This document shows, piece by piece, positions 1 to 64,000 of a DNA stretch of 64,000 nt. A program made the position numbers and the translations under genes. Within the stretch, counting starts at the first letter, position 1. Each line of letters begins with the position of its first letter. Source of the stretch: Rhodopseudomonas palustris. Lineage in GTDB: Bacteria; Pseudomonadota; Alphaproteobacteria; Rhizobiales; Xanthobacteraceae. Location of the stretch: the NCBI RefSeq assembly GCF_003591005.1, contig NZ_QYYD01000004.1, positions 124,001 through 188,000 on the forward strand, in the 5' to 3' direction. The notes under the pieces are model-generated. The model saw only the letters and a program-made list of their open reading frames with translations. It was not told the origin of the DNA and made no database searches.

Positions 1-40
1 ACGAACCGGGCGCTCACGCCCGCCCTGCACGGAGACTGTT

Positions 41-538
41 ATGATCGACCGCCGCATGCTTTTTTCTTCCGTCGCCATTGCCGTGTCGTATGGCGTCAGC
101 TGGCTGCGGCCGATCGAGGCCCGCGCGGCCGAGAAATTCGAGATCGAGAAGACGCCCGAGGAATGGCGGGCGCAGCTGACGCCGATGCAGTATCACATCC
201 TGCGCGAGGAGGGCACCGAGCGGCCGTTCACCAGCCCGTTGCTGAAGGAGCACCGCAAGGGCACGTTCGCTTGCGCGGGCTGTGACCTGCCGCTGTTCGC
301 GTCCGACACCAAGTATGACAGCGGCACCGGCTGGCCGAGCTTCTGGCAGCCGCTGCCGAATGCGGTGGGCGAGCGCAAGGACTCGACGCTCGGCATGATC
401 CGCACCGAGGTGCACTGCCGCCGCTGCGGCGGTCATCTCGGCCACGTGTTCGACGACGGTCCGAAGCCGACAGGCCTGCGCTACTGCATGGACGGCTACG
501 CGCTGACCTTCAAGCCGGCGGCGGAGAACCGTAGCTAA
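41..538 (+). CDS. msrB: Peptide-methionine (R)-S-oxide reductase, exported
   Basis: MsrB reduces methionine-R-sulfoxide in oxidised proteins. The 165-residue protein has the family's two zinc-binding pairs, CAGC near residue 78 and CRRC near residue 127, the GTGWPSF substrate-site motif and the C-terminal RYC that carries the catalytic cysteine. After that cysteine the family usually reads INS; here it reads MDG. The N-terminus (DRRMLF followed by a hydrophobic stretch and ARAAE) looks like a Tat-type signal, so the enzyme probably repairs periplasmic proteins; this is inferred. A GGAG sits 6 bases before the ATG. No operon partner is evident. Confidence 0.93.
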
Positions 539-717
539 CTCACTCGGCAGGTCCCGCCTGATCAGAGCGGCGTCGGCTCGCGGAATTGTCAGTTGCGGTG
601 TCGCTGCGTCGCAGCGTGAAGGTTTTCCGGAAGGAAAGTCGCGGCTGCGATTGACAAGGCCGCGCCGCGTCCCCCATCAAGCCGCCAACATTAACTTTTG
701 GATATGTTGGCGGCGGA

Positions 718-2211
718 ATGGATCGCACATTATCCCGATCGGGATTCTCCATCGGCCTGATCGGGCTGGTTGCATTCGCGCTGCTGCTACCTGTGGGGCT
801 GGCGGCGCTGGTCTTTCCCACTCCGCTTTACGACACTCGCGAGCTGGTTGCGTGGGGGCGGCATTTCCCGCTGGTGACGCCGGTGCACCCGCCGATGATG
901 GTGTGGGCCGGTGGCATCGTCGACCGGCTGTTCGGACCGTCCGGCACCGCGATCGTCGCCGCCAATCAGATCTGCCTGGCGATCGGTCTCGCGTATCTCT
1001 ACGCAACTCTGCGGCTGCTGGTCGAACGCGGCATGGCGGCCTACATGGTGGCGCTGACCGCGGCCTCGTTCTACGTCGTGTTCGCGCCGCTGTCTTGGGC
1101 GCTCAACGCCGATATCCTGCAGCTGATGTCGTGGCCTGCGGTGCTGTATCACTTCCTGCGCGGTCGCAGCACCGATCGCTGGCTGCACTGGATCCTGTTC
1201 GGTGTCTGGACCGCGATCGCGGCGCTGACCAAGTACAATGCGGCGGTGCTGCTGATCGGCATCGCTGCCGGCGCGCTGGCCGTGCCGTCGTTCCGAGCCT
1301 GCCTGCGGCGGCCGGGCCTGTACGTCGCCGCACTGATCGGCGTGCTGCTGATCCTGCCGCACGTCCTTGCGGCGCTACAGGTCGGCACGACGATCCATTA
1401 CGGCGAGCGGCATTTCAAAGGCTTCGGCTCGGCGGCGGACACTGCGCGCCGGCTCGGCTGGCTGATCGTCGGTTACTTGCCGATCCTGCTGCCGGGCGCC
1501 GTCATTCTGGCGATCTCGGTGACGCGGCGAATGATGCTGTGGCGCGTGCCGCGATTCGTAGCGGCAAGCGACGAGCTGAAGTTCGTCGTCATCGTCAACA
1601 TCGCGATGGTCGCGGTGCTGCTGGTGCTGATCGTCGGCTTCGGCCTGGAATATATCGCGCGTTACGGCGCGCCGTTCGCGGAGCTGTCGGTGCTGGCACT
1701 GGCGCCGCTGTTTGTCTGGGCGGCCGATCGGCGCGACGCCGTGATGCACCAGACCGCGGCGGCGCTCGGCCTGGTGTATGGCGGATTGGCGATCGCGGTG
1801 TCGGTGATCTACCTGTTTTTTGCCTCGCACAGCGGGTTGCAGGAGGCGACCGCGCAGGCGGCGCGGATGGTGCTCGACGATTGGAACAGCAAGTACGCCT
1901 GCGGGCCGGGGTATTTCCTCGGCGATCGCCAGACGGTGTACGGGATTGGGATCGGCGCCGGTCCTGACGGCGACTCGATGGCGCTCGAGTTCGTTCCCAA
2001 GGCGCGCTGGTTCGACCGCAACAAGCTGACGACGAAGGGCGCCGTGCTGATCTACACGTTGCCGCAGGTGCCGGCGAATTTCGCGGCGGCATTTCCCGAT
2101 CTGGCGATGTCCGAGGAAAAGCGCATCACCGTGCCGGTGCTGCGCACCCATACCGGCAAGACCAAGGACTACTTCTATCGGCTGGTGCCGCCGAAGGATT
2201 GCGGTCGCTGA
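718..2211 (+). CDS. Multi-pass membrane glycosyltransferase-like protein (GT39/ArnT-type)
   Basis: A 497-residue protein with about 9-11 hydrophobic segments spread over the first 370 residues and a soluble C-terminal domain. The loop after the first membrane segment (YDTRELVAWG, then VHPPMMVW) resembles the first periplasmic loop of the dolichyl-phosphate-mannose transferase/ArnT superfamily, which moves sugars from polyprenyl-phosphate donors onto lipids or proteins. Donor and acceptor cannot be told from sequence. It stands alone; the gene after it is convergent, with a 12-base gap. ATG chosen because GGCGGCGGA lies just upstream. Confidence 0.7.
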   Translation: MDRTLSRSGFSIGLIGLVAFALLLPVGLAALVFPTPLYDTRELVAWGRHFPLVTPVHPPMMVWAGGIVDRLFGPSGTAIVAANQICLAIGLAYLYATLRLLVERGMAAYMVALTAASFYVVFAPLSWALNADILQLMSWPAVLYHFLRGRSTDRWLHWILFGVWTAIAALTKYNAAVLLIGIAAGALAVPSFRACLRRPGLYVAALIGVLLILPHVLAALQVGTTIHYGERHFKGFGSAADTARRLGWLIVGYLPILLPGAVILAISVTRRMMLWRVPRFVAASDELKFVVIVNIAMVAVLLVLIVGFGLEYIARYGAPFAELSVLALAPLFVWAADRRDAVMHQTAAALGLVYGGLAIAVSVIYLFFASHSGLQEATAQAARMVLDDWNSKYACGPGYFLGDRQTVYGIGIGAGPDGDSMALEFVPKARWFDRNKLTTKGAVLIYTLPQVPANFAAAFPDLAMSEEKRITVPVLRTHTGKTKDYFYRLVPPKDCGR

Positions 2212-2223
2212 AGCCGCGGCCGC

Positions 2224-2496
2224 TCAGCCGACCAGCATCCGCCACTTCTCGGCGGCCTCGATCGCAGCAGGGCGCAGGGCATCCGCCGGCATGCCGCGAT
2301 GCAGCGCCTTGGCGTAATCGCAGACGGCCATGAAGGTCGACGCCCGCGCCTCGTCGACCTCGAACGAGTGCGGCGTGCCGTCGCCCTGCACCAGCCCGAC
2401 CAGACCGTTGAGGATGCCGAGCGCCGCCTTCGGGTCGCTCAGCTCGGTCTGTTGCAGACATTGCAGCACATGCTGTGCCATTTCGCCTTCGCTCAT
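2224..2496 (-). CDS. Small conserved-looking protein of unknown function
   Basis: A 90-residue, probably cytoplasmic and helical protein without cysteines, signal peptide or membrane segment. I do not recognise its family. The ATG at 2496 is preceded by GTGGA at suitable distance; a GTG at 2511 would add five residues. It lies 93 bases downstream of the end of the hybrid kinase gene's neighbour region but is transcribed in the same direction as the kinase only after a gap opening at 2589 upstream, so both being one operon is unlikely to be decided from sequence. Codon usage matches the surrounding genes, which supports it being real. Confidence 0.5.
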   Translation of the reverse strand: MSEGEMAQHVLQCLQQTELSDPKAALGILNGLVGLVQGDGTPHSFEVDEARASTFMAVCDYAKALHRGMPADALRPAAIEAAEKWRMLVG

Positions 2497-2589
2497 ACCC
2501 GTCTTGTCCACTGTTGGTTTCGCCGCCTGATATCACGACGGGGAGTGGATGTCCTGATCTGGCGCAAGCGCCGGAATCGTTGGTGGGAC

Positions 2590-5500
2590 TCAGCCCAGCG
2601 TCCTGGCGGACGTCGCCAGCGCCCGCCGCAACACCTTGGACAGATCCTCCACCGAATAAGGCTTGTGCAGCAGTTCGAAACCGTGGTGGCCGTCGTCGGC
2701 GAGGACGTTGGCATAGCCCGAGTTGAGCACGACCGGCAGGTCCGGCCAGCGCTTGCGGATCTCACGGCCCAGCGCGACGCCGTCCATTCCGGGCATGACA
2801 ACGTCGCTGAGCACGATGTTGAAGGATGCGGCGTCCTGCCCGAGCAGCTGCAACGCTTTTTCGGCGCTCGACGCCAACACGGTTTCGTAGCCGAGATCGT
2901 GCAGCAGCTGGGTCGAGAACTCGCCGACCTCCGCATTGTCTTCAACCACCAGGACGCGGTTGCGGTTCTGCAATTTGTCATTGTCGCTCGGTGCGGCGGG
3001 CTCGCGCAGATCGATCGGTTTGTCACTGCGCGGCAGCCGCAGCGTAATCGTGGTGCCCTTGCCGAGCTGGCTGTCGACGCTGACGTGGCCGCCGGATTGC
3101 TTGACGAAGCCGTAGACCTGCGAAAGCCCGAGCCCCGTGCCGCGGCCGACGTCCTTGGTGGTGAAGAACGGCTCGAAGATGCGGTCGATCTGATCGGGCG
3201 CGATACCCGAGCCGGTGTCGGTGATCGACACGGCGACCACTTCGGCGATGCCGGCGGCGTCTTCCTGGTAGGTCGGGCGAGCGCGGGTGACGCGGATCTC
3301 CAGTTCGCCCTGGCCGTCCATCGCGTCGCGAGCGTTGGCGACGAGGTTGACTAGCGCCGCATCGAACTGATTGGCGTCGGCCTCGACGGCGAGCGGCCGT
3401 TCGTCGATCGTCAACGTGAAGCCGGCGCGCGAGCCGAGCGCCGTGCGCAGCATCTCCGAGATCTGTTCGATCTGCGCGGTGACGTCGAACACCTGGCGGT
3501 TCTGCGCGTGGCGGCGGGCAAAGGTGAGAAGCTGACCGGTGAGCTTGGCGGCGCGGTCGGCGGTATCAGAGATTGCGTCGACGTAGCCCCGCATCCGATC
3601 GGGCGGCAGCTCGCGCCGACGCAGCAGATCGGCCGACGAACGGATCACGGTCAGCAGATTGTTGAAGTCGTGCGCGACTCCGCCGGTGAGCTGGCCGATC
3701 GCTTCCATCTTCTGGGCCTGCCTGAAGGCTTCCTCGGCCTTGCGTCGCTCGGTGATCTCGACGGCCTCGGGAACGATGGCGATGACCTGGCCTTGCGCGT
3801 CGTGCACCGGGCGCATCTGAAAGTCGAACCAGCGCCAGCCGCCGACCGGCAGATTGACGTGCAGCTCGCGCCGCACCGTTCTGCCCGCCGCAACGGCCGC
3901 AACGGCTTCCTTGATCATCTCGGCCATGCCATGCGTGCCGGCGAACCAGGGTGTCTCCCATAGCGGCTTGCCGACCACCTGTTCGAGCGCAACGCCGATG
4001 CCGGACAGCGACGTCAGGTTGGCGTCGATCAGCACCCCGTTCACGTCGAGCAGCGCCTGGTAGGTGTAGCTGGCGGCGAAGATGGTGCGCAGCCGCGCTT
4101 CCTTCTGCCGCAACTCGGCGGTGCGCGCGGCGACCTGCTCCTCGAGCTGTTCGTTGAGGTTTCGCATCGCCGTCTCGGCGCGCTTGCGCTCCGTGATGTC
4201 GCGGAAATACACCGATACGCTGCTGGAGTTGGTCGGGGTGACGCGGAAGTGAAACCAGCGTCCGCTCGGCGGATGCTCGATCTCGAACTCCGAGCCGGCA
4301 CGGCCATCCATCGCGCGGCGCAACGTGGCCTCGATCCGGCTTCCCTTCAGCGCCGGATAGATATCCTGGCAGATTTTGCCGATCAGTTCCGACGCCGGCC
4401 GCCGCATCATCCGCTCGGCCGCGGCGTTGACGTATGTAAAGCGATACTCGCTGTCGATCGCGACGAAGCCGTCGCTGATACTGGCGAGGATGCTCTCGGC
4501 ACGGTCGCGGGCCGCCTGTGCTTCCTGCCGCAGGGCGTGCTCGGTCCGCAGCGCCTCGCGCCGCACCTCGGCGGTGTCGAGATTGGAGCGGACCCGCGCC
4601 AGCAATTCGCGGGCGCTGAACGGTTTGCTGAGATAATCGTCGGCGCCGGCCTCGAGTCCTTCGACCTTGGCTTCTTCGCCGGCGCGGGCCGACAGGAAGA
4701 TCACCGGCAGGTCGGCCAGCTTGGGATCGTTACGGAGCGCCTTGAGCAGGTTCAGGCCGTCGAGCCGCGGCATCATGATGTCGGACAGCACCAGATCCGG
4801 CCGTCGTTTCCAGGCCGCCTCCAGCGCCGCGACGCCGTCGCCGACGGCTTCGACCTCGTAGCTGTCGCCGAGCAGACGGACGACGTAGTCGCGCATGTCG
4901 GGATTATCGTCGGCGAGCAGGACGCGAGGCCGCGCCTCGTCGGTGCGAATGCTGCCGAGCCCGAGGTCCTCGGCGGTCGACGCATGCGGGCGATCAATGG
5001 CCGCGCCGCTATCGCCTTCCAGCCAGCCCATCGCCTCGTCGAGATAGGCCTGGGCGCGAACGTTGGTGGAGACTTGATGCGAGACAGGCTGCGGCCGGCC
5101 GGCCGGCACATGCGCGGTGCCGAACGGCAGGGTCACATGGAACGCGCTGCCACGGCCGAGTTCGCTCTCCACCCGGATGCTGCCGCTGTGCAGCTTGACC
5201 AACTCCTGCACCAGCGCAAGGCCGATGCCGCTGCCTTCGATCGAGCGGCCGCGCGCACCTTCGACGCGGCGGAAGCGCTCGAACAGATGCGGGATCTCGT
5301 CGGACGGGATGCCGGTGCCGGTGTCGCGCACCACGATCTCGGCCGACTTTCCGTCTGGCGATGTGCCGACCGATACGGCGATCTCGCCCTCGAAGGTGAA
5401 CTTGAAAGCATTGGAGAGCAGGTTGAGCACCACCTTCTCCCACATGTCGCGATCGACATAGACCGGCTGCGGCAGCGGCAACGTCTCGATCACCAGCCGC

Positions 5501-6933
5501 AGGCCGGCCTTGTCCATCGCGGAGCGGAAGTTGGAGGCGAGCTCGGCCGTGAACGCCGCCAGATCGACCGGACGGAAATGCGCGGTGAGACGGCCGGCCT
5601 CGATCCGGGCGAAGTCGAGCAGGGTGTTGACCAGCTTCAGCAGCCGAAGGCCATTACGATGAGCGATGCCGAGCAAAGCGTGCTGGTCGTCCGACAATCC
5701 GGTCTGGGTGATCACTTCCTCGAGCGGGCTCAGCATCAGCGTCAGCGGCGTGCGGAATTCGTGGCTGACGTTGGAGAAGAATGCGGTCTTGGCGCGGTCG
5801 ATCTCGGCCAGCGCCTCGGCGCGGCGGCGCTCTTCTTCATAGGCGTCGGCATTGGTGATCGCGGCGGCGATCTGGCCAGCCACCAGCGCAAGGAAGTCGC
5901 GATAGCCGGCATCGTACAGCCGGAACGGATTGAGCCCGGCGATCAGGAAGCCGGAAGGTCCGGCGTCGCCGCTCGACTGGATCGGCAGCACGATGGCGCG
6001 GGCGGGGGGGCTGCGCCAGCCGCCGGTCGGGAAATCGAAGCCGAATCGGCCCGGAAGGTCGTCGACCAGTTGCGGCGTGCCCGATTGCAGGGTGTCCGCG
6101 ACCGGCCAGATTTCTGCGCCAAACGCCAGCGACAGCACAGGCTTGACGCCGGGATGGTTGGTGTCGATGCCGGCCGAGGTTGCGAGCCGCGCGGTCTCGC
6201 CGCCGGGCTCGACCAGATAGATGAGCGCGAATGGAAGATCGCGGGGATCGGTCGCCAGCGCAGCGGCGCTGCTCTCGCAGGCCTGCGCGACGTTGCGGGA
6301 TTGCGCCGCGTTGCTCGCCACCTCTCGCAGCAGCGACAGCTGGCGCTCACTGATGACGCGCTGGGTATCATCGCTGTTGGCGCAGAAGATGCCGCCGGGC
6401 GAACCGTCTTCGGTCGGGATCGGACTGTACGAGAAGGTGTAATAGGTCTCTTCCGGGAAGCCGTTGCGCTCCATGATCAGGAGCTGGGCTTCGACGTAAG
6501 TACCCTCATGGCCGCTGGTGGCTTTGGCGAGCAGCGGCGCGATGTCGTCCCAGATTTCGTGCCAGACCTCGCGAGTCGGCAATCCCAGCGCCCACGGGTG
6601 CTTGCCGCCGATGATCGCCTTGTAGGCGTCGTTATAGAAGAAGATCAGCTCGCTGCCCCAGCCGATCCAGATCGGCTGTTGTGACGTCAGCATGATCCGG
6701 ACGGCAGTCTTGAGCGCCTGCGGCCACTGCTCGGGCGGCCCCAATGGGGTGGACGTCCAATCGAACTCGCGAAACAGCGCCGTCAGTTCACCTCGACCGA
6801 GGAACAGATTGTCGAAACCGGTCGATCCGTCTCCGCGCGATACAACCGGAAATTTTAGGTCGGCCAACGCTGCCCCCGACACGAATTGAACGGTGCGAAC
6901 GCCTGCGTGTTCAAAAAGTTCCGAGCCGACCAT
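2590..6933 (-). CDS. Hybrid sensor histidine kinase with two kinase cores and two receivers
   Basis: 1447 residues from the ATG at 6933. Order seen: PAS-like domain (about 45-190), GAF (about 200-370), first HisKA with SHEFRTPL (His391) and HATPase with GIGLALV, receiver 1 (LSDIMMP, Asp718), PAS (about 800-915), PAS (about 945-1070), second HisKA of the HDFNN type (GGVAHDFNN, His1088) with HATPase (GTGLGLS), and receiver 2 (LSDVVMP, Asp1377). No membrane segments, so it is probably a cytoplasmic sensor. Two complete kinase-receiver modules in one chain is uncommon and suggests an internal phosphorelay; signal and output are unknown. A TTG at 6978 would extend it into the flgE control region and has no ribosome site, so I reject it. 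The gene is divergent from flgE. Confidence 0.9.
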   Translation of the reverse strand: MVGSELFEHAGVRTVQFVSGAALADLKFPVVSRGDGSTGFDNLFLGRGELTALFREFDWTSTPLGPPEQWPQALKTAVRIMLTSQQPIWIGWGSELIFFYNDAYKAIIGGKHPWALGLPTREVWHEIWDDIAPLLAKATSGHEGTYVEAQLLIMERNGFPEETYYTFSYSPIPTEDGSPGGIFCANSDDTQRVISERQLSLLREVASNAAQSRNVAQACESSAAALATDPRDLPFALIYLVEPGGETARLATSAGIDTNHPGVKPVLSLAFGAEIWPVADTLQSGTPQLVDDLPGRFGFDFPTGGWRSPPARAIVLPIQSSGDAGPSGFLIAGLNPFRLYDAGYRDFLALVAGQIAAAITNADAYEEERRRAEALAEIDRAKTAFFSNVSHEFRTPLTLMLSPLEEVITQTGLSDDQHALLGIAHRNGLRLLKLVNTLLDFARIEAGRLTAHFRPVDLAAFTAELASNFRSAMDKAGLRLVIETLPLPQPVYVDRDMWEKVVLNLLSNAFKFTFEGEIAVSVGTSPDGKSAEIVVRDTGTGIPSDEIPHLFERFRRVEGARGRSIEGSGIGLALVQELVKLHSGSIRVESELGRGSAFHVTLPFGTAHVPAGRPQPVSHQVSTNVRAQAYLDEAMGWLEGDSGAAIDRPHASTAEDLGLGSIRTDEARPRVLLADDNPDMRDYVVRLLGDSYEVEAVGDGVAALEAAWKRRPDLVLSDIMMPRLDGLNLLKALRNDPKLADLPVIFLSARAGEEAKVEGLEAGADDYLSKPFSARELLARVRSNLDTAEVRREALRTEHALRQEAQAARDRAESILASISDGFVAIDSEYRFTYVNAAAERMMRRPASELIGKICQDIYPALKGSRIEATLRRAMDGRAGSEFEIEHPPSGRWFHFRVTPTNSSSVSVYFRDITERKRAETAMRNLNEQLEEQVAARTAELRQKEARLRTIFAASYTYQALLDVNGVLIDANLTSLSGIGVALEQVVGKPLWETPWFAGTHGMAEMIKEAVAAVAAGRTVRRELHVNLPVGGWRWFDFQMRPVHDAQGQVIAIVPEAVEITERRKAEEAFRQAQKMEAIGQLTGGVAHDFNNLLTVIRSSADLLRRRELPPDRMRGYVDAISDTADRAAKLTGQLLTFARRHAQNRQVFDVTAQIEQISEMLRTALGSRAGFTLTIDERPLAVEADANQFDAALVNLVANARDAMDGQGELEIRVTRARPTYQEDAAGIAEVVAVSITDTGSGIAPDQIDRIFEPFFTTKDVGRGTGLGLSQVYGFVKQSGGHVSVDSQLGKGTTITLRLPRSDKPIDLREPAAPSDNDKLQNRNRVLVVEDNAEVGEFSTQLLHDLGYETVLASSAEKALQLLGQDAASFNIVLSDVVMPGMDGVALGREIRKRWPDLPVVLNSGYANVLADDGHHGFELLHKPYSVEDLSKVLRRALATSARTLG

Positions 6934-6971
6934 TCCGGCGCGGAACCTTTGCCCAGGGAGCGAATGCGGAG

Positions 6972-7004
6972 CCGGCAAATCTTGCCGGAGCCGGCAATTC
7001 CGCC
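6972..7004. promoter_or_regulatory. FlbD/ftr-like enhancer upstream of flgE
   Basis: Positions 6972-6988 read CCGGCAAATCTTGCCGG, a perfect palindrome with 7-base arms and a 3-base spacer. A second half-site (CCGGCAATTCCGCC) follows at 6991. The palindrome centre is about 109 bases before the start predicted from the sigma-54 promoter at 7063, a normal position for an enhancer bound by an NtrC-type activator. FlbD is the expected binder by analogy with Caulobacter; the flbD gene itself is not in the window. Confidence 0.7.
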
Positions 7005-7062
7005 ACGGCGATGGCCGCGCTTCAAATCAGCAAAGGGCCTGAAACTATAGAGCTTTCGCTGA

Positions 7063-7078
7063 TGGCACGGAGCTTGCG
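7063..7078 (+). promoter_or_regulatory. Sigma-54 promoter of flgE
   Basis: TGGCACGGAGCTTGCG matches the sigma-54 consensus TGGCACG-N4-TTGC exactly, with GG at 7064-7065 and GC at 7076-7077 separated by 10 bases. Predicted transcription start is about 7089, giving a leader of about 64 bases before flgE. Confidence 0.88.
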
Positions 7079-7152
7079 ACGAGCGCGTGAGATCGTGTCG
7101 CACCTGACAGCACAGCCAGCCGCATGGCGGCTCGAATTGGGGGAAGTGAGTA

Positions 7153-8985
7153 ATGGGTATTTTCGGCGCTCTCAACACGTCGGTCGCAGGCCTGCGCTCG
7201 AACTCCTACGCGCTGGAGAACATCTCGGGTAACATTGCCAACTCCCAGACCACCGCCTTCAAGCGGGTCGATACCTCGTTCCTCGATCTGGTCCCGCAGG
7301 GCGGCGGCACCAGCCAGCAGGTCGCGGGCTCGGTAACGGCTGAATCGCGGCTGACCAACACGCTCGCTGGTTCGGTCCAGTCGGCGCCAGTATCGACCTA
7401 CATGGCGATCAACGGCGAAGGCTTCTTCGCCGTGCAGAAGCCGGGGGCGTTCACCGACAACAATCCGATCTTCACCGGCGTCAACAACTACACTCGTCGC
7501 GGCGATTTCTCGCTCGACAAGAACGGCTATCTGGTCAACGGCGCGGGCTATTACTTGCAGGGCGTGCCGATCGACCCAACCACTGGCAATCCGGCCGGCA
7601 GCACCCCGCAGGTGCTGAAGTTCCAGAACGATTTCCTGCCATCGCAGGCGACCACCAAGGTCAGCTATCGGGCGAATTTGGCGAGCTACCCGCTGACGAC
7701 CAAACACGACACCTCGGTGCCAGGCTCGGAGTTGCTGCGCGCCGCCGATTTCGTGTCCAACCCGCAGGTTGCCGGCACTGCGCCGCCGCCGTTTGGTGAC
7801 AACATCAAGGTCGGTTTGCCGATGAACAACAAAGCCGGCAGCCCGATCACCGGGGCGACGTTGCTCAAAGGCGCCTCAGGCGACGCTATTACCACCAACT
7901 TCACGGTCGCCGATACGGTCACGGTGGGGAAGGGCGCCGCGGCGAAGACGATCGCATTCTACGATTCCGGTGCCGGCGGGGCGGCGGGTTCGGATCCCAA
8001 CACCAGCTATCTTGACCTTGCCAGCGCGACCGTCGCGGACCTGCTCGGGGCGATCGACACCGCGAACGGCAACACCGGTACGGCATCCTCGGTCACCGGC
8101 GGCTCGCTGACGCTGCACACCGGGACGGCGTCCGACTTGTCCATCACGTCCACAGCCGCAGGCTTTGGCACGCTCGGCCTGACCAGCCCCGTAACGGTGA
8201 TGCGCACCGGCGGCGGCACGACGGGGACCGGGCAAGTGATCGGCAGCGACAACCAGACCTTCCTCGACGAATCGATTTCGGGCGGCGCCACGACTGCCTA
8301 TGATGCCAGCGGCGCGCCGGTGAACGTGCAGTTCCGTTGGGCCAAGACCGATTCATCGACGCTCGGTGCCGGCCATACCGATACCTGGAACCTGTTCTAT
8401 CAGGTCAATCCCAACGCCACCGGCAGCCAGGTGGCCTGGCAGAACGTCAACACCAACTTCACCTTCAACGCCACCGGCCAAATGAACCCGGTGATCGGCC
8501 AGCTGACGCTGTCCAATCTCACGGTTTCCGGTGTGTCGCTCGGCAACGTGACGATGTCGTTCGGCACCGGCGGCCTGACCCAGTTCGCCGACACCAACGG
8601 CAACGTGCAGGTCAATCAGCTGCAGCAGGATGGCTACGCCGCCGGGCAGCTGGTCAGCGTTTCGGTCAGTGACGAAGGCCGGGTGGTCGGCTCGTATTCC
8701 AACGGCCGAAACATCGACCTCGCCGAAGTGTCGGTCGCGACGTTCAACGGCGCCAACTTCCTGAAGCGGATCGATGGCGGCGCTTTCGAGGTCACCAACG
8801 AATCCGGCGAGCCGCTGTACGGCAGGGGCGGCAGTATCTCGGGCTCGTCGCTGGAATCGTCCAACACGGACATTGCGGACGAATTCACCAAGCTGATCGT
8901 CACGCAGCAAGCCTATTCGGCCAACACCAAAGTCATCACCACGGCCAACACCATGGTGCAGGACCTGCTCAACGTGATGCGCTGA
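7153..8985 (+). CDS. flgE: Flagellar hook protein FlgE (long form)
   Basis: FlgE polymerises into the hook joining rod and filament. The N-terminus (MGIFGALNTSVAGL, SGNIANSQTTAFKR) and the C-terminus (AYSANTKVITTANTMVQDLLNVMR) are the conserved D0 helices. At 610 residues it is about 200 longer than enteric FlgE. The extra mass is a central Gly/Ser/Thr/Ala-rich segment, about residues 215-360, with the pattern of a short strand, DLLGAIDTANG, then SLTLHTGTASDLSIT, much like the insertions in the two flagellins of this window. It heads the operon flgE-flgK-flgL, with 45 bases to flgK. Control: sigma-54 promoter and upstream palindrome. Confidence 0.95.
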   Translation: MGIFGALNTSVAGLRSNSYALENISGNIANSQTTAFKRVDTSFLDLVPQGGGTSQQVAGSVTAESRLTNTLAGSVQSAPVSTYMAINGEGFFAVQKPGAFTDNNPIFTGVNNYTRRGDFSLDKNGYLVNGAGYYLQGVPIDPTTGNPAGSTPQVLKFQNDFLPSQATTKVSYRANLASYPLTTKHDTSVPGSELLRAADFVSNPQVAGTAPPPFGDNIKVGLPMNNKAGSPITGATLLKGASGDAITTNFTVADTVTVGKGAAAKTIAFYDSGAGGAAGSDPNTSYLDLASATVADLLGAIDTANGNTGTASSVTGGSLTLHTGTASDLSITSTAAGFGTLGLTSPVTVMRTGGGTTGTGQVIGSDNQTFLDESISGGATTAYDASGAPVNVQFRWAKTDSSTLGAGHTDTWNLFYQVNPNATGSQVAWQNVNTNFTFNATGQMNPVIGQLTLSNLTVSGVSLGNVTMSFGTGGLTQFADTNGNVQVNQLQQDGYAAGQLVSVSVSDEGRVVGSYSNGRNIDLAEVSVATFNGANFLKRIDGGAFEVTNESGEPLYGRGGSISGSSLESSNTDIADEFTKLIVTQQAYSANTKVITTANTMVQDLLNVMR

Positions 8986-9030
8986 GGCGCATCGCACGCA
9001 TCGTTCGTCATGTTCAACGGGTAGGCGGCC

Positions 9031-10896
9031 ATGAGTCTCGGAGACGCACTTTCGATCGCGATGGCCGGCCTGCGCGCGAACCAGGCGGCGATGTCGTTGG
9101 TGTCGTCGAACGTCGCCAACGCGGAAACGCCCGGCTACGTTCGCAAGACCGTCAATCAGGTCCAGACCTATTCCGGCCCGGCGGGCAGCGGTGTCTCGGT
9201 CGTGGGCGTCAACCGCGAACTCGACGCCTTCCTGCAAGCCCAGCTTCGCACCGAAACCTCCGGCGCGTCCTACGCTTCGCTGCGAGCCGACTTCCTCAAC
9301 CAGGTGCAGGGATTGTTCGGCGATCCGAATTCGACCGGGACGCTGGAGAACTCCTTCAACGAATTGACCGCTGCGGTGCGGGCGCTCGCCACCAGCCCGG
9401 ATAGCACCTCGGCACGGATCGGCGTGCTCAACGCCGCGCAGGTGATGTCAGGTGCACTCAACGCGATGTCGAACGGCATCCAGGCGCTGCGCAGCGGCGC
9501 CGAGACCGGGCTGTCGGACAGCACCACCACCGCCAACAACCTGCTGCAGCAGATCGCCTCGATCAACAACAACATCCGCAGCAATCCGGCCGGCGGTACC
9601 TCGACCGACGCGGCGACGGCGGCGATGCTCGACCAGCGCGACCAGGCCATCAGTCAGCTCGCCCAGCTGATGGACATCCGCGTCGTCACCGACGCCTCCA
9701 ATCAGGTGACGGTCTTCACCGGCTCCGGGGTGCAACTCGCCGGCATGCAGGCCGCCAAACTATCGTTCGACGCGCAGGGCACGGTGACGCCGACGACGAC
9801 CTGGAGCTCGAACCCGGCCAACAGCCAACTCGGGTCGGTCAAGGTCAGCTATGCGGACGGCAGCTCGATCGACCTGACGGGCTCGCTGAAGTCCGGCAAG
9901 ATGGCCGCCTATATCGAGCTGCGGGACAAGTCGCTAGTGCAGGCGCAGACCCAGCTCGATCAGTTCGCGGCCTCGATGGCGAGCGCACTGTCGGACAAGA
10001 CCACGGCCGGCACCCCTGTGACGTCCGGTACCCAAGCCGGCTTCGCGCTCGATCTGTCGAACATGAAGTCCGGCAACACCATCAATATCAGCTACACCGA
10101 CACGGTCACCGGGACCCAGCGCACCGTCTCGGTGATGCGGGTGGACGATCCCTCGTCGCTGCCGCCGCCTCAGACCGCGACGCTCGACCCCAACGACTAC
10201 GTGGTCGGCATCGATTTTTCCGGAGCCTCCGGATCAGTCACTGCGCAGCTCAATGCCGCGCTCAACGGCCGCAACCTGCAATTCACCGGCACCGCGCCGA
10301 ACATCACGGTGCTGAACAACGTCAATTTTTCGACAGTCACTGCGGCGTCGGTGACCAGCACGGTGACGTCGCTTGCCGGCGGCAGCGCCGAACTGCCGCT
10401 GTTCACCGACGGCAGCTCCGCTTACAGCGGCGCGTTGACCGGCACAGGCTCGCAGATGACCGGTTTCGCGCAGCGCATCGCCGTCAATCCGGCGCTGGTC
10501 AATGATCCGGCCAAGCTGGTGGCCTATACGGCGTCGACGGCGGCCGGCGATACCACGCGTCCGGACTTCATCCTCAAGCAGCTCAGCACCAGCAAGTTTC
10601 TGTATTCGCCGTCGACCGGGGTCGGCTCGACAGGCACGCCCTACAACGGCACGCTGCAGAACTATCTGCAGCAATTCGTGTCGCTGCAGGGCTCCAACGC
10701 GCAAGCGGCGTCGCAGCTGTCCGACGGTCAGACCGTGGTGCTGAACACGCTGCAGCAGAAGTACTCGACGAGCTCCGGCGTCAACATGGACGAAGAAATG
10801 GCGCATCTGCTGGCGCTGCAGAATGCGTATTCGGCCAATGCGCGGGTGATGTCGACGGTGAACCAGATGTATCAGACGCTGATGCAGGCAATGTGA
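9031..10896 (+). CDS. flgK: Flagellar hook-associated protein 1, FlgK
   Basis: FlgK is the first hook-filament junction protein, capping the hook so that filament can grow. The 621-residue protein has the family N-terminus (SLGDALSIAMAGLRANQAAMSLVSSNVANAETPGYVRK) in short pieces recognisable as the D0/D1 helices and the C-terminal LLALQNAYSANARVMSTVNQMYQTLMQAM type helix. Length is ordinary to slightly long for the family. It is the second gene of flgE-flgK-flgL, only 7 bases before flgL, so the two junction proteins are made together. Confidence 0.95.
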   Translation: MSLGDALSIAMAGLRANQAAMSLVSSNVANAETPGYVRKTVNQVQTYSGPAGSGVSVVGVNRELDAFLQAQLRTETSGASYASLRADFLNQVQGLFGDPNSTGTLENSFNELTAAVRALATSPDSTSARIGVLNAAQVMSGALNAMSNGIQALRSGAETGLSDSTTTANNLLQQIASINNNIRSNPAGGTSTDAATAAMLDQRDQAISQLAQLMDIRVVTDASNQVTVFTGSGVQLAGMQAAKLSFDAQGTVTPTTTWSSNPANSQLGSVKVSYADGSSIDLTGSLKSGKMAAYIELRDKSLVQAQTQLDQFAASMASALSDKTTAGTPVTSGTQAGFALDLSNMKSGNTINISYTDTVTGTQRTVSVMRVDDPSSLPPPQTATLDPNDYVVGIDFSGASGSVTAQLNAALNGRNLQFTGTAPNITVLNNVNFSTVTAASVTSTVTSLAGGSAELPLFTDGSSAYSGALTGTGSQMTGFAQRIAVNPALVNDPAKLVAYTASTAAGDTTRPDFILKQLSTSKFLYSPSTGVGSTGTPYNGTLQNYLQQFVSLQGSNAQAASQLSDGQTVVLNTLQQKYSTSSGVNMDEEMAHLLALQNAYSANARVMSTVNQMYQTLMQAM

Positions 10897-10903
10897 GGCA
10901 GCA

Positions 10904-12511
10904 ATGGCGATCGATGGCGTAAGCGGGCGTACCTCCTATATCGGCACCGGCATCGTCAACATCCGGAGTCAGATCGAGAGCCTGACCGCACAGCTGGCGA
11001 ACGGCCGGGTATCGACCACCTATGCGGGCGACGGCACCGGCCGCAGCCTGGCGATCGGCATGCGGGCGCAGGTGGCGAACATCGCCAGCTATTCCGACAC
11101 GATGACCAACATCAACACGCGGATCAGCGTCGCCAATTTGTCGCTGCAGCGGCTGAACGCGATCGGCAGCGAGGTCAAGGGCGCGGCCGCGAGCGCCGGC
11201 GCGACGCTCGACAACACCGGTCAGTCGGCGGGCCAGAAGACGGCCGGTCTGGACTTCTTCGACGCCGTCGACATGCTCAACGCCCAGTCCAGCGGCCGCT
11301 ATCTGTTTTCGGGACGCGCCACCGACACCGCGCCGGTGACCTCGGCCGACCAGATCATGAACGGCAACGGCGCGGCGATCGCCGGGCTGAAGCAAGTAAT
11401 CAGCGAGCGCCATGACGCCGATGTCGGCACCAACGGCATGGGGCGGACCATCGTCTCGGCCGGCGCCACGCCGACCTCGGTGCAGATCGGCGAGGACTTC
11501 GCGGCCAATCCCTACGCGACACCGACCGCGATCGGGGCGTCGCCGTTCGGCCTGAAGATCGCGTCGATCTCGACGACGATCGCGGGCGCGACGACGACGC
11601 AGCCCACCGAGACGCCGCCGACCACGGCGCCGGCCGCGCCCAATCCGGTGGCGATGGGCATCGACCTCAACGGCAACCTGCCGAAGGAGGGCGACACCGT
11701 GTCGTTCACCTTCAATTTGCCGGACGGCACCCAGGAAACCATCAAGCTGACGGCGTCGTCGCAGACGCCGCTGCCGGCCAACAGCTTTGCGATCGACCCG
11801 GGCGATCCGCTGGCGGTGCCGGCGGTGCCGGCATCGCCGACGATCACTGCCGGCAATCTCAAGACCGCGCTGAGCAATGCGGTGCAGCAGCTGTCGGGCA
11901 GCGCGCTGGCGGCCGCCTCGGCGATCAAGGCCGGCGACGACTTCTTCAACAACACGCCGCCGCTGCGCGTCGCCGGCAGCGCGCCGTTCGGCGCGGCGAC
12001 CGGGCAGGTCGCCGGCACCAAGGCCGACACCGTGTTCTGGTACAATGGCGAGCCGGACTCGCCGACCGATCCGGCGCGCGGCACGGCGATCGGCCGCGTC
12101 GACGACGCCATCACGGTGCAATACGGCATCCGCGCCGACGAGCAGGCGCTGCGCAAGCAGCTGCAGACCGTGGCGGTGTTCGCCGCGGTGACGACCTCGG
12201 CGAGCGATCCGAACGGCGCCAACAAACTCGCCGCGCTCAACCAGCGCGTGGCTGCGAACCTGGCGGTGGTGCCGGGCGAGCAGACGATCCAGAATATCCA
12301 GGCCGATCTCGCCGGCGCGCAGGCCTCGATGAAGGCCAGCGGCGATCGTCAGACCCAGACCAAGGCGCTGGCGCAGACCATGCTGGACTCGATCGAGGGG
12401 GTGAACAACGACGAGGTCGCGACCAAGATCCTGGCGCTGCAGACCAGCCTGCAGGCGTCCTATCAGTTGACGTCGCAGCTCTATCAGATGAGCCTGGTCA
12501 AGTTCCTCTGA
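10904..12511 (+). CDS. flgL: Flagellar hook-associated protein 3 / flagellin-fold protein FlgL
   Basis: FlgL is the second junction protein, between FlgK and the filament. The start resembles flagellin D0/D1 (SYIGTGIVNIRSQIESLT), and the end (ILALQTSLQASYQLTSQLYQMSLVKFL) is the matching coiled-coil helix. At 535 residues it is longer than enteric FlgL (about 320), with a Pro/Thr/Ala-rich stretch around residues 225-260. ATG lies 7 bases after the flgK stop. It ends the operon; the next gene is convergent. Confidence 0.9.
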   Translation: MAIDGVSGRTSYIGTGIVNIRSQIESLTAQLANGRVSTTYAGDGTGRSLAIGMRAQVANIASYSDTMTNINTRISVANLSLQRLNAIGSEVKGAAASAGATLDNTGQSAGQKTAGLDFFDAVDMLNAQSSGRYLFSGRATDTAPVTSADQIMNGNGAAIAGLKQVISERHDADVGTNGMGRTIVSAGATPTSVQIGEDFAANPYATPTAIGASPFGLKIASISTTIAGATTTQPTETPPTTAPAAPNPVAMGIDLNGNLPKEGDTVSFTFNLPDGTQETIKLTASSQTPLPANSFAIDPGDPLAVPAVPASPTITAGNLKTALSNAVQQLSGSALAAASAIKAGDDFFNNTPPLRVAGSAPFGAATGQVAGTKADTVFWYNGEPDSPTDPARGTAIGRVDDAITVQYGIRADEQALRKQLQTVAVFAAVTTSASDPNGANKLAALNQRVAANLAVVPGEQTIQNIQADLAGAQASMKASGDRQTQTKALAQTMLDSIEGVNNDEVATKILALQTSLQASYQLTSQLYQMSLVKFL

Positions 12512-12577
12512 GGCCCTTTGCGGCGCGCCGATCGATCCCTGCAGCTGCGCTCGGCGGCTGATCCGCGACCTGACACG

Positions 12578-13495
12578 TCACGCGCTGCCGGCGGATGGCC
12601 GGCCTTCGCGCTCCAGCCAATCGCAGAACACCGCGGTCGGCGAGTCGTGCTGGCTGCCATCGGCCACGTAGGCGAAGTAACTCCTGGCGGGAAGACTGAT
12701 GTCCGGAAACGGCGCGACCAGGCGGCCGGCCGCGACGTCGTCGGCGACCAGCGCTGTGGGGCCCATCGCCACGCCCAGGCCGTCGAGCGCGGCCTGGATG
12801 GACAGAAAGAAGTGATCGAACGTCAACGTTTCGGTCGGGGTAATGCGGGGCTGTCCGGCCTGCACCAGCCAGTCGTGCCAAAGCCGCGGCATCGACGAAA
12901 CGTTCAGCAAAGTATGCCGCGCCAGATCAGAGACGTCGTCGAGCGGCAATTTGGCGAGCAGGGCAGGGCTGCACACTGGTAAGCGGCGTTCCGAGAGAAA
13001 CAGCCGCGATGCCATGCCGTGAAATGCATCCGGCCCGCCGCGAATGACGACGTCGAACGTCTCCGGCAGCGCGTCGATCGGTTCGTTCGAGGTCGTCAGC
13101 CGAACCTCGATGTCGGGACGTTCGGCGCGGAAACGTTTCAGCCGCGGCAGCAGCCACCGCATGCTGAACGTGGCCAGCGCATTGACGCGGAGCACGGCCG
13201 CCGGACCGTCACCCTGCGTCGCGTGATGGCGCTGCACAGCCTCGGCAATGCGATCCAGCGCCGGGCCGAACTCGTCGAGCAGCGCCTTGCCGGCGGACGT
13301 GAGCGTGACGCGCCGCGTCGAGCGCCGGAACAGCGGCGGATCTCCCAGCCGGTCTTCCAGCAGGCGCACCTGCTGGCTGATTGCGCCATGCGTGACGCCC
13401 AGTTCGATGGCGGCTTGCTTGAAGCTCTCGAGCCGCGCCGCCGCCTCGAACGCCCGTACCGCATTGAGCGGCGGCAAAGATCTGCGTGGAGCCAT
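12578..13495 (-). CDS. LysR-family transcriptional regulator, GcvA-like
   Basis: 305 residues. The N-terminal winged helix-turn-helix (LPPLNAVRAFEAAARLESFKQAA.. then THGAISQQVRLLEDRLG, residues 7-66) is of the GcvA type, followed by a periplasmic-binding-fold effector domain. It is divergent from the MFS gene at 13651 with about 155 bases between, the normal arrangement for a LysR protein controlling its neighbour. Effector unknown. The role in controlling the transporter is inferred from position only. Confidence 0.88.
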   Translation of the reverse strand: MAPRRSLPPLNAVRAFEAAARLESFKQAAIELGVTHGAISQQVRLLEDRLGDPPLFRRSTRRVTLTSAGKALLDEFGPALDRIAEAVQRHHATQGDGPAAVLRVNALATFSMRWLLPRLKRFRAERPDIEVRLTTSNEPIDALPETFDVVIRGGPDAFHGMASRLFLSERRLPVCSPALLAKLPLDDVSDLARHTLLNVSSMPRLWHDWLVQAGQPRITPTETLTFDHFFLSIQAALDGLGVAMGPTALVADDVAAGRLVAPFPDISLPARSYFAYVADGSQHDSPTAVFCDWLEREGRPSAGSA

Positions 13496-13650
13496 CGTTA
13501 GAAATCCTAACCCATCAGCCGATTATTACTGGTTTGTGACAGCTGCAGCAATCGCTCAAGGTTGTCAGACGAACTGTCGTGAGCCGAAAGACACGCCATG
13601 AATCAGATTTTCTTCTGCTGCGCTCGGGTGGACGCAGGGGGCGCGTGGAG

Positions 13651-14850
13651 ATGACGGAGTTGGCGGAGGCTGCCGGAGCCCGTCCCGACCGTGATGCATC
13701 GGGGCTTTCGAAACCCGAAAAGTCGCGCAGCCTGCTGGCCGCATGTCTCGCCCATGCGCTTCATGACGGCTACACCGACGCGCTGTACGCCTTCCTGCCG
13801 GTCTGGCAGGCGCAGTTCGGCTTGTCGTATGCGATGCTGGCGGTCGTGCGGGCGTTGTATTTCGGCACGATGGGCGGTCTGCAGATCCCGGCCGACCGGG
13901 TGCTGCGCGGCTGGTCACCGCGGGCGGCGCTGATCCTGTCCACCACCGCGGCTGCGGCGGGCCTGTTGCTGATGGCGCTGCCGCTCGGATTTGCCGGCCT
14001 GTGCGTCGGCCTCGTTGTCGCCGGCATCGGATCGAGCATCCAGCATCCGCGCGGCTCGATGCTCGTCGTCGCCAGCTACGGCACCGCCGCACGGCAGCCG
14101 CTCGGCATCTACAATTTTTCCGGCGATCTCGGGAAGGCCGCCTTGCCGGCGGCGGTCGCGATGCTGTTGCCGATCCTCGCCTGGCAATCGGTGCTTTTGC
14201 TGCTGGCGGGGCTCGGAGCGGTGATCGTGGCCGCGCTGGCGACGCTGACGCCGGCTGCCACTCCCAGCGATGTCGTCAAAGACGCGGCGCCGGGCCGCGG
14301 CGGTGGCGGCTTTCGCATCCTCACCACGATCGGTGCGCTCGATACCGCAACTCGCATGGGGTACCTGTTGTTTCTGCCGTTTCTGATCCACGCACAGGGC
14401 GGCGGATTGCAGGCCGTCGGGGCCGCGCTCGCGCTATTGTTCATCGGTGGCGCTTTCGGCAAGGCGACATGCGCCTGGCTCGGCGAGCGGCTGGGCGTGG
14501 TCGGCACCGTCATCATCACCGAGACGGCGACCGCCTTGCTGATCGCGGCGACGTTGGTCACGCCGCTGCCGCTCACCCTTGTGCTGTTGCCGATGCTCGG
14601 CGTCGTGCTGAACGGCACGTCGTCTGTGCTGTACGGCACTGTCCCGGATCTATCTACGGGCGATACCGGGCGTGCCTTCGCAATCTTCTATACCAGCGTG
14701 ATCTGTGCCGGCGGGCTGGCGCCGATCCTGTACGGCACGATTGCCGACCACAGCAGCCGCACCGTCGGCGTGCTGGCCTCGGCCGCCACCGCGGCGCTGA
14801 TCGTCCCACTCGTTTTGGCGCTGCGGCCGCATCTGCACCGGCGCCGCTGA
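13651..14850 (+). CDS. Major facilitator superfamily exporter, fosmidomycin-resistance-like
   Basis: About 399 residues with some 11-12 hydrophobic segments. The opening HALHDGYTDALYAFLPVWQ, the cytoplasmic loop with ADRVLRGW and the motif GIGSSIQHPRGS resemble the Fsr (fosmidomycin resistance) branch of MFS drug exporters. Substrate is unknown. Start is uncertain: ATG 13651 has GGAG directly abutting it, GTG 13645 has GGGGG at better distance, and GTG 13579 would add 24 residues. Divergent from the LysR gene, which probably regulates it. Confidence 0.82.
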   Translation: MTELAEAAGARPDRDASGLSKPEKSRSLLAACLAHALHDGYTDALYAFLPVWQAQFGLSYAMLAVVRALYFGTMGGLQIPADRVLRGWSPRAALILSTTAAAAGLLLMALPLGFAGLCVGLVVAGIGSSIQHPRGSMLVVASYGTAARQPLGIYNFSGDLGKAALPAAVAMLLPILAWQSVLLLLAGLGAVIVAALATLTPAATPSDVVKDAAPGRGGGGFRILTTIGALDTATRMGYLLFLPFLIHAQGGGLQAVGAALALLFIGGAFGKATCAWLGERLGVVGTVIITETATALLIAATLVTPLPLTLVLLPMLGVVLNGTSSVLYGTVPDLSTGDTGRAFAIFYTSVICAGGLAPILYGTIADHSSRTVGVLASAATAALIVPLVLALRPHLHRRR

Positions 14851-14888
14851 GCGCCTGGCCACGTGTCAGCGCAATGATCGTCTCGCCG

Positions 14889-15863
14889 TCAGGACCGATC
14901 AGCGCGCTGGGATTGAAGCGCTGTCTTCTGATACTCGCCGGGTGACATCCCGTAGGCCGCTTTGAATCGGCGGCCGAAATAGGTCATGTCCGAAAAGCCC
15001 CAGCCGTGGGCGATGTCGGAGACGGTGCGATGCGCCTGGCTGGGATCTTCAAGCGCGCGCCGGCAGTGCGACAGGCGTCGGGAGAGGATCAGGCGGTGCA
15101 GGGACGAATCCTGATCGGCGAGCAGTTCATTTGCATAGCGGACGCTTATTCCCACCGCATCGGCGACGAGCTGGCCGTCGAGCCGGCAATCCGTGAGCCG
15201 CGCTTCCACGACTGATCGGATCTGCCCCAGCAACAACGCTCTCGGACTCGAGACGCGTCCGACAACGTTCGCCATGGTTCTGGCGATGGATAGTCCGAGG
15301 AGATCGAGCACGTGATTGGCGACGAGATCTTCTGTCGTGCGAGTCGTTTTCCCGACCAGCGACGGCAGCTTCGCGGCGCTGGCCAGTGCCAGCTCGTCAT
15401 CAAAACGCTCGGCAGTGATCCGATGCCCGATCAGTTCCCGGTTTCGACCGATCCGCGCGTGGATGGCGCGCCGCGGCGCCTTGATCAGCAGGGTTTTCGA
15501 ATCCTGCGAGAACCGCGCATTGTAAGGCATCAGCGGCTCGATCAGCATCAGTGAGCCGGCTTTCAGATCGACCTCGCGGGCGTTCTGAACGACCTGAAGG
15601 CTGCCCGACAACTGCAGACAGACGAACATCGCATCGGGACTGGTGCGTTCGACATGGGCGGAGCTGTGAGAGACCAGCATCGACGAGTTGCTGAATTCGA
15701 CGAGCTCCAGAGTTCCAAACGTCGCCGCTTTGATTTCGGCCTGAAACGCCAGGCGATCGTCAGGTACCGAGTCGTGACCGACGATGTTCTTGCAGGCGAT
15801 ACTGTGCCAATAGTCAAAACGGTCGCGCGGATGAACAGACGCGGTCGAGAAGATAGTATCCAA
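14889..15863 (-). CDS. AraC-family transcriptional regulator
   Basis: 324 residues. The N-terminal half fits the AraC-binding-like (FeaR-type) beta domain (RFDYWHSI near residue 14, and LKAGSLMLIEP near 124). The C-terminal 100 residues hold the two helix-turn-helices, with the second ending in DIAHGWGFSDMTYFGRRFKAAYGMSPGEYQK, whose core GFSD..FGRRFK is the AraC signature. It ends 38 bases beyond the convergent MFS gene. No target gene is obvious next to it. Confidence 0.88.
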   Translation of the reverse strand: MDTIFSTASVHPRDRFDYWHSIACKNIVGHDSVPDDRLAFQAEIKAATFGTLELVEFSNSSMLVSHSSAHVERTSPDAMFVCLQLSGSLQVVQNAREVDLKAGSLMLIEPLMPYNARFSQDSKTLLIKAPRRAIHARIGRNRELIGHRITAERFDDELALASAAKLPSLVGKTTRTTEDLVANHVLDLLGLSIARTMANVVGRVSSPRALLLGQIRSVVEARLTDCRLDGQLVADAVGISVRYANELLADQDSSLHRLILSRRLSHCRRALEDPSQAHRTVSDIAHGWGFSDMTYFGRRFKAAYGMSPGEYQKTALQSQRADRS

Positions 15864-16062
15864 GTTTATCGTTTCCTAACCGTAATTTCACCCATAGATC
15901 GCGCCAACCAGGCCGATCCGGAGCCCAAAGCATCGACTATCAGGGTTGGTGAACGTTCGGCCGAACTCGCGTTGCGCGTAGGCACGGCGCGGAGTTGGCA
16001 CGAATTGAACTAACTCACAAGCTCCGTGTGCTCACAAAGGGCCCGGGCGATGGGCACCTGCC

Positions 16063-16449
16063 ATGCAAGACGACGCGTTGGCATTACAGGGCGGAAACCA
16101 ATCCTCACGCGCGGTGGATAGTCCCATTCGCCGCGCCGTCGTGCTTCGTTCTGTCGACGAAACACCGGCGGCTGTCTGTCCGACTGTCAAACGACCTTTA
16201 CAAAAACGCGTGTGGTTCGATCCGCCGCGTCCGGTGGTCTGCGCCCTTGATGAAGGTGCGACGGTCGAGTGTGTTGTTCTTGGTATCTGGAATAGCGGCG
16301 CCAGGATTCGTGCGCAGAGTCCTCGTCTGCTCACCGAGTTCAACTTGCTGTTTGCATCGGGGCCGGCGCCGGTGTGGCGACGCTGCAAGCGTTTAGTCGT
16401 GCGCGGGGACGTGGTCGATGTCGAGTTTCTGCCCAAGACACCGCGATAA
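16063..16449 (+). CDS. PilZ-like protein (degenerate c-di-GMP-binding domain)
   Basis: 128 residues. The second half (VECVVLGIWNSGARIRA, then RRCKRLVVRGDVVDVEF) matches the beta-barrel of PilZ domains as found in Bradyrhizobiaceae, with WNSGARI in place of the D/NxSxxG motif. The usual RxxxR upstream element is weak (KRPLQKR near residue 43). Whether it still binds c-di-GMP is therefore doubtful. It lies 26 bases before a GGDEF-EAL gene on the same strand, which supports a c-di-GMP connection. The ribosome site is poor, so the start may be later. Confidence 0.55.
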   Translation: MQDDALALQGGNQSSRAVDSPIRRAVVLRSVDETPAAVCPTVKRPLQKRVWFDPPRPVVCALDEGATVECVVLGIWNSGARIRAQSPRLLTEFNLLFASGPAPVWRRCKRLVVRGDVVDVEFLPKTPR

Positions 16450-16475
16450 CGAGTTCTCAAGCAGGTCGGGTACAG

Positions 16476-18701
16476 ATGAGCTTTCCGCTGCCTCCAGACG
16501 AAACCGAGCGATTGGCCGCTCTTCGAGCCTTGCAGATCCTGGACACAGCGCCGACCCGCGATTTCGATGGCATCGTGCGGCTGGCGCGCGATTTGATGGA
16601 TGTTCCCATCGCCGCGATCTCGCTGCTCGACCAGCACCGGCAGTGGTTCAAGGCTGTCGAAGGGTTCGACTGCAGGCAGACTCCGCGAGATATCGCATTT
16701 TGCGCACATACGATCTGTTCGCCCGAGCCGCTGATCGTGCCCGACACCGCCGAGGACGGTCGATTTCGGGACAATCCGCTGGTCCAGGGCGCTCCGCACA
16801 TCAGGTTCTACGCAGGAATTCCTCTGAAACTCGGAGATGGACCGAACCTCGGCAGTCTTTGCGTGATCGATACCAAGCCGCGCAGCATGACGGAGCAGGA
16901 ACTCGTGCGGCTCGAGAACCTCAAGGAGATCGCCGTTGGTCTCCTCAGCAATCACGCCCGTTCGATGCAGACCAGTCAGCAGGAAAGAACCATCAAGGAT
17001 CAGGAGCAGCTGCTTTGGAAGAACCATCGGCTGCTGGAATCCGCCTGTGAGCTGGGAAAACTGGGGGCCTGGGAGCACGACATCGCGACCGGGCAATTCA
17101 GGTGGACACGCGGCATGTTCAGCCTGCACGAGATGGCGTCAGACACCGAGTGCAACATCACGGCGCAGTTCAACCTCTACCCCGAGCCGGAACGGACGCG
17201 CCTCAGGACGCTGATCAGCGAAGCTGACCGCGCACGGCGGCCGTATCGCTTCGAGGGGCGGATGTACACCATCAAGGGAAATCTGAAGTGGGTCCGTCTG
17301 GTGTCCGAAGTCGAACTCGACGGCAGTCGTCTGGTTCGGCGCTACGGCTTGAAGCAGGACATCACCGAGGAAAAGCTGCTGCTGGAGCGCGTCAAGAACC
17401 TGGCCAGTTCCGACGAACTGACGGGGCTGGGCAACCGTCGCGCCACAAGATGGGCGCTCACCCGACTCGGCAAGTCCGGACTGACGCCGATTGCGCTGCT
17501 GACCCTCGACCTCGACGGATTCAAGGAGATCAATGACACGCACGGCCACGCGGCCGGCGACTCGTGTCTGCGTCGCATCGGTCAGCGGCTGAAGGCCGTC
17601 GCGGGACCTGAGGTCGTGGTCGCCCGTACGGGAGGGGATGAGTTTGCGTTGATCTGGGCCGGTGCCGACGAGGCTGGGCTCGAGCGCCTGATCGAAAGCG
17701 TGCTCAAGGCGATCCGCAAGCCGGTCGCCTGGCGCGGGCACAGCTGCTATCTGTCCTGCTCGATCGGCGTCGCTACCCGTGACGGCAACGGCTGCTTCGC
17801 TCCGGACGAGCTATTGCAGGAAGCCGATTTGGCTCTCTATGAAGCCAAGCGTGAGGGCAAGAACTGCTGGCGGCGGTTCCGCAGCGAACTTCAGGCGGCC
17901 ACGATCGAGCGTAAGGCGATCCTCAAATCGGCCAGGAAAGGTTTGAGCCAGAGCCGATTCAAGTTGTTCTTCCAGCCCAAGGTGCTGCTGAGCAATGGAG
18001 CGCATTGCGGCTTCGAGGCATTGCTGCGCCTGGTCACCGAGGACGGCGCAATTCTCGCGCCCGGGGCGTTCTCGGCGGCTCTGGACGATCGGTCGCTTTC
18101 GAGGTCCCTGGGAGACTTCGTGATCGAAGCCGCCGTCAAACAAGCGCGGACGTGGCGCGACGCCGGCGTCACATTCGGCCATATCGCGATCAATCTGAGC
18201 GCGAGCCAATTAAGGTCGCCCGGCTTCGCGCAGCATCTTCTCGATCGGCTGGATGCGCATGGACTGCCTCACCGTCATATCTCGGTGGAGGTGACTGAAG
18301 GGATCTTCCTGTCGTCGCGGGCTGATGCGATCACCGCAAACTGTCGGGCGCTGCGGGAAGCCGACGTCAGTATCGCCTTTGACGACTTCGGGACCGGATA
18401 TGCGTCGCTCACTCACCTGCGTGATTTTCCGGTCGACACGATCAAGATCGACCGCTCGTTCGTTGCGGGCCTGGGCAAAGGGAAATGCTCGCTGGCCATT
18501 GTCAACGCGATCATCGGGCTCGGAAACAATCTGGGGTTGGACGTAGTTGCCGAAGGTGTGGAGACGCAAGCGCAGCGCGAATATCTCGCCGCCGTCGGCT
18601 GTCATTTTGCTCAGGGCTTCCTGTTCGGAAGGCCGCTGCCGGCCGAAGACGCGGAACGAACGCTGGTCCGATCGCCGCGCGCTGTTTCTGACGCGGCCTG
18701 A
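16476..18701 (+). CDS. GAF-PAS-GGDEF-EAL protein (c-di-GMP synthesis/breakdown)
   Basis: 741 residues from the ATG at 16476: GAF domain (about 20-150), PAS/PAC (about 185-300), diguanylate cyclase with intact TGGDEF (GGDEF at 386-390), and phosphodiesterase with EAL at 514-516, DDFGTGYASL and AEGVET. Both catalytic motifs look complete, so it could make and hydrolyse c-di-GMP, with the sensory domains deciding which. Its place between the hook operon and the flagellins, and behind a PilZ-like gene, suggests a role in the motile-sessile choice; this is inferred. No membrane segment. Confidence 0.92.
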   Translation: MSFPLPPDETERLAALRALQILDTAPTRDFDGIVRLARDLMDVPIAAISLLDQHRQWFKAVEGFDCRQTPRDIAFCAHTICSPEPLIVPDTAEDGRFRDNPLVQGAPHIRFYAGIPLKLGDGPNLGSLCVIDTKPRSMTEQELVRLENLKEIAVGLLSNHARSMQTSQQERTIKDQEQLLWKNHRLLESACELGKLGAWEHDIATGQFRWTRGMFSLHEMASDTECNITAQFNLYPEPERTRLRTLISEADRARRPYRFEGRMYTIKGNLKWVRLVSEVELDGSRLVRRYGLKQDITEEKLLLERVKNLASSDELTGLGNRRATRWALTRLGKSGLTPIALLTLDLDGFKEINDTHGHAAGDSCLRRIGQRLKAVAGPEVVVARTGGDEFALIWAGADEAGLERLIESVLKAIRKPVAWRGHSCYLSCSIGVATRDGNGCFAPDELLQEADLALYEAKREGKNCWRRFRSELQAATIERKAILKSARKGLSQSRFKLFFQPKVLLSNGAHCGFEALLRLVTEDGAILAPGAFSAALDDRSLSRSLGDFVIEAAVKQARTWRDAGVTFGHIAINLSASQLRSPGFAQHLLDRLDAHGLPHRHISVEVTEGIFLSSRADAITANCRALREADVSIAFDDFGTGYASLTHLRDFPVDTIKIDRSFVAGLGKGKCSLAIVNAIIGLGNNLGLDVVAEGVETQAQREYLAAVGCHFAQGFLFGRPLPAEDAERTLVRSPRAVSDAA

Positions 18702-19105
18702 GCCAGCCTGCTGATCCTCGCCGCCGGACCGCGGCGGTCCTGCCGCGTCGGTCCGCCCAAGTCCTCAGTCAGGCAAGGCCGGGCGCGCGCGTACGGAGCT
18801 GGTTAAAGATCCGTCAACGCACAGGCCGTCGCCGCGTCGATCGCGTAGCGGCTTTCGTTTGCGTGCGCGCGACCGCGCTCTGACGAAGCTGCACTAATTG
18901 CAGCATCTTTCCACACATCCAACTGATCACTGCGTTCGCGATCGCGCCAGTTACCTCGTAATTTCACGAGAAGAATGCGTGAATTGATGCCCGTTTCCAT
19001 GCGCTAAAGGGAGCACCTTACCTTTACGCATTCTTAGAGTCTCGCCGTCATGGTTCCGCGGTCGATCAAGAAGATCGTATTTGCGCACCAGGAAGGTAGC
19101 ATCAC
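18702..19105. promoter_or_regulatory. 404-base control region of flagellin gene 1
   Basis: No gene is seen here. It holds a CtrA-like box TTAAAGATCCGTCAA at 18803-18817 (TTAA-N7-TCAA, 7 of 8 key bases). Nearer the gene, AAGAATGCGTGAA at 18971-18983 is repeated inverted at 19023-19035 (12 of 13 matches, 39 bases apart) and could fold as a hairpin in the leader. A ribosome site AGGAAGG precedes the ATG at 19106. I found no sigma-54 or convincing sigma-28 element. Confidence 0.5.
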
Positions 19106-21352
19106 ATGTCAGGAATCGTTCTCTCGAACGCCGTTCGCCAGAATCTCTCTTCGCTTCAGGCCACGGCAGACCTGCTCGCCACCACCCAAAGCCGCCTCTC
19201 GACCGGCAAGAAGGTGAACTCGGCACTCGACAATCCGACCAACTTCTTCACCGCTGCCTCGCTCGACAACCGCGCCAGCGACATCAACAACCTGCTCGAT
19301 GGCATCGGCAATGGTGTGCAGATCTTGCAGGCTGCCAACACCGGCATCACGTCGCTGAGCAAGCTCGTGGACAGCGCCAAGTCGATCGCCAACCAGGCGC
19401 TGCAGACCACCGCTGGCTACACCACCAAGTCCAACGTCTCGACCACCATCAACGGCGCGACTTCGGACGACCTGCGTGGCACCACCAGCTACAGCTCGAC
19501 CTCGGCGCTGAGCAACGTGCTGTACTCGGGCGCGGCTGGCGGCACCACGGCGGCGACTTCGGCCAAGACTCTCGGCGGCGTGGCCGGCTCGCTGGTCGGC
19601 ACCGCGGTCAACGACACTGCGACGTCGCCCGCTGTGATCACTGCCGCGACCAAGCTCAACGACACCGGCGGCGCCAATCCGGCCCTTGGTACGGCGACCG
19701 TTGCCGACGGTGACTCGTTCACCGTGAACGGCAAGACCATCACCTTCAAGGCCGGCGCAGTGCCGACCACGGCTCCCTCCGGAACGTCGATCACCGGCAA
19801 CGTCGTCGTCGACACCACGGGCAATTCGACCATCTATATCGGCGCCAGCACGACCTCCTCGACCGCAACGGTCGGCGACGTGCTGCATGCGATCGATCTC
19901 GCCAGCGGCGTTGCGTACAACAACGCCGGCACCGTGACGGCCAACGCCGGCCAGACGCTGTCCAGCATCACGGCCGGTGCCGTCACGCTGAAGAGCTCGA
20001 CCGGTGCTGACCTGTCGGTCTCCGGCAAGGCCGACCTCCTCAAGTCGTTCGGTCTGACCAGCGCGGTCGGCGGTGGCACCACGACGGTGTCGGCGAACCG
20101 CACCACTGCGGCCTCGACCCTGGGCTCGCTGATCCAGGACAACTCGACGCTGACCGTCGATGGCAAGACCATCACCTTCAAGAATGCCCCGACCCCGGCG
20201 GCCTCCGCGACCCACACCGGCGTGTCCGGTGCGGTCGAGACCGACGGCAAGGGCAACTCGACGGTGTATCTGCAGGCCGCGACCGTCTCCGACGTGTTGA
20301 ACGCGATCGACCTCGCCACCGGTGTGCAGACCGCGACGCTGGACGCGGGCGGCGCCACCTTCGCGGCGGCGACCGGCCAGACCAAGTCGTCGATCAATAC
20401 CTCCGGCGCGCTGAACATCAGCACCGGCAGCAATGCCGATCTGTCGATCACCGCCGGTACCGGCAATGCGCTGTCGGCGCTCGGCCTCAGCGGCAACACC
20501 GGCACCGACCTGTCGTTCACGGCCGCCCGCACCACCAGCGCGGGTAATGTGTCGGGCAAGACCTTGACCTTCTCGTCGTTCAATGGCGGCTCGGCGGTCA
20601 ACGTCACCTTCGGCGACGGCAGCAATGGCACCGTGAAGACCCTGGCGCAGCTCAACACTGCGCTGGCGGCCAACAACATGGTGGCGGCGATCGACAACTC
20701 GACGGGCAAGCTGACGATCTCGACCTCCAACGACTATGCCTCGCACACCATGGGCGGCACGGACGGCGGCGTGATCGGCGGCACGTTGAAGGATACATTG
20801 TCGTTCTCGTCGGCTGCGGCGCCGGTCGCGGACGTCAATGCCCAGACCACCCGTGCGGGCCTGGTCAAGCAGTTCAACGACATCCTGGACCAGATCACCA
20901 CGACGGCTCAGGACGCTTCGTTCAACGGCGTCAACCTGCTCAACGGCGATACGCTGAAGCTGGTCTTCAACGAAACCGGCAAGTCGACGATTTCGATCCA
21001 GGGCGTCACCTTCAACCCGACCGGCCTCGGCCTGTCGAGCCTGACCTCCGGCACCGACTTCATCGACAACACGGCGACCAACGCCGTGCTGGCCAAGCTC
21101 GGCAACGCGACCACCGCGCTGCGCTCGCAGGCGTCGGCCTTCGGTTCGAACCTGTCGATCGTGCAGGCCCGTCAGGACTTCTCGAAGAACCTGATCAACG
21201 TGCTGCAGACCGGCTCGTCCAACCTCACGCTGGCCGACACCAACGAGGAGGCTGCCAACAGCCAGGCACTGTCGACCCGTCAGTCGATCGCGGTGTCCGC
21301 GCTGTCGCTGGCCAACCAGTCGCAGCAGAGCGTGCTGCAGCTGCTGCGCTGA
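19106..21352 (+). CDS. Flagellin 1 (giant, 748 residues)
   Basis: Flagellin builds the filament. The D0/D1 ends are well conserved: the N-terminal helices through about residue 110 (SLQATADLLATTQSRLSTGKK in part, DNPTNFFTA, INNLLDGI) and the C-terminal helix ending LANQSQQSVLQLLR. Between them lie about three beta-rich modules of the Flagellin_IN type, starting near residues 200, 338 and 482, each with a TVNGKTITFK-like strand, a DVLNAIDLA-like helix and a DLSI strand. This makes it far longer than the usual 270-500. It is 80%-like at its ends to flagellin 2 downstream by eye. A strong terminator follows. Confidence 0.95.
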   Translation: MSGIVLSNAVRQNLSSLQATADLLATTQSRLSTGKKVNSALDNPTNFFTAASLDNRASDINNLLDGIGNGVQILQAANTGITSLSKLVDSAKSIANQALQTTAGYTTKSNVSTTINGATSDDLRGTTSYSSTSALSNVLYSGAAGGTTAATSAKTLGGVAGSLVGTAVNDTATSPAVITAATKLNDTGGANPALGTATVADGDSFTVNGKTITFKAGAVPTTAPSGTSITGNVVVDTTGNSTIYIGASTTSSTATVGDVLHAIDLASGVAYNNAGTVTANAGQTLSSITAGAVTLKSSTGADLSVSGKADLLKSFGLTSAVGGGTTTVSANRTTAASTLGSLIQDNSTLTVDGKTITFKNAPTPAASATHTGVSGAVETDGKGNSTVYLQAATVSDVLNAIDLATGVQTATLDAGGATFAAATGQTKSSINTSGALNISTGSNADLSITAGTGNALSALGLSGNTGTDLSFTAARTTSAGNVSGKTLTFSSFNGGSAVNVTFGDGSNGTVKTLAQLNTALAANNMVAAIDNSTGKLTISTSNDYASHTMGGTDGGVIGGTLKDTLSFSSAAAPVADVNAQTTRAGLVKQFNDILDQITTTAQDASFNGVNLLNGDTLKLVFNETGKSTISIQGVTFNPTGLGLSSLTSGTDFIDNTATNAVLAKLGNATTALRSQASAFGSNLSIVQARQDFSKNLINVLQTGSSNLTLADTNEEAANSQALSTRQSIAVSALSLANQSQQSVLQLLR

Positions 21353-21382
21353 TCCGCGGCGATCGTCGCAGCAAACGTCATC

Positions 21383-21415
21383 GGACGGCGGGGGAAACCC
21401 CGCCGTCCTTTTTTT
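21383..21415 (+). terminator. Rho-independent terminator after flagellin 1
   Basis: An 11-base-pair stem (21383-21393 with 21398-21408), loop GAAA, followed by seven T. It separates transcription of the two flagellin genes. Confidence 0.93.
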
Positions 21416-21755
21416 GATTCGCAGCGGCCGGATGGGGTGGGAGCGAGCCAGAAGCTCCGTTCGTCTCATATCGTCGGGCGGTTCGAGATGTTGATTTTTC
21501 GAGTGAATTTCCCGCGGACAGCGCCTTAAGGCGCTGTTAACCATATTTTAAAGTGCGCGCGCCATAGTACCGATGCTCAGGAAGAAGGTTGGCCGAGAAC
21601 GGCCGCGTTGATCCGGACCGCATGCGAGTGCGACCGAGGTCCCTCTCCAGAACAGGCGTCTAAACACAACCGGCAAACGTCGCGGCAGAGCCGAGGCGCG
21701 AGCAGCAGCGCACGACCGAAGTCGTCGCCCAGCGCGGATCAGGAAGGTTTGCACC
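21416..21755. promoter_or_regulatory. Control region of flagellin gene 2 with overlapping CtrA boxes
   Basis: No gene is seen here. Three TTAA tetramers at 21526, 21537 and 21548 are spaced exactly 11 bases apart, making two overlapping TTAA-N7-TTAA boxes. The first lies in a perfect 20-base palindrome, ACAGCGCCTTAAGGCGCTGT (21518-21537). A CCGGCAAACGTCGC half-site (21670) resembles the flagellar enhancer motif. The ribosome site CAGGAAGGT is shared with flagellin 1. Confidence 0.7.
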
Positions 21756-24422
21756 ATGTCTGACGTGGTTCTCTCGGCATCAGTTCGCCAGAATCTGCTA
21801 TCGTTGCAATCGACTGCAGAACTGCTGTCGACCACCCAGAACCGGCTGGCGAGCGGCAAGAAGGTCAACACCGCCCTCGACAATCCGACCAATTTCTTCA
21901 CCGCGGCAGGGCTCGACAGCCGGGCCAGCGACATCAACAACCTGCTCGACGGCATCAGCAACGGTGTCCAGATCCTGCAGGCCGCCAACACCGGCATCAC
22001 CTCGCTGAACAAGCTGATCGACACCGCCAAGTCGATCGCCAACCAGGCGCTGCAGTCGAACGTCGGCTATTCGACAAAGTCCAACGTGTCGGCGACCATC
22101 GCGGGCGCGACACCGGACGATCTGCGCGGCACCCAGACCTTCGCCAGCGCGACCGCGACCAGCAGCGTGGTCAATAACGGCAACGCTGGCGGCACCACGC
22201 CCGTCGCGCTCGGCAGCACGCTCGGCGGCGGCGTCGGCAGCGTCGTGGGCAGCGCGACGATTACCAAGGCGATTGCGGCCGACAACTCGGCCACGGGGAC
22301 GGCGCTCCACGTCGGCACCGCCAGCGCGCTGGCCGATGGCAACACGCTGATCAGCGCCCTGACCAGCGGTCTGACGACCGCCGCGACCGGCCCGCAGGCC
22401 GGCGATGTGATCGTCGTCAACGGCAAGACCATCACCTTCACCACCACGGGCTCGCAGGCCAACGACGGCAATGGCAACTACACGCTCGGCATCAATCAGC
22501 CGATCAGTGCATTGCTGGCCACCATCGACTCGATCAATGGCAACACCAGCAATCCGTCGGTCGTCGACGCCAACGGCCGGCTCGAACTGCACACCGGCAC
22601 CAACCGGGCGCTGTCGGTGACCGACACGACGGGCGGCCTCGTGATGGCAAAGCTGAATCTCAGCCCGACCGTCAACGTCGCGCTCAACACCGGAGCGACC
22701 AACCCGATCACCGCCACGACCAAGCTGTTCAACACGGTCGGCGGTCTGCAGACAGGCGCCATCGCCGACGGCACGACGCTGACGGTGAACGGCAAATCGA
22801 TCGTGTTCAAGGCGAGCGATCCGCCGAACGCGGCAGGGTTGCTGGCCGGCTCGGGCGTGCTCGGCAACATCGTCACCGATACGTCGGGCAACTCGACGAT
22901 CTACATGGGGACGAGCAGCGCCTACACTTCGGCCACGGTCGGCGATGTGCTCACCGCGATCGATCTGGCGAGCGGCGTCAAGACCGCCACGATCGCCGGC
23001 GGTGTCGCGACCTTCGCGACCAACGGGACGCCTTCACAGATTTCGGCCGGCGGCACCGTGACGTTGCAAACGTCCACGGGCGCCGATCTCAGCGTCACCG
23101 GCCCGGCAGACTTTCTCAACACGCTGAAATTGACCGGTTCGACCGGGCCGGGACCGGCAACGGTTACCGCTAATCGAACCACCAGCGCGGCCACCATCGG
23201 GACGCTGATCGAGGACGGCGCGACGTTGAACGTCAACGGCAAGACCGTCACCTTCAAGAACGCGCCGGTGCCTGCCGCATCCGCCACGCACCCCGGCGTG
23301 ACCGGTCGTGTCGAGACCGACGGTCTCGGCAATTCCACCGTGTACCTGCAGGGCGGCACGATGGCCGATGTGCTGACCGCGATCGACCTTGCGACGGGCG
23401 TGCAGATCGCCAAGCTGAACCCGGGCGGCGCGACGCTGTCGACCCAGCCCAACGCCGCAAGCTCCTCGCTGGCGAGTGGTGCTTTGAAGATCTCGACCGG
23501 CAGCGCTTCGGACCTGACGATCAGCGGCACCGGCAACGCCCTGGTGGCGCTCGGCCTCGCCGGCAACACCGGCACCTCGACCGAGTTCAAGGCCTCCCGC
23601 GCCTCCGGCAGCGGTGGCGTCTCCGGCAAGAGCCTGACCTTCACGTCGTTCAAGGGCGGCACGCCGGTCAATGTCATCTTCGGAGACGGCACTGGCGGCA
23701 CCGTGAAGACGCTGGCGCAGCTCAACAACAAGCTCGCGACCAACAACATGATCGCGCAGATCGACGCCAATGGCCTGCTGACCATCTCGTCGAACAATGA
23801 CTACGCCTCGGCGACGCTGGGTTCGGTCGCGGACGGCGGCACCGTCGGCGGCACCATCACGGCAGCACTGACCTTCAGCACGCCGAACCCGCCGGTGGCG
23901 GATATCACCTCGCAGATGGCGCGCGCCAAGCTGGTCGAGCAATACAACAACGTCATTCAGCAGATCACCACCACGTCGCAGGACGCGTCGTTCAACGGCG
24001 TCAATCTGCTCAATGGCGACACGCTGAAGCTGGTGTTCAACGAAACCGGCAAGTCGACGCTGAACATCGTCGGCACCGCGCTCAGCCCCGCGGCGCTCGG
24101 CCTTCCGACACTGGTGTCCGGCGTCGACTTCATCGACAACGCCGCGACCAACAGGACGCTGACCGCGCTCAACACCGCGTCGACCACGCTGCGTTCGCAG
24201 GCGTCGTCGTACGGCTCGAACCTGTCGATCGTGCAGATCCGCCAGGACTTCGCCAAGAACCTGATCAACGTGCTGCAGACCGGCTCGTCGAACCTGACGC
24301 TCGCCGACACCAACGAAGAAGCCGCCAACAGCCAGGCGCTGTCGACGCGCCAGTCGATCGCGGTCTCGGCACTGTCGCTTGCCAACCAGTCGCAGCAGAG
24401 CGTGCTGCAGCTGCTGCGCTAA
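21756..24422 (+). CDS. Flagellin 2 (giant, 888 residues)
   Basis: Same D0/D1 ends as flagellin 1 (N-terminus MSDVVLSASVRQNLLSLQ, identical C-terminal LANQSQQSVLQLLR). The centre holds about four Flagellin_IN-like modules, starting near residues 215, 335, 481 and 622. The last two align with the last two of flagellin 1. The length difference of 140 residues equals about one module, so the pair probably differ by a module gain or loss. It is followed by flbT after 205 bases. The outer surface of the filament would be made of these repeated domains. Confidence 0.95.
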   Translation: MSDVVLSASVRQNLLSLQSTAELLSTTQNRLASGKKVNTALDNPTNFFTAAGLDSRASDINNLLDGISNGVQILQAANTGITSLNKLIDTAKSIANQALQSNVGYSTKSNVSATIAGATPDDLRGTQTFASATATSSVVNNGNAGGTTPVALGSTLGGGVGSVVGSATITKAIAADNSATGTALHVGTASALADGNTLISALTSGLTTAATGPQAGDVIVVNGKTITFTTTGSQANDGNGNYTLGINQPISALLATIDSINGNTSNPSVVDANGRLELHTGTNRALSVTDTTGGLVMAKLNLSPTVNVALNTGATNPITATTKLFNTVGGLQTGAIADGTTLTVNGKSIVFKASDPPNAAGLLAGSGVLGNIVTDTSGNSTIYMGTSSAYTSATVGDVLTAIDLASGVKTATIAGGVATFATNGTPSQISAGGTVTLQTSTGADLSVTGPADFLNTLKLTGSTGPGPATVTANRTTSAATIGTLIEDGATLNVNGKTVTFKNAPVPAASATHPGVTGRVETDGLGNSTVYLQGGTMADVLTAIDLATGVQIAKLNPGGATLSTQPNAASSSLASGALKISTGSASDLTISGTGNALVALGLAGNTGTSTEFKASRASGSGGVSGKSLTFTSFKGGTPVNVIFGDGTGGTVKTLAQLNNKLATNNMIAQIDANGLLTISSNNDYASATLGSVADGGTVGGTITAALTFSTPNPPVADITSQMARAKLVEQYNNVIQQITTTSQDASFNGVNLLNGDTLKLVFNETGKSTLNIVGTALSPAALGLPTLVSGVDFIDNAATNRTLTALNTASTTLRSQASSYGSNLSIVQIRQDFAKNLINVLQTGSSNLTLADTNEEAANSQALSTRQSIAVSALSLANQSQQSVLQLLR

Positions 24423-24627
24423 GCGCTCCAACAACGACGCGGGCGCGCCGCGGGGCGCCCCCGCATCGCGGCGATCCCGCCGGCAACGCCGGTGGTCTTC
24501 ATCCTCCAACACGTGGCATTGGATCGAGGCGCGCAGCTGGCGCATAACAGCGGCGTCGTCCGGTTGATCGATTCGTCGGCGGGTCGCGGAGGCAGCGGTC
24601 GACGGATCGCAATCAGAGGAAAACACC

Positions 24628-25008
24628 ATGCCATTGCGAGTCGAATTGAAGCCGTTCGAGCGGATCGTGATCGGGCAGAGCGTGATCACCAATTCCGACT
24701 CGCGCACCACCTTCCTGATCGACGGCGACGCGCCGATCATGCGCGAGAAGGACATCCTCACTGCCGAGAGCGCAAACACGCCGGTGAAGCGCGTCTATCT
24801 CTGCGTGCAGATGATGTATCTGCAGAACGATATCCCTGCTTATCAGGATTTGTATCTCGGCTTCATCAAAGAGCTGCTCGAAGCGGTGCCCAGCTTTCGC
24901 GAGCCGATCGAGTCGACGAGTAATCTAATTTTAAGCGGCCAGCTCTACAAAGCACTGCGGGAGTTGCGGCCTCTCATCAAGCGTGAAGAAGAATTGCTGC
25001 AGAGGTAG
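24628..25008 (+). CDS. flbT: Flagellar biosynthesis repressor FlbT
   Basis: FlbT is a post-transcriptional regulator of flagellin; in Caulobacter it acts on the 5' leader of flagellin mRNA. The 126-residue protein begins with the family pattern MPLRVELKPFERIVIGQSVI and contains ILTAE and YLCVQMMYL. Length is normal. AGAGGAAA precedes the ATG. It is 2 bases from flaF, so the two are co-translated, and it follows the flagellin genes it is expected to control. Confidence 0.95.
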   Translation: MPLRVELKPFERIVIGQSVITNSDSRTTFLIDGDAPIMREKDILTAESANTPVKRVYLCVQMMYLQNDIPAYQDLYLGFIKELLEAVPSFREPIESTSNLILSGQLYKALRELRPLIKREEELLQR

Positions 25009-25010
25009 TC

Positions 25011-25379
25011 ATGTCGAGTGCTGCTCAAGCGTATGCCCGGACCGCGCAACGGACGGCTTCTCCGCGAGAGATCGAAGCCCAAGCGCTGCTCAAGGCCGCC
25101 CGGCAGCTTCAGGACGTCGTCACCAACTGGAACGAGCGCGGTCCTATCGGCCTGAACGACGCGCTGATGTTCAATCGCAAGCTGTGGTCGCTGTTCGTCA
25201 GCGATGCGCTGCGTGACGACAGCCCGCAGACGCTGGAGATCAGGCAGAACATCGCCAACATCGGAGTGTTCGTTCTCAGCCAGTCGGCAGCGTTGCAGAT
25301 GGCGCCGCAACTCGAGCCGCTCAGCGCGCTGATCGAGATCAACCGCAACATCGCCGCGGGTCTCAGCGGCCGCGCCTAG
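25011..25379 (+). CDS. flaF: Flagellar biosynthesis regulator FlaF
   Basis: 122-residue FlaF family protein. The family features seen are AYARTAQRT near the start, REIEAQALLKAARQL, NRKLWSLF and VLSQSAALQ. FlaF is needed for flagellin production and works against or together with FlbT in Caulobacter and rhizobia. Only 2 bases separate it from flbT. The gene to its right is convergent. Confidence 0.95.
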   Translation: MSSAAQAYARTAQRTASPREIEAQALLKAARQLQDVVTNWNERGPIGLNDALMFNRKLWSLFVSDALRDDSPQTLEIRQNIANIGVFVLSQSAALQMAPQLEPLSALIEINRNIAAGLSGRA

Positions 25380-25468
25380 CCGGTCGCGCGAAACCGCGCG
25401 TCTCGAGCCATGACGCGAGGGCGGTGCCCAGCGGCAAGCGGGGGCCTCCTGCCGTCGGCAAATGCGGC

Positions 25469-25849
25469 TCAGGCCGTTCGATCCGTGGGCATCGGACCGG
25501 CGCGCTGCTGAAGTCTTGACTGATCCTGCTCGCGGAAATAGGCGCGTGCTTTGAGCTGCCAGGATTCCGGATACTGATTGATCACCTCGGCGGTCGATTC
25601 ATCGACCGAAACGTAGACCATCGCGGCCGACGCCTGATCGAAGATGACCTGACGCATGACGATGTCGGCACCGACTTTGGCCGCGTTGCTGGCGACCGCA
25701 TTGCCGGCAGCGCCGTTCGCCGCTGCGGAGACGCTCTGCGGCGCAGGCAATTCCGTGGGTATCGCGGATTGGACCGCTTCAGGTTGCGGCTTCACCACCG
25801 GTGGTATCACCAGTTGGCCCACCGGCTTCACGGTGAAGTCGAAACTCAT
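25469..25849 (-). CDS. FlaG-like protein
   Basis: 126 residues. A Pro/Ala-rich N-terminal half is followed by a compact domain (VIFDQASAAMVYVSVDE, then EVINQYPESWQLKARAYF) that fits the FlaG pattern of hydrophobic strand plus EVI.Q.P. FlaG proteins affect filament length. Strong AGGAGG ribosome site. A flagellar-type motif lies about 40 bases upstream (25887). The match is by eye and the family is loose. Confidence 0.5.
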   Translation of the reverse strand: MSFDFTVKPVGQLVIPPVVKPQPEAVQSAIPTELPAPQSVSAAANGAAGNAVASNAAKVGADIVMRQVIFDQASAAMVYVSVDESTAEVINQYPESWQLKARAYFREQDQSRLQQRAGPMPTDRTA

Positions 25850-25886
25850 GGCAGCCTCCTGGCTCCATCAAGGTCTGTTCCCCCCG

Positions 25887-25902
25887 CCCGGCAAAATGCT
25901 GC
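25887..25902. promoter_or_regulatory. FlbD/ftr-like motif before the FlaG-like gene
   Basis: CCCGGCAAAATGCTGC shares the CCGGCAAA core seen upstream of flgE, flgI, flgF and flgB. No sigma-54 promoter is visible between it and the gene, so its role here is uncertain. Confidence 0.35.
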
Positions 25903-26090
25903 ACAGAACTTCTAAAACAGTCGCTGATGTCGGCAGGCGGATTTGAGTCGAGTTGGAGCAATTCCGCGGAGGCCGCACCGGCATTGGCGGGCACGAGAAC
26001 TATCTCAGCAAAGTTATCGAGCACAGATCCCGCCTCACTGCTGACGGGGTGCGCAGGCAACCAGTCCTCACGGCTTATCCTAAATGAAAA

Positions 26091-26111
26091 TGGCCGGGAC
26101 GAGCCCGGCCA
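26091..26111 (-). terminator. Terminator of the flgI-flgJ-flgN operon
   Basis: TGGCCGGG and CCCGGCCA form an 8-base-pair stem with loop ACGAG. On the minus strand it is followed by TTTTCATTT, just past the end of the flgN-like gene. Confidence 0.7.
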
Positions 26112-26139
26112 ATCAAGAATCTGCAGAGAGGGCGCTCGG

Positions 26140-26625
26140 CTACAGCGACCGACTGACGGCGATCGGCGTCAGGTTGCGCGGCCCGGGGGCGGCGCGGCGG
26201 CCGGCGGCGGTGTAGGTCTGCGGGATATTGCGCTTCTGCACCTCGGCGTTGACGCCGCGGACGATGCCCTCGGACACCGCGTGGGCGGTTGCCAGCACGG
26301 TCAAATTGACCTGCAGCATGGCGCGAAACACCTCGTGGTGGCGATGCAGGGCGCCGATCAGATCGGGAGTGGCCTTGGCCATATAGGGCTGGCTGGCGCG
26401 CACCAGCGTGATCGCGGCGATGTAGCGCTTGGTGAGGTCGCTCTTCTGCGGCTCCAGCTTGATCGCGTCCGGGATCTTGCCGGCGCGGACCAGTTCGGTC
26501 TCCCGCTCAATCAGCGCCAGCAGATCGTTCATGATCTCGGTCAGCGCGTTGGCGAGCTGGCGGGCGTCGATTGGGGAAGCGACGGATGGGGCCGGGGCGG
26601 GCGCCGGCTGGCGTTGCATCTGCAT
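26140..26625 (-). CDS. FlgN-like flagellar protein
   Basis: 161 residues from the ATG at 26625, which has AAGGA at good distance. Helical throughout, with ALTEIMNDLLALIERETELVRAGK near residues 25-50, the pattern of FlgN-type chaperones that guard FlgK and FlgL before export. It is the last gene of the flgI operon, 33 bases after the flgJ-like gene, followed by a terminator. Assigned by helix pattern and position; sequence similarity to enteric FlgN is low. Confidence 0.55.
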   Translation of the reverse strand: MQMQRQPAPAPAPSVASPIDARQLANALTEIMNDLLALIERETELVRAGKIPDAIKLEPQKSDLTKRYIAAITLVRASQPYMAKATPDLIGALHRHHEVFRAMLQVNLTVLATAHAVSEGIVRGVNAEVQKRNIPQTYTAAGRRAAPGPRNLTPIAVSRSL

Positions 26626-26657
26626 CTGGCGTCGTCCTTGCTGCTCAGGCCTTGTTC

Positions 26658-26999
26658 TCAAGCCTTGGCGTTGGCCTGCTGAAGAATGAGGGTGCGGAAC
26701 ACATCGCTGGCAATTCCGACGCCGCCAGCCTTCGCCACGGTCTGCGAATATTGTTCCGTCAACATCGATCGCCACACTCCGGTTCCCACCGTGTCGCCAA
26801 ATGGCCCTTCGCCTTTCAGGCCGGTGGTCATCTGCGAGAACATCGAGTTGAGAAACATCGCTTCGAAATCGCGGGCGGAGTTGCGGGCCTTGGTCTGGGT
26901 CTCCGGCGAGACCTTGGCGAGCGCCGCGGTCAGATCGTAATCCGGCCGGCCGTTGCGGGTCGGGGCGGTGGTCGGGTAACTGACCGGCACGATCGACAT
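26658..26999 (-). CDS. flgJ: Rod-binding protein, FlgJ N-domain type
   Basis: 113 residues containing the rod-binding domain (ARDFEAMFLNSMFSQM, then GVGIASDVFRTLI). The muramidase domain fused in enteric FlgJ is absent, as is usual in alphaproteobacteria, so a separate lytic enzyme is presumably used. Its ATG overlaps the flgI stop (TGATG), showing translational coupling. The GTG at 27002 is a weaker alternative. Confidence 0.85.
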   Translation of the reverse strand: MSIVPVSYPTTAPTRNGRPDYDLTAALAKVSPETQTKARNSARDFEAMFLNSMFSQMTTGLKGEGPFGDTVGTGVWRSMLTEQYSQTVAKAGGVGIASDVFRTLILQQANAKA

Positions 27000-28120
27000 C
27001 ACATCACCTCGATGTCGGCTTCGATGGCGCCCGCAGCCTTGATGGCCTGCAGGATGCCGATCAGATCGCGCGGGCCGATGCCGAGGCCGTTAAGGCCGTC
27101 GACCAGCTGCTGCAGCGACACGCCGTCCTTGACCAGCGCCAGCTTCCTGCCGTCCTCAGTGACGCCGACCCGCGTGTTCGGTGTCACCACGGTGCGGCCG
27201 CGGGACAGCGGATTGGGCTGGCTGACCTGCGGGCTTTCGGAGATCGACACCGTCAGATTGCCCTGCGCCACCGCCACCGTGGCAACTCGGACGTCGCGGC
27301 CCATCACGATGATGCCGCTGCGCTCGTCGATGATGATTTTTGCGGCCTGATCGGGCTCGACCTGCAGCTGCTCGATCTCGGTGACGAAGGCGACCGCATT
27401 GCCCTTGAACTCGGCCGGAATCGACAGCTGCACGGTCGAGGGGTCGATCGGCTCGGCGCTCTTGGTGCCGAGGAAATCGTTGACCGCCGCGGCGATGCGC
27501 TTGGCGGTGGTGAAATCGGCATTGCGCAGCGCCAGCCGCACCATCGGCAGCCGGTTCAGGGCAAATTCGATCTCGCGCTCGATGATGGCGCCGTTGGCGA
27601 TGCGGCCGACAGTGGGGACGCCGCGGGTGATCTTGGCGGCGTCGCCCTCGGCCTGAAAGCCGCCGATCGCCAGCGAGCCCTGCGCCACCGCGTAGACATT
27701 GCCGTCGGCACCGAGCAGCGGCGTGACCAGCAGGGTACCGCCCTGCAGGTTCTTGGCGTCGCCGAGCGCAGAGACGGTGACGTCCATCCGGGTGCCCTGG
27801 GTGGCGAAGGCGGGCAGGTTGCCGGTCACCATAACGGCGGCGACGTTACCGGTGCGGATGGTCGCGCCCCGGATATTGACGCCCATCCGCTCCAGCATCG
27901 CCTGCAGCGACTGCTTGGTGAACGGGATGTTGTTGAGGGTATCGCCCGTGCCGTTGAGGCCGACCACGAGGCCATAGCCGATCAGCTGGTTCTGCCGGAC
28001 GCCCTCGACATTGGCCAGGTCCTTGATCCGCGACGTCGCGCCGGCGGTCACACCCGACAGCATCAGCGCCGACAGGACGACTGCGGCCAGCTTCAGGATC
28101 GAGGTCGAAACGCTCGGCAT
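26999..28120 (-). CDS. flgI: Flagellar P-ring protein FlgI
   Basis: FlgI forms the periplasmic P ring around the rod. The 373-residue precursor has a signal peptide (STSILKLAAVVLSALMLSGVTAGA in outline) and the family motifs SRIKDLANVEGVR, NQLIGYGLVVGLNGTGD and a C-terminal LQQLVDGLNGLG. The start at 28120 is chosen because GGGAG lies 7 bases upstream; an earlier ATG at 28180 would add 20 residues and spoil the signal peptide. It heads flgI-flgJ-flgN and is divergent from fliX. Confidence 0.96.
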   Translation of the reverse strand: MPSVSTSILKLAAVVLSALMLSGVTAGATSRIKDLANVEGVRQNQLIGYGLVVGLNGTGDTLNNIPFTKQSLQAMLERMGVNIRGATIRTGNVAAVMVTGNLPAFATQGTRMDVTVSALGDAKNLQGGTLLVTPLLGADGNVYAVAQGSLAIGGFQAEGDAAKITRGVPTVGRIANGAIIEREIEFALNRLPMVRLALRNADFTTAKRIAAAVNDFLGTKSAEPIDPSTVQLSIPAEFKGNAVAFVTEIEQLQVEPDQAAKIIIDERSGIIVMGRDVRVATVAVAQGNLTVSISESPQVSQPNPLSRGRTVVTPNTRVGVTEDGRKLALVKDGVSLQQLVDGLNGLGIGPRDLIGILQAIKAAGAIEADIEVM

Positions 28121-28174
28121 TCTCGGGCTCCCAGGCGGACACGCACAGGCGTGACATGGCCTCGGTAGCGTCTT

Positions 28175-28190
28175 TGCCAAACCCGTGCCA
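28175..28190 (-). promoter_or_regulatory. Sigma-54 promoter of flgI
   Basis: On the minus strand, TGGCACGGGTTTGGCA has GG and GC separated by exactly 10 bases (28189-28188 and 28177-28176). Predicted start is near 28164, about 44 bases before flgI. Confidence 0.75.
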
Positions 28191-28264
28191 CCGGCATCGG
28201 GAAGCTAACTAGCTATAATGTTTGGAGAAATCTGCGTGTCGGGGAGGCGGCGTGGCGCTGCTGC

Positions 28265-28302
28265 CACGGCAAAACCGGCCGGACCCGGCAAATCTTGCCC
28301 GT
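28265..28302. promoter_or_regulatory. FlbD/ftr-like elements between flgI and fliX
   Basis: CCGGCAAATCTTGCC at 28285-28299 is identical over 15 bases to the flgE element. A second half-site, CGGCAAAACCGG, sits at 28267-28278. Their distance from the predicted flgI start (about 105-130 bases) suits an enhancer. In Caulobacter the fliX-flgI region is likewise under FlbD. Confidence 0.7.
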
Positions 28303-28304
28303 TA

Positions 28305-28319
28305 TTTACCGAGTATTAA
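28305..28319. promoter_or_regulatory. CtrA-like box before fliX
   Basis: TTTA-N7-TTAA, 7 of 8 key bases, about 100 bases upstream of fliX and adjacent to the ftr-like element. Confidence 0.45.
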
Positions 28320-28418
28320 CCATAAACCGTGAGTTTGGGTTCCCGGGCTCCCGGCGCCCTTGCCAACTCGGGTTCATACGGGCGTGGCGCCTGGCCAGTC
28401 AGTCCGGCGAGAAAAGAC

Positions 28419-28835
28419 ATGCGAATTTATGGCCCGAGCGGCGCCACCCCCTCGACATCCTCCAATCAGGTCCGGCGCAGCGGCTCGAGCACGTTCTCGT
28501 TGCCGACCGGCGGTGCGCAGCCCGAACCGGAAGCTCGCGCCGTGCATGCGCCGCTGGCGCCGACCGGCCTCGAGGCGCTGCTGGCGATGCAGGGCGTCGA
28601 GGACGCCACCGAACGGCGCAAGCGATCGGTCGCTCGTGGTCGTTCGGCACTCGACGTGCTCGATGATCTCAAGATCGGCCTGCTGGCCGGTAACTTCAAT
28701 CCATCGACCGTGGCGCGGCTGCGCGCCGCTGCGGCGGAGCTGAAGGCGTCGTCGGGCGACCCCGGCCTCGACGCCGTGTTGTCGCAGATCGATCTGCGGG
28801 TCGAGGTCGAGCTCGCCAAAGCTGGCCAATACTGA
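28419..28835 (+). CDS. fliX: Flagellar assembly regulator FliX
   Basis: FliX couples assembly of the early flagellum to activity of FlbD in Caulobacter. The 138-residue protein starts MRIYGPSG and has the conserved C-terminal part (ALDVLDDLKIGLL, VDLRVEVELAK-like end). A Ser/Thr/Pro-rich linker fills residues 10-55. Divergent from flgI across a region holding a sigma-54 promoter, two ftr-like sites and a CtrA-like box. Confidence 0.92.
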   Translation: MRIYGPSGATPSTSSNQVRRSGSSTFSLPTGGAQPEPEARAVHAPLAPTGLEALLAMQGVEDATERRKRSVARGRSALDVLDDLKIGLLAGNFNPSTVARLRAAAAELKASSGDPGLDAVLSQIDLRVEVELAKAGQY

Positions 28836-28904
28836 ACATTTCAGCACCAGTTCCTGCTCGGCGGTCGGGCCGCGACTCGCTTGGGGGCGGGATGGCGGAC
28901 GATA

Positions 28905-28933
28905 TTGTCTGTCATCGGCGCGCGCTATATAAG
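28905..28933 (+). promoter_or_regulatory. Sigma-70-type promoter of dksA
   Basis: TTGTCT (28905-28910), a 17-base spacer and TATAAG (28928-28933), about 40 bases before dksA. Similar to the vegetative consensus. Confidence 0.55.
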
Positions 28934-28972
28934 CTGCCGCGCAGGCGGGACTTTTTGCCGCCCAACGAGATC

Positions 28973-29395
28973 ATGGATTGCCCCTTGGATAAGTTGAAAA
29001 GCTATCGACCCTCCGAGAAAGAGCCGTTCATGAATGAACGGCAACGTGAATACTTTCGTGCGAAGTTGCTGGCCTGGAAGGACGAGATTTTGCGCGAAGC
29101 AAAGCTCACGCTCCAGACCCTCCAAGAAGAGAACGTCAATCATCCTGACCTGGCTGACCGCGCCTCGTCGGAAACCGACCGCGCGATCGAGCTGCGCGCG
29201 CGCGATCGGCAGCGCAAGCTGATCTCCAAGATCGACGCTGCGTTGCAGCGCATCGAAGACAATACCTATGGCTATTGCGAGGAGACCGGCGAGCCGATTT
29301 CGCTGAAGCGGCTCGAAGCCCGTCCGATCGCGACGCTGTCGGTGGAAGCCCAGGAACGCCACGAGAAGCGCGAGAAGGTCTATCGCGACGAGTAG
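28973..29395 (+). CDS. dksA: RNA polymerase-binding transcription factor DksA (single-cysteine form)
   Basis: DksA works with ppGpp at the RNA polymerase secondary channel. The 140-residue protein has the coiled coil (FRAKLLAWKDEILREAK) with the ADRAS/SETDRA tip and the globular end YGYCEETGEPISLKRLEARP. Only one cysteine remains where Escherichia coli DksA has four zinc ligands, a pattern known among alphaproteobacterial DksA proteins. The ATG at 28973 is preferred; an in-frame ATG at 28892 precedes the promoter. A terminator follows at once. Confidence 0.93.
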   Translation: MDCPLDKLKSYRPSEKEPFMNERQREYFRAKLLAWKDEILREAKLTLQTLQEENVNHPDLADRASSETDRAIELRARDRQRKLISKIDAALQRIEDNTYGYCEETGEPISLKRLEARPIATLSVEAQERHEKREKVYRDE

Positions 29396-29426
29396 TTTGC
29401 GATACGTATCAGCGTATCTTTGCTTC

Positions 29427-29457
29427 GAAGCGGGCCGCTGTGCCCGCTTCTTTTTTT
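29427..29457 (+). terminator. Rho-independent terminator of dksA
   Basis: A perfect 9-base-pair stem (29427-29435 with 29442-29450), loop CGCTGT, then seven T. Confidence 0.93.
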
Positions 29458-29653
29458 GCAGTGTCCTGTCGCAATCCGCGTGAAGACGTCGGCGCAGAAG
29501 TAGGCTCGGACGAAGCGACCGTCGGGGCCGCTCTTTATGTCGCGTTTATGTCCGGCGCTCGCGCTCCGTCTCGTTTCTTTATGCGGATGCTTGCATCGTC
29601 GATTTCAGCCGAGCCTTCGGGCCAAGCGGCTGTGAAAAAGACGAGTGCTGACG

Positions 29654-29905
29654 ATGACCTATTGGCGACACGACGAGCTTTCCATATGGCCGGGCAGTCC
29701 CGACCGCGCCTTGCTGATCCACCACAACGACCGGCCGGCCGCCGTCTCCGCCGAGCTGCCCTGGCGGCGATGCCGCGCGCTGCTGCGCCGCGTCGCACGA
29801 GGGTTGGCGCAGGTCGTTGCGATGATGCACATCGCCATCACCGCGCATAAGGCACGGCGCGTGCGCGGCGCGCTGGCCCGGCTGGATGCCGCGAGGCCCC
29901 GATGA
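29654..29905 (+). CDS. Possible small basic protein, unknown
   Basis: 83 residues from ATG 29654, arginine-rich with two possible helices (RRCRALLRRVARGLAQVVAMMH and the C-terminal ARRVRGALARLDAA). No family recognised, weak ribosome site (GACGAG about 9 bases upstream). Its stop overlaps the ATG of a further 65-codon ORF (29902-30099), which could mean a coupled pair or chance. Confidence 0.25.
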   Translation: MTYWRHDELSIWPGSPDRALLIHHNDRPAAVSAELPWRRCRALLRRVARGLAQVVAMMHIAITAHKARRVRGALARLDAARPR

Positions 29906-30139
29906 GCCGCGATCGGTCGGACGCGATCTTCGCCCGCATCGGCTCCTATGGGAGACTGATACCAGTCCTCATTCAGCAGTTGCGGAGCTGCCTCAGTGCT
30001 CCCGCCGGTTACCGGCGGGAGGCGCACTATATGCGCGGACCCGGACCGGCATGCCGGGAAAAACAAGCCGCACAAAACGCCGTGAAATCGGATCAGTAAG
30101 CGGCTCGCAAGTCCGCGCGACGCGCCAGCTGTGGCCTCC

Positions 30140-30220
30140 GTCATTGCGAGCGAAGCAATCCAGAAGCCATGGATCGGGCTTTTCCTGGATTGCTTCGTCG
30201 CTACACTCCTCGCGATGACG
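30140..30220. repeat. Palindromic intergenic repeat, 'cattgcgag' type, copy 1
   Basis: Ends GTCATTGCGAG and the inverted CTCGCGATGAC; inside, AAGCAATCCAG is repeated inverted as CTGGATTGCTT. The transcript would fold into one long hairpin. A second copy, with an insertion, is at 53523-53638. Confidence 0.85.
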
Positions 30221-30296
30221 GCATCCAAGATCGCAATTCACAGATCAAGCTTTCGACCAGGCGCCGCCTGGAAGGACTGGTTGCAAGTGTCTTGGC

Positions 30297-30339
30297 CGCA
30301 TCCTTCGAGGCGCGCTACGCGCGCTCCTCAGGAATGACG
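30297..30339. repeat. Partial intergenic repeat of a second type
   Basis: CATCCTTCGAGGCGCGC, TACGCGCGCTCCTCAGGA and ATGACG: a short palindromic element of the kind common in Bradyrhizobiaceae intergenic DNA. It looks like one arm plus remnants. Confidence 0.5.
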
Positions 30340-30357
30340 ACTCAGTCCTGACAGCGT

Positions 30358-30627
30358 TCAGTAGCGGCGGGACCGCGGCGAGAGGCGCGGCCGGGATTGT
30401 TGCTGCTCCTGCTGCCGCCTGAATGCCTCCACGGGGTTGATGTCGCAGCCGGCGCGGGTGCCCGACGCCGTCGCCATGCATTGCTCGTAGGAATCGAACT
30501 GGCAATTGCCCGGATAGCCCCAATCGCCGCCTTGCAGGCAGTAAGGAAAATCCCGCGCGTGAGCCGGCGCTCCCGCGAAGCTGAAGATCGTCGCGGCGGC
30601 GATCAATACGGCGCCTGGTCTGGTCAT
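30358..30627 (-). CDS. Small secreted DUF3551-type protein
   Basis: 89 residues: signal peptide (VLIAAATIFSFAGAPAHA), then a short domain with CLQGG, YPGNC.F.SYEQC and CDINP, the four-cysteine pattern of DUF3551 proteins abundant in Bradyrhizobium relatives. A Gln/Arg/Ser-rich tail ends the protein. Function unknown; probably periplasmic with two disulfides. Good GGAGAG ribosome site. The larger frame upstream of the ATG is not coding. Confidence 0.8.
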   Translation of the reverse strand: MTRPGAVLIAAATIFSFAGAPAHARDFPYCLQGGDWGYPGNCQFDSYEQCMATASGTRAGCDINPVEAFRRQQEQQQSRPRLSPRSRRY

Positions 30628-30979
30628 TCTCGTCTCTCCATCGTGCCCATTCCTGCGGATGCAGGACAGATCGGGCCACGGCAGAAATAGGCAGGCGCCC
30701 GGCCGACACAACCGCGAACCGGCTATGCGCGCCGTGCCCCATACGTTGGTATCAACTGCCAGCGGATGGCCCTTCGTCCGCGCGATCGCTCCTGCGTGAA
30801 CAGCGCAGGCCGCCCGCACGCCGCGGTCACAGCCACGCGATCCCTGATAGTGCGCGGACAACAAAGCCTTGAAAAGGCCGCGGCCTCCGTCCGGAGGGAG
30901 AGCCGGAGGAGGCCGCGCTGGAGACACCTGACCGCGCCTAGGTTCGCGGTCGGGTGTGGGAGCTCTGCGAAAGAGTGGG
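30628..30979. other. 352-base non-coding stretch holding the flgH terminator
   Basis: Between flgH and the DUF3551 gene, both minus strand. Apart from the hairpin at 30880-30916 I see no feature. Confidence 0.5.
30873..30916 (-). terminator. Terminator of the flgF-flgG-flgA-flgH operon
   Basis: GCGGCCTCC/GGAGGCCGC (30880-30888 with 30908-30916) continued inside by TCCGG/CCGGA (30890-30894 with 30903-30907), loop of 8. On the minus strand GGCCTTTTC follows. Stable, with a short T run. Confidence 0.65.
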
Positions 30980-31738
30980 TCAGAACGGCAGCAGCACATC
31001 CATCACTTGCGAGCCGTAGCGCGGCTGCTGCACGTCGGTGATCTGGCCGCGGCCGCCATAGGCGATGCGGGCCTGGGCGATCTTGCTGCTGTCGATGGTG
31101 TTGTCGCTTTGGATGTCCTCCGGCCGCACGATGCCGGCGACGATCAGTTCGCGGACTTCGAAGTTGACGCGGATTTCCTGCTTGCCTTCGACCACCAGAT
31201 TGCCGTTCGGCAGCACCTGCGTCACCACCGCGGCGACGCTGGTCTGCAGCGCTTCCTGGCGCTGCACCGAGCCCTTGCCGTCGCTCGTCGAGGTCGAGTC
31301 GGTAGTCAGGATACGGCCGGGCAGCACCGCGGTGGCGGGGTTGGTGATGGTCTTGCTGCCGATGAAGTCGGTGATGCCGGAGTCTTCGGTGTTCTTACGG
31401 CTGCGCTGGGTCTCGTTGGCGATGTTCGCCTTGTCGGTGAAGTTGACCGTCACCGTCATGATGTCGCCGACCTTGGCGGCGCGCTGATCCCGGAAGAACG
31501 CGCGCGAGCCGTTCCGCCACAGCGAGTTGGCATTGTAGGAGGCGACCTCCGGCTTCGGCATCGGCATCTGCACCGGCTTGTAGCCGGGTTGCGTCGTCGG
31601 ATTTTCGATCGCGCTCAGCGCCGGCCGTTCGCCGATCGCGGCGAGCCGGTCGATCGAGGAGCAGCCGCCGGCGAAGCCGCCCGTTGTCAGCAGCGCGGCG
31701 GTCAGAACGAGACGGTTGGTCGGGATCAACTTGAACAT
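30980..31738 (-). CDS. flgH: Flagellar L-ring lipoprotein FlgH
   Basis: FlgH forms the outer-membrane L ring. 252 residues with a lipoprotein signal ending AGGC (Cys about residue 26) and the family core (LWRNGSRAFFRDQRAAKVGDIMTV in outline) and C-terminal IAYGGRG. Start: ATG 31738; a GTG at 31747 overlapping the flgA stop (GTGA) is also possible. Last gene of the operon flgF-flgG-flgA-flgH. Confidence 0.95.
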   Translation of the reverse strand: MFKLIPTNRLVLTAALLTTGGFAGGCSSIDRLAAIGERPALSAIENPTTQPGYKPVQMPMPKPEVASYNANSLWRNGSRAFFRDQRAAKVGDIMTVTVNFTDKANIANETQRSRKNTEDSGITDFIGSKTITNPATAVLPGRILTTDSTSTSDGKGSVQRQEALQTSVAAVVTQVLPNGNLVVEGKQEIRVNFEVRELIVAGIVRPEDIQSDNTIDSSKIAQARIAYGGRGQITDVQQPRYGSQVMDVLLPF

Positions 31739-31743
31739 TGTAC

Positions 31744-32811
31744 TCACTCGGGCTTCGCGGCGGCGGTGCGGGCGACAGCGGGCTCAGGAGCCGGCGCGGC
31801 GGTGCCGGCACTGGCGAGGATCCGCGGCGTGGCGATCGTCACCACGACCTGGCCGCGGCCCACCACGGTCGCGGGCACGGTGCGCTTGGACTGCAGGTTC
31901 AGCACGTTGACGACGTCGCCTTCGGTGCCGGTCTCGAGGGCCTTGCCGCGCGAGGTCAGATAGATGCCGGCGGCTTCGTAGATCAGCGTCACGCTCTGGT
32001 CGCGGGTGACGAGATCCGGCTTGGCCAGATCGGTGCTGCGCAGCATCTGGCCGCCGCGCAGCGAGCGCCGCGTCTGCATGCCGATCGCCGCCTCGCGCCC
32101 GACGATGTCGGCGGTGACCTCGGCCTTCGGGCGGCGCTCGATCGCAACATCCGAGACCTTGACGACTTCGCCGCGCTCGACCGGACGGGTCAGCACCGTC
32201 ACCGGTGCCGTCTCGACGGCCGTTCCGGTGACGCGCAGCCGCACCGGCGCACTGTCGGCGCCGCCGGCGATCTCGAAGCTGAAGTCGAACCGGCCGTTGC
32301 GGCGGTCGAACCGGTCGGCGATCAGCGCCGGCGCGGCGCTGTAGTTCGCCGGCAAGGTGCGCGCCTCGATCTCGCGGTCGAAGGTCAGCGCCAGATCCTC
32401 GGCGTCGCCGAGACCGTGGCGGCGCTGCAGCGTCACGATCACCTGCTGCTCGATCTCCTTGGCGGGCAGGCTGCGAGCCAGCCGGGTGACGGTCACTTCG
32501 CCGATGTCGCGTGTATCGACGCCGATCACCTGATGGGCGCGCAGCGTGGCGATCACCGCATTGGTCGGCAGCGCACCGGTGGTACCGAGATCGGGCGCGC
32601 GATACACCGGGATTTGTGCGGCGACGCCGGCATTGTCGATCAGGTCGCCGATCCGCACCAGTTCGTCCGCGACTTCGATATGGGCGCGCAGCACCGGCGT
32701 GCGCAGGACTTCTTCCACCTGCGGCGACAGCCGAGAGGTGGGCGCGGTTTCGGCGGCGATCGCAGCGATCGGTGTCGCGACGAGCAGGGCGGCGAGGAGT
32801 GAACGGATCAT
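31744..32811 (-). CDS. flgA: Flagellar P-ring assembly chaperone FlgA
   Basis: 355 residues: signal peptide (SLLAALLVATPIAAIAA), an N-terminal alpha/beta part, then a SAF-type domain (VVKVSDVAIERRPKA, VGREAAIGMQTRRSLRGGQML). FlgA assists FlgI in forming the P ring in the periplasm. It is longer than enteric FlgA (about 219) but usual for alphaproteobacteria. Lies between flgG (12 bases) and flgH (overlap). Confidence 0.94.
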   Translation of the reverse strand: MIRSLLAALLVATPIAAIAAETAPTSRLSPQVEEVLRTPVLRAHIEVADELVRIGDLIDNAGVAAQIPVYRAPDLGTTGALPTNAVIATLRAHQVIGVDTRDIGEVTVTRLARSLPAKEIEQQVIVTLQRRHGLGDAEDLALTFDREIEARTLPANYSAAPALIADRFDRRNGRFDFSFEIAGGADSAPVRLRVTGTAVETAPVTVLTRPVERGEVVKVSDVAIERRPKAEVTADIVGREAAIGMQTRRSLRGGQMLRSTDLAKPDLVTRDQSVTLIYEAAGIYLTSRGKALETGTEGDVVNVLNLQSKRTVPATVVGRGQVVVTIATPRILASAGTAAPAPEPAVARTAAAKPE

Positions 32812-32823
32812 CGGTCAGCTCCC

Positions 32824-33612
32824 TCAGCGGAACATGTTGGAGGTGGATTGCAGCATCTGGTCGGCGGCGCTGACCACCTTGGCGTTCATCTCGTAGGCGC
32901 GCTGCGCGGCGATCAGGTCGGAGATCTCGTTGACGACTTCGACATTGGCCTGTTCCAGCGTTTTCTGCAGCATGTCGCCGAGGCCATCGACGGTGGCGAT
33001 GCCGTCCTGCGGCGGGCCCGACGCCTGGGTCTCGAGGAACAGATTGTCGCCCTCGGGCTGCAGGCCGGTCTTGTTGATGAAGCGGGTCAGGCCGATCTGG
33101 CCGATCACCGTCGGCGTCGTCGAGCCCGACACCGTCACCGAGACCTGGCCGTTGGTGGCGACCGTGATGCCGTAGGCACCGTTCGGAATGGTGATTGTCG
33201 GCTGCACCGGATTGCCGGCGGCGGTGACGACGCGGCCGGTGTTGTCGGTGGTAAACGAGCCGTCGCGGGTGTAGCGATAGGTGCCGTCCGGCATTTGGAT
33301 CTTGAAGAAGCCTTCGCCGCGGACGGCGAGGTCGAGGTCGTTGCCGGTGGTCGACAGCGTGCCCTGGGTCATCAGCCGCGGCGTGCCGACGGTCTTGACG
33401 CCGCCGCCGATGTCGACGCCGACCGGAATGATCGTGCCCTGATCCGAGGCCTGGGTGCCGACGCGGCGAACGTGGTCGTAGATCAGATCCTGGAATTGCG
33501 CCGTCTGCTTTTTGAACCCGGTGGTTCGCATATTGGCGATATTGTTGGAGATCACCTGAACGTTGAGCTCCTGAGCGGCCATGCCGGTCGCAGCGGTGTA
33601 GAGTGCGCGCAT
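32824..33612 (-). CDS. flgG: Flagellar distal rod protein FlgG
   Basis: 262 residues, the standard length. Motifs: MRALYTAATGMAAQE, SNNIANMRTTGFKK at the start and DLIAAQRAYEMNAKVVSAADQML at the end, the paired D0 helices of rod proteins. Eleven bases separate it from flgF. Confidence 0.97.
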   Translation of the reverse strand: MRALYTAATGMAAQELNVQVISNNIANMRTTGFKKQTAQFQDLIYDHVRRVGTQASDQGTIIPVGVDIGGGVKTVGTPRLMTQGTLSTTGNDLDLAVRGEGFFKIQMPDGTYRYTRDGSFTTDNTGRVVTAAGNPVQPTITIPNGAYGITVATNGQVSVTVSGSTTPTVIGQIGLTRFINKTGLQPEGDNLFLETQASGPPQDGIATVDGLGDMLQKTLEQANVEVVNEISDLIAAQRAYEMNAKVVSAADQMLQSTSNMFR

Positions 33613-33623
33613 CTCAGGTCTCC

Positions 33624-34385
33624 TTACGCCGGCACGTCAGCGAGCCGCTCGATCGCGGTCTTCTGCAGGTCGCCTTCCTGCTGCAGCAGGGAGGAAACGG
33701 ACTGGTAGGAGCGGCTGACGGCGATCATCCGCGACATCTCGGCGACCGAATTGACGTTCGATTTCTCGACGTAGCCCTGCCGCAGCTGGGACTTGGTGTC
33801 GGGGGCGCCGGGATCGCTGGTGGCGGCGTAGAGATTGTCGCCCTGCTTCTCGAGGCTTTGCGGGCGGGCGAACGACACCATCCGCAGCTTGCCGCGCAGC
33901 GAGTCGATCACCGCAGTGCCTTCGATCACGCTGACATTGCCGTCCGCGGCGATGTTGATCGCCTTGTCGGTCGGCTGAAACACGATCGGGCCGGCGTTGC
34001 CGAGCACCGGGAAGCCGGAGGCATTGACCAGCTGGCCCTGCGGATTGATCGAGAGCTTGCCGTCGCGGGTGTAGCGCTCGCCGGCCGGGGTCTGCACCAC
34101 CAGGAAGGCGGAGCCGTCGATGGCGACGTCGAGCGGGTTCTTGGTCTCGTCCAGCGGACCGGAGGAGAAGTCGTGATAGGCGGCACGGTCCAGCACGAAG
34201 CTGACGCGGCGGTCCTGCGACTGGAAATTGTCTTCATGCGCCCCGGTATTCAGGAATTCCTGAAACATCGAGCGCTGGGCCTTGAAGCCATTGGTGTTGA
34301 CGTTCGCCAGGTTGTTGGCGACGACATCCATCTGCCGTTCGAGCACGACCTGCCGCGACAAGCCGACCAGAAGCGTATTCTGCAT
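33624..34385 (-). CDS. flgF: Flagellar proximal rod protein FlgF
   Basis: 253 residues from the ATG at 34385. N-terminal MQNTLLVGLSRQ and ANNLANVNTNGFKAQR, C-terminal SRMIAVSRSYQSVSSLLQ: rod/hook family D0 helices. First gene of flgF-flgG-flgA-flgH. Earlier in-frame ATG codons (to 34523) lie upstream of the predicted transcription start and are rejected. Confidence 0.95.
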   Translation of the reverse strand: MQNTLLVGLSRQVVLERQMDVVANNLANVNTNGFKAQRSMFQEFLNTGAHEDNFQSQDRRVSFVLDRAAYHDFSSGPLDETKNPLDVAIDGSAFLVVQTPAGERYTRDGKLSINPQGQLVNASGFPVLGNAGPIVFQPTDKAINIAADGNVSVIEGTAVIDSLRGKLRMVSFARPQSLEKQGDNLYAATSDPGAPDTKSQLRQGYVEKSNVNSVAEMSRMIAVSRSYQSVSSLLQQEGDLQKTAIERLADVPA

Positions 34386-34484
34386 CGGTATTCTCCCTTT
34401 GACGATCCGCCGCCGGCCCTCCCAGACCCTCGGCGGATGCGGTGAACCGAAGCTCTCCCAAGCCGCGGTTCGCCCAGATGTCTT

Positions 34485-34500
34485 GCGAGCAGCGTGCCAA
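34485..34500 (-). promoter_or_regulatory. Sigma-54 promoter of flgF
   Basis: Minus strand TTGGCACGCTGCTCGC: GG at 34498-34497 and GC at 34486-34485 with 10 bases between. One mismatch (TCGC for TTGC) from consensus. Predicted start near 34473, about 88 bases before flgF. Confidence 0.78.
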
Positions 34501-34554
34501 CCCACAAACTCTTGGAATTTCAACTCTTTGATGATTTTTGAGGGTGTTGCGAGG

Positions 34555-34599
34555 TCGGCAATAAGGAGTTGTTGACCATGTTGCCCGGCAAAATCTTCC
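34555..34599. promoter_or_regulatory. FlbD/ftr-like elements upstream of flgF
   Basis: CCCGGCAAAATCTTCC at 34584-34599 and TCGGCAATAAGG at 34555-34566. Both resemble the flgE and flgI elements and lie about 80-120 bases before the predicted flgF start. Confidence 0.55.
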
Positions 34600-34679
34600 T
34601 AGCTGGGCGCCCTCTGGAAAGGTTCCGTTAACCATTGCGACATTAGCGTCGCGCAATCAGGGCCCGTGGCGCTGGCGGC

Positions 34680-34694
34680 TTAGTTTCGCGTTAA
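34680..34694. promoter_or_regulatory. CtrA-like box before fliL
   Basis: TTAGTTTCGCGTTAA fits TTAA-N7-TTAA with one mismatch, 46 bases before the fliL start. The Caulobacter fliL-fliM operon is a known CtrA target. Confidence 0.6.
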
Positions 34695-34740
34695 CGGTTC
34701 GCCTGAACGGCACGGCTCTTCTTGCAGGCGGATGCGGCCG

Positions 34741-35241
34741 ATGGCGGATTCAGAAAAACCCGAGGACGGCGCAGATGGCGCCGAAGGCGCTGCGTCGAAG
34801 AGCAAGAAGAAGCTGATCATCATCATCGCGGCAGCCGCGCTGGTGCTGGTCGGCGGCGGCGGAGGTGCGTGGTTCTTCATGTCCAAAGGGCACGACAAGG
34901 ACAAGCAGCACGCCGAGGCCGAGAAGGTGAAGCCGCCGAATTTCGTCGACGTGCCGGAGATCATGGTCAACCTCGCCGGCTCGCCGGGCGAGCGGGTGCA
35001 GTACCTCAAGGCCAAGATCGTGCTCGAAGTAAAAGACGACAAGCTCGCCGAGCAGATCAAGCCGACGATGCCGCGCATCACCGACCTGTTTCAGACCTAT
35101 CTGCGCGAACTGCGCTCGAACGATCTCAATGGCTCGGTCGGGATGTTTCGCATGAAGGAAGAACTGACCCGCCGGGTCAACGTCGCGATTGCACCTGCGC
35201 AGGTGAACGCGGTGCTGTTCAAGGAAGTGCTGGTGCAGTGA
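34741..35241 (+). CDS. fliL: Flagellar basal body-associated protein FliL
   Basis: 166 residues: a charged cytoplasmic start, one membrane segment (LIIIIAAAALVLVGGGGGAWFF in part) and a periplasmic domain. FliL sits at the stators and supports torque. ATG 34741 is preferred to 34732 because AGGCGG lies 10 bases before it. First gene of fliL-fliM-DUF6468-motE, 6 bases before fliM. Confidence 0.94.
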   Translation: MADSEKPEDGADGAEGAASKSKKKLIIIIAAAALVLVGGGGGAWFFMSKGHDKDKQHAEAEKVKPPNFVDVPEIMVNLAGSPGERVQYLKAKIVLEVKDDKLAEQIKPTMPRITDLFQTYLRELRSNDLNGSVGMFRMKEELTRRVNVAIAPAQVNAVLFKEVLVQ

Positions 35242-35247
35242 TCTGAC

Positions 35248-36450
35248 ATGGCTGGCCAGGACCAACTCGACCAAGACGCAATCGCCGCCCAGTGGGAAGC
35301 GTCGATGGCCTCGGAAGATCCCGAGGCCGCCGCCAAGGCTGCACAGGAAAACGAACTCACCGGGACCATGGCGGAGCAATGGGCCGCCATGGTCGACGAT
35401 GGCGGCCGCGATCTCGGCGGCGGCAAGAACGGCGGTGAGCGCGTGCTGTCGCAGGAGGAGATCGACAATCTCCTCGGCTTCAGCGTCGGTGAGGTACATC
35501 TCGACGAGAATTCCGGCATTCGCGCCATCATCGACTCGGCGATGGTGTCCTACGAGCGTCTGCCGATGCTCGAAATCGTGTTCGACCGCCTGGTGCGGCT
35601 GATGACGACGAGCCTGCGCAATTTCACCTCCGACAACGTCGAGGTCTCGCTCGACCGCATCACCTCGGTGCGGTTCGGCGACTATATGAATTCGATCCCG
35701 CTGCCTGCGGTGCTGTGCGTGTTCAAGGCCGAGGAGTGGCAGAATTTCGGGCTCGCCACCGTCGACTCCAGCCTGATCTATTCGATGATCGACGTGCTGC
35801 TCGGCGGCCGCCGCGGCCAGGCGTCGCTGCGCATCGAAGGGCGCCCCTACACCACGATCGAGACCAATCTGGTGAAGCGGCTGCTCGAAGTCGTGCTCGC
35901 CGACGCCGAACAGGCGTTCCGCCCGCTGTCGCCGGTAACGTTCTCGATCGACCGGCTGGAAACCAATCCGCGCTTCGCCGCCATCAGCCGGCCCGCCAAC
36001 GCCGCCATCCTGGTCCGCCTGCATATCGACATGGAAGACCGCGGCGGCAATATCGAACTGCTGCTGCCCTACGCCACGATCGAGCCGATCCGCGGCGTGC
36101 TGATGCAGATGTTCATGGGCGAGAAGTTCGGCCGTGACCCCGTCTGGGAAGGCCACCTCGCTACCGAAATCGGTCAGGCCGAGATCTCGATCGACGCGGT
36201 TTTGTACGAATCGGAAGTGCCGCTGAGACAGCTGATGGCGTTGCAGGTCGGCGATACCTTGCCGCTCGAACTACGCGCGGACGCGCTGGTCGCGGTTCGC
36301 TGTGGCAACGTCACGCTGACTGAAGGCCGGATGGGCCGCGTCGGTGACCGCGTCGCGATCCGCGTCACCAAACCACTCCGCAAGCCGGTCACGACCTACG
36401 CGATGTTCGAACGGACCGACGAGCAAAGCAAAATGATGGAGGCACAATGA
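35248..36450 (+). CDS. fliM: Flagellar motor switch protein FliM
   Basis: FliM is the middle C-ring protein that binds CheY-P. The CheY-binding motif LSQEEIDNLL is present but at residues 67-76, preceded by an acidic, Ala/Glu-rich extension, whereas in enterics it is at the very start. The central domain (SYERLPMLEIVFDRL) and the C-terminal SPOA domain (PLRQLMALQVGDTLPL) are complete. 400 residues. Overlaps the next gene by 4 bases (ATGA). Confidence 0.96.
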   Translation: MAGQDQLDQDAIAAQWEASMASEDPEAAAKAAQENELTGTMAEQWAAMVDDGGRDLGGGKNGGERVLSQEEIDNLLGFSVGEVHLDENSGIRAIIDSAMVSYERLPMLEIVFDRLVRLMTTSLRNFTSDNVEVSLDRITSVRFGDYMNSIPLPAVLCVFKAEEWQNFGLATVDSSLIYSMIDVLLGGRRGQASLRIEGRPYTTIETNLVKRLLEVVLADAEQAFRPLSPVTFSIDRLETNPRFAAISRPANAAILVRLHIDMEDRGGNIELLLPYATIEPIRGVLMQMFMGEKFGRDPVWEGHLATEIGQAEISIDAVLYESEVPLRQLMALQVGDTLPLELRADALVAVRCGNVTLTEGRMGRVGDRVAIRVTKPLRKPVTTYAMFERTDEQSKMMEAQ

Positions 36451-36881
36451 GCCATACCCTGGGACTCGTCATCGAAAGCCTCGTCGCCGTGCTGTTGCTG
36501 CTGACGATCGGCTACTGCTGGCTGCTCAACAAGCGGCTGCTGCGGCTGAAGGCCGACGAGCAGTCGCTGAAGGCGACGATCGGCGAACTGATCACCGTCA
36601 CCGAGATCGCCGAACGCGCGATCGGCGGGCTGAAGCTCACGGTGCGCGAGGTCAACGACAACCTCGGCCGCGACATCGCCGCGGCGAGCGCGATGTCCGA
36701 GAATCTCAAGAAGCAACTCGCCGAAGGCGACAACGTGCTGCGCCGGCTGTCCAAGATCGTGGCGGCGGCGCGGCCGTCCTCGGAGCAGCAGGACGCGCCG
36801 ACGCTGTCGGCGGCGCGGGCCAACGCAGCTGCGGCTGAAGCCTTCGCCGAGCGGCGACGACACACTGGCCTGGCTGCATGA
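36447..36881 (+). CDS. DUF6468-type membrane protein
   Basis: 144 residues: one N-terminal membrane segment (ESLVAVLLLLTIGYCWLL), then an extended coiled-coil-like helix to residue 105 and a polar tail. Proteins of this type sit between fliM and motE in many alphaproteobacteria. Function unknown; a structural motor role is suggested by place and by translational coupling (ATGA overlaps on both sides). Confidence 0.75.
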   Translation: MSHTLGLVIESLVAVLLLLTIGYCWLLNKRLLRLKADEQSLKATIGELITVTEIAERAIGGLKLTVREVNDNLGRDIAAASAMSENLKKQLAEGDNVLRRLSKIVAAARPSSEQQDAPTLSAARANAAAAEAFAERRRHTGLAA

Positions 36882-37654
36882 GCGCGCTCCGGGATATCCG
36901 CATCCTGCCGGTGGTGCTGGTCGCGATCCTCGGCCTCGCTGTGCTGAAGATCGCTGGCCTGTTGCTCGATGGCGGCTACGTGTTCGACTACGACCCGAAC
37001 GCGACCAAGCCGTCCTGGGCGCAGGCCAACCTGAACTACCCGGGTGGCGCCGCCAAGGCTGCAAATCCCGACCTGGCTTCCGATATTACCGGTTCGGTAC
37101 AAGCGCCGGCCAAAACAGAACAACCGAAGCCGGCCGTTGCGGCGCCGGAGGACGTCAAGCCGCCCGAGCCGCCGATGGAGCACCCGGCCGGCATCTCGCC
37201 GTCCGAGCGCGCGATCCTCGAGCGGCTGCAAGCGCGCCGCCAGGAGCTCGACGCCCGCGCCCGCGAAGTCGAAATTCGCGAGAGTCTGCTGAAGGCGGCC
37301 GAGAAGCGGATTGAATCCCGCGTCGAGGAGATGAAGGCGACCGAGGGCCAGATCGGCAAGGCCGCCGAGCAGAAGAGCGAAGCCGACGCTGCGCGTTTCA
37401 AGGGCATCATCACGATGTACGAGTCGATGAAGCCGAAGGACGCCGCCAAGATCTTCGATCGCCTGGAGATGCCAGTGCTGATCGAGATCGCGTCGCAAAT
37501 CGCGCCGCGCAAGATGTCCGACATTCTCGGGCTGATGACGCCGGAAGCCGCCGAAAAAGTCACGGTCGAGTTGGCGCGCCGCGCCAGTGGAAAGACCTCG
37601 GCGACCGCAGCCGCGTTGCCTAAAATCGAAGGTCGTCCTGTCCCGGCAAGGTAA
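36878..37654 (+). CDS. MotE-like protein with MgtE N-domain fold
   Basis: 258 residues: N-terminal membrane anchor (VVLVAILGLAVLKIAGLLL), Pro/Ala-rich linker, long coiled coil (about 105-165), then a helical domain (TMYESMKPKDAAKIFDRLEMPVLIEIA in outline, with KMSDILGLMTPEAAEKVT) like the MgtE N-domain. In Sinorhizobium, MotE is a periplasmic chaperone for the motility protein MotC. No MotC is visible; the next plus-strand gene encodes a large secreted protein that could be the client. ATGA overlap with the gene before. Confidence 0.78.
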   Translation: MSALRDIRILPVVLVAILGLAVLKIAGLLLDGGYVFDYDPNATKPSWAQANLNYPGGAAKAANPDLASDITGSVQAPAKTEQPKPAVAAPEDVKPPEPPMEHPAGISPSERAILERLQARRQELDARAREVEIRESLLKAAEKRIESRVEEMKATEGQIGKAAEQKSEADAARFKGIITMYESMKPKDAAKIFDRLEMPVLIEIASQIAPRKMSDILGLMTPEAAEKVTVELARRASGKTSATAAALPKIEGRPVPAR

Positions 37655-37696
37655 CTGATTGCTGATTGCGTATGGCCTGGATCGCCCAAGACTTAG

Positions 37697-38026
37697 TCAG
37701 TCGGAGATCCGCGTCAGCACTGCCTTGAAACCGAGCGTGGGCGCTTCCGCCGCGGTGCCTTCGACTTGGGCAAAATCGCCAATCGACGAACCGTGGAAAT
37801 CGACTCGTACTTCGTCGACGCCGAACACCGATGCCACGTTCGGATCGTTGGTGTGCCGACGGCTCATGATCTTGCCGCGGATCTGGCCACCATCTTGCTC
37901 GTAACTGCCGACATAGGCGAATGCCGAACTGCCGCCGCGGAGCTTTCCATCGTCGGCAAATACCACGCCGGTGGCTCTTCGACGCGCCGTCTCAAATTCG
38001 ACTTTGTACAATCCCTTCAACAGCAT
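37697..38026 (-). CDS. GrlR-like small protein
   Basis: 109 residues from ATG 38026. LKGLYKVEFETARRRATGVVFADDGKLRGGSSAFAYVGSY in outline is the start of the GrlR beta-barrel family; GrlR itself restrains the activator GrlA of a type III secretion system in enteric pathogens. In rhizobial relatives such proteins are of unknown role. It lies antisense between motE and the 1226-residue protein gene, with no partner resembling GrlA. Transfer is possible. Confidence 0.6.
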   Translation of the reverse strand: MLLKGLYKVEFETARRRATGVVFADDGKLRGGSSAFAYVGSYEQDGGQIRGKIMSRRHTNDPNVASVFGVDEVRVDFHGSSIGDFAQVEGTAAEAPTLGFKAVLTRISD

Positions 38027-38374
38027 GACTAGACCGGTCCCCAATTGAACGGCTGATGAGAAGTCTCGCGTGTATCGGTGCAGAAATGTGATGGTGCGTC
38101 CCGCCGCAGGTCTTACTACAGAAATCTGGATTAGCCGACCTAATTAAAACGGATGGTTGCATCGTGACCGGCGCAACCATTGTGGTGGTATCGGCTGTGG
38201 CGCGTCTGCGTGAGCGCGGGCGGGTGATGGTTAAACCAACGTTAACGGCTTCCGTGGTGTAGTGGCGAGGGAATGCCTGCACGGGGAACCGCGCGGGCGG
38301 CGGTGCATCGGATAACGCAACAGGGGCGGATTCGGTTCGCCCGCCACAACAGGGTCGTTGACCGGAAGACACCG
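38027..38374. promoter_or_regulatory. 348-base control region with a perfect CtrA box
   Basis: TTAAACCAACGTTAA at 38231-38245 is an exact TTAA-N7-TTAA. It lies 130 bases before the gene for the 1226-residue protein. No gene is seen in the region. Confidence 0.68.
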
Positions 38375-41300
38375 ATGGCGCGGATGGCTGCCGTTGCAGA
38401 CTGGTCGGGAGCGTTCTGCTGGCGCCTCGTGAAAGTCTGCCTCGCATTTGGGCTGGCTCTGGCCGTCGCCCTCTCGGCGCAGCCGGCGGCGGCACAACCC
38501 GTGCGCGGCGAGGCGAGCTTCGACGCCAGCGGCGGCTACGGCCGGCTGCTGTTCACGCTCGCCGAGGATGTCGAATCCGATGTCGTCATGGCCGGCCTGA
38601 TCGTGGTGATCCGGTTCAAGCGGCCGGTCGATATTCCGATCGACCGGCTGACGGAGTCCGGACGCGATTACATCGGCTCGGCGCGGCTCGATCCGGATGG
38701 CTCCGCTGTGCGGTTGGCCCTGCTGCGCAAGTTCACCGTCAACCCCATGGCCGCCGGCGAACGGCTGTATGTTGACCTGCTACCGGAGAATTGGGCAGGC
38801 GCGCCGCCGAGCGTGCCGCAGGAGGTGGTGAAGGCGCTGGCCGAGCGAGCTCGCGCTGCGGAACGGGCGCTACGCGCGCAACAGGCGAGGGCCGACGTCA
38901 AGAAGCGTCCGCCGATCCGCGTGCGCGCGTCGATGCAGCCGACTTTCGTGCGCTACGTGTTCGAAGTGCCGCCGGGTGTCGAGGTATCGTCGACGCTGAG
39001 TGAGAAGAAGTTGACGGTGCGGTTCAATACCGGCCTCAATTTCGATCTCGCCGACGCGCAGCTCGCGGGCGCATCGAATGTCGGGGCGATCAGCCAGAAG
39101 GCCGACGGCAACGGCTCCAGCGTCGACTTCGCGCTGATCGGCGGCGCCGACGTGCGCTCGTTCCGCGAAGACAAGAGTTTTGTTGTCGACGTCAGCTTCC
39201 AGCCGCGGGAAGGCGAGTCGAACAAGAAGAGCGACGCCGCCCTGGTGCTGCCGGAGATCGGCAAGCTGGAAGCGGCGGCGAAGCCCGAGACTGGAAAGCC
39301 TGAAGCTGCCAGACCCGAAGCAGCCAAACCTGAAGCTGCGAAGCCTGTCGCCAAGCCTGAAGACAAATCGGAGATCAAACCGCTTACAAGGACCGAGCCA
39401 GCGGTGGTCGCTGCGCAGGCGACGATCCCTCCGTCGCCTGCGGGGCCTCCCGTGCGTGTCAGCGATACGCCCGCTGCGCCGGCGGCCACGCCCGTCGCTG
39501 TGGTGGCAGCCGCCGGGTCCGAGCCCGTCACGGTGCCTGTCACGACTCCTGCCGCGCCGCCTCCGGCAGCGCCGGAATCTGCACCCGCGATGCCCAAGCC
39601 GGCTGCGACCGCGGCGCGTCCAGTTGAGGCGCGGCGTACCACGGACGGGCTGCAGTTCGATCTCTCCTTCGCCGCGCCGATGCCGGTGGCGCTGTTCCGC
39701 CGCGGCGAGATGCTGTGGCTGGTCCTCGACAGCACCACGCCGTTCGATCTCGCCGCGATCCGGCGCGAAGGCGGCGGCATCGTCGGCGACGTCAGCCGCG
39801 TCGGGCTGCCGAACGGGCAGGCGATCCGCATCCGGCTGATTCGCCCACAACTCGCGACGCTGAGCGATGACGACGGCTCGGGGCGATCCTGGTCGATCAC
39901 GCTGGCCGATTCCGGCCGCGCGGCGCCGCGGCCGCTCAGCACCGTGCGCAACATCGCCGACCCCAGTCGCGCCACCGTCAGCATCGCGCTCAGCGGGGTC
40001 GGCCGACTGCATCGCCTGATCGATCCTGAAGCCGGCGATGTGCTCTCGGTGGTAACCGCGCTGCCGCCGCCCCGCGGCTTCATCAAGCGGCAGAGCTTCG
40101 TCGAGTTCAATCTGCTGGAATCGCTGCACGGCGTGGTGATCGAACTCAAATCCGACGAAGTGACAGTTGAGACCGCGGCCGAAGCGGTGGTGGTATCGCG
40201 GCCGGGCGGGCTGACGCTGTCGTCGGCCGAGCCCACCGGGCAGGCCGGCTCGGCCACCGAACGGCCGTTCTTCGATGTGACGCAATGGTCGAAGGATCAG
40301 GAAGGCCGATACCTGCCGGCGCTCGATGCGCGGATCAATGCGCTGTCGCGCGCGACCGGTGACGATCGCTTGCCGGCGCGGCTCGATTTGGCGCGGTTCT
40401 ACATGGCCCGCGGCATGTATCAGGAGGCGAAGGGCGCGCTCGATCTGGCGCTGCTCGGCGCCAATCCCGGCCAGGAAGACGCCGCCACGATGATCGGTCA
40501 TGCCGCTGCGGCCGCGCTGATGGATCGGCCGGAGCAGACGCTGAAGGACGTCGCCAACCCGGCGATCGCCTCGACCTACGAGGCGCAGATGTGGAAGGGC
40601 GTCGCGCTGGCGCGCCAGGGCAAATGGGCCGAAGCGCGCGAGAAGCTGAAGTCGGTGCAACTCGCCGTGACGGCGCTGCCACTCGACCTGCAACGTGAGG
40701 TGCTGAAGTCGGCGATGCGCGCCTCGCTCGAAGTGCGCGATTACTCCGGCGCCGCCAAGATCAGCAGCGATTTCGATCTGGTCGGCGTGCCGCCGGCGAT
40801 GGCGCCGCAACTGGCGATGATGCGCGGCCGGCTCGACGAGGCGCTCGGCCGCGATCAGGAGGCGCTGCGGCGCTACAAGGAAGCGATGGCCTCGCCCGAT
40901 CGGCAGGCCGAAAGCGAAGCCAAGTTCCGCGACATTGTGCTGCGCTCAAGGCGCGGCGAGCTATCGCCGGAGGAGGCGCTGCCGGAGCTTGAGCGGCTGT
41001 CGATGACCTGGCGCGGCGACGATCTCGAAGTGCGTACCCAGCAACTGCTGTCGAAGCTGTACGCCAGTGCCGGCCGCTATCGCGACTCGTTGATGGCAGC
41101 GCGGATCGCGACGCAGCTCGCGCCGAACTCCGACGCCGCACGGCAGGGGCAGGACGACAGCCGCGCACTGTTCACGCAGATGTATATCGGCAACAAGGGC
41201 GACGACATCCCGCCGATCGAGGCGCTGGCGACCTTCTACGAATTCCGCGAACTGACGCCGATCGGCCGCCGCGGCGACGAGATGATCCGAAGACTGTCCG

Positions 41301-42055
41301 ATCGGCTGGTCGCGGTCGATCTGCTCGACCAGGCCAGCGAACTGCTGCAGTACCAGGTCGACAAGCGGCTCGACGGCGCGGCGCGGGCGCAGGTCGCCGC
41401 GCGTCTGGCGATGGTGTATCTGATGAACCGCAAGCCCGACCGCGCCATCGCGGCGCTGCATTCGTCGCGGATCGCCGACCTGGCCGGCGAATTGCGCCAG
41501 CAGCGGCTGCTGATCGAGGCGCGGGCGCAGAGCGACATCGGCCGGCACGACCTCGCGCTCGACATCATCAGCAATATCGGCGGCCGCGAGGCGATCCGGC
41601 TGCGCTCGGATATCTATTGGGCGGCGCGGCGCTGGCGAGAATCCTCCGAGCAGATCGAACTGTATCTCGGCGATCGCTGGAAGGATTTTACACCGCTGTC
41701 GCCCGCCGAGAAGAGCGACGTCATCCGTGCCGTGATCGGCTACGCGCTGGCCGAAGACGCGCTCGGCCTTGGCCGCTTCCGCGAGAAGTTTGCGCCGCTG
41801 ATGACCGACCCGGCGGATCTAACCGCCTTCGACATCGCGAGCAAACCGTCCTCCGGCGACAGCGCCGCCTTCGCGGCGATCGCCAAGATGGCGGCGAGCG
41901 TCGATACGCTGGAAGGCTTCCTGCGCGAGATGAAGCAGCGCTTCCCGGACGCCAGCGCGCGTGCCACCCCGCCGGGTGCGGATATGACGTCGACGGGTTC
42001 GGTGCCGGCTGCAGCGCCGGCCGAGAAGGTGCGCGTCATCAAGATGGCGCGGTAA
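38375..42055 (+). CDS. Large secreted protein: AMIN-like beta domains, Pro/Ala linker, TPR-like helical repeats
   Basis: 1226 residues. A signal peptide ends near residue 40 (ALSAQPAAAQ). About residues 44-300 contain two similar beta-rich segments; a KPEAAKPEA-type linker with many Pro follows (about 300-430), then a third beta segment (about 430-530) and, from about 620 to 1180, helical TPR-like repeats (YMARGMYQEAKGALDLAL, and GRYRDSLMAARIATQLAPNS). This suggests a periplasmic scaffold that may bind the cell wall. Function unknown. Its CtrA box and position after motE link it to motility. ATG 38375 has GGAAG 7 bases upstream; 38273 is a less likely start. Confidence 0.85.
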   Translation: MARMAAVADWSGAFCWRLVKVCLAFGLALAVALSAQPAAAQPVRGEASFDASGGYGRLLFTLAEDVESDVVMAGLIVVIRFKRPVDIPIDRLTESGRDYIGSARLDPDGSAVRLALLRKFTVNPMAAGERLYVDLLPENWAGAPPSVPQEVVKALAERARAAERALRAQQARADVKKRPPIRVRASMQPTFVRYVFEVPPGVEVSSTLSEKKLTVRFNTGLNFDLADAQLAGASNVGAISQKADGNGSSVDFALIGGADVRSFREDKSFVVDVSFQPREGESNKKSDAALVLPEIGKLEAAAKPETGKPEAARPEAAKPEAAKPVAKPEDKSEIKPLTRTEPAVVAAQATIPPSPAGPPVRVSDTPAAPAATPVAVVAAAGSEPVTVPVTTPAAPPPAAPESAPAMPKPAATAARPVEARRTTDGLQFDLSFAAPMPVALFRRGEMLWLVLDSTTPFDLAAIRREGGGIVGDVSRVGLPNGQAIRIRLIRPQLATLSDDDGSGRSWSITLADSGRAAPRPLSTVRNIADPSRATVSIALSGVGRLHRLIDPEAGDVLSVVTALPPPRGFIKRQSFVEFNLLESLHGVVIELKSDEVTVETAAEAVVVSRPGGLTLSSAEPTGQAGSATERPFFDVTQWSKDQEGRYLPALDARINALSRATGDDRLPARLDLARFYMARGMYQEAKGALDLALLGANPGQEDAATMIGHAAAAALMDRPEQTLKDVANPAIASTYEAQMWKGVALARQGKWAEAREKLKSVQLAVTALPLDLQREVLKSAMRASLEVRDYSGAAKISSDFDLVGVPPAMAPQLAMMRGRLDEALGRDQEALRRYKEAMASPDRQAESEAKFRDIVLRSRRGELSPEEALPELERLSMTWRGDDLEVRTQQLLSKLYASAGRYRDSLMAARIATQLAPNSDAARQGQDDSRALFTQMYIGNKGDDIPPIEALATFYEFRELTPIGRRGDEMIRRLSDRLVAVDLLDQASELLQYQVDKRLDGAARAQVAARLAMVYLMNRKPDRAIAALHSSRIADLAGELRQQRLLIEARAQSDIGRHDLALDIISNIGGREAIRLRSDIYWAARRWRESSEQIELYLGDRWKDFTPLSPAEKSDVIRAVIGYALAEDALGLGRFREKFAPLMTDPADLTAFDIASKPSSGDSAAFAAIAKMAASVDTLEGFLREMKQRFPDASARATPPGADMTSTGSVPAAAPAEKVRVIKMAR

Positions 42056-42065
42056 CCCCAACGCG

Positions 42066-42170
42066 GTCATTCCGGGGCACGCGCAACGCGCGCGAACCCG
42101 GACTCCAGAAGTTGTTATGCGCGGTTGAGATTCCGGGTTCGCTCCGCTGCGCTACGCGCCCTGGAATGAC
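42066..42170. repeat. Palindromic intergenic repeat, 'cattccggg' type, copy 1
   Basis: About 105 bases, from GTCATTCCGGGGC to the inverted GGAATGAC. Inside, CGCGCGAACCCGGA pairs roughly with TTCCGGGTTCGC. About 90% identical by eye to the copy 92 bases further on. Together they fill most of the 412-base gap before marR. Confidence 0.88.
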
Positions 42171-42261
42171 CCGGGGAGGGGCTAGGCGCAGGCCGATAGG
42201 CGGAACCGATAAGCGCGGTGCCATCCGCCATCGCCGTTCAATCTTTACACAGCCTCTCGTT

Positions 42262-42368
42262 CGTCATTCCGGGGCGCGCGCAACGCGCGCGAACCCGGAA
42301 TATCGAAGTTGTTTTGCGCGGTTGAGATTCCGGCTTCGCTCCGCTGCACTACGCGCCCCGGAGTGACT
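42262..42368. repeat. Palindromic intergenic repeat, 'cattccggg' type, copy 2
   Basis: Direct repeat of 42066-42170 in the same orientation. It lies at the left border of the catabolic island. Confidence 0.88.
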
Positions 42369-42467
42369 CGGGGAGAGGCTGAGCCATTCTTGTCAGGCGC
42401 CATGCCCCTTGGATTTTTCGCGATTCTCGGCAAATCAGGATGGTTGAGAGTCTCAAGGAGCGATCGC

Positions 42468-42944
42468 GTGGCGAAGAAAGTGAAACAGAAGGCCAAAAAC
42501 CTGTTTCGGCGGCCGGGCTTTCTGGTGCGTCGGCTGCACCAGATCTACGTCGCGATCTATCTCAAGGAGTGCGAGCGCTTCGGGACAACGCCGGTGCAGA
42601 CCAGCATCATGCAGGTGCTGCTCGACAAGCCTGGGCTCGATCAGGTGGCGCTTGCTGCCGAAATCGGCATGGATCGAACGACCACCTCAAACGTGCTGAC
42701 CCGTCTCGAGAAGCGGGGGATCATCCGGCGCGAAGAAGCTGAAAAGGATCGACGTGTCAGGCTGGCTTTTCTCACCGAGGAAGGCAGCGCAATGCTCTCC
42801 GATATGCAGGGGGCTTTAGACAAAGCTCACAGCCGTCTGATCGCCCCGCTGCCGGAGAGCGAGCGAGAGACCTTCATCGAGCACCTTGCCCTGCTGGTTG
42901 AATCCAACAACGACGCAGGGCGCACCGTGCTGCGCAATCTATGA
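42468..42944 (+). CDS. MarR-family regulator of the UbiD island
   Basis: 158 residues with the MarR winged helix (QVALAAEIGMDRTTTSNVLTRLEKRG, in pieces) and the wing RREEAEKDRRVRLAFLTEEG. Proteins of this family often bind aromatic acids or their CoA esters and repress the matching catabolic genes. The start is taken as GTG 42468, because AAGGAG lies exactly 7 bases before it; the ATG at 42402 has no such site. Two near-identical palindromes follow the gene, before ubiD, and are its likely operators. Confidence 0.85.
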   Translation: MAKKVKQKAKNLFRRPGFLVRRLHQIYVAIYLKECERFGTTPVQTSIMQVLLDKPGLDQVALAAEIGMDRTTTSNVLTRLEKRGIIRREEAEKDRRVRLAFLTEEGSAMLSDMQGALDKAHSRLIAPLPESERETFIEHLALLVESNNDAGRTVLRNL

Positions 42945-42984
42945 GCGCCTGCTGGTGAATGTTTGACGTTGTACGTCCGAAATC

Positions 42985-43000
42985 CATCAGCATACTGATG
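42985..43000. promoter_or_regulatory. Palindromic operator 1 (MarR-type)
   Basis: CATCAGCATACTGATG: 6-base arms CATCAG/CTGATG. Its core differs from operator 2 by one base (C for T). Centre at 42992.5, 69 bases from operator 2. Confidence 0.7.
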
Positions 43001-43035
43001 AGAGAGTGGCTCGGAGAGCTTGAGACTGCCCGCGG

Positions 43036-43067
43036 TTCACGCCGCGGACAGATCGTCAGTATACTGA
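43036..43067 (+). promoter_or_regulatory. Promoter of ubiD operon with operator 2 over the -10 box
   Basis: TTCACG (43036-43041), 18-base spacer, TATACT (43060-43065). The perfect palindrome TCAGTATACTGA (43056-43067) covers the -10 box, so a bound repressor would block RNA polymerase. The ribosome site GGAGG follows at 43074-43078. Confidence 0.65.
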
Positions 43068-43085
43068 TAATATGGAGGCTTGCGC

Positions 43086-44483
43086 TTGGACGAAACGACG
43101 TCAGTTCAAAGCTTGCGCGGCTTTCTCGACATGGTCCGCACGCGCTTCCCTGAAGAGTATCTGCAGATCCGCGATCGCGTGAATCCCCGCCTCGTGTCCA
43201 CCGCCATGGTCCTCGAACTCGATCGCGCGGGTCGTAGTCCCGTCGTGATGTTCGACAAGCTCGGCGATTCAGGCATGGCCTGCGTCACTAACATCGCCGC
43301 CAACCGCAAGCTGCTTGGCGCCTGCCTTGGCGTGGGAGCTTGCGAGTTGCCCACGGTGTTTCGCGAGCGCAGCCAGCGGCCGATCCCATGCGAGCTCGTC
43401 CAACGCGGCGAATGGGACGATGTCGTGATCGAGGGGGATGAGGTCGATCTCACCAAGCTGCCGATCCCGCATCAGTTCACCGTCGACGCCGCGCCTTACA
43501 TCACCGCCGGCCAGGTCACGGCGCGCGACCCGGTCACCGGTATCGACACCACCGGCTTCCATCGCCTGATGCTCGCCGGCAGGAACCGGCTGGGGATCTC
43601 GCTGCATTCGCGTCGCCGGATGTACGAGTATCACCGCCGCGCCGAACAGCGCGGCCACTCGCTTCCCGCCGCGATCACCATCGGCGTACATCCGCTGCAC
43701 TACATGGGTTCGATGACCTACGCGTACGGCGCCGACGTCCGCAAATACGAGATTATCGGGGCGCTGTTCGGACAGCCGTATCGGCTCGCCAGATGCGGCG
43801 TCGGCGATCTCGAGGCGCCGGCCGGCGCCGAGATGGTGATCGAGGGAGAGATCCTCGCTGGCGTCCACGAACCGGAGGGGCCGTTCGGTGAGTTCACAGG
43901 CTACGCCTCCTATCGCAGCACCCAGAATGTGTTCGTGGCTCATCGCATCCGGATGCGTCGTGACGCCTTCTTCCACAGCATCACGGCGGGGATGTCGAAG
44001 GATCACATCCTGATCTCCTCCGTGACGCGCGAGGGCGAAATTCTCAACGCGCTGCGCCGAAACCTGCCGAACGTCACAGCGGTGCATGTCCCGCACTCGA
44101 CCTGCGGCGCGTTCCTGGCCGTAGTGGCGATGAAGAAGACCGCGGCCGGCGAGCCCCAGATGGCCGTCATGGCGACGTTGGGGACCGAACTCTACACCAA
44201 ATACGTGATCGTCGTGGACGACGACGTCGACATTTTCGATCTCAACGATGTGTTCTGGGCGATCGCGACCCGGGTTCAGGCGGAGAAGGACATCTTCTTC
44301 ATCCCTGGCGCGAAGGGCGCGGTCATCGATCCGAGTTCGGATCCGCAGAGCTTCACCGTCACCAAGATGGGCATCGACGCGACCCGCCCCAGCGGCCGGG
44401 AATTTGCAGAGCGATTGGTCGTGCCCGACGAGGCGCGCGACCGCGCACGGGCCATCCTCAGCGCTGCGGGCATTACCTTGTAA
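43086..44483 (+). CDS. UbiD-family prenyl-FMN-dependent decarboxylase
   Basis: 465 residues from TTG 43086; GGAGG ends 7 bases before it, while the TTG at 43080 is too close. Family signatures: ITAGQVTARDP (Arg147), the EGPFGEFTGY motif with Glu264 and Glu269 (the E-x4-E catalytic pair), and DDDVDIFDLNDVFWAIATR near the end. Such enzymes reversibly decarboxylate aromatic, heteroaromatic or unsaturated acids with prenylated FMN. Thr155 stands where the family usually has the metal-binding Asn (TGxxN). The neighbours suggest catabolism rather than ubiquinone synthesis. Substrate unknown. Confidence 0.92.
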   Translation: MDETTSVQSLRGFLDMVRTRFPEEYLQIRDRVNPRLVSTAMVLELDRAGRSPVVMFDKLGDSGMACVTNIAANRKLLGACLGVGACELPTVFRERSQRPIPCELVQRGEWDDVVIEGDEVDLTKLPIPHQFTVDAAPYITAGQVTARDPVTGIDTTGFHRLMLAGRNRLGISLHSRRRMYEYHRRAEQRGHSLPAAITIGVHPLHYMGSMTYAYGADVRKYEIIGALFGQPYRLARCGVGDLEAPAGAEMVIEGEILAGVHEPEGPFGEFTGYASYRSTQNVFVAHRIRMRRDAFFHSITAGMSKDHILISSVTREGEILNALRRNLPNVTAVHVPHSTCGAFLAVVAMKKTAAGEPQMAVMATLGTELYTKYVIVVDDDVDIFDLNDVFWAIATRVQAEKDIFFIPGAKGAVIDPSSDPQSFTVTKMGIDATRPSGREFAERLVVPDEARDRARAILSAAGITL

Positions 44484-44537
44484 AGGCCCCGCGCTGTGCG
44501 CAACCAACGACGTAGTGGTAGCAAAGGAGACGAGCCG

Positions 44538-45533
44538 ATGAATCGATTGACCGCTTTCTGCTTCAGCGTGGCGCTTTCAACCTTGACCGGCCTGTCAGCA
44601 GCCTCGGCACAGCAGCCCGTCAAGCTCCGCTTCGCCACGGTGGGCGTCGGCTCGGCCTGGTACAACTATGGCGCGGGCTTCGCCGATCTCGTGACCAAGC
44701 AGCTTCCCAAAGGGTCGAGCATCGATGTCCTCCCGATTGCTGGCGGCGTCGGCAACATCAAGCTGATCCAGAGCGGCGAGGCCGAACTCGGGATCAGCTT
44801 CGCCGTGACGTCGGCCGAGGGCTGCGGCGGTTTCGGCGCGTTCTCGCAAAAGCAGGACAAGGTGATGGGCCTGATCGGCGGGCTCGATACTTATTACTTC
44901 GGCACCTTTGTCACCAAAGCGTCCGGGGTCACGTCCTGGAACGACATCGTCGCCGGCAAGAATAAGTTTCATCTGCTGACCACCCAGGCCGGCGGCACCG
45001 GCGAGCAGGGCGTGCGTCAGGTTCTCCAGCTGCTGGGATCGAGCAAGGAGAGCGTCGCACAGAAAGGCGGGATGATCGAACCGTCGACCCGTTCGGGAAC
45101 GGCCGAGATCATCAAGGACGGCAATGCCGGCGGCTGGGCGCATGTGGTGACGAAGGGCCATCCCGCGGCCACGCAGATCACCACCGTCAACGACATGATC
45201 ATGCTGCCGCTGCCCGACGACGTGATCAAGGGAATGACGGAAAAGTTCGGCTGGGCTGAAGTCACCGTTCCGGCCAACACTTTCAAAGGCCAGACTGAGC
45301 CGGTGAAGACGGTTCGCGCCGCGTCCAACATCCTGATCGCGTCGAGCGTCTCCGACGACGCGGCCTACACGATCGCCAAGACGCTGGTCGAGAGCGCCGC
45401 GGCGATGCCGCGGATCCACGCAGCGTTGGCCGATTTCGATCCCAAGCTCGCCGCGGATCCCGCCCTCAACGGCAACTGTCCGATCCATCCGGGCGCGGCG
45501 AAATACTATCGTGAAGCCGGGCTGATGAAGTAA
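44538..45533 (+). CDS. TAXI-family TRAP transporter solute-binding protein
   Basis: 331 residues: signal peptide cleaved after about residue 24 (LSAASAQQ) and a periplasmic binding fold of the TAXI type (LRFATVGVGSAWYNYGAGFADLV, IAGGVGNIKLIQSGEAELG). It captures the substrate for the TRAP permease encoded next. AAGGAGA lies 8 bases before the ATG. Known TAXI substrates are dicarboxylates and amino acids such as glutamate; the cargo here is probably the acid handled by the UbiD enzyme (inference). Confidence 0.92.
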   Translation: MNRLTAFCFSVALSTLTGLSAASAQQPVKLRFATVGVGSAWYNYGAGFADLVTKQLPKGSSIDVLPIAGGVGNIKLIQSGEAELGISFAVTSAEGCGGFGAFSQKQDKVMGLIGGLDTYYFGTFVTKASGVTSWNDIVAGKNKFHLLTTQAGGTGEQGVRQVLQLLGSSKESVAQKGGMIEPSTRSGTAEIIKDGNAGGWAHVVTKGHPAATQITTVNDMIMLPLPDDVIKGMTEKFGWAEVTVPANTFKGQTEPVKTVRAASNILIASSVSDDAAYTIAKTLVESAAAMPRIHAALADFDPKLAADPALNGNCPIHPGAAKYYREAGLMK

Positions 45534-45578
45534 CCGCCGTCACTTCCTCCAACCTGATCGACAGTCGAGAGCGCGAAG

Positions 45579-47498
45579 ATGACGCTGTCTGCACGCCATG
45601 CACGGCTTCTGTTGGGTCTGATCGCGATTGCGCTCGCGATCGTGCAGTTCATCCCGGTGTTCGCCAGCCGGGCGATGTACGAATTGTCGCTGCTCGCGGC
45701 TCACGTCGGCGCAACGACGTCCATCGCCTATCTGATGGTCGGCGTTCGCGGCCGACGCAAGGAAGGGGACGACGTCCCGCTGATCGACGTGTTGTGCGCC
45801 GTCCTCGCGCTCGCCTCAGCGAGCTATTTCTACATGCAGGGCGCGCGCGTGGCCGAGCGGATCGAGGGCGTCGATCCGGTCTACGCGGCGGACTACGTGT
45901 TCGGCATCGTGCTGATCCTGCTGCTGCTCGAAGCGGCGCGGCGAATTGCGGGCACCGTGCTGATGTCGCTCGCGGTGCTGTTCATCCTCTACGTGTTTCT
46001 GGGACCCTATCTGCCCGCTCCGTTCGACAACAGGGGCATGTCGCTGAAGCGCTTTATCGATCTTCAGCTGCTGTCCGGGCAGGGAATCTTCGGTACGCCG
46101 ATCTCGGCCTCGGCCAATATGGTGTTCTACTTCGTCATCGTCGGTGCGTTCCTGGAGCGCTCCGGCGCCGGCCGCCTGTTCGTCGATCTCGCCTATTGCG
46201 CGACCGGCCGCGCCTGGGGCGGAGCCGCCAAGGCGAGTATCGTGTCGTCGGGCTTGTTCGGCACGGTGTCTGGCAGCGCCGTCGCCAACGTGCTGATGAC
46301 CGGCGTGGTCACTATTCCGTTGATGCGCCGCACCGGCTTCAGCCGCAATTTTGCCGGTGCGACGGAAGCGACCGCCTCGACGGGAGGCCAGCTCGCACCG
46401 CCGGTGATGGGCGCGGCCGCGTTCATCCTGGCGGATATCGTCGGCGTCACCTATGGGACGGTCGCCTATGCGGCCATCGTGCCGGCGGTGCTGTTCTATC
46501 TGTCGCTCTACGTTCTGGTCGATGCCTATTCGCGGCGCCACGGCCTGGTGCCGACCCGTGATCTTCCGCTTGCGGAATCCTGGCGGGGCTTGAAGGAGCG
46601 CTGGCATGTCCTGCTGCCGCTCGCGCTGATGGTGTATTTGCTGACGTCGCAATATTCGCTGATGCGTGTCGGTGCGATCACCGCGGTCGCGATCGTCATC
46701 GTCAGTTGGCTTCGCTCGACGACGCGGCTCAAGCCGGCCGATATCTACGCCGCTTTGGCGGCCGGAGGGCGCAGCGCCGCCGAGGTGGCGATCCCGTCCG
46801 CCGTCGCCGGGATCATCGTCGGGGTCCTGGTGCACACCGGGATGGCGTTGCATCTGGAGCGCTGGCTGCTGGAGATCGCGGGCAATTCGCTGTTCGTCTC
46901 GCTGATCGGCGCGATGCTGCTGACTTTGGTGTTCGGCATGGGTATGCCCACCGCCGCCGCCTATCTGGTCGCCGCCATCCTGGTCGGCCCTGCATTGCAG
47001 AATCTCGGCGTACCGGCGCTCGAGGCTCACCTGTTCATCTTCTACTTCGCGGTTCTGTCGATGGTGACGCCGCCCGTGGCGCTGGCCGCCTATGCGGCCG
47101 CGGGGGTGAGCGGTGGATCGCTGTGGACCACGGGGCTGATCGCGTTCGGTCTCGCCGTCCCGGGCTTCATCATTCCGTTCGCCTTCGTGGCGGATCCTTC
47201 GCTGCTGCTGCAAGGCACTGCGCTGGATAATTTCCGCACCGTCGGCACCGCCGTGATCGGAGTTTGTGCGACCGCGGCGGCCTCGGGCGGGTTCGCGCTG
47301 GGACGGCTTTCGCTGGCGATGCGGGGCATCCTCTTCGCCGGCGGCGTGCTGCTGATCGTGCCCAACGTGACGGCCGAGATTATCGGCTTCGTCCTGCTGG
47401 CGCTGGTCGGGCTCTGGCAGATGAGACCGGCCGTCCGCTCGCGCTCGGCGGCGCCGCCGGCAACGCCGTCGCAACCTTCCGAAGGAACGGTGATCTGA
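45579..47498 (+). CDS. TRAP transporter fused 4TM/12TM permease
   Basis: 639 residues with some 16-18 membrane segments, combining the small (DctQ-like) and large (DctM-like) subunits, as is typical for TAXI systems. Motifs: SSGLFGTVSGSAVANVLMTG, TGGQLAPPVMGAAAFI and GMGMPTAAAYLVAA, the DctM-type signature regions. Sodium-coupled uptake is expected from the family. Its TGA overlaps the ATG of the amidohydrolase (TGATG). Confidence 0.92.
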   Translation: MTLSARHARLLLGLIAIALAIVQFIPVFASRAMYELSLLAAHVGATTSIAYLMVGVRGRRKEGDDVPLIDVLCAVLALASASYFYMQGARVAERIEGVDPVYAADYVFGIVLILLLLEAARRIAGTVLMSLAVLFILYVFLGPYLPAPFDNRGMSLKRFIDLQLLSGQGIFGTPISASANMVFYFVIVGAFLERSGAGRLFVDLAYCATGRAWGGAAKASIVSSGLFGTVSGSAVANVLMTGVVTIPLMRRTGFSRNFAGATEATASTGGQLAPPVMGAAAFILADIVGVTYGTVAYAAIVPAVLFYLSLYVLVDAYSRRHGLVPTRDLPLAESWRGLKERWHVLLPLALMVYLLTSQYSLMRVGAITAVAIVIVSWLRSTTRLKPADIYAALAAGGRSAAEVAIPSAVAGIIVGVLVHTGMALHLERWLLEIAGNSLFVSLIGAMLLTLVFGMGMPTAAAYLVAAILVGPALQNLGVPALEAHLFIFYFAVLSMVTPPVALAAYAAAGVSGGSLWTTGLIAFGLAVPGFIIPFAFVADPSLLLQGTALDNFRTVGTAVIGVCATAAASGGFALGRLSLAMRGILFAGGVLLIVPNVTAEIIGFVLLALVGLWQMRPAVRSRSAAPPATPSQPSEGTVI

Positions 47499-49000
47499 TG
47501 CGTACGAAGATCGAGGCCGGTTGGATCGTCGGGCACGACAAGGGGCGGCATACGCTGTTGCGCGACGCCGTGCTGGTGTTCGAGGGCAATCGTATCGTCT
47601 ATGTGGGAAAAGCCTTCGAGGGGCATGTCGACAGCACCATCGATGCGAAGGGCAAGCTGGTGACGCCCGGCTTCATCGATACCCACGTGCATTCCGGTCA
47701 TCGCGCCTCGCACCGGCTGATTTCCGACACCGGCCGGCCGATGTATTACGGCCAGCCGTTTCTCGAAATCAGCGTGCCCAAGGAAGGCAAGACGGTCAGC
47801 GGCGATCCCCGCTATCTGAAGCACGGCGATCCGGGTGCCGAAGCGGCGTTCGCGCTCAACGCCACCTTCACGGTGGCCGAATTGCTGCGCAACGGCGTCA
47901 CCACCTTCGTGGAGTTCGGCAGTCAGTTGAAAGTGCAGGATGCGCTGCTGGCGGAAGTGACGCGGCTCGGCACCCGCGCCTATCTGGCCCCCGGCTATGA
48001 TTGCGGTCGCTGGGTCGGCGACGAGCAGGGCCGCCTCAAGCGCATCCGCGACGATCAGCTCGGCATCGACGGCCTCGATGTCGCAGTCGACTGGATCGCC
48101 CGCAACGACGGTGCCGCCGAAGGGCGCGTCCGAGGGATCCTGGTGCCGCGCGAAGTCGAGACTGCGAGCCTCGAACTTTTGCGACGGACCCGCGAGCTCG
48201 CCGACGAACTCAATCTGCCGATGGCTACCCACGCCGCCTATAGCGTGATCGAATTCCACGAGACCGTGCGTGAATACATGATGACGCCGATCGAGCTGCT
48301 CGACAGCCTCGGCATGCTGCGGCCGACGCTGAACATCGGCCACGGCAACTTCATCTCGGACAACGCCAACCTCAACTTCGCCCGCAAGAACGATCTGCGC
48401 CTGATGGGCGACGCCGGCGTCAGCATCTCGCATTGCCCGATCAACATCGTGCGGCGCTCGCGCACGCTGGATAGTTGGCAGCGCTATCGCGACGCCGGCG
48501 TGAACATCTCGATCGGCTCGGATACGTATCCGCGCGACATGATCATGAACATGCGGACGGCGTCCTATCTGGGCAAGATCATGAGCGAGACCTACCTCGC
48601 CGCGACTGCCGGCGAAGCGCTCGAGGCCGCAACGTTGGGCGGCGCCATGTCGGTTGGCCGCGACGATCTCGGACGGCTGGCGCCGGGAGCGCTCGCCGAT
48701 ATCGTGATCATCGATCTGTCCGGCCGCAATTCGCTGCGCTACGGCCCGGTACGCGACCCGGTCAAGAGTCTCGTCGAGTGCGGCGTGGGTGACGATGTCG
48801 ACACGGTGATTGTTGACGGCGTGGTGCGGATGGAAAACGGCATCATTCCTGGAATCAATTTCGCCGAGCTGAACCAGCGCGCCCAAGCGGCGGGGGAGGC
48901 CGTGTGGGACAGCCTGCCGCAGTGGGATCCGCTGGGCCGCACCGCGGAGCAGGCCTGTCCCTGGTGCTATCCATCCACGTTCGAATGCGAACCTCTCTGA
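47498..49000 (+). CDS. Amidohydrolase, ATZ/TRZ-like (metal-dependent deaminase/hydrolase)
   Basis: 500 residues. All metal and catalytic ligands of the superfamily are visible: His63 and His65 (DTHVH), His245 (MATHA), His282 (GHGNF), His312 (SISHCP) and Asp342 (GSDTYP). The C-terminal GALADIVIIDL closes the composite beta domain. The ATZ/TRZ group removes amino or other groups from N-heterocycles, which hints that the substrate may be nitrogenous. Translationally coupled to the permease; 7 bases precede ubiX. Confidence 0.88.
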   Translation: MRTKIEAGWIVGHDKGRHTLLRDAVLVFEGNRIVYVGKAFEGHVDSTIDAKGKLVTPGFIDTHVHSGHRASHRLISDTGRPMYYGQPFLEISVPKEGKTVSGDPRYLKHGDPGAEAAFALNATFTVAELLRNGVTTFVEFGSQLKVQDALLAEVTRLGTRAYLAPGYDCGRWVGDEQGRLKRIRDDQLGIDGLDVAVDWIARNDGAAEGRVRGILVPREVETASLELLRRTRELADELNLPMATHAAYSVIEFHETVREYMMTPIELLDSLGMLRPTLNIGHGNFISDNANLNFARKNDLRLMGDAGVSISHCPINIVRRSRTLDSWQRYRDAGVNISIGSDTYPRDMIMNMRTASYLGKIMSETYLAATAGEALEAATLGGAMSVGRDDLGRLAPGALADIVIIDLSGRNSLRYGPVRDPVKSLVECGVGDDVDTVIVDGVVRMENGIIPGINFAELNQRAQAAGEAVWDSLPQWDPLGRTAEQACPWCYPSTFECEPL

Positions 49001-49007
49001 GGCGTTG

Positions 49008-49619
49008 ATGGCAACTGCATCAATGCCCATTGTCGTCGGTATCAGCGGCGCGTCGGGCATCGTTCTCGGGATCCGGTTACTTGACGTTCTCGCAACGCTA
49101 GGGATCGAGAGCCATCTGGTGATGACGCGCTCGGCGCAGGTGACGCTCGCTCATGAAACTGATCTGAAGGTGTCCGACGTTCGTGCGAGGGCCAGCGTTG
49201 TGCATCAGGTCGACGACATCGGTGCGTCAATCTCGAGCGGCTCGTTCCCCACGGCGGGAATGATCATCGCCCCGTGTTCAATCCGCTCGATGTCGGAGAT
49301 CGCCAGCGGCGTGACGTCCTCGCTGCTGACGCGGGCGGCGGACGTGGTGCTGAAGGAGCGGCGTCGTCTGGTCCTTCTGGTCCGGGAAACGCCGTTGCAC
49401 CTCGGTCACCTGCGCACCATGACTGCGCTGACCGAGATGGGGGCTATCGTGATGCCGCCGGTGCCGGCGTTCTACATCAGGCCGCAGAGCATCGACGAGA
49501 TCGTCGACCATACGCTGAGCCGGACACTCGATCTGTTTGGAATCGATGCCGGTCTCTCCCGGCGCTGGAGCGGAGCGAAGATGGACGTCGTCGCCAAACC
49601 AGCCGACTCCGCCGAATGA
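49008..49619 (+). CDS. ubiX: Flavin prenyltransferase UbiX
   Basis: 203 residues. VVGISGASGIVLGIRLLDVL is the FMN-binding start; PCSIRSMSEIASGVTSSLLTRAADVVLKERRRLVLLVRETPLH in outline is the signature second half. UbiX attaches a dimethylallyl group to FMN, making the cofactor of UbiD. Its presence in the operon supports a dedicated supply. ATG 49008 has TGAGG 6 bases upstream. Its stop overlaps the next start (ATGA). Confidence 0.94.
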   Translation: MATASMPIVVGISGASGIVLGIRLLDVLATLGIESHLVMTRSAQVTLAHETDLKVSDVRARASVVHQVDDIGASISSGSFPTAGMIIAPCSIRSMSEIASGVTSSLLTRAADVVLKERRRLVLLVRETPLHLGHLRTMTALTEMGAIVMPPVPAFYIRPQSIDEIVDHTLSRTLDLFGIDAGLSRRWSGAKMDVVAKPADSAE

Positions 49620-50188
49620 GCTCGGGGGCATTGCCGGTGACCGAGCCGACGGACCTCGACGGGCCGCATTGGACCTTCGCGCTCGACATCTACGGCCGCG
49701 CCGGGGTGCAGCCGGCCTGTCTGCGGCTGCAGGACGAGTTTGGTGTCGACGTCAATGTGCTGCTGATCTGCCTGTATGGCGGATCGAAACTTGGCATCGG
49801 CATCGGTGAGCGTGAGGTGGCATTGCTCGACGAGACCGTCGCCGCGTGGCGCAGCGAGATCGTGCAGCCGATGCGGGCCATCCGGCGGCAGTTGAAAACC
49901 GTGTCGTCGCCGTGCCTTCCGGGAGATCTCCGCGACACGGTCAAGCACGCGGAGCTTCGTGCCGAACAGGTCGAACTGGCAATGCTGGCAGAGTCGATCA
50001 GAAAATTGCCTACGGCTTCGGCTCCTGACCTACGAGCAGCCTTGCACGCCGTGACGGCCTACTACGCCGCCCAACTGTCCCAGCCTGGCGACCACGCAAC
50101 CGCTGAGGCGGCAATCGAGACGCTTCTCGGCGCGTGCTCAACGATGTCGTCGCCGACCGATGCCGTCGACTACCCGCTGCCCGAATAG
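49616..50188 (+). CDS. TIGR02444-type protein of unknown function
   Basis: 190 residues. HWTFALDIYGRAGVQPACLRLQDEFGVDVNVLLICLYGG, in outline, is the start of the TIGR02444 (DUF2390) family, helical and cytoplasmic, with no known activity. The ATG overlaps the ubiX stop, so it is translated with the decarboxylase operon. Its last 19 bases overlap the end of fliP on the other strand. Its recruitment to this operon is unusual, or it is an older neighbour of fliP. Confidence 0.8.
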   Translation: MSSGALPVTEPTDLDGPHWTFALDIYGRAGVQPACLRLQDEFGVDVNVLLICLYGGSKLGIGIGEREVALLDETVAAWRSEIVQPMRAIRRQLKTVSSPCLPGDLRDTVKHAELRAEQVELAMLAESIRKLPTASAPDLRAALHAVTAYYAAQLSQPGDHATAEAAIETLLGACSTMSSPTDAVDYPLPE

Positions 50189-50937
50189 CTCTGCACCAAA
50201 CTGCCCGCCACCAGCGACCAGCCGTCGACCAGGACGAAAAAGATCAGCTTGAACGGCAGCGACACCACGACCGGCGGCAGCATCATCATGCCCATGGACA
50301 TCAGGACCGAGGCGACGACCAGGTCGATGATCAGGAATGGTAGAAACAGCAGAAAGCCGATCTCGAATGCGCGCTTCAATTCCGAGATCATGAAGGCCGG
50401 CATCAGGATGCGCAGCGACAGGTCCTCGGGCGTCGCCGGCGGAGCCTCGCCGGAGAGGTCGAGGAACAGCTTGAGATCCTTCTCGCGCACGTTCTTCTGC
50501 ATGAAGACCCGGAGCGGCCCCGACGCGCGGACCAGCGCGTCCTCGACGGTCATCTCGTTGGCGATCAGCGGCTTGATGCCATCGTCGTAAGATTTCTGCA
50601 GCGTCGGTCCCATCACGAAGGCAGTGAGGAACAGCGCCAGCGCGATGATCACGGCGTTGGGCGGCGCGGTCGCGGTGCCGAGGGCGGTGCGCAGCAGCGA
50701 CAGCACGACGACGATTCGCGTGAACGACGTCATCATGATCAGGATCGACGGCGCGATCGACAGCACCGTCAGCAGCGCGATCAGCTGGATGGCGCGCTCG
50801 GTGACGCCGGTGCCGCCGCCGGCGCCGAAATTGATGCTGACATCCTGCGCAAACGCCGGCGTCGCCAGCGCGACGATGCTGGCGATCAGGACGGCGAGGA
50901 CATGGAAAACTCTACGCGGGTGGGCCGGCCAGCTCAC
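50170..50937 (-). CDS. fliP: Flagellar type III export protein FliP
   Basis: 255 residues. A cleaved signal peptide (LIASIVALATPAFA) is followed by the FliP core: LIALLTVLSIAPSILIMMTSFTRIVVVLSLLR (outline), LMPAFMISELKRAF and the last two membrane segments. FliP with FliQ and FliR forms the export gate. The start is GTG 50937, overlapping the fliO stop (GTGA). It is on the opposite strand to fliQ and fliR, about 2.7 kb away. Confidence 0.95.
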   Translation of the reverse strand: MSWPAHPRRVFHVLAVLIASIVALATPAFAQDVSINFGAGGGTGVTERAIQLIALLTVLSIAPSILIMMTSFTRIVVVLSLLRTALGTATAPPNAVIIALALFLTAFVMGPTLQKSYDDGIKPLIANEMTVEDALVRASGPLRVFMQKNVREKDLKLFLDLSGEAPPATPEDLSLRILMPAFMISELKRAFEIGFLLFLPFLIIDLVVASVLMSMGMMMLPPVVVSLPFKLIFFVLVDGWSLVAGSLVQSYSGSG

Positions 50938-51962
50938 GTAGGCGTCTTCGGACGGCCCAGCAGCGACGCCATCTCGTCTTCGAGGCTTTCGAAGCCGGAC
51001 TTGGTCGGCGCCGCGGCGGCTGGCGGCTCGGGATGCGGCTCAGGCCGTGGCGGCTCGGGCGCGCGCGCCGCCAGGCGGGCCGGAGGCTCGGGGGCCGTTG
51101 GCGCAGCGGCCGGCGCGTCCGCCGGACGGCGCAGCGCGGCTTCGAGCCGGTTGGCCATTTCGGCCAGATTCTGATCGGCCGAAACCGCTGCGGATGACGG
51201 CTGCGGCTGGGACGGGGCGGCCGGTTGCGGCGAAGCGGCCGGAGTCGGCGCGGCCGGGGGCGCCGGCGGAGCGGGCGGTATTGGGCGCTCGGCACGGAGC
51301 GGCGCCTTCGGCAGTTCGGGCCGCGGCGGACGCGGCATCAGCGGGTCGGGACGTGGTCGCGGCGCCGGCTCGAGGCGGGGCTCACGAGTCTCGGCCCGCG
51401 GCTCGGGGCGAATCTCTGCCCTCGGCTCCGACCGGCCGGCCGCGTCGGGGCGCACCGTCGGCTCCGGCGCCAGACCGGCAAACGGATCCGGGGCCGGGAA
51501 TTCGCTGGCGCGGCGCGCCGGCATAGCGGGCGGGCCCGGGCGTCGGGGTTCGTCGGCGAACGAAGGCCGGGTGGGGCGCGGCGGCAGTTCGGGCAGCGAT
51601 GGCTCTTGGGCCTCGGCGCCGGCATCGGCGTCCCAATCCGGCGTGGTAAGCCTCGGTTCGACTCCAAGACCGGGGCGCCCAGCGTCGCGCGCCGGAGCGG
51701 CGCGTACGATGTTGCTCTCGACCACGATGTCGCTCGGACCGCCGATCATCAGCAGATGCTCGATATTGTCGCGGCGGACCAGCACCAGCCGGCGCCGGCC
51801 GTCGACCGCCGCGGCGTCGATCACCGCCAGACGCGGCATCCGTCCGCTTTTGGTGCTTGCGCCGAGTCGGTTGCCGGCGAACCGACGAACCAGCCACGCG
51901 GCGGCGCCGATCATCGCCAGGACGGCCAGAAACGCAAAAAAGAACATCAATGGCTGCGGCAT
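50934..51962 (-). CDS. fliO: Flagellar biosynthesis protein FliO with long disordered tail
   Basis: 342 residues from ATG 51962 (GGGGA 8 bases upstream). Membrane segment at about residues 4-28, then the FliO domain (RMPRLAVIDAAAVDGRRRLVLVRRDNIEHLLMIGG in outline, residues 40-90). The remaining 250 residues are Pro/Arg/Ala/Glu-rich and probably disordered; common FliO proteins have 100-150 residues in all. FliO helps FliP assemble. Coupled to fliP by a 4-base overlap. Confidence 0.85.
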   Translation of the reverse strand: MPQPLMFFFAFLAVLAMIGAAAWLVRRFAGNRLGASTKSGRMPRLAVIDAAAVDGRRRLVLVRRDNIEHLLMIGGPSDIVVESNIVRAAPARDAGRPGLGVEPRLTTPDWDADAGAEAQEPSLPELPPRPTRPSFADEPRRPGPPAMPARRASEFPAPDPFAGLAPEPTVRPDAAGRSEPRAEIRPEPRAETREPRLEPAPRPRPDPLMPRPPRPELPKAPLRAERPIPPAPPAPPAAPTPAASPQPAAPSQPQPSSAAVSADQNLAEMANRLEAALRRPADAPAAAPTAPEPPARLAARAPEPPRPEPHPEPPAAAAPTKSGFESLEDEMASLLGRPKTPT

Positions 51963-52290
51963 GCTCGATCCCCGGAGTAACGCGTCGGCGGTGCCGTCTC
52001 GGCAGCGGCCCAAAACGGGACAACGCCGACGACGAGCGGCGCGCTTCTTAATCCTTCTTAATAAGCAGCGGCAGGAACTGCTATCCCGTTTTTCTCATCG
52101 TCCACGACTCATGGGACCGAAATCGTCCATTTCGCTGCATACCGCCGCCGAGCTGCCACGCCGTCGACGTCATGGTAACGGACCGGCAAGGCTTTCGTAA
52201 CCAATCTTAACCGGCCGTTAACCATGTGCCCGGCAAATTCTGCCTACTCCCGGCGGAGTCGTACCGCGGGCGACCGGGAGGGGGGCGGCG
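51963..52290. promoter_or_regulatory. 328-base divergent control region, fliO / flgB
   Basis: A perfect CtrA box TTAACCGGCCGTTAA at 52207-52221 lies 70 bases before flgB and is followed 7 bases later by the ftr-like CCCGGCAAATTCTGCC (52229-52244). A looser TTAA-N6-TTAA at 52048-52061 is nearer fliO. In Caulobacter FlbD represses an early CtrA-dependent promoter through such a downstream site. No gene here. Confidence 0.7.
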
Positions 52291-52701
52291 ATGGCGATCA
52301 ACGATCTTCCTATGCTGGCGGCGCTGCGCACCAAGATGCAATGGCATCAGGAGCGGCAAAAGGTGCTGGCCGAAAACGTTTCGAACTCCGACACGCCCAA
52401 CTTCCAGCCGCGCGATCTGGTGGCGCCGAAGTTCGACGGCGGCGGTCACCTGACCGGTCCCGCCGCCAGCGGATCGCTGCCGATGATGACGACCAGCGCG
52501 TCGCATCTGAAACCGCCAGGCGGCACCACCTCCTTCGCCGATGATCGACGGGTCGGATTCCAGACGAGGCCCGCCGGCAATGCCGTCAATCTCGAGGACC
52601 AGATGATGAAGGTGTCGGCCAACCAGATGGACTACGCCGCCGCCACCTCGCTTTACAGCCGCAGTCTCGGTCTGCTCAAGACCGCGATCGGCAAGCGCTG
52701 A
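52291..52701 (+). CDS. flgB: Flagellar proximal rod protein FlgB
   Basis: 136 residues, usual length. LPMLAALRTKMQWHQERQKVLAENVSNSDTPNFQPRDL in outline is the rod-protein start; the C-terminal LYSRSLGLLKTAIGKR is the D0 helix. First gene of flgB-flgC-fliE-fliQ-fliR-flhB. Strong purine-rich ribosome site. Confidence 0.96.
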   Translation: MAINDLPMLAALRTKMQWHQERQKVLAENVSNSDTPNFQPRDLVAPKFDGGGHLTGPAASGSLPMMTTSASHLKPPGGTTSFADDRRVGFQTRPAGNAVNLEDQMMKVSANQMDYAAATSLYSRSLGLLKTAIGKR

Positions 52702-52722
52702 CCGCTCAGAGGAGCCTGAACC

Positions 52723-53148
52723 ATGGCCGACGACGCCGGCGATTTCGCCAGGACTATGGGCATCGCCACCTCCGGGCTGCGCGCGCAGTCCGGGCGGATG
52801 CGGGTGATTTCGGAGAACATCGCCAACGTCGATTCCACCGCGCAGACGGCGGGCGGCGATCCGTATCGCCGCAAGGTCCCGACCTTCACCTCGACGCTCG
52901 ACCGCACGCTCGATGCGCGCACCGTCGCGCTCGGCCGGATCAAGCCGGACACCTCGTCGTTCCTGGTCAAATACGAGCCGACCAATCCGGCGGCGGACGC
53001 GACCGGCCACGTCAAATATCCGAACGTTAATTCGGTGATCGAAATGGCCGACATGCGCAATGCGCAGCGGTCCTACGAAGCCAACCTCAACGTCATCAGC
53101 GCGACGCGCCGGATGATCCAGCGCACCCTCGACATCCTCAAGGCCTGA
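52723..53148 (+). CDS. flgC: Flagellar proximal rod protein FlgC
   Basis: 141 residues. GIATSGLRAQSGRMRVISENIANVDST at the start and MRNAQRSYEANLNVISATRRMIQRTLDILKA at the end, in outline, are the FlgC helices. Follows flgB by 21 bases. Confidence 0.96.
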   Translation: MADDAGDFARTMGIATSGLRAQSGRMRVISENIANVDSTAQTAGGDPYRRKVPTFTSTLDRTLDARTVALGRIKPDTSSFLVKYEPTNPAADATGHVKYPNVNSVIEMADMRNAQRSYEANLNVISATRRMIQRTLDILKA

Positions 53149-53182
53149 ACGGGTTCTGAGCCCGTTTCGTTAGGAGACCCCG

Positions 53183-53488
53183 ATGGCATCCCCGATTTCC
53201 GCAGCCAACGCCTATGCGAGCCTCGCCCGGCTCGCCAATCCGGCCGGCGCCGGCAAGCCGACCGACAACGGCCCGTCATTCGCCGCGCTGGTGAAGGACG
53301 CGATGGGCAGCGTGCTCGACGCCGGCCGCAAGTCGGACGCGCAGACCGTCGCGATGGCCAACGGCAAGTCGAACATCATGGACGTGGTGACCGCGGTCGC
53401 CGAAACCGACGTCGCGGTCTCGACCCTGGTGTCGGTGCGCGACCGCGTGATCCAGTCCTACGAAGAAATCCTGCGGATGCCGATCTGA
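53183..53488 (+). CDS. fliE: Flagellar hook-basal body protein FliE
   Basis: 101 residues, normal length. The C-terminal half (DVVTAVAETDVAVSTLVSVRDRVIQSYEEILRMPI in outline) is the FliE domain joining the MS ring to the rod. TAGGAGA precedes the ATG. It is separated from fliQ by a palindromic repeat. Confidence 0.94.
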   Translation: MASPISAANAYASLARLANPAGAGKPTDNGPSFAALVKDAMGSVLDAGRKSDAQTVAMANGKSNIMDVVTAVAETDVAVSTLVSVRDRVIQSYEEILRMPI

Positions 53489-53522
53489 GGCTTTGCCGTC
53501 TTTGATCCAATTGCAAACTCTC

Positions 53523-53638
53523 GTCATTGCGAGCACCCGGATCGGCGCTTTGCGCCGTCCGGGCACAGGCTCCGCGAAGCAATCCAGACGCGGTGCACTG
53601 AGCTGGATTGCTTCGTCGCTACGCTCCTCGCAATGACG
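53523..53638. repeat. Palindromic intergenic repeat, 'cattgcgag' type, copy 2 with nested hairpin
   Basis: Same ends and inner AAGCAATCCAG/CTGGATTGCTT pair as 30140-30220. About 35 bases extra lie in the left arm, containing CCCGGATCGGCGC and GCGCCGTCCGGG, which form a small hairpin of their own. It lies within the fliE-fliQ gap and could shape the mRNA there. Confidence 0.85.
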
Positions 53639-53660
53639 CAGCATCAGAGAAAGACAACTT

Positions 53661-53924
53661 ATGACCGGTCCCGAAACCCTCGATGTCGCGCGTGACGCGA
53701 TCTGGACGATCGTCATCGTCTCGGCGCCGCTGATGGTGGTCGGCCTGGTGGTCGGCGTCGCGGTGTCGCTGGTGCAGGCGCTGACGCAGATCCAGGAACA
53801 GACTCTCGTGTTTGTGCCGAAGATCATCGCCATCTTCATCACGCTGGTGCTGACGCTGCCGTTCATGGCTGACCAGTTGCACGCCGAAATGCTGCGGATC
53901 TCGTCGCGAATCACCGGCGGTTGA
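53661..53924 (+). CDS. fliQ: Flagellar type III export protein FliQ
   Basis: 87 residues, two membrane segments. LDVARDAIWTIVIVSAPLMVVGLVVGVAVSLVQALTQIQEQTL in outline is the conserved FliQ start. Export-gate component. Set off from fliE by 172 bases including the repeat, so its expression may depend on read-through. Confidence 0.95.
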   Translation: MTGPETLDVARDAIWTIVIVSAPLMVVGLVVGVAVSLVQALTQIQEQTLVFVPKIIAIFITLVLTLPFMADQLHAEMLRISSRITGG

Positions 53925-54033
53925 CGCATGATCGGGGCCCGCGCCTGCCGCCGGTACGCAGCGTCCGCGGCGGCTCACGCCGCGCGGCCTGACGTCGCCG
54001 GCGGCGCCTCCAGTCCCGACACAGAATCCCGCC

Positions 54034-54801
54034 ATGCGCATCGACATCTCGTTCCTGCCTGCGCTCGGCGCCGCCTTCATGCTGGTGTTCGCGCGCGTCG
54101 GCGCGATGGTGATGCTGCTGCCGACGCTGGGCGAGACCAACATCCCGACCCGCATCAAGCTGTCGATCGCGCTGGCGCTGACGCTGATCATCCTGCCGCT
54201 GCACCGCGCCGCCTATCAGGTGGACATGTCGTCGCTGACGCCCCTGCTGGTGCTGATGGTGCAGGAGATCATCATCGGCATCGTGCTCGGCGCCACCGCA
54301 CGTGTGACGCTTTCGGCGCTCCAGGTCGCCGGCTCGGTGATCGCCCAGCAACTCGGACTCGGCTTCGTCACCGCGATCGATCCCACCCAGGGTCAGCAGG
54401 GGATGCTGATCGGCAATTTCCTGACCATTCTCGGCGTCACCATGCTGTTCGCCACGGATTCGCATTATCTGGTCATTCAGGCCCTGAGCGACAGCTACAA
54501 GATCTTCGCGCCCGGCGAACTGCTGAGCAGCGGCGATGTCGCTGCGCTGGCGACGCGTGCGTTCGCGGCGTCGTTCAAGATCGGTATGCAGCTCGCCGCG
54601 CCGTTTCTGGTGTTCGGCCTGGTGTTCAACATCGGGCTCGGCATTCTGGCCCGGCTGATGCCGCAGATGCAGGTGTATTTCGTCGGCGTGCCGCTCTCGA
54701 TCATGATCGGCTTCATCATTCTCGGCGCGGTGATCACCACGCTGATGGGCGTCTTTGTCGGCTATTTCGGCGGGGTGATGCGCGAGCTGACGCCGAACTG
54801 A
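54034..54801 (+). CDS. fliR: Flagellar type III export protein FliR
   Basis: 255 residues, six membrane segments. VFARVGAMVMLLPTLGETNIPTRIKLSIAL (outline), QQLGLGFVTAIDPTQGQQG and the C-terminal region fit FliR. Export-gate component. The ribosome site is weak (109 bases separate it from fliQ, and an in-frame extension to 53928 exists in another frame only). Confidence 0.95.
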   Translation: MRIDISFLPALGAAFMLVFARVGAMVMLLPTLGETNIPTRIKLSIALALTLIILPLHRAAYQVDMSSLTPLLVLMVQEIIIGIVLGATARVTLSALQVAGSVIAQQLGLGFVTAIDPTQGQQGMLIGNFLTILGVTMLFATDSHYLVIQALSDSYKIFAPGELLSSGDVAALATRAFAASFKIGMQLAAPFLVFGLVFNIGLGILARLMPQMQVYFVGVPLSIMIGFIILGAVITTLMGVFVGYFGGVMRELTPN

Positions 54802-54827
54802 GCCTTTCGGATCGGGCGGGCTGAGCG

Positions 54828-55904
54828 ATGGCCGACGATAACGACGAAGAGAAACAACAAGAACCGACACAAAAGAAGCTCGACGATGCGCTGCAACGCG
54901 GCGACGTCGCCAAGAGCCAGGAGGTTAATACCTGGTTCGTGATCGCCGGCGCGACGCTGCTGGTGTCGTCGTTCTCCGGCTCGATCGGCACCGGCGTCGC
55001 CGGGCCGATGAAGGCCTTGATCGAGAAATCGTGGATGCTCAAGGTCGATGGCGCCGGCCTGATGGCGCTGACCAAGAGCCTGCTGTACATGATGATCTCG
55101 GTGCTCGGCGTGCCGCTGTTGCTGCTGGCGCTGGTGGCGATCGGCAGCAACCTGATCCAGCATCGCCTGGTGTTCTCGACCGAGGGGCTGAAGCCGAAAT
55201 TCAGCAAGCTGTCGCCGCTGGAAGGCGCCAAACGGTTGTTCGGCAAGCAGGCGATCGCCAACTTCCTCAAGGGGCTGTTCAAGGTCATCGCGCTCGGCGT
55301 GATCATGGTGGCGGTGCTGTATCCGGAGCGCGACCGGCTTGACGCGCTGCTGCAGATGGACGTCACCGCGCTGCTCGCCGTCACCGTTTCGCTGACACTG
55401 AAGCTGATGGGTGCGGTCGCCGGCGCGCTCGCCTTCGTGGCGGCGGGCGATTACTTCTTCCAGTATCGCACCTGGCACGAGCGGCAGAAGATGTCGCTGC
55501 AGGAGGTCAAGGAAGAGTTCAAGCAGTCGGAAGGCGACCCGCACATCAAGGGCCGCATCCGGCAGATCCGTTATCAGCGGATGAAGAAGCGCATGATGGC
55601 GGCGGTGCCCGGCGCCTCGGTGGTGATCACCAACCCGACGCATTTTTCGGTGGCGCTGAAATACGAGCGCGGGATGCAGGCGCCGATCTGCGTCGCCAAG
55701 GGCGTCGACGCGGTGGCGTTCAAGATTCGCGAAGTCGCCAAGGCCAACAATGTGCCGATCGTCGAGAACGTGCCGCTGGCCCGCGCGCTTTACGCCACCG
55801 TCGAGATCGACGCGGAGATCCCGGTCGAGCACTATCAGGCGGTCGCCGAGGTGATCGGCTATGTGATGAACCTGAAACGCAACCTGTTCGCGCGGCGAGG
55901 CTGA
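54828..55904 (+). CDS. flhB: Flagellar export switch protein FlhB
   Basis: 358 residues. Four membrane segments, then the cytoplasmic domain with the self-cleavage site NPTH (Asn269-Pro270). FlhB changes export from rod/hook to filament substrates. The N-terminal KTQ-like part is EPTQKKLDDALQRGDVAKSQEV. 26 bases after fliR. Confidence 0.96.
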   Translation: MADDNDEEKQQEPTQKKLDDALQRGDVAKSQEVNTWFVIAGATLLVSSFSGSIGTGVAGPMKALIEKSWMLKVDGAGLMALTKSLLYMMISVLGVPLLLLALVAIGSNLIQHRLVFSTEGLKPKFSKLSPLEGAKRLFGKQAIANFLKGLFKVIALGVIMVAVLYPERDRLDALLQMDVTALLAVTVSLTLKLMGAVAGALAFVAAGDYFFQYRTWHERQKMSLQEVKEEFKQSEGDPHIKGRIRQIRYQRMKKRMMAAVPGASVVITNPTHFSVALKYERGMQAPICVAKGVDAVAFKIREVAKANNVPIVENVPLARALYATVEIDAEIPVEHYQAVAEVIGYVMNLKRNLFARRG

Positions 55905-56108
55905 GCCAATGATCGGGCGGTGCGGCGCGGCGGCGCGTGGCGCATTCCGGAACCCGATCGCGGGGCCGGGGTGTGGCCGAGGGCGGCTCCGGCAAAGCCG
56001 CCAATCCAGCGGCTTTGTGCCAGGTTGTACTTGCGCGGGCGGCTCCGATTCAGGCAGGTGGGGGCTGGCCGCCGCTGCGCCGGCAGGCAAGGGATCGGTT
56101 CGGTGACC

Positions 56109-58658
56109 ATGACCATCAACGACCAGCAGGCTTCGTCCACGGAGCCGGCGCGCCGCAGCGGCAGCATCGCGCTGGTGCTGCTGGTGGCCGGCGCCATCGT
56201 CGCCGCCGCGGTGGCCTTCATGACGCTCGGCCGGGCCGAGGCGCAGCCATATATTTTAGGCCTGCTGGCGCTGCTGGCGATGGTCGGGCTGTTCATGCTG
56301 TTCGCCTTTGCGGCCGGCATCGTCGGCTTCGCCGATCGCGCCGCCGCCGATCCGGTGCTGCGCGCGGTCTCGGAAGGCTCCACCGACGGCATCGCGGTCA
56401 CTGATCCGCGCGGCCACGTCGTCTATGCCAATCCGGCCTATCTGACGCTGACCGGCGCCGGCTCGATGCAGGATGTGCGTCCGGTCGAGCGGGTGTTTAT
56501 CGGCAATCCGGATGTGTCCGAAGCGGTGTTCCGTCTTTTGAAGGCGGCGCGCGAGGGCAAGCGGCTGCAGGAAGAGGTGCGGGTCGCCGGCGCCGGCGGC
56601 GCGGCCGGGCGCTGGATGCGGCTGCGGGTGCGGCCGCTCGGCTCGGGCAAGCGCGAGGCGAAGCAGACGGTGTGGTCGATCGCCGACATCACGCGCGACC
56701 GCGAGCACCAGGAAGACGTGTTTCAGGAACTGCAGCACGCCATCGAATATCTCGACCACGCTCCCTGCGGCTTCTTCTCGGTCGATGCCGGCGGTAACCT
56801 GGTCTACGTCAATGCCACGCTGGCGAACTGGCTCGACCACGACCTCGCCGAAATCGGCTCCGGCGGGCTGAAGCTCGGCGACATCGTGTCCGGCGACGGC
56901 TCGGCGCTGCTGACCTCGATCGTGCCCGAGCCGGGCGAGGTCAAGACCGAAGTCTTCGACATCGACCTGAAGATGCGCAGCGGCAAGACCATGCCGGTGC
57001 GGCTGTATCACAAGCTCGCCTTTGGCGCCGACGGCACGCCAGGCGCGTCGCGCACGCTGGTGATCAGCCGGGCCCGCGACGAGCGGCTCGATCCGCAGCG
57101 CGCTGCCGAGATCCGCTTCATGCGGTTCTTCGATCACACCCCGATGGCGATCGCCACCGTCGACAAGGCCGGCGCGGTGGTGCGGGCCAATGCCCGCTTC
57201 GCCAAGCTGGCGCAGAGCCTCGATCCGTCGGGCGGCGCGGCGAAATCGGTGCTCACCGCGGTCTCGACCCGCGACCGCGCCACGCTCGGCGCCGCGATTG
57301 ATCAGGCCGCGCAGGGCCAGGCGGACATCGCGCCGGTCGAGGTGATGCTCGACGGCGCCAAGGAGCGCTGGGGCCAGTTCTTCGTCACCGCGGTCGCCGA
57401 CGACGGCGATGCCGAGGCGGCGATCGTCTATCTGCTCGAAACCACCGAGCGCCGCGCGCTGGAGAACCAGGTCAACCAGGCGCAGAAGATGGACACCATC
57501 GGCCAGCTCGCCGGCGGCATCGCGCACGACTTCAACAACGTGCTGTCCGCCATCATGATGGCCAACGATTTCCTGCTGAACGCCCACAAGCCGACCGATC
57601 CGTCGTTCCAGGACATCATGCAGATCAAGCAGAACGCCACCCGCGCCGCGACGCTGGTGCGGCAGCTGCTGGCGTTCTCGCGCAAACAAACCTTGCGGCC
57701 GCAGGTGCTCGATCTCGGCGAGGCGCTGACCGATATCGACCGGCTGCTGAAGCGGCTGATCGGCGAGAAGATCACGCTGGAGATGCAGCACGGCCGCGAT
57801 TTGTGGCGCACCAAGGCCGACGTCTCGCAATTCGAGCAGGTGATCGTCAATCTCGCCGTCAACGCCCGCGACGCGATGCCCCATGGCGGCAGGCTGACGA
57901 TCCGAACCTCGAATATCGCCGCCGCCGACGTCGCGCAGATCGCCCACAAAGGCATGCCGGCCGCCGACTACGTCCGCATCGAAGTCAGCGATTCCGGCAC
58001 CGGCATTCCGGCCGACATCGTCGACAAGATCTTCGAGCCGTTCTTCTCGACCAAGGAAGTCGGCAAGGGCACCGGCCTCGGCCTGTCGACCGTGTACGGC
58101 ATCATCAAGCAGACCGGCGGCTTCGTCTACGTCGACAGCGAGCTCGGCAAGGGCACCACCTTCCAGATCTTCCTGCCGCGCCACGAAGCGGCCGCCGAGC
58201 CGCAGCCGGAAGTGCCGGCGGTCAGCGGCTCCACGGCCGAAGCCGCCGCACCGGCCGCCGCAGCCAAGCCGCGCGGCGATATGACCGGGCAGGGCACCAT
58301 CCTGCTGGTCGAGGACGAAGAGGGCCTGCGCTCGCTCAACGCCCGCGGCCTGCGCTCGCGCGGCTACGAGGTGATCGAAGCCTCCAACGGCATCGAGGCG
58401 CTGGAAGAGTTCGACGCCAATGGCGGCGCCGTCGACCTCGTCGTGTCCGACGTGGTGATGCCCGAGATGGACGGCCCGACGCTGCTGAAAGCGATGCGCG
58501 GCAGGAATCCGGATCTCAAGATCATCTTCGTCTCAGGCTACGCCGAAGACGCGTTCGAAAAGAGCCTGCCGGAAAACGAACAGTTCGCCTTCCTGGCCAA
58601 ACCGTTTGCGCTCAGCGCGTTGGTCGCGAAGGTGAAAGAGACGATGGCGCCGAACTAA
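56109..58658 (+). CDS. cckA: Hybrid histidine kinase CckA
   Basis: 849 residues: two membrane segments (about 19-38 and 48-72), three PAS domains (about 80-200, 215-340, 350-455), HisKA of the HDFNN type (GGIAHDFNN, His473), HATPase ([11 protein letters not shown]), and a receiver ([12 protein letters not shown], Asp781). This is the plan of CckA, which through ChpT controls CtrA, and CtrA controls early flagellar genes and the cell cycle. Start ATG 56109, or GTG 56103. It stands after flhB, separated by about 200 bases. Confidence 0.88.
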
Positions 58659-58723
58659 GCCGTGCGGGCACTTCTGGACCGATCCAGCATCCGCCCTCTG
58701 GATCAGCCACGCACGTTTCCACG

Positions 58724-58813
58724 CGTCATGCCCGGCCTTGTGCCGGGCATCCACGCCTGACTGCCGGAAATGCAGAAAAGGCGTGGATGGCCGGGACAAG
58801 CCCGGCCATGACG
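58724..58813. repeat. Palindromic intergenic repeat, 'catgcccgg' type
   Basis: Runs from CGTCATGCCCGGCC to GGCCATGACG inverted, with GCATCCACGCC/GGCGTGGATG inside: one long hairpin about 90 bases long. It sits in the gap after cckA and may also end transcription there. Confidence 0.85.
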
Positions 58814-58861
58814 GAATTTGTGGCGAGCTACGCAATCCGAATAGCTGCGGAAGCGATCGCG

Positions 58862-59757
58862 CTACGCCGCCAGACGCGTGCGCAGGCGGGGGGCGGTCCA
58901 GTCGAGGAAGCTGCGGACTTTCAGCGGCAGCGGCATGGCCGGCGCATGGATCAAGTTCACTGGCAGCGGCTCCGGTGCGAACTCGGGAAGAAGTTCCTGT
59001 AGCTGTCCGGAGCTCAGCTGCTCGGAGACCTGATAGGACAGCACACGGATGATGCCGACGCCTGCGAGCGCTGCCTGGATCGCGGCCTCGGTGGTGTTGA
59101 CGGCAAGCTTGGGGCGCGGATCGACCGCGAAGGCGGCGCTGTCTCGCCGATAGCGCCATTCCGGCGCGGTCGCAAAGCCCTGGAAGCTGATGCCGTCATG
59201 GGCTGCGAGATCGTCCGGCTGACGCGGCACGCCGCGCTCGGCCAGATAGTCCGGGCTCGCGCACAACACCCGCCGCACGCTGCCGACGCGTATCGCGATC
59301 AGGGCACTGTCCGCCAGATGGCCGATCCCCAACGCAACGTCGACCTGCTCGTCGACAAGACTGACCCGCCTGTCGGCGAGGGTCAGGCGCAGATTGATCT
59401 CCGGCTGTTGCTTCAGAAAGTCCAATGCGATCGGCAACAGGTGCCGCTCGCCGAACGCGACCGGCGCGGTGACGTGCAGCCGCCGCGTAGCGCGCCATAG
59501 TCGCCGGCGGCCTGCCGCTCCGCCGTGTCCAAATCCTCGAGGATGCGGCGTGAGGCGGTGACGAAGGCACGCCCTTCCTCCGTCAAAGTGAGGCCGCGGC
59601 TGGTGCGTAGTACCAGGCGGACGCCAAGGTGCTTTTCAAGTTCGCCGATCTTGCGGCTGACCGTCGCGAGCGGCGCGTGCAGCCGCCGCGCGCCGGCCGA
59701 GAGACTACCGGCATCGACAACGGCGAGCAGCACCGACATTGCGTCGAATCGATCCAT
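58862..59757 (-). pseudogene. LysR-family regulator broken by a frameshift
   Basis: The helix-turn-helix part (MDRFDAMSVLLAVVDAGSLSAGARRL in outline) is read from 59757 to about 59485; the effector domain continues in another frame from about 59485 to 58862. At the joint the DNA reads CTACGCGGCGGCTGCAC; adding one C would restore LRGRLHVTAPVAFGE, the normal linker. The gene length (896 bases) is one short of a multiple of three. Either a real one-base loss or a sequencing error in a GC run. Divergent from the gene at 59885, which it probably controlled. Confidence 0.85.
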
Positions 59758-59884
59758 CGCATCCTTCCGAAAATCGGGAGGCTGACTCTCAAAACGGCAA
59801 GATACTCTGCCATTTTTGGTTGTCCTAGCATCCCCATGAGGGATGCCGGCCGGCTCCCGCGATGTCAAAAACAAGAGAGCGCCA

Positions 59885-60868
59885 ATGCCTCACCTGTCGC
59901 GCCGTAGCTTCGCCAGTGGTCTTCTCGGAGGCAGCCTTGTGGGAGGCGGCCTGATCGGCGGCGGTCTGCCGCCCGTGCTCGCCGCCACGCCGGGCACGTC
60001 GTCCGCGAAGCCGGTCAGCGTTACGCCGCTGGCGCAGATCAAGATCGGCCGCTTCACCGTGACGGCGCTGACCAACGGCTATGCGGACATGCCCTACACC
60101 TTCTTCCCGGGCCGCTCGCCCGAGCAGGTCGAACAGGCCGCGGCGGCGCAGCACACCGCCCGGCCGAGCGGCGTGCGGTTTCTGTTCAACCAGTATTTGG
60201 TCGAAGATGGCGAGCGCCGCATCCTGATCGATGCCGGACCGGCCGGATCGATCGGCCAGACCGGCTCGCTGCCGCAGGCACTCGGCGCCCTTGGTCTGCA
60301 GCGCGACCAGATCGACGCGGTGATCGTCACGCACATGGATAAGGACCACATGGGCGGACTGATCGTCGACGGAAAGAACAACTATCCGAAGGCAGAACTC
60401 TACGTTGACCGGCGCGACGTCAGGCATTGGAGCGATCCCGCGAACGCCAATGGTGCGCCGGACTTTCTTCAGCCCAGCTTTCGCATGGCGCAAGACGTCG
60501 TGCGGCTTTATCCGAAGCTCCAGGCGATCGACGGCGAACGTGAGATCGTGCGCGGCGTCTCGATCGTCGATCTCACCGGACACACGCCGGGCCATATCGG
60601 CGTGCGGATCGAGGACGGCGGCCAGAGCCTGATCATGGTGTCCGACATGGTGTTTCCGGTGGTGCATCCGGGTGCGACTGACGTGGCCTTCCTGTTCGAG
60701 CAGGATCGCGCGGCGGCGCAGGCGATGCGCGACCGCTTCTTCCCGCGCGCCGCGTCGGAGGGCGCGCTGATCGCCGCCACGCATATGCCGTTCCCGGGGC
60801 TCGGCCGGATCGTGTCCGACCGCGGGCAATTGCGCTGGCAGGTGGCAGACTGGGCGTTGCAGCTCTGA
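59885..60868 (+). CDS. Tat-exported metallo-beta-lactamase-fold hydrolase
   Basis: 327 residues. The twin-arginine signal (SRRSFASGLLGG) is followed by an MBL fold: THMDKDHMGG (the metal motif, with Asp in place of the second His of HxHxDH), a further His in GHTPGHIG and D in VSDMVFP. This resembles lactonase and related hydrolases of the glyoxalase II superfamily. Substrate unknown. Periplasmic location inferred. Divergent from a broken LysR gene. Confidence 0.85.
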   Translation: MPHLSRRSFASGLLGGSLVGGGLIGGGLPPVLAATPGTSSAKPVSVTPLAQIKIGRFTVTALTNGYADMPYTFFPGRSPEQVEQAAAAQHTARPSGVRFLFNQYLVEDGERRILIDAGPAGSIGQTGSLPQALGALGLQRDQIDAVIVTHMDKDHMGGLIVDGKNNYPKAELYVDRRDVRHWSDPANANGAPDFLQPSFRMAQDVVRLYPKLQAIDGEREIVRGVSIVDLTGHTPGHIGVRIEDGGQSLIMVSDMVFPVVHPGATDVAFLFEQDRAAAQAMRDRFFPRAASEGALIAATHMPFPGLGRIVSDRGQLRWQVADWALQL

Positions 60869-61111
60869 GGCCTGCGGGCGGGCTTTATCGACAGGATAAC
60901 GAGCGCCGGTCCCGCCCAGGTCGGCGCTTTCTTCTCGCTTCGACGACCGGCCGACGTCGCTTTGCCGCCTGGCCGAGCGGGCGTGTCTTGTGTCCCGCGA
61001 CCGAGGGCCGCAGGTTGCGACGGCCCCTGCGGCGTTGCGCATCCTTCACTTTTTCCCGCCGCTGCCCATTTTGAGGGGGCTTTCCCCATGCCGGGGAATC
61101 GAGGGAAACCA

Positions 61112-62116
61112 ATGAACTTTTTGCATCGCACGCGTGGCGCCGTCGCCGCTTTGGCCGTGACCCTGTCATTGGCCATGCCGCTGGCGCTCGCGCTGTCGTC
61201 GGCGGCAGAAGCTCGCATCGGCGGCGGCGGTAATTCCGGATCGCGCGGTTCGCGCACGTTTTCGGCCCCGAAGGCGACGCCGACGGCGCCGGGTGCCGCT
61301 CAGCCGTTCAACCGCACCATGACGCAGCCGGGCAGCCCCGGCATGGGCGCGCCGGCAGCCGGCGCGGCCGCCAAGGGCGGCTTCTTCAACCGGCCCGGCA
61401 TGGGCATGCTCGGCGGCCTCGCCGCCGGCTTCCTCGGCGCCGGCCTGCTCGGCATGCTGTTCGGCGGCGGCTTCATGTCCGGCCTCGGCGGCTTCGCCTC
61501 GATCATCGGCTTGCTGCTGCAGGTCATCCTGGTCGTCGTCGTCGCGCGGCTGGCGTGGTCGTGGTGGCAGCGGCGGAACAACCCGCAGCCGGCGCCGGCC
61601 TATGCCAACACTGGCGCGGGCACCGGCCCGACCGTGGGCCCGGGCGCCGAGGCGGCTCCTGCCTATCGGTCCGGCTTCGGCTTCGGTGGCGGCAGCGCGC
61701 CGAACCAGCCGCCGCTCGAGATCAAGCCGGAGGACTATGAGGCGTTCGAACGCCTGCTCGGCGACATCCAGGCGGCTTGGTCGAACGAAGACCAGGAGCG
61801 GCTGAACCAGCTCGCGACGCCGGAGATGGCTTCGTACTTCGCCAAGGATTTGGCGGAGAACAAGGCCAACAACGACATCAACAAGGTGTCGGACGTCAAG
61901 CTGCTGCAGGGCGATCTCGCCGAGGCGTGGCGCGAGGGCGATACCGACTACGCCACGGTGGCGATGCGGTTCTCGCTGGTCGACAAGACGCTGGAGCGCG
62001 GCACCAACCGCCTCGTGGCCGGCAGCGAGACGCCGATCGAAGCCACCGAAGTCTGGACCTTTGCGCGTCGGCCGGGCGCTGACTGGGAGCTGTCGGCGAT
62101 CCAGCAGACTACCTGA
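61112..62116 (+). CDS. Tim44-like domain membrane protein
   Basis: 334 residues: signal peptide (VAALAVTLSLAMPLALALSSAAEA), Gly/Ala/Pro-rich stretch, two Gly-rich hydrophobic segments (about 90-118 and 125-150), then a C-terminal Tim44-like domain (EDYEAFERLLGDIQAAWS, VAMRFSLVDKTLERG). Homologous domains bind membranes in mitochondrial import; in bacteria the role is unknown. GAGGGAAA precedes the ATG; a terminator follows. Confidence 0.85.
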   Translation: MNFLHRTRGAVAALAVTLSLAMPLALALSSAAEARIGGGGNSGSRGSRTFSAPKATPTAPGAAQPFNRTMTQPGSPGMGAPAAGAAAKGGFFNRPGMGMLGGLAAGFLGAGLLGMLFGGGFMSGLGGFASIIGLLLQVILVVVVARLAWSWWQRRNNPQPAPAYANTGAGTGPTVGPGAEAAPAYRSGFGFGGGSAPNQPPLEIKPEDYEAFERLLGDIQAAWSNEDQERLNQLATPEMASYFAKDLAENKANNDINKVSDVKLLQGDLAEAWREGDTDYATVAMRFSLVDKTLERGTNRLVAGSETPIEATEVWTFARRPGADWELSAIQQTT

Positions 62117-62141
62117 GCCTCGTCTCCCGCATGAGGCTTGC

Positions 62142-62172
62142 AGCGCCGCGGAGTTTTCCGCGGCGCTTTTTT
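62142..62172 (+). terminator. Rho-independent terminator after the Tim44-like gene
   Basis: An 11-base-pair stem (62142-62152 with 62157-62167), loop GTTT, followed by a run of six T. Confidence 0.92.
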
Positions 62173-62293
62173 GTGGGCGGTGGTGATAGCGTGGCCGCTG
62201 CGCCGGATTGTGAACCGGACCGGCATAGCCGCATTGACTCCCCGGACGCTCGGCGGCGAAGACTGTCGCCGACCCAGACGAGGGATGATGCCG

Positions 62294-63010
62294 ATGCCGA
62301 CGCGCTACGAGCTGTACTACTGGCCGACCATCCAGGGGCGCGGCGAGTTCGTTCGCCTGGCGCTAGAAGAAGCCGGCGCCAGCTATGTGGACGTCGCACG
62401 CCAAAGCAAGGCCGGCGTCTCCACCATGATGAAGATGATGCAGGCCGAGACCGGCACGCCGCCCTTCGCGCCGCCGTTCCTCAAAGCCGGCGCGCTGGTG
62501 ATCGGTCAGACCGCCAACATCCTGATGTATCTCGGCGATCGCCACGGCCTCGCGCCGAAAACCGAATCCGGCCGGCTGTGGGTGCACCAGCTGCAACTCA
62601 CCATTGCCGATTTGGTGCAGGAGGTGCACGACACTCATCACCCGATCGGCACCTCGCTGTACTACGAAGACCAGAAGAGCGCGGCAAAACTGCGCGCGGC
62701 TGAATTCCGGAAGGAACGCGTCCCTAAATACTGCGGCTATTTCGAGCGGCTGATGGTCGGCAGCGGCGGCCCGTTCGTCACCGGTCGCAAATTGACCTAT
62801 GCCGACCTCTCGCTGTTTCAGATCATCGAAGGCCTGCGCTACGCGTTTCCGAAACATATGAAGAAGTTCGAGCGCAAGATCCCGGCATTGGTCGGCCTGC
62901 ACGACCGCGTCGCCGCGCGCCCGAACATCGCCGCTTACCTCGCCAGCGACCGCCGCATCCCGTTCAACGAAGACGGCATCTTCCGCCACTACAAGGCGCT
63001 GGATAAGTAA
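62294..63010 (+). CDS. Glutathione S-transferase family protein
   Basis: 238 residues. YELYYWPTIQGRGEFVRLALEEAG is the thioredoxin-fold start of a GST with the tyrosine-type N-terminus; IGQTANILMYLG is the glutathione-binding cis-Pro/SNA-like region, and the C-terminal helical domain follows (GRKLTYADLSLFQIIEG). Substrate unknown. Of three nearby ATGs, 62294 fits the GAGGG at 62280 best. Confidence 0.88.
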   Translation: MPTRYELYYWPTIQGRGEFVRLALEEAGASYVDVARQSKAGVSTMMKMMQAETGTPPFAPPFLKAGALVIGQTANILMYLGDRHGLAPKTESGRLWVHQLQLTIADLVQEVHDTHHPIGTSLYYEDQKSAAKLRAAEFRKERVPKYCGYFERLMVGSGGPFVTGRKLTYADLSLFQIIEGLRYAFPKHMKKFERKIPALVGLHDRVAARPNIAAYLASDRRIPFNEDGIFRHYKALDK

Positions 63011-63149
63011 CAGGATTGCCGCGATGGACGGGGCAGTTACAGCCCATGGGCTCCTCGGTTTGTCCGCCCCACCACGCCCACACCCATGAGAGTGTGATTC
63101 TCGGTAGCGCACAACCTCTCGGAACGGGAGGTGGTAACTCGCATCGTCG

Positions 63150-63509
63150 CTACCGGCTCTTCCCATCCACCGGCGTCATCTTCAGCGAAGCCAGATCGAT
63201 GCCGTCGATGCAAGCGACGTTGAGGGCGATGACCTCGCTGCCGTCGGGCCGCGTGCCGCGCGCGAAGACTTCGACGCCGCATTCGCCGCATTGCTGGTGG
63301 CTGATCGCCCGCTGGTTGAACAGATATTCCTTCAGGCTGTCCTGACCGGCCCGGAGCTGAAAGCTCTGCGGCGGCAGGAAGGTGAGATGCAGGCCCTTCT
63401 TGGTGCAGATCGAGCAATTGCAGGCCGTGACCATTGCGAAGTCGGTGGTGCATTCGAAGCGCACCTGGCCGCAATGGCAGCCGCCGGTGCAGACTTTCAG
63501 TCCGGTCAT
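63150..63509 (-). CDS. GFA-family (glutathione-dependent formaldehyde-activating enzyme-like) zinc protein
   Basis: 119 residues. Zinc-binding motifs of the family: GGCHCG (residues 9-14), CNCSIC (about 30-35) and CGECG (about 75). GFA proteins bind zinc and sometimes glutathione; few have proven formaldehyde activity. Convergent with the GST gene; no operon partner. Confidence 0.9.
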   Translation of the reverse strand: MTGLKVCTGGCHCGQVRFECTTDFAMVTACNCSICTKKGLHLTFLPPQSFQLRAGQDSLKEYLFNQRAISHQQCGECGVEVFARGTRPDGSEVIALNVACIDGIDLASLKMTPVDGKSR

Positions 63510-63652
63510 GATGTCCGCCTGTCGATGGTTCGTCGCTTGAGCCTAACAGAGCGGCGGCCCGCCGCGATAGCGGCTGAAGCGGGACATCGCCGGCAGACGT
63601 GAGAAGCCCCGCGCGCGGCGGGGCTGGTCACCGAGCGTCCGGCGGCAGGGCG

Positions 63653-63823
63653 TCATGCGATCTGGTCGATCCGGGTACCCTGACCGGGCGGCAGCGCCGC
63701 TTTGACCGGCTGCGCCGCCGCATCGTGGGAGTCCCTCGGCGGGGGCGGCGGAGGCGGAGGGCTCGCCTCGGCGGCCGGCTTCGAGACCGGCGTCGACGAC
63801 ACGCTCGAAATGCTGCTCATCAT
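63653..63823 (-). CDS. Possible 56-residue proline-rich protein
   Basis: Reads MMSSISSVSSTPVSKPAAEA followed by eight prolines and a polar end, with GTRIDQIA at the C-terminus. GC-rich, with codon use like its neighbours and a TGCGGGG ribosome-like site. Such short proline-rich ORFs are common in this group and of unknown role. It competes with a 94-codon frame at 63543-63827, which I judge to be the shadow. Confidence 0.4.
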   Translation of the reverse strand: MMSSISSVSSTPVSKPAAEASPPPPPPPPRDSHDAAAQPVKAALPPGQGTRIDQIA

Positions 63824-64000
63824 TCAACCCCGCAGGTTGCGAATATCACCAGCAACGGCCGCGATCACCTTGTGAAGGCAGGTTCGCGCCCAAGACCGGG
63901 TGCTGCGAGCATCGCGCCGCCCGGTGAACATTGCGCGTCCGTCGGCGGTCGAATTTGCCTCAAATGCAGCTCACGGGGCCGGGCGTCGTGCGGGCCGGCG

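Follow-up and report, generated by a model that had tools for sequence, protein, structure and literature searches.

In the 64,000-nt stretch of the Rhodopseudomonas palustris genome analysed here (the window), a gene for a MotE-like protein is followed by a gene for a secreted protein of 1226 residues, which raises the question of what this large protein does and what MotE does for it. The initial annotation of this DNA suggested that it might be an undescribed periplasmic scaffold of the flagellar motor, served by MotE as its chaperone. Our analysis indicates that the protein is highly likely to be a periplasmic spoke of the motor, of the MotK/FssB type and partnered with MotE.

The conserved part of the locus opens with a tight plus-strand run of four genes, comprising fliL (34732..35241; NCBIfam FliL, PRK12785, E 8e-76), fliM (35248..36450; TIGR01397, E 4e-91), which encodes the sole FliM of the genome, a pflI-like gene carrying DUF6468 (36447..36881; PF20072, E 5e-22, above cut-off), and the motE-like gene (36878..37654, 258 aa), whose reading frame overlaps that of the DUF6468 gene by 4 bases. 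The next gene on the plus strand, 3′ of motE, is the motK/fssB-type gene (38375..42055), for which an alternative upstream ATG at 38273 would extend the product from 1226 to 1260 aa. The initial annotation had located both genes at these positions. A minus-strand ORF between them (37697..38044), absent from that annotation, resembles GrlR (PF16518, E 0.009, below cut-off). It is retained in 11 of the 13 genus relatives examined and was detected in none of the remaining members of the order; we regard it as an insertion that is not part of the motor. Immediately 3′ of motK, a 118-nt repeat is present in two copies that are 90 % alike (42066-42183 and 42263-42380). The interval between motK and fliP (42309-49619) contains genes for a MarR-type regulator and a flavoprotein and, as read by eye, for a UbiD-like decarboxylase and a TRAP transporter. 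This interval has the appearance of an insertion, because the CtrA box of the flgB-like gene lies about 10 kb from motK here, compared with about 2 kb in several genus relatives. Elsewhere in the window, two genes (19106-21352 and 21756-24422) encode very large flagellins, of 748 and 888 aa, that carry DUF1522 inserts. On contigs C9 and C10 of genome G000, outside the flagellar cluster of the window, a MotB plug domain was found in two genes.

The MotE-like protein has, as read by eye, a putative N-terminal membrane segment (about 36905-36973) and a coiled coil (about 37205-37396); a putative MgtE_N/ARM-like end (37418-37561) follows, and all three are encoded on the plus strand. Its Pfam match to MgtE_N (E 0.0037) and its NCBIfam match to the FlbB collar family (E 1.2e-6) both fall below the curated cut-offs, and a motE-like gene occupies the orthologous position at all loci of the order that were examined. 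The predicted identity of this protein as MotE is weak by Pfam, better by NCBIfam, and best supported by conserved gene order.

The arrangement as a whole is similarly conserved. In a survey of relatives drawn from whole genomes, for which the order-wide search used the shorter C-terminal part of the large protein as query, the order fliL-fliM-pflI-motE-motK was kept at all loci examined within the order. The same gene order occurs in about 33 of the 40 families sampled across the class, with several of the remaining loci being cut by contig ends. Class-wide homologs gave HMM E-values from 1e-17 (a fragment) to 1e-300; a further, weaker set of loci added two with a homolog and several in which none was detected. 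Within the order, 34 of the 35 sampled genomes that carry a polar-type (strong-match) FliM also have a motK-type gene, the single exception being a draft that is 83 % complete. None of the 25 genomes without a polar-type FliM has one (22 lack FliM altogether, and in 3 the only FliM is divergent). This co-occurrence corresponds to a Fisher p of 5e-16, a value that ignores kinship, though most rows represent one genome per family. In a genome with both FliM types, the single motK-type copy lies beside the polar-type FliM. Searches of plasmids returned only a few distant matches (Erythrobacter, Sphingobium, Azospirillum and Paroceanicella). A Sphingomonadales-like locus (L131:5496-7463) encodes a form of the protein in which no AMIN part can be recognised, and has a transglutaminase-like gene on the opposite strand between motE and motK; proteins similar to this form occur on the Erythrobacter and Sphingobium plasmids.

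The domain architecture of the large protein was examined with an AlphaFold2 model of the mature protein, computed with 46 homologs as input (mean pLDDT 84). Residues 1-40 (38375..38494, plus strand, as are all features that follow) form a predicted Sec signal peptide, read from the sequence as a hydrophobic segment and an A-x-A site (..SAQPAAA|Q) that are kept in orthologs, in agreement with the secreted protein initially annotated. In the model, this is followed by AMIN domain 1 (residues 43-137; 38501..38785), a joining helix (residues 149-177; 38819..38905) and AMIN domain 2 (residues 181-274; 38915..39196). A Pro/Ala-rich linker (residues 279-411; 39209..39607), with 27 prolines and 33 alanines in 134 residues, is predicted to be disordered (pLDDT 31-43) and leads to an AMIN-type domain 3 (residues 418-511; 39626..39907) that matches AMIN 2 by hhalign with a probability of 98.6 % (E 1e-15). 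Profile comparison indicates that domains 1, 2 and 3 are mutually homologous. A fourth beta domain (residues 523-608; 39941..40198) has a confidently predicted, conserved fold that is not AMIN by sequence, as hhalign detected no profile similarity between it and the AMIN domains tested, AMIN 1 included. The remainder of the protein is a TPR solenoid of about 30 helices (residues 635-1196; 40277..41962; pLDDT mostly >90) that is also supported by matches to TPR structures in the PDB. Conservation across the family peaks in the distal repeats, at residues 941-1020 (..IPPIEALATFYEFRELTPIGRRGDEMIRRL..; 41195..41434), where the scores are 0.62-0.66 compared with 0.38-0.46 in other folded parts. We propose that this patch might form the surface that faces MotE.

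Searches of Pfam and NCBIfam with the window protein alone returned no domain above cut-off and only sub-threshold TPR matches in Pfam. Among 40 homologs, Pfam recognised TPR_2 in 22, the AMIN-like family PF24837 in 11 and AMIN (PF11741) in 3; these matches and the fold model bear out the AMIN-like and TPR-like content that had been read from the sequence. Foldseek comparison of the model with 350,542 PDB chains gave as its top match 9hmf_K, a periplasmic flagellar scaffold protein of Campylobacter jejuni (E 6e-10 over 891 columns), which is presumably PflA, judging from its length (773 residues fit PflA). When the N-terminal half was used alone, the best match was PilQ (E 5e-5), followed by AmiC and PilQ with weak E-values; published work on MotK has relied on the same templates. 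PilQ (E 3e-4) also came up, along with many TPR proteins, when PDB sequences were searched by profile. The TPR part on its own proves little, because TPR folds match many unrelated proteins. A second look with VIA-align returned generic TPR proteins, and PflA was not among the matches listed, a result that carries no weight because a single domain took up the whole list.

A closer connection emerged from comparison with MotK. The Rhodobacteraceae locus L132 has the order fliL-pflI-motE-motA-motK that has been published for Cereibacter sphaeroides. In a 2024 study, BLAST did not link MotK to the proteins that Caulobacteraceae encode in the same place (PMC10954123). We compared the profile of the window family with that of 20 aligned Rhodobacteraceae MotK proteins, a set that does not include C. 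sphaeroides MotK or CC_2058 themselves, and obtained a co-linear match with a probability of 99.9 and an E-value of 1.8e-31, whereas a reversed profile used as a control gave an E-value of 0.09. When extended, the alignment spans 755 columns, and the single AMIN domain of MotK then pairs with AMIN 2 in the window family. Consistent with this register, hhalign comparison of that domain with AMIN 2 gave a probability of 99.2 % (E 3e-19), and with AMIN 1 an E-value of 2e-14. On the basis of the profile match, the extended alignment and the reversed control, the window family and Rhodobacteraceae MotK constitute one family. The presence of three homologous AMIN domains, compared with one in Rhodobacteraceae MotK, is a new detail.

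AMIN domains are also found in amidases and PilQ, and TPRs are generic, as would be expected if the product were a general envelope protein, related to peptidoglycan or to pili, whose gene sits in a flagellar cluster by chance. Such a protein would have to accommodate the strict co-occurrence with polar-type FliM, the class-wide gene order, the homology to MotK and the paralysis seen in Caulobacter when the gene at this position is deleted, and we therefore consider this explanation highly improbable. Homology, gene order, fold and co-occurrence together indicate that the protein is very probably a motor scaffold.

The scaffold partnered with MotE that the initial annotation envisaged is thus upheld, but not its description as new to the literature, since family members have been described as FssB/CC_2058 (PMC7885107) and MotK (PMC10954123), and structural kinship with PflA has been noted (PMC11870540, PMC13023049). 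By description, FssB of Caulobacter crescentus shares with the window protein a gene located directly after motE (CC_2059), a Sec signal and TPRs (PMC7885107), and an AMIN-like N-terminus has been reported for it (PMC10954123). MotK of the C. sphaeroides Fla2 system is likewise secreted, has an AMIN domain followed by TPRs, and is encoded beside motE in a cluster governed by a CtrA box; unlike the window protein, it has 652 aa and one AMIN domain, and motA intervenes between motE and motK. PflA of C. jejuni consists of a beta-sandwich, a linker and 16 TPRs (PMC12222027), an arrangement of N-terminal AMIN-like beta-sandwich, linker and TPR superhelix similar to that predicted here. It differs in having one beta-sandwich rather than three AMIN-type domains and a fourth beta domain, and in working with PflB. 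MotC of Sinorhizobium meliloti is also a periplasmic TPR partner of MotE that is required for rotation (PMC13023049), although by description it is mainly TPR, in contrast to the tandem AMIN domains of the window protein. The initial annotation had remarked that no MotC is seen in the window, which is consistent with MotK standing in the place of MotC. Reading of the ORFs in the lateral-type cluster of genome G016 did not reveal MotC there.

Studies of these relatives also bear on function. Mutants of C. sphaeroides in motK or motE carry flagella yet are paralysed, and MotK and MotE are periplasmic proteins that bind each other and MotB2 and are found at the flagellated pole (PMC10954123). Deletion of CC_2058 (fssB) in Caulobacter leaves cells paralysed although filaments are present, as does deletion of motB (PMC7885107). 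In Campylobacter, PflA spokes dock on dimers of FlgY and hold the stators (PMC11870540, PMC12222027). By homology, the MotE of the window should correspond to the E-ring and its MotK-type protein to the spoke.

The role of MotE itself has been viewed in two ways. In the older view it is a chaperone, as in the initial annotation. If it acted only in this way, accompanying the large protein across the periplasm without being part of the motor, as has been proposed for MotE and MotC in Sinorhizobium, this would be in keeping with observations in S. meliloti, where deletion of motE destabilises MotC, as summarised in a 2026 review that itself prefers a structural ring for MotE (PMC13023049). In C. 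sphaeroides, however, the dependence runs in the opposite direction, with MotE being degraded in the absence of MotK and MotK remaining stable in the absence of MotE, and a MotE-sfGFP fusion reaches the flagellated pole even without MotK (PMC10954123). The MotE of the window, moreover, resembles the collar protein FlbB and has a putative N-terminal membrane segment. A role as chaperone only is accordingly doubtful and seems unlikely to us. Because MotE of C. sphaeroides needs MotK for its stability and MotE groups with the E-ring proteins FlgY and FlbB, it is more likely a structural subunit of the E-ring that carries the scaffold.

With MotE as a ring subunit, the following mechanism can be envisaged. 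The MotK-type protein would be exported by the Sec pathway, and its distal TPRs might bind MotE dimers that encircle the MS ring as a ring of their own, from which the TPR solenoid would extend outward to form the spoke. At the opposite end, the AMIN domains could anchor the spoke to peptidoglycan or to adjacent scaffold components, for example FliL. The stators (MotA/MotB) would be recruited or unplugged by this scaffold, and its loss should therefore leave filaments that do not turn.

The region 5′ of motK contains a further conserved element. The perfect CtrA box that had been annotated ahead of the gene is present at 38231..38246 on the plus strand (TTAAACCAACGTTAAC, TTAA-ACCAACG-TTAAC), about 130 bases 5′ of the motK ATG. 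The pattern TTAA-N7-TTAA occurs four times in the window, compared with an expectation of 0.03, with the remaining perfect boxes located at 21526 and 21537 before a flagellin gene and at 52207 before the flgB-like gene. The boxes at 21526 and 21537 overlap, and the flagellin gene that they precede is the second of the two large ones (21756-24422). Across the genome, the 16-mer TTAA-N7-TTAAC is found 28 times, compared with 10 for a reversed-pattern control, an excess of only about threefold, and a single site is therefore weak evidence. Comparison among relatives is more informative. TTAA-N7-TTAA lies just 5′ of motK in 18 of 22 relatives from the order (19 of 23 loci when the window is counted), and the spacers of the conserved boxes differ. 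Within a fixed interval of -300 to +30, counted from an automatically chosen start, the box is present in 17 of 23 loci, whereas 300 simulated runs gave a mean of 0.06 and a maximum of 2. No box was found near motK in 29 loci from other alphaproteobacterial orders. This distribution, which is also a new detail, indicates from conservation in the same place that the box belongs to motK and is characteristic of the order.

Given that the box sits between motK and the divergent GrlR-like gene, it might instead serve the latter. The box nevertheless persists before motK in relatives where a GrlR-like gene was not detected (L046, L047, L049, L051, L052 and L058), and we rejected the GrlR-like gene as its owner, an assignment that we judge very unlikely. 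As the promoter of motK, the box would give this gene, in its home order, its own connection to the cell-cycle regulator CtrA. In C. sphaeroides, by comparison, the CtrA box lies before fliL2 (PMC10954123) rather than directly before motK.

A tentative extension, which we think possible but on balance doubtful, is that the enlarged spoke of this order, with its three AMIN domains, long Pro/Ala linker and CtrA promoter, provides for cell-cycle-timed supply and a multi-point hold on the cell wall. If so, the cell cycle would set when the scaffold is supplied, and hence when the stators engage, independently of the fliL-motE genes, and more than one attachment site would anchor the motor in the wall. 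More broadly, the profile comparison unites Rhodobacterales MotK with large proteins of other alphaproteobacterial orders that had been reported as unlike it by BLAST, and places an uncharacterised 1226-aa protein from a lineage of soil bacteria and phototrophs in a known motor-scaffold family. With this locus one can test whether the plan of E-ring and spokes known from Campylobacter operates across the Alphaproteobacteria.

What the first reader, a model, noticed from the sequence alone, without database searches (positions are those of the whole stretch)
42985..43067. Twin palindromic operators, one over the -10 box of the ubiD promoter
CATCAGCATACTGATG (42985) and TCAGTATACTGA (43056) share the core TCAG(C/T)ATACTGA, with centres 69 bases apart, both between marR and ubiD. 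The second covers TATACT of a promoter with TTCACG at 18 bases. This fits repression by the MarR protein with possible looping.
Basis: partly seen in the sequence, partly recalled or inferred. Interest (0 to 1): 0.7.

Follow-up and report, generated by a model that had tools for sequence, protein, structure and literature searches.

The report
Paired MarR operators before ubiD
Two short mirror-symmetric DNA sites in front of a ubiD catabolic operon are almost certainly landing sites for the MarR repressor encoded next door, because the same palindrome accompanies this regulator in related bacteria even when the controlled genes differ; it is a solid but ordinary kind of gene switch.

Summary
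CATCAGCATACTGATG (42985-43000) and TCAGTATACTGA (43056-43067) are present, centres 69 bp apart, and are the only two exact TCAGYATACTGA sites in the 5.62 Mb genome. Among all 4096 12-bp palindromes, TCAGTATACTGA ranks first beside 12 marR orthologues: 9/12 within 1 mismatch, 12/12 within 2 (shuffled maximum 3 and 8). TCAG and CTGA are invariant around a variable N4. The palindrome follows the MarR even where ubiD is absent. A 42%-identical paralogue in the same genome has its own unique palindrome, CGAAGCATGCTTCG. Repression by the neighbouring MarR is therefore well supported, though no binding was measured. (2) Looping is not supported: spacing is 59-76 bp without constant helical phase, and some orthologues have one site. 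A new instance of a known kind of control; operator, ligand and pathway remain untested experimentally.

The parts
42468..42944 (+). marR: MarR-family winged-helix regulator, 158 aa, GTG start; predicted binder of both operators
   Evidence: PF01047 E=4.7e-13; nearest solved relatives PcaV and HosA
42969..42996 (+). Inferred main promoter P1: TTGTAC (42969-42974), 16-bp spacer, CATACT (42991-42996)
   Evidence: Read directly; TTG at 16-17 bp from the -10 kept in window, L063, L064, L065, L066, L067, L071; not in L069
42985..43000 (.). Operator site 1, CATCAGCATACTGATG (core TCAGCATACTGA 42987-42998), overlapping the -10 of P1
   Evidence: conserved 43-47 bp after the marR stop in 8 tandem marR-ubiD loci
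43036..43065 (+).
   Evidence: Only consensus hit; -35 not kept in L063 or L064
43055..43068 (.). Operator site 2, GTCAGTATACTGAT, about 53 nt downstream of the start inferred for P1 and 18 bp before the ubiD start codon
   Evidence: kept in L063 and L064, decayed but recognisable in L065 and L066, not seen in L067, L069, L071
43074..43078 (+). GGAGG ribosome-binding site of ubiD
   Evidence: Read directly
43086..44483 (+). ubiD: prFMN-dependent decarboxylase family (TTG start inferred; 43080 is the longer alternative)
   Evidence: PF01977/PF20696, TIGR00148; closest solved chain 6h6v
44538..45533 (+). TAXI-type TRAP solute-binding protein, same operon
   Evidence: TIGR02122
45579..47498 (+). 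Fused TRAP transporter permease, same operon
   Evidence: TIGR02123
47495..49000 (+). Amidohydrolase of the PRK06151 chlorohydrolase subfamily, same operon
   Evidence: NF004801 E=2.7e-158
49005..49619 (+). ubiX: flavin prenyltransferase that makes the UbiD cofactor, same operon
   Evidence: TIGR00421/NF004685

Best explanation
The two palindromes are operators of the MarR protein encoded immediately upstream. A MarR dimer binds each TCAG-N4-CTGA site. At site 1 it covers the -10 box of the conserved ubiD-operon promoter (TTGTAC-16-CATACT) and blocks RNA polymerase. At site 2, in the ubiD leader just before the ribosome-binding site, a second dimer either blocks a second promoter (TTCACG-18-TATACT) or acts as a roadblock, including to read-through from marR. 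When the substrate of the pathway (inferred: an aromatic or heteroaromatic acid imported by the TRAP transporter, or its product) binds MarR, the dimer lets go and the operon ubiD-TAXI-TRAP-amidohydrolase-ubiX is expressed. Shown here: sites, uniqueness, conservation, and linkage to this MarR rather than to ubiD. Inferred: binding, repression, promoter use, ligand.
For: Uniqueness in the genome and absence of the exact motif from the 14 congeneric genomes without this MarR orthologue. Unbiased palindrome ranking beside 12 marR orthologues picked by protein, not by DNA motif. Arms TCAG/CTGA invariant 12/12 with variable centre and outer TC/GA symmetry, i.e. ATCRTCAG-N4-CTGAYGAT. Motif retained next to MarR when ubiD is not beside it (L070, L072, L073 with the amidohydrolase; L027 before an HpaB-like ORF; L046/L047/L099), so it tracks the regulator. 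In the same genome the 42%-identical paralogue (C5:15414) has one exact CGAAGCATGCTTCG 170 bp upstream, unique in the genome; 30 loci carry the TCAG type, 11 the GAAG type, only 1 both. -35 TTG and site 1 kept together. No terminator-like structure in the gap.
Against: No binding or expression data. Two 58%-identical MarR loci (L044, L045) lack a full site and show only a half-site before the amidohydrolase. 79 of 121 distinct MarR loci, mostly the more distant ones, lack either motif within 400 bp of marR. No matching palindrome lies upstream of marR itself, so there is no sign of autoregulation. The -10 overlap is partly built in, because YATRCT resembles a -10.
Confidence: 0.87

Rival explanations
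1. The palindromes are operators of the MarR, and the two bound dimers interact to loop out or bridge the 69 bp.
For: Two sites are kept in window, L063, L064, L065 and L066; other members of the MarR group also have pairs.
Against: Spacings of 69, 67, 76, 59 and 59 bp are not in constant phase; 69 bp is about 6.6 turns, so the sites lie on roughly opposite faces; orthologues L067, L069 and L071 show one site; in Cupriavidus loci pairs are only 21-23 bp apart. MarR proteins are dimers with one DNA-binding surface (general knowledge).
Confidence: 0.07
2. A different regulator, not this MarR, binds the palindromes.
For: No binding data exist; other regulators can recognise similar palindromes.
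Against: The motif stays next to this MarR lineage while the neighbouring operon changes, and a paralogous MarR has its own variant palindrome with the same AGYATRCT core in the same genome.
Confidence: 0.07
3. The sequences act in RNA (terminator or leader hairpin) or are only -10 boxes, not operators.
For: CATCAG-CATA-CTGATG could form a 6-bp hairpin; YATRCT resembles a -10.
Against: No T run and no terminator-like site; conservation is strongest in the TCAG and CTGA arms, largely outside the -10 hexamer, and is symmetric.
Confidence: 0.03

Closest known systems
PicR of Alcaligenes faecalis JQ135 (MarR repressor of the pic cluster; Xu et al. 2022, PMC9195942, cited in PMC10142695)
   Same: MarR repressor of a catabolic cluster; from memory its reported site is TCAG-N4-CTNN, which both window sites fit
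   Different: The paper is not held here, so the motif is unverified; different cluster (picolinic acid); orthology not tested
HosA (MarR repressor of the non-oxidative hydroxyarylic acid decarboxylase operon of E. coli)
   Same: MarR regulator beside UbiD/UbiX-type decarboxylase genes; second-best solved relative of this MarR
   Different: VdcB and VdcC models score below their cut-offs; no vdcD-like gene among the operon genes typed; TRAP transporter and amidohydrolase instead
PcaV (MarR regulator, PDB 4fht)
   Same: Best solved sequence match to this MarR (E=5.9e-20 with profile)
   Different: Different pathway and, as far as recalled, a different operator
BpsR of Bordetella (PDB 6pcp; PMC6837509)
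   Same: MarR fold with an aromatic-acid ligand (6-hydroxynicotinic acid) that releases DNA; aligns over positions 14-153
   Different: Different target genes; no operator sequence found in the passages read

Membership tests
MarR-family transcriptional regulator | Winged helix-turn-helix MarR domain above curated cut-off | tested here: met
   PF01047 49.2 bits against 24.6; PF12802 48.8 against 27
MarR-family transcriptional regulator | Adjacent 12-20 bp palindromic operator conserved in orthologues | tested here: met
   Ranking of 4096 palindromes and invariant arms
MarR-family transcriptional regulator | Binding of the palindrome and release by an aromatic ligand | not testable with these tools
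   Needs gel shift or footprinting with candidate acids
HosA / VdcBCD system | Genes scoring above the VdcB and VdcC cut-offs | tested here: not met
   VdcC 264.4 bits against 650; VdcB 233.5 against 290
PicR-type operator TCAG-N4-CTNN | Sequence fits TCAG-N4-CTNN | tested here: met
   TCAG-CATA-CTGA and TCAG-TATA-CTGA; the PicR motif itself is from memory, source not held
PicR orthologue | Orthology of the regulator or pic genes | not tested
   No PicR sequence was compared; neighbouring genes are ubiD, TRAP, amidohydrolase and ubiX
Looped two-operator repression | Conserved helical phase between sites | tested here: not met
   Spacings 69, 67, 76, 59, 59 bp

The most novel reading that the evidence does not exclude
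A large proteobacterial MarR subfamily (Alpha-, Beta- and Gammaproteobacteria) uses one operator code with the shared core AGYATRCT, in which a flanking pair (TC..GA or GA..TC) sets paralogue-specific, insulated recognition. The core doubles as the -10 box, so repressor and RNA polymerase compete for the same bases. Here it controls an uncharacterised decarboxylase-amidohydrolase pathway.
Probability: 0.4. Interest if true: 0.45.

Novelty: new member of a known kind. Interest (0 to 1): 0.33.

Why it matters
It gives a testable operator for an uncharacterised UbiD-UbiX-amidohydrolase-TRAP operon, and therefore a reporter with which to find its substrate. The two insulated palindromes of two MarR paralogues in one genome (TCAG and GAAG types) offer a small natural code for how recognition helices choose flanking bases: in the helices read in full, the TCAG-type proteins have Val at position 76 of the window protein (DRTTTSNVL) where the GAAG type has Ala (DRTTTTGAL). 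That is useful for predicting regulons and for orthogonal sensors.

Tried and rejected
Looping was tested by spacing across orthologues and rejected as unsupported. Further targets in the genome: the third perfect degenerate hit (C88:8695, ATCAGCATGCTGAC) lies inside a long ORF, and the C17 near-match sits beside a TetR/RutR-like gene, so neither was counted. A palindrome before marR (TTGAGAGTCTCAA, 42443-42455) is not exact in R. infernalis, so it was not treated as an operator. A general TTG enrichment at -35 over all 117 collected sites gave only a weak peak at 16-17 bp spacing; the promoter claim rests on the close tandem loci. Literature searches for the exact palindromes found nothing; PicR and HosA papers were not held. 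The ubiD-without-MarR control was thin: in 297 genomes of the order only five strong UbiD hits exist; the three at 75-100% identity have the site, and the two at about 40% have no match within one mismatch.

Full report
Observation. The window reads CATCAGCATACTGATG at 42985-43000 and TCAGTATACTGA at 43056-43067; both cores are found without mismatch and the centres are 69 bp apart. The whole genome of 5.62 Mb has no other exact TCAGYATACTGA. One further exact match to the looser RTCAGYATRCTGAY exists, inside a long ORF on contig 88. Across 16 genomes of the genus, exact RTCAGYATACTGAY occurs only in the two that carry this MarR. The promoter-like TTCACG-18-TATACT is there and is the only consensus hit in the region.

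Setting. marR (42468-42944) is followed by ubiD (43086-44483, TTG start behind GGAGG), a TAXI-type TRAP binding protein, a fused TRAP permease, a PRK06151-type amidohydrolase and ubiX, all on the plus strand. The nearest named relative is Rhodopseudomonas infernalis. The cluster is patchy: within the genus only the window genome and one other have the orthologous MarR, and only 5 of 297 genomes of the order have a strong UbiD hit.

Conservation test. MarR orthologues were collected by protein, not by DNA motif. For the window and 11 loci at 54% identity or more, all 4096 perfect 12-bp palindromes were ranked by how many loci carry them within 400 bp of marR. TCAGTATACTGA came first with 9 of 12 at up to one mismatch and 12 of 12 at up to two; the best of 20 shuffled controls reached 3 and 8. 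In the 12 best sites TCAG and CTGA are invariant, the central four bases vary, and an outer TC/GA symmetry appears, giving ATCRTCAG-N4-CTGAYGAT.

Which protein. The motif stays beside the MarR when ubiD is missing: next to the amidohydrolase in L070, L072 and L073, before an ORF that reads like HpaB in the more distant L027 (39% MarR identity), and beside L046, L047 and L099. In the window's own genome the 42%-identical paralogue (C5:15414) has CGAAGCATGCTTCG 170 bp upstream, an exact sequence found nowhere else in the genome. Of 121 distinct MarR loci, 30 have the TCAG type nearby, 11 the GAAG type, 1 both and 79 neither within 400 bp. The types share the core AGYATRCT and differ in the flanking pair. 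In the helices read in full, TCAG-type proteins have Val (as in DRTTTSNVL) where GAAG-type ones have Ala (DRTTTTGAL). This is the pattern expected if the MarR proteins themselves read the palindromes.

Promoters. Aligning close loci shows that the block from a TTG to site 1 is kept while the rest of the gap diverges. TTG lies 16 bp (17 in L065 and L066) before the CANNCT-type hexamer inside site 1 in the window, L063, L064, L065, L066, L067 and L071; L069 is an exception. I therefore infer that the main promoter is TTGTAC-16-CATACT (42969-42996) with site 1 over its -10. Because the operator centre YATRCT itself resembles a -10 hexamer, overlap with TATACT alone is weak evidence of a promoter. 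A family-wide TTG enrichment test gave only a weak peak.

Two sites. The pair is kept in window, L063, L064, L065 and L066, with site 1 always 43-44 bp after the marR stop, but the second is decayed in L065 and L066 and not recognisable in L067, L069 and L071. Spacings of 69, 67, 76, 59 and 59 bp do not keep a helical phase, and 69 bp is about 6.6 turns. Looping is therefore not supported. Site 2 more likely adds a second block, over P2 or as a roadblock in the leader.

Limits. No binding, expression or ligand data exist. L044 and L045 (58% identity) have only a half-site. The ligand is inferred from the operon and from solved relatives that bind aromatic acids, such as BpsR with 6-hydroxynicotinic acid (PMC6837509). 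The likeness to the PicR motif TCAG-N4-CTNN is from memory; the paper is not held.

Verdict. The finding is real and its main interpretation is probably right, with the promoter reassigned and looping dropped. It is a new instance of a known kind of control, raised somewhat by the paralogue-specific palindrome code and by giving a handle on an uncharacterised catabolic operon.

Noticed in passing
G000 contig C5:15231-15244 (L148): A MarR paralogue (42% identity) has its own unique palindrome CGAAGCATGCTTCG 170 bp upstream; same core AGYATRCT, swapped flanks. Eleven relatives' loci show the same GAAG type.
   Followed up: partly
window 42066-42183 and 42263-42380: Two direct copies (90% identical, 118 nt) of a GC-rich repeat between the upstream 1260-aa ORF and marR.
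   Followed up: no
window 42443-42455: TTGAGAGTCTCAA, a 6-1-6 palindrome just upstream of marR; R. infernalis has TTGAGATTCTCGA at the same place.
   Followed up: partly
window 43030-43047: CCGCGGTTCACGCCGCGG: two self-complementary CCGCGG hexamers bracket the proposed TTCACG -35 box; R. infernalis has a different sequence there.
   Followed up: no
L074, L077, L079, L081, L083, L084, L087: Cupriavidus and related loci carry tandem TCAG-N4-CTGA sites 21-23 bp apart, about 3.5 kb from marR.
   Followed up: partly
L068 (Hansschlegelia beijingensis), about 340 bp upstream of marR: The operator is embedded in a 34-bp palindrome AAACCATATCGTCAGCATACTGACGATATGGTTT, perfect except for one central pair.
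   Followed up: no
window 49625-50188: A TIGR02444 family gene directly follows ubiX; function unknown.
   Followed up: no
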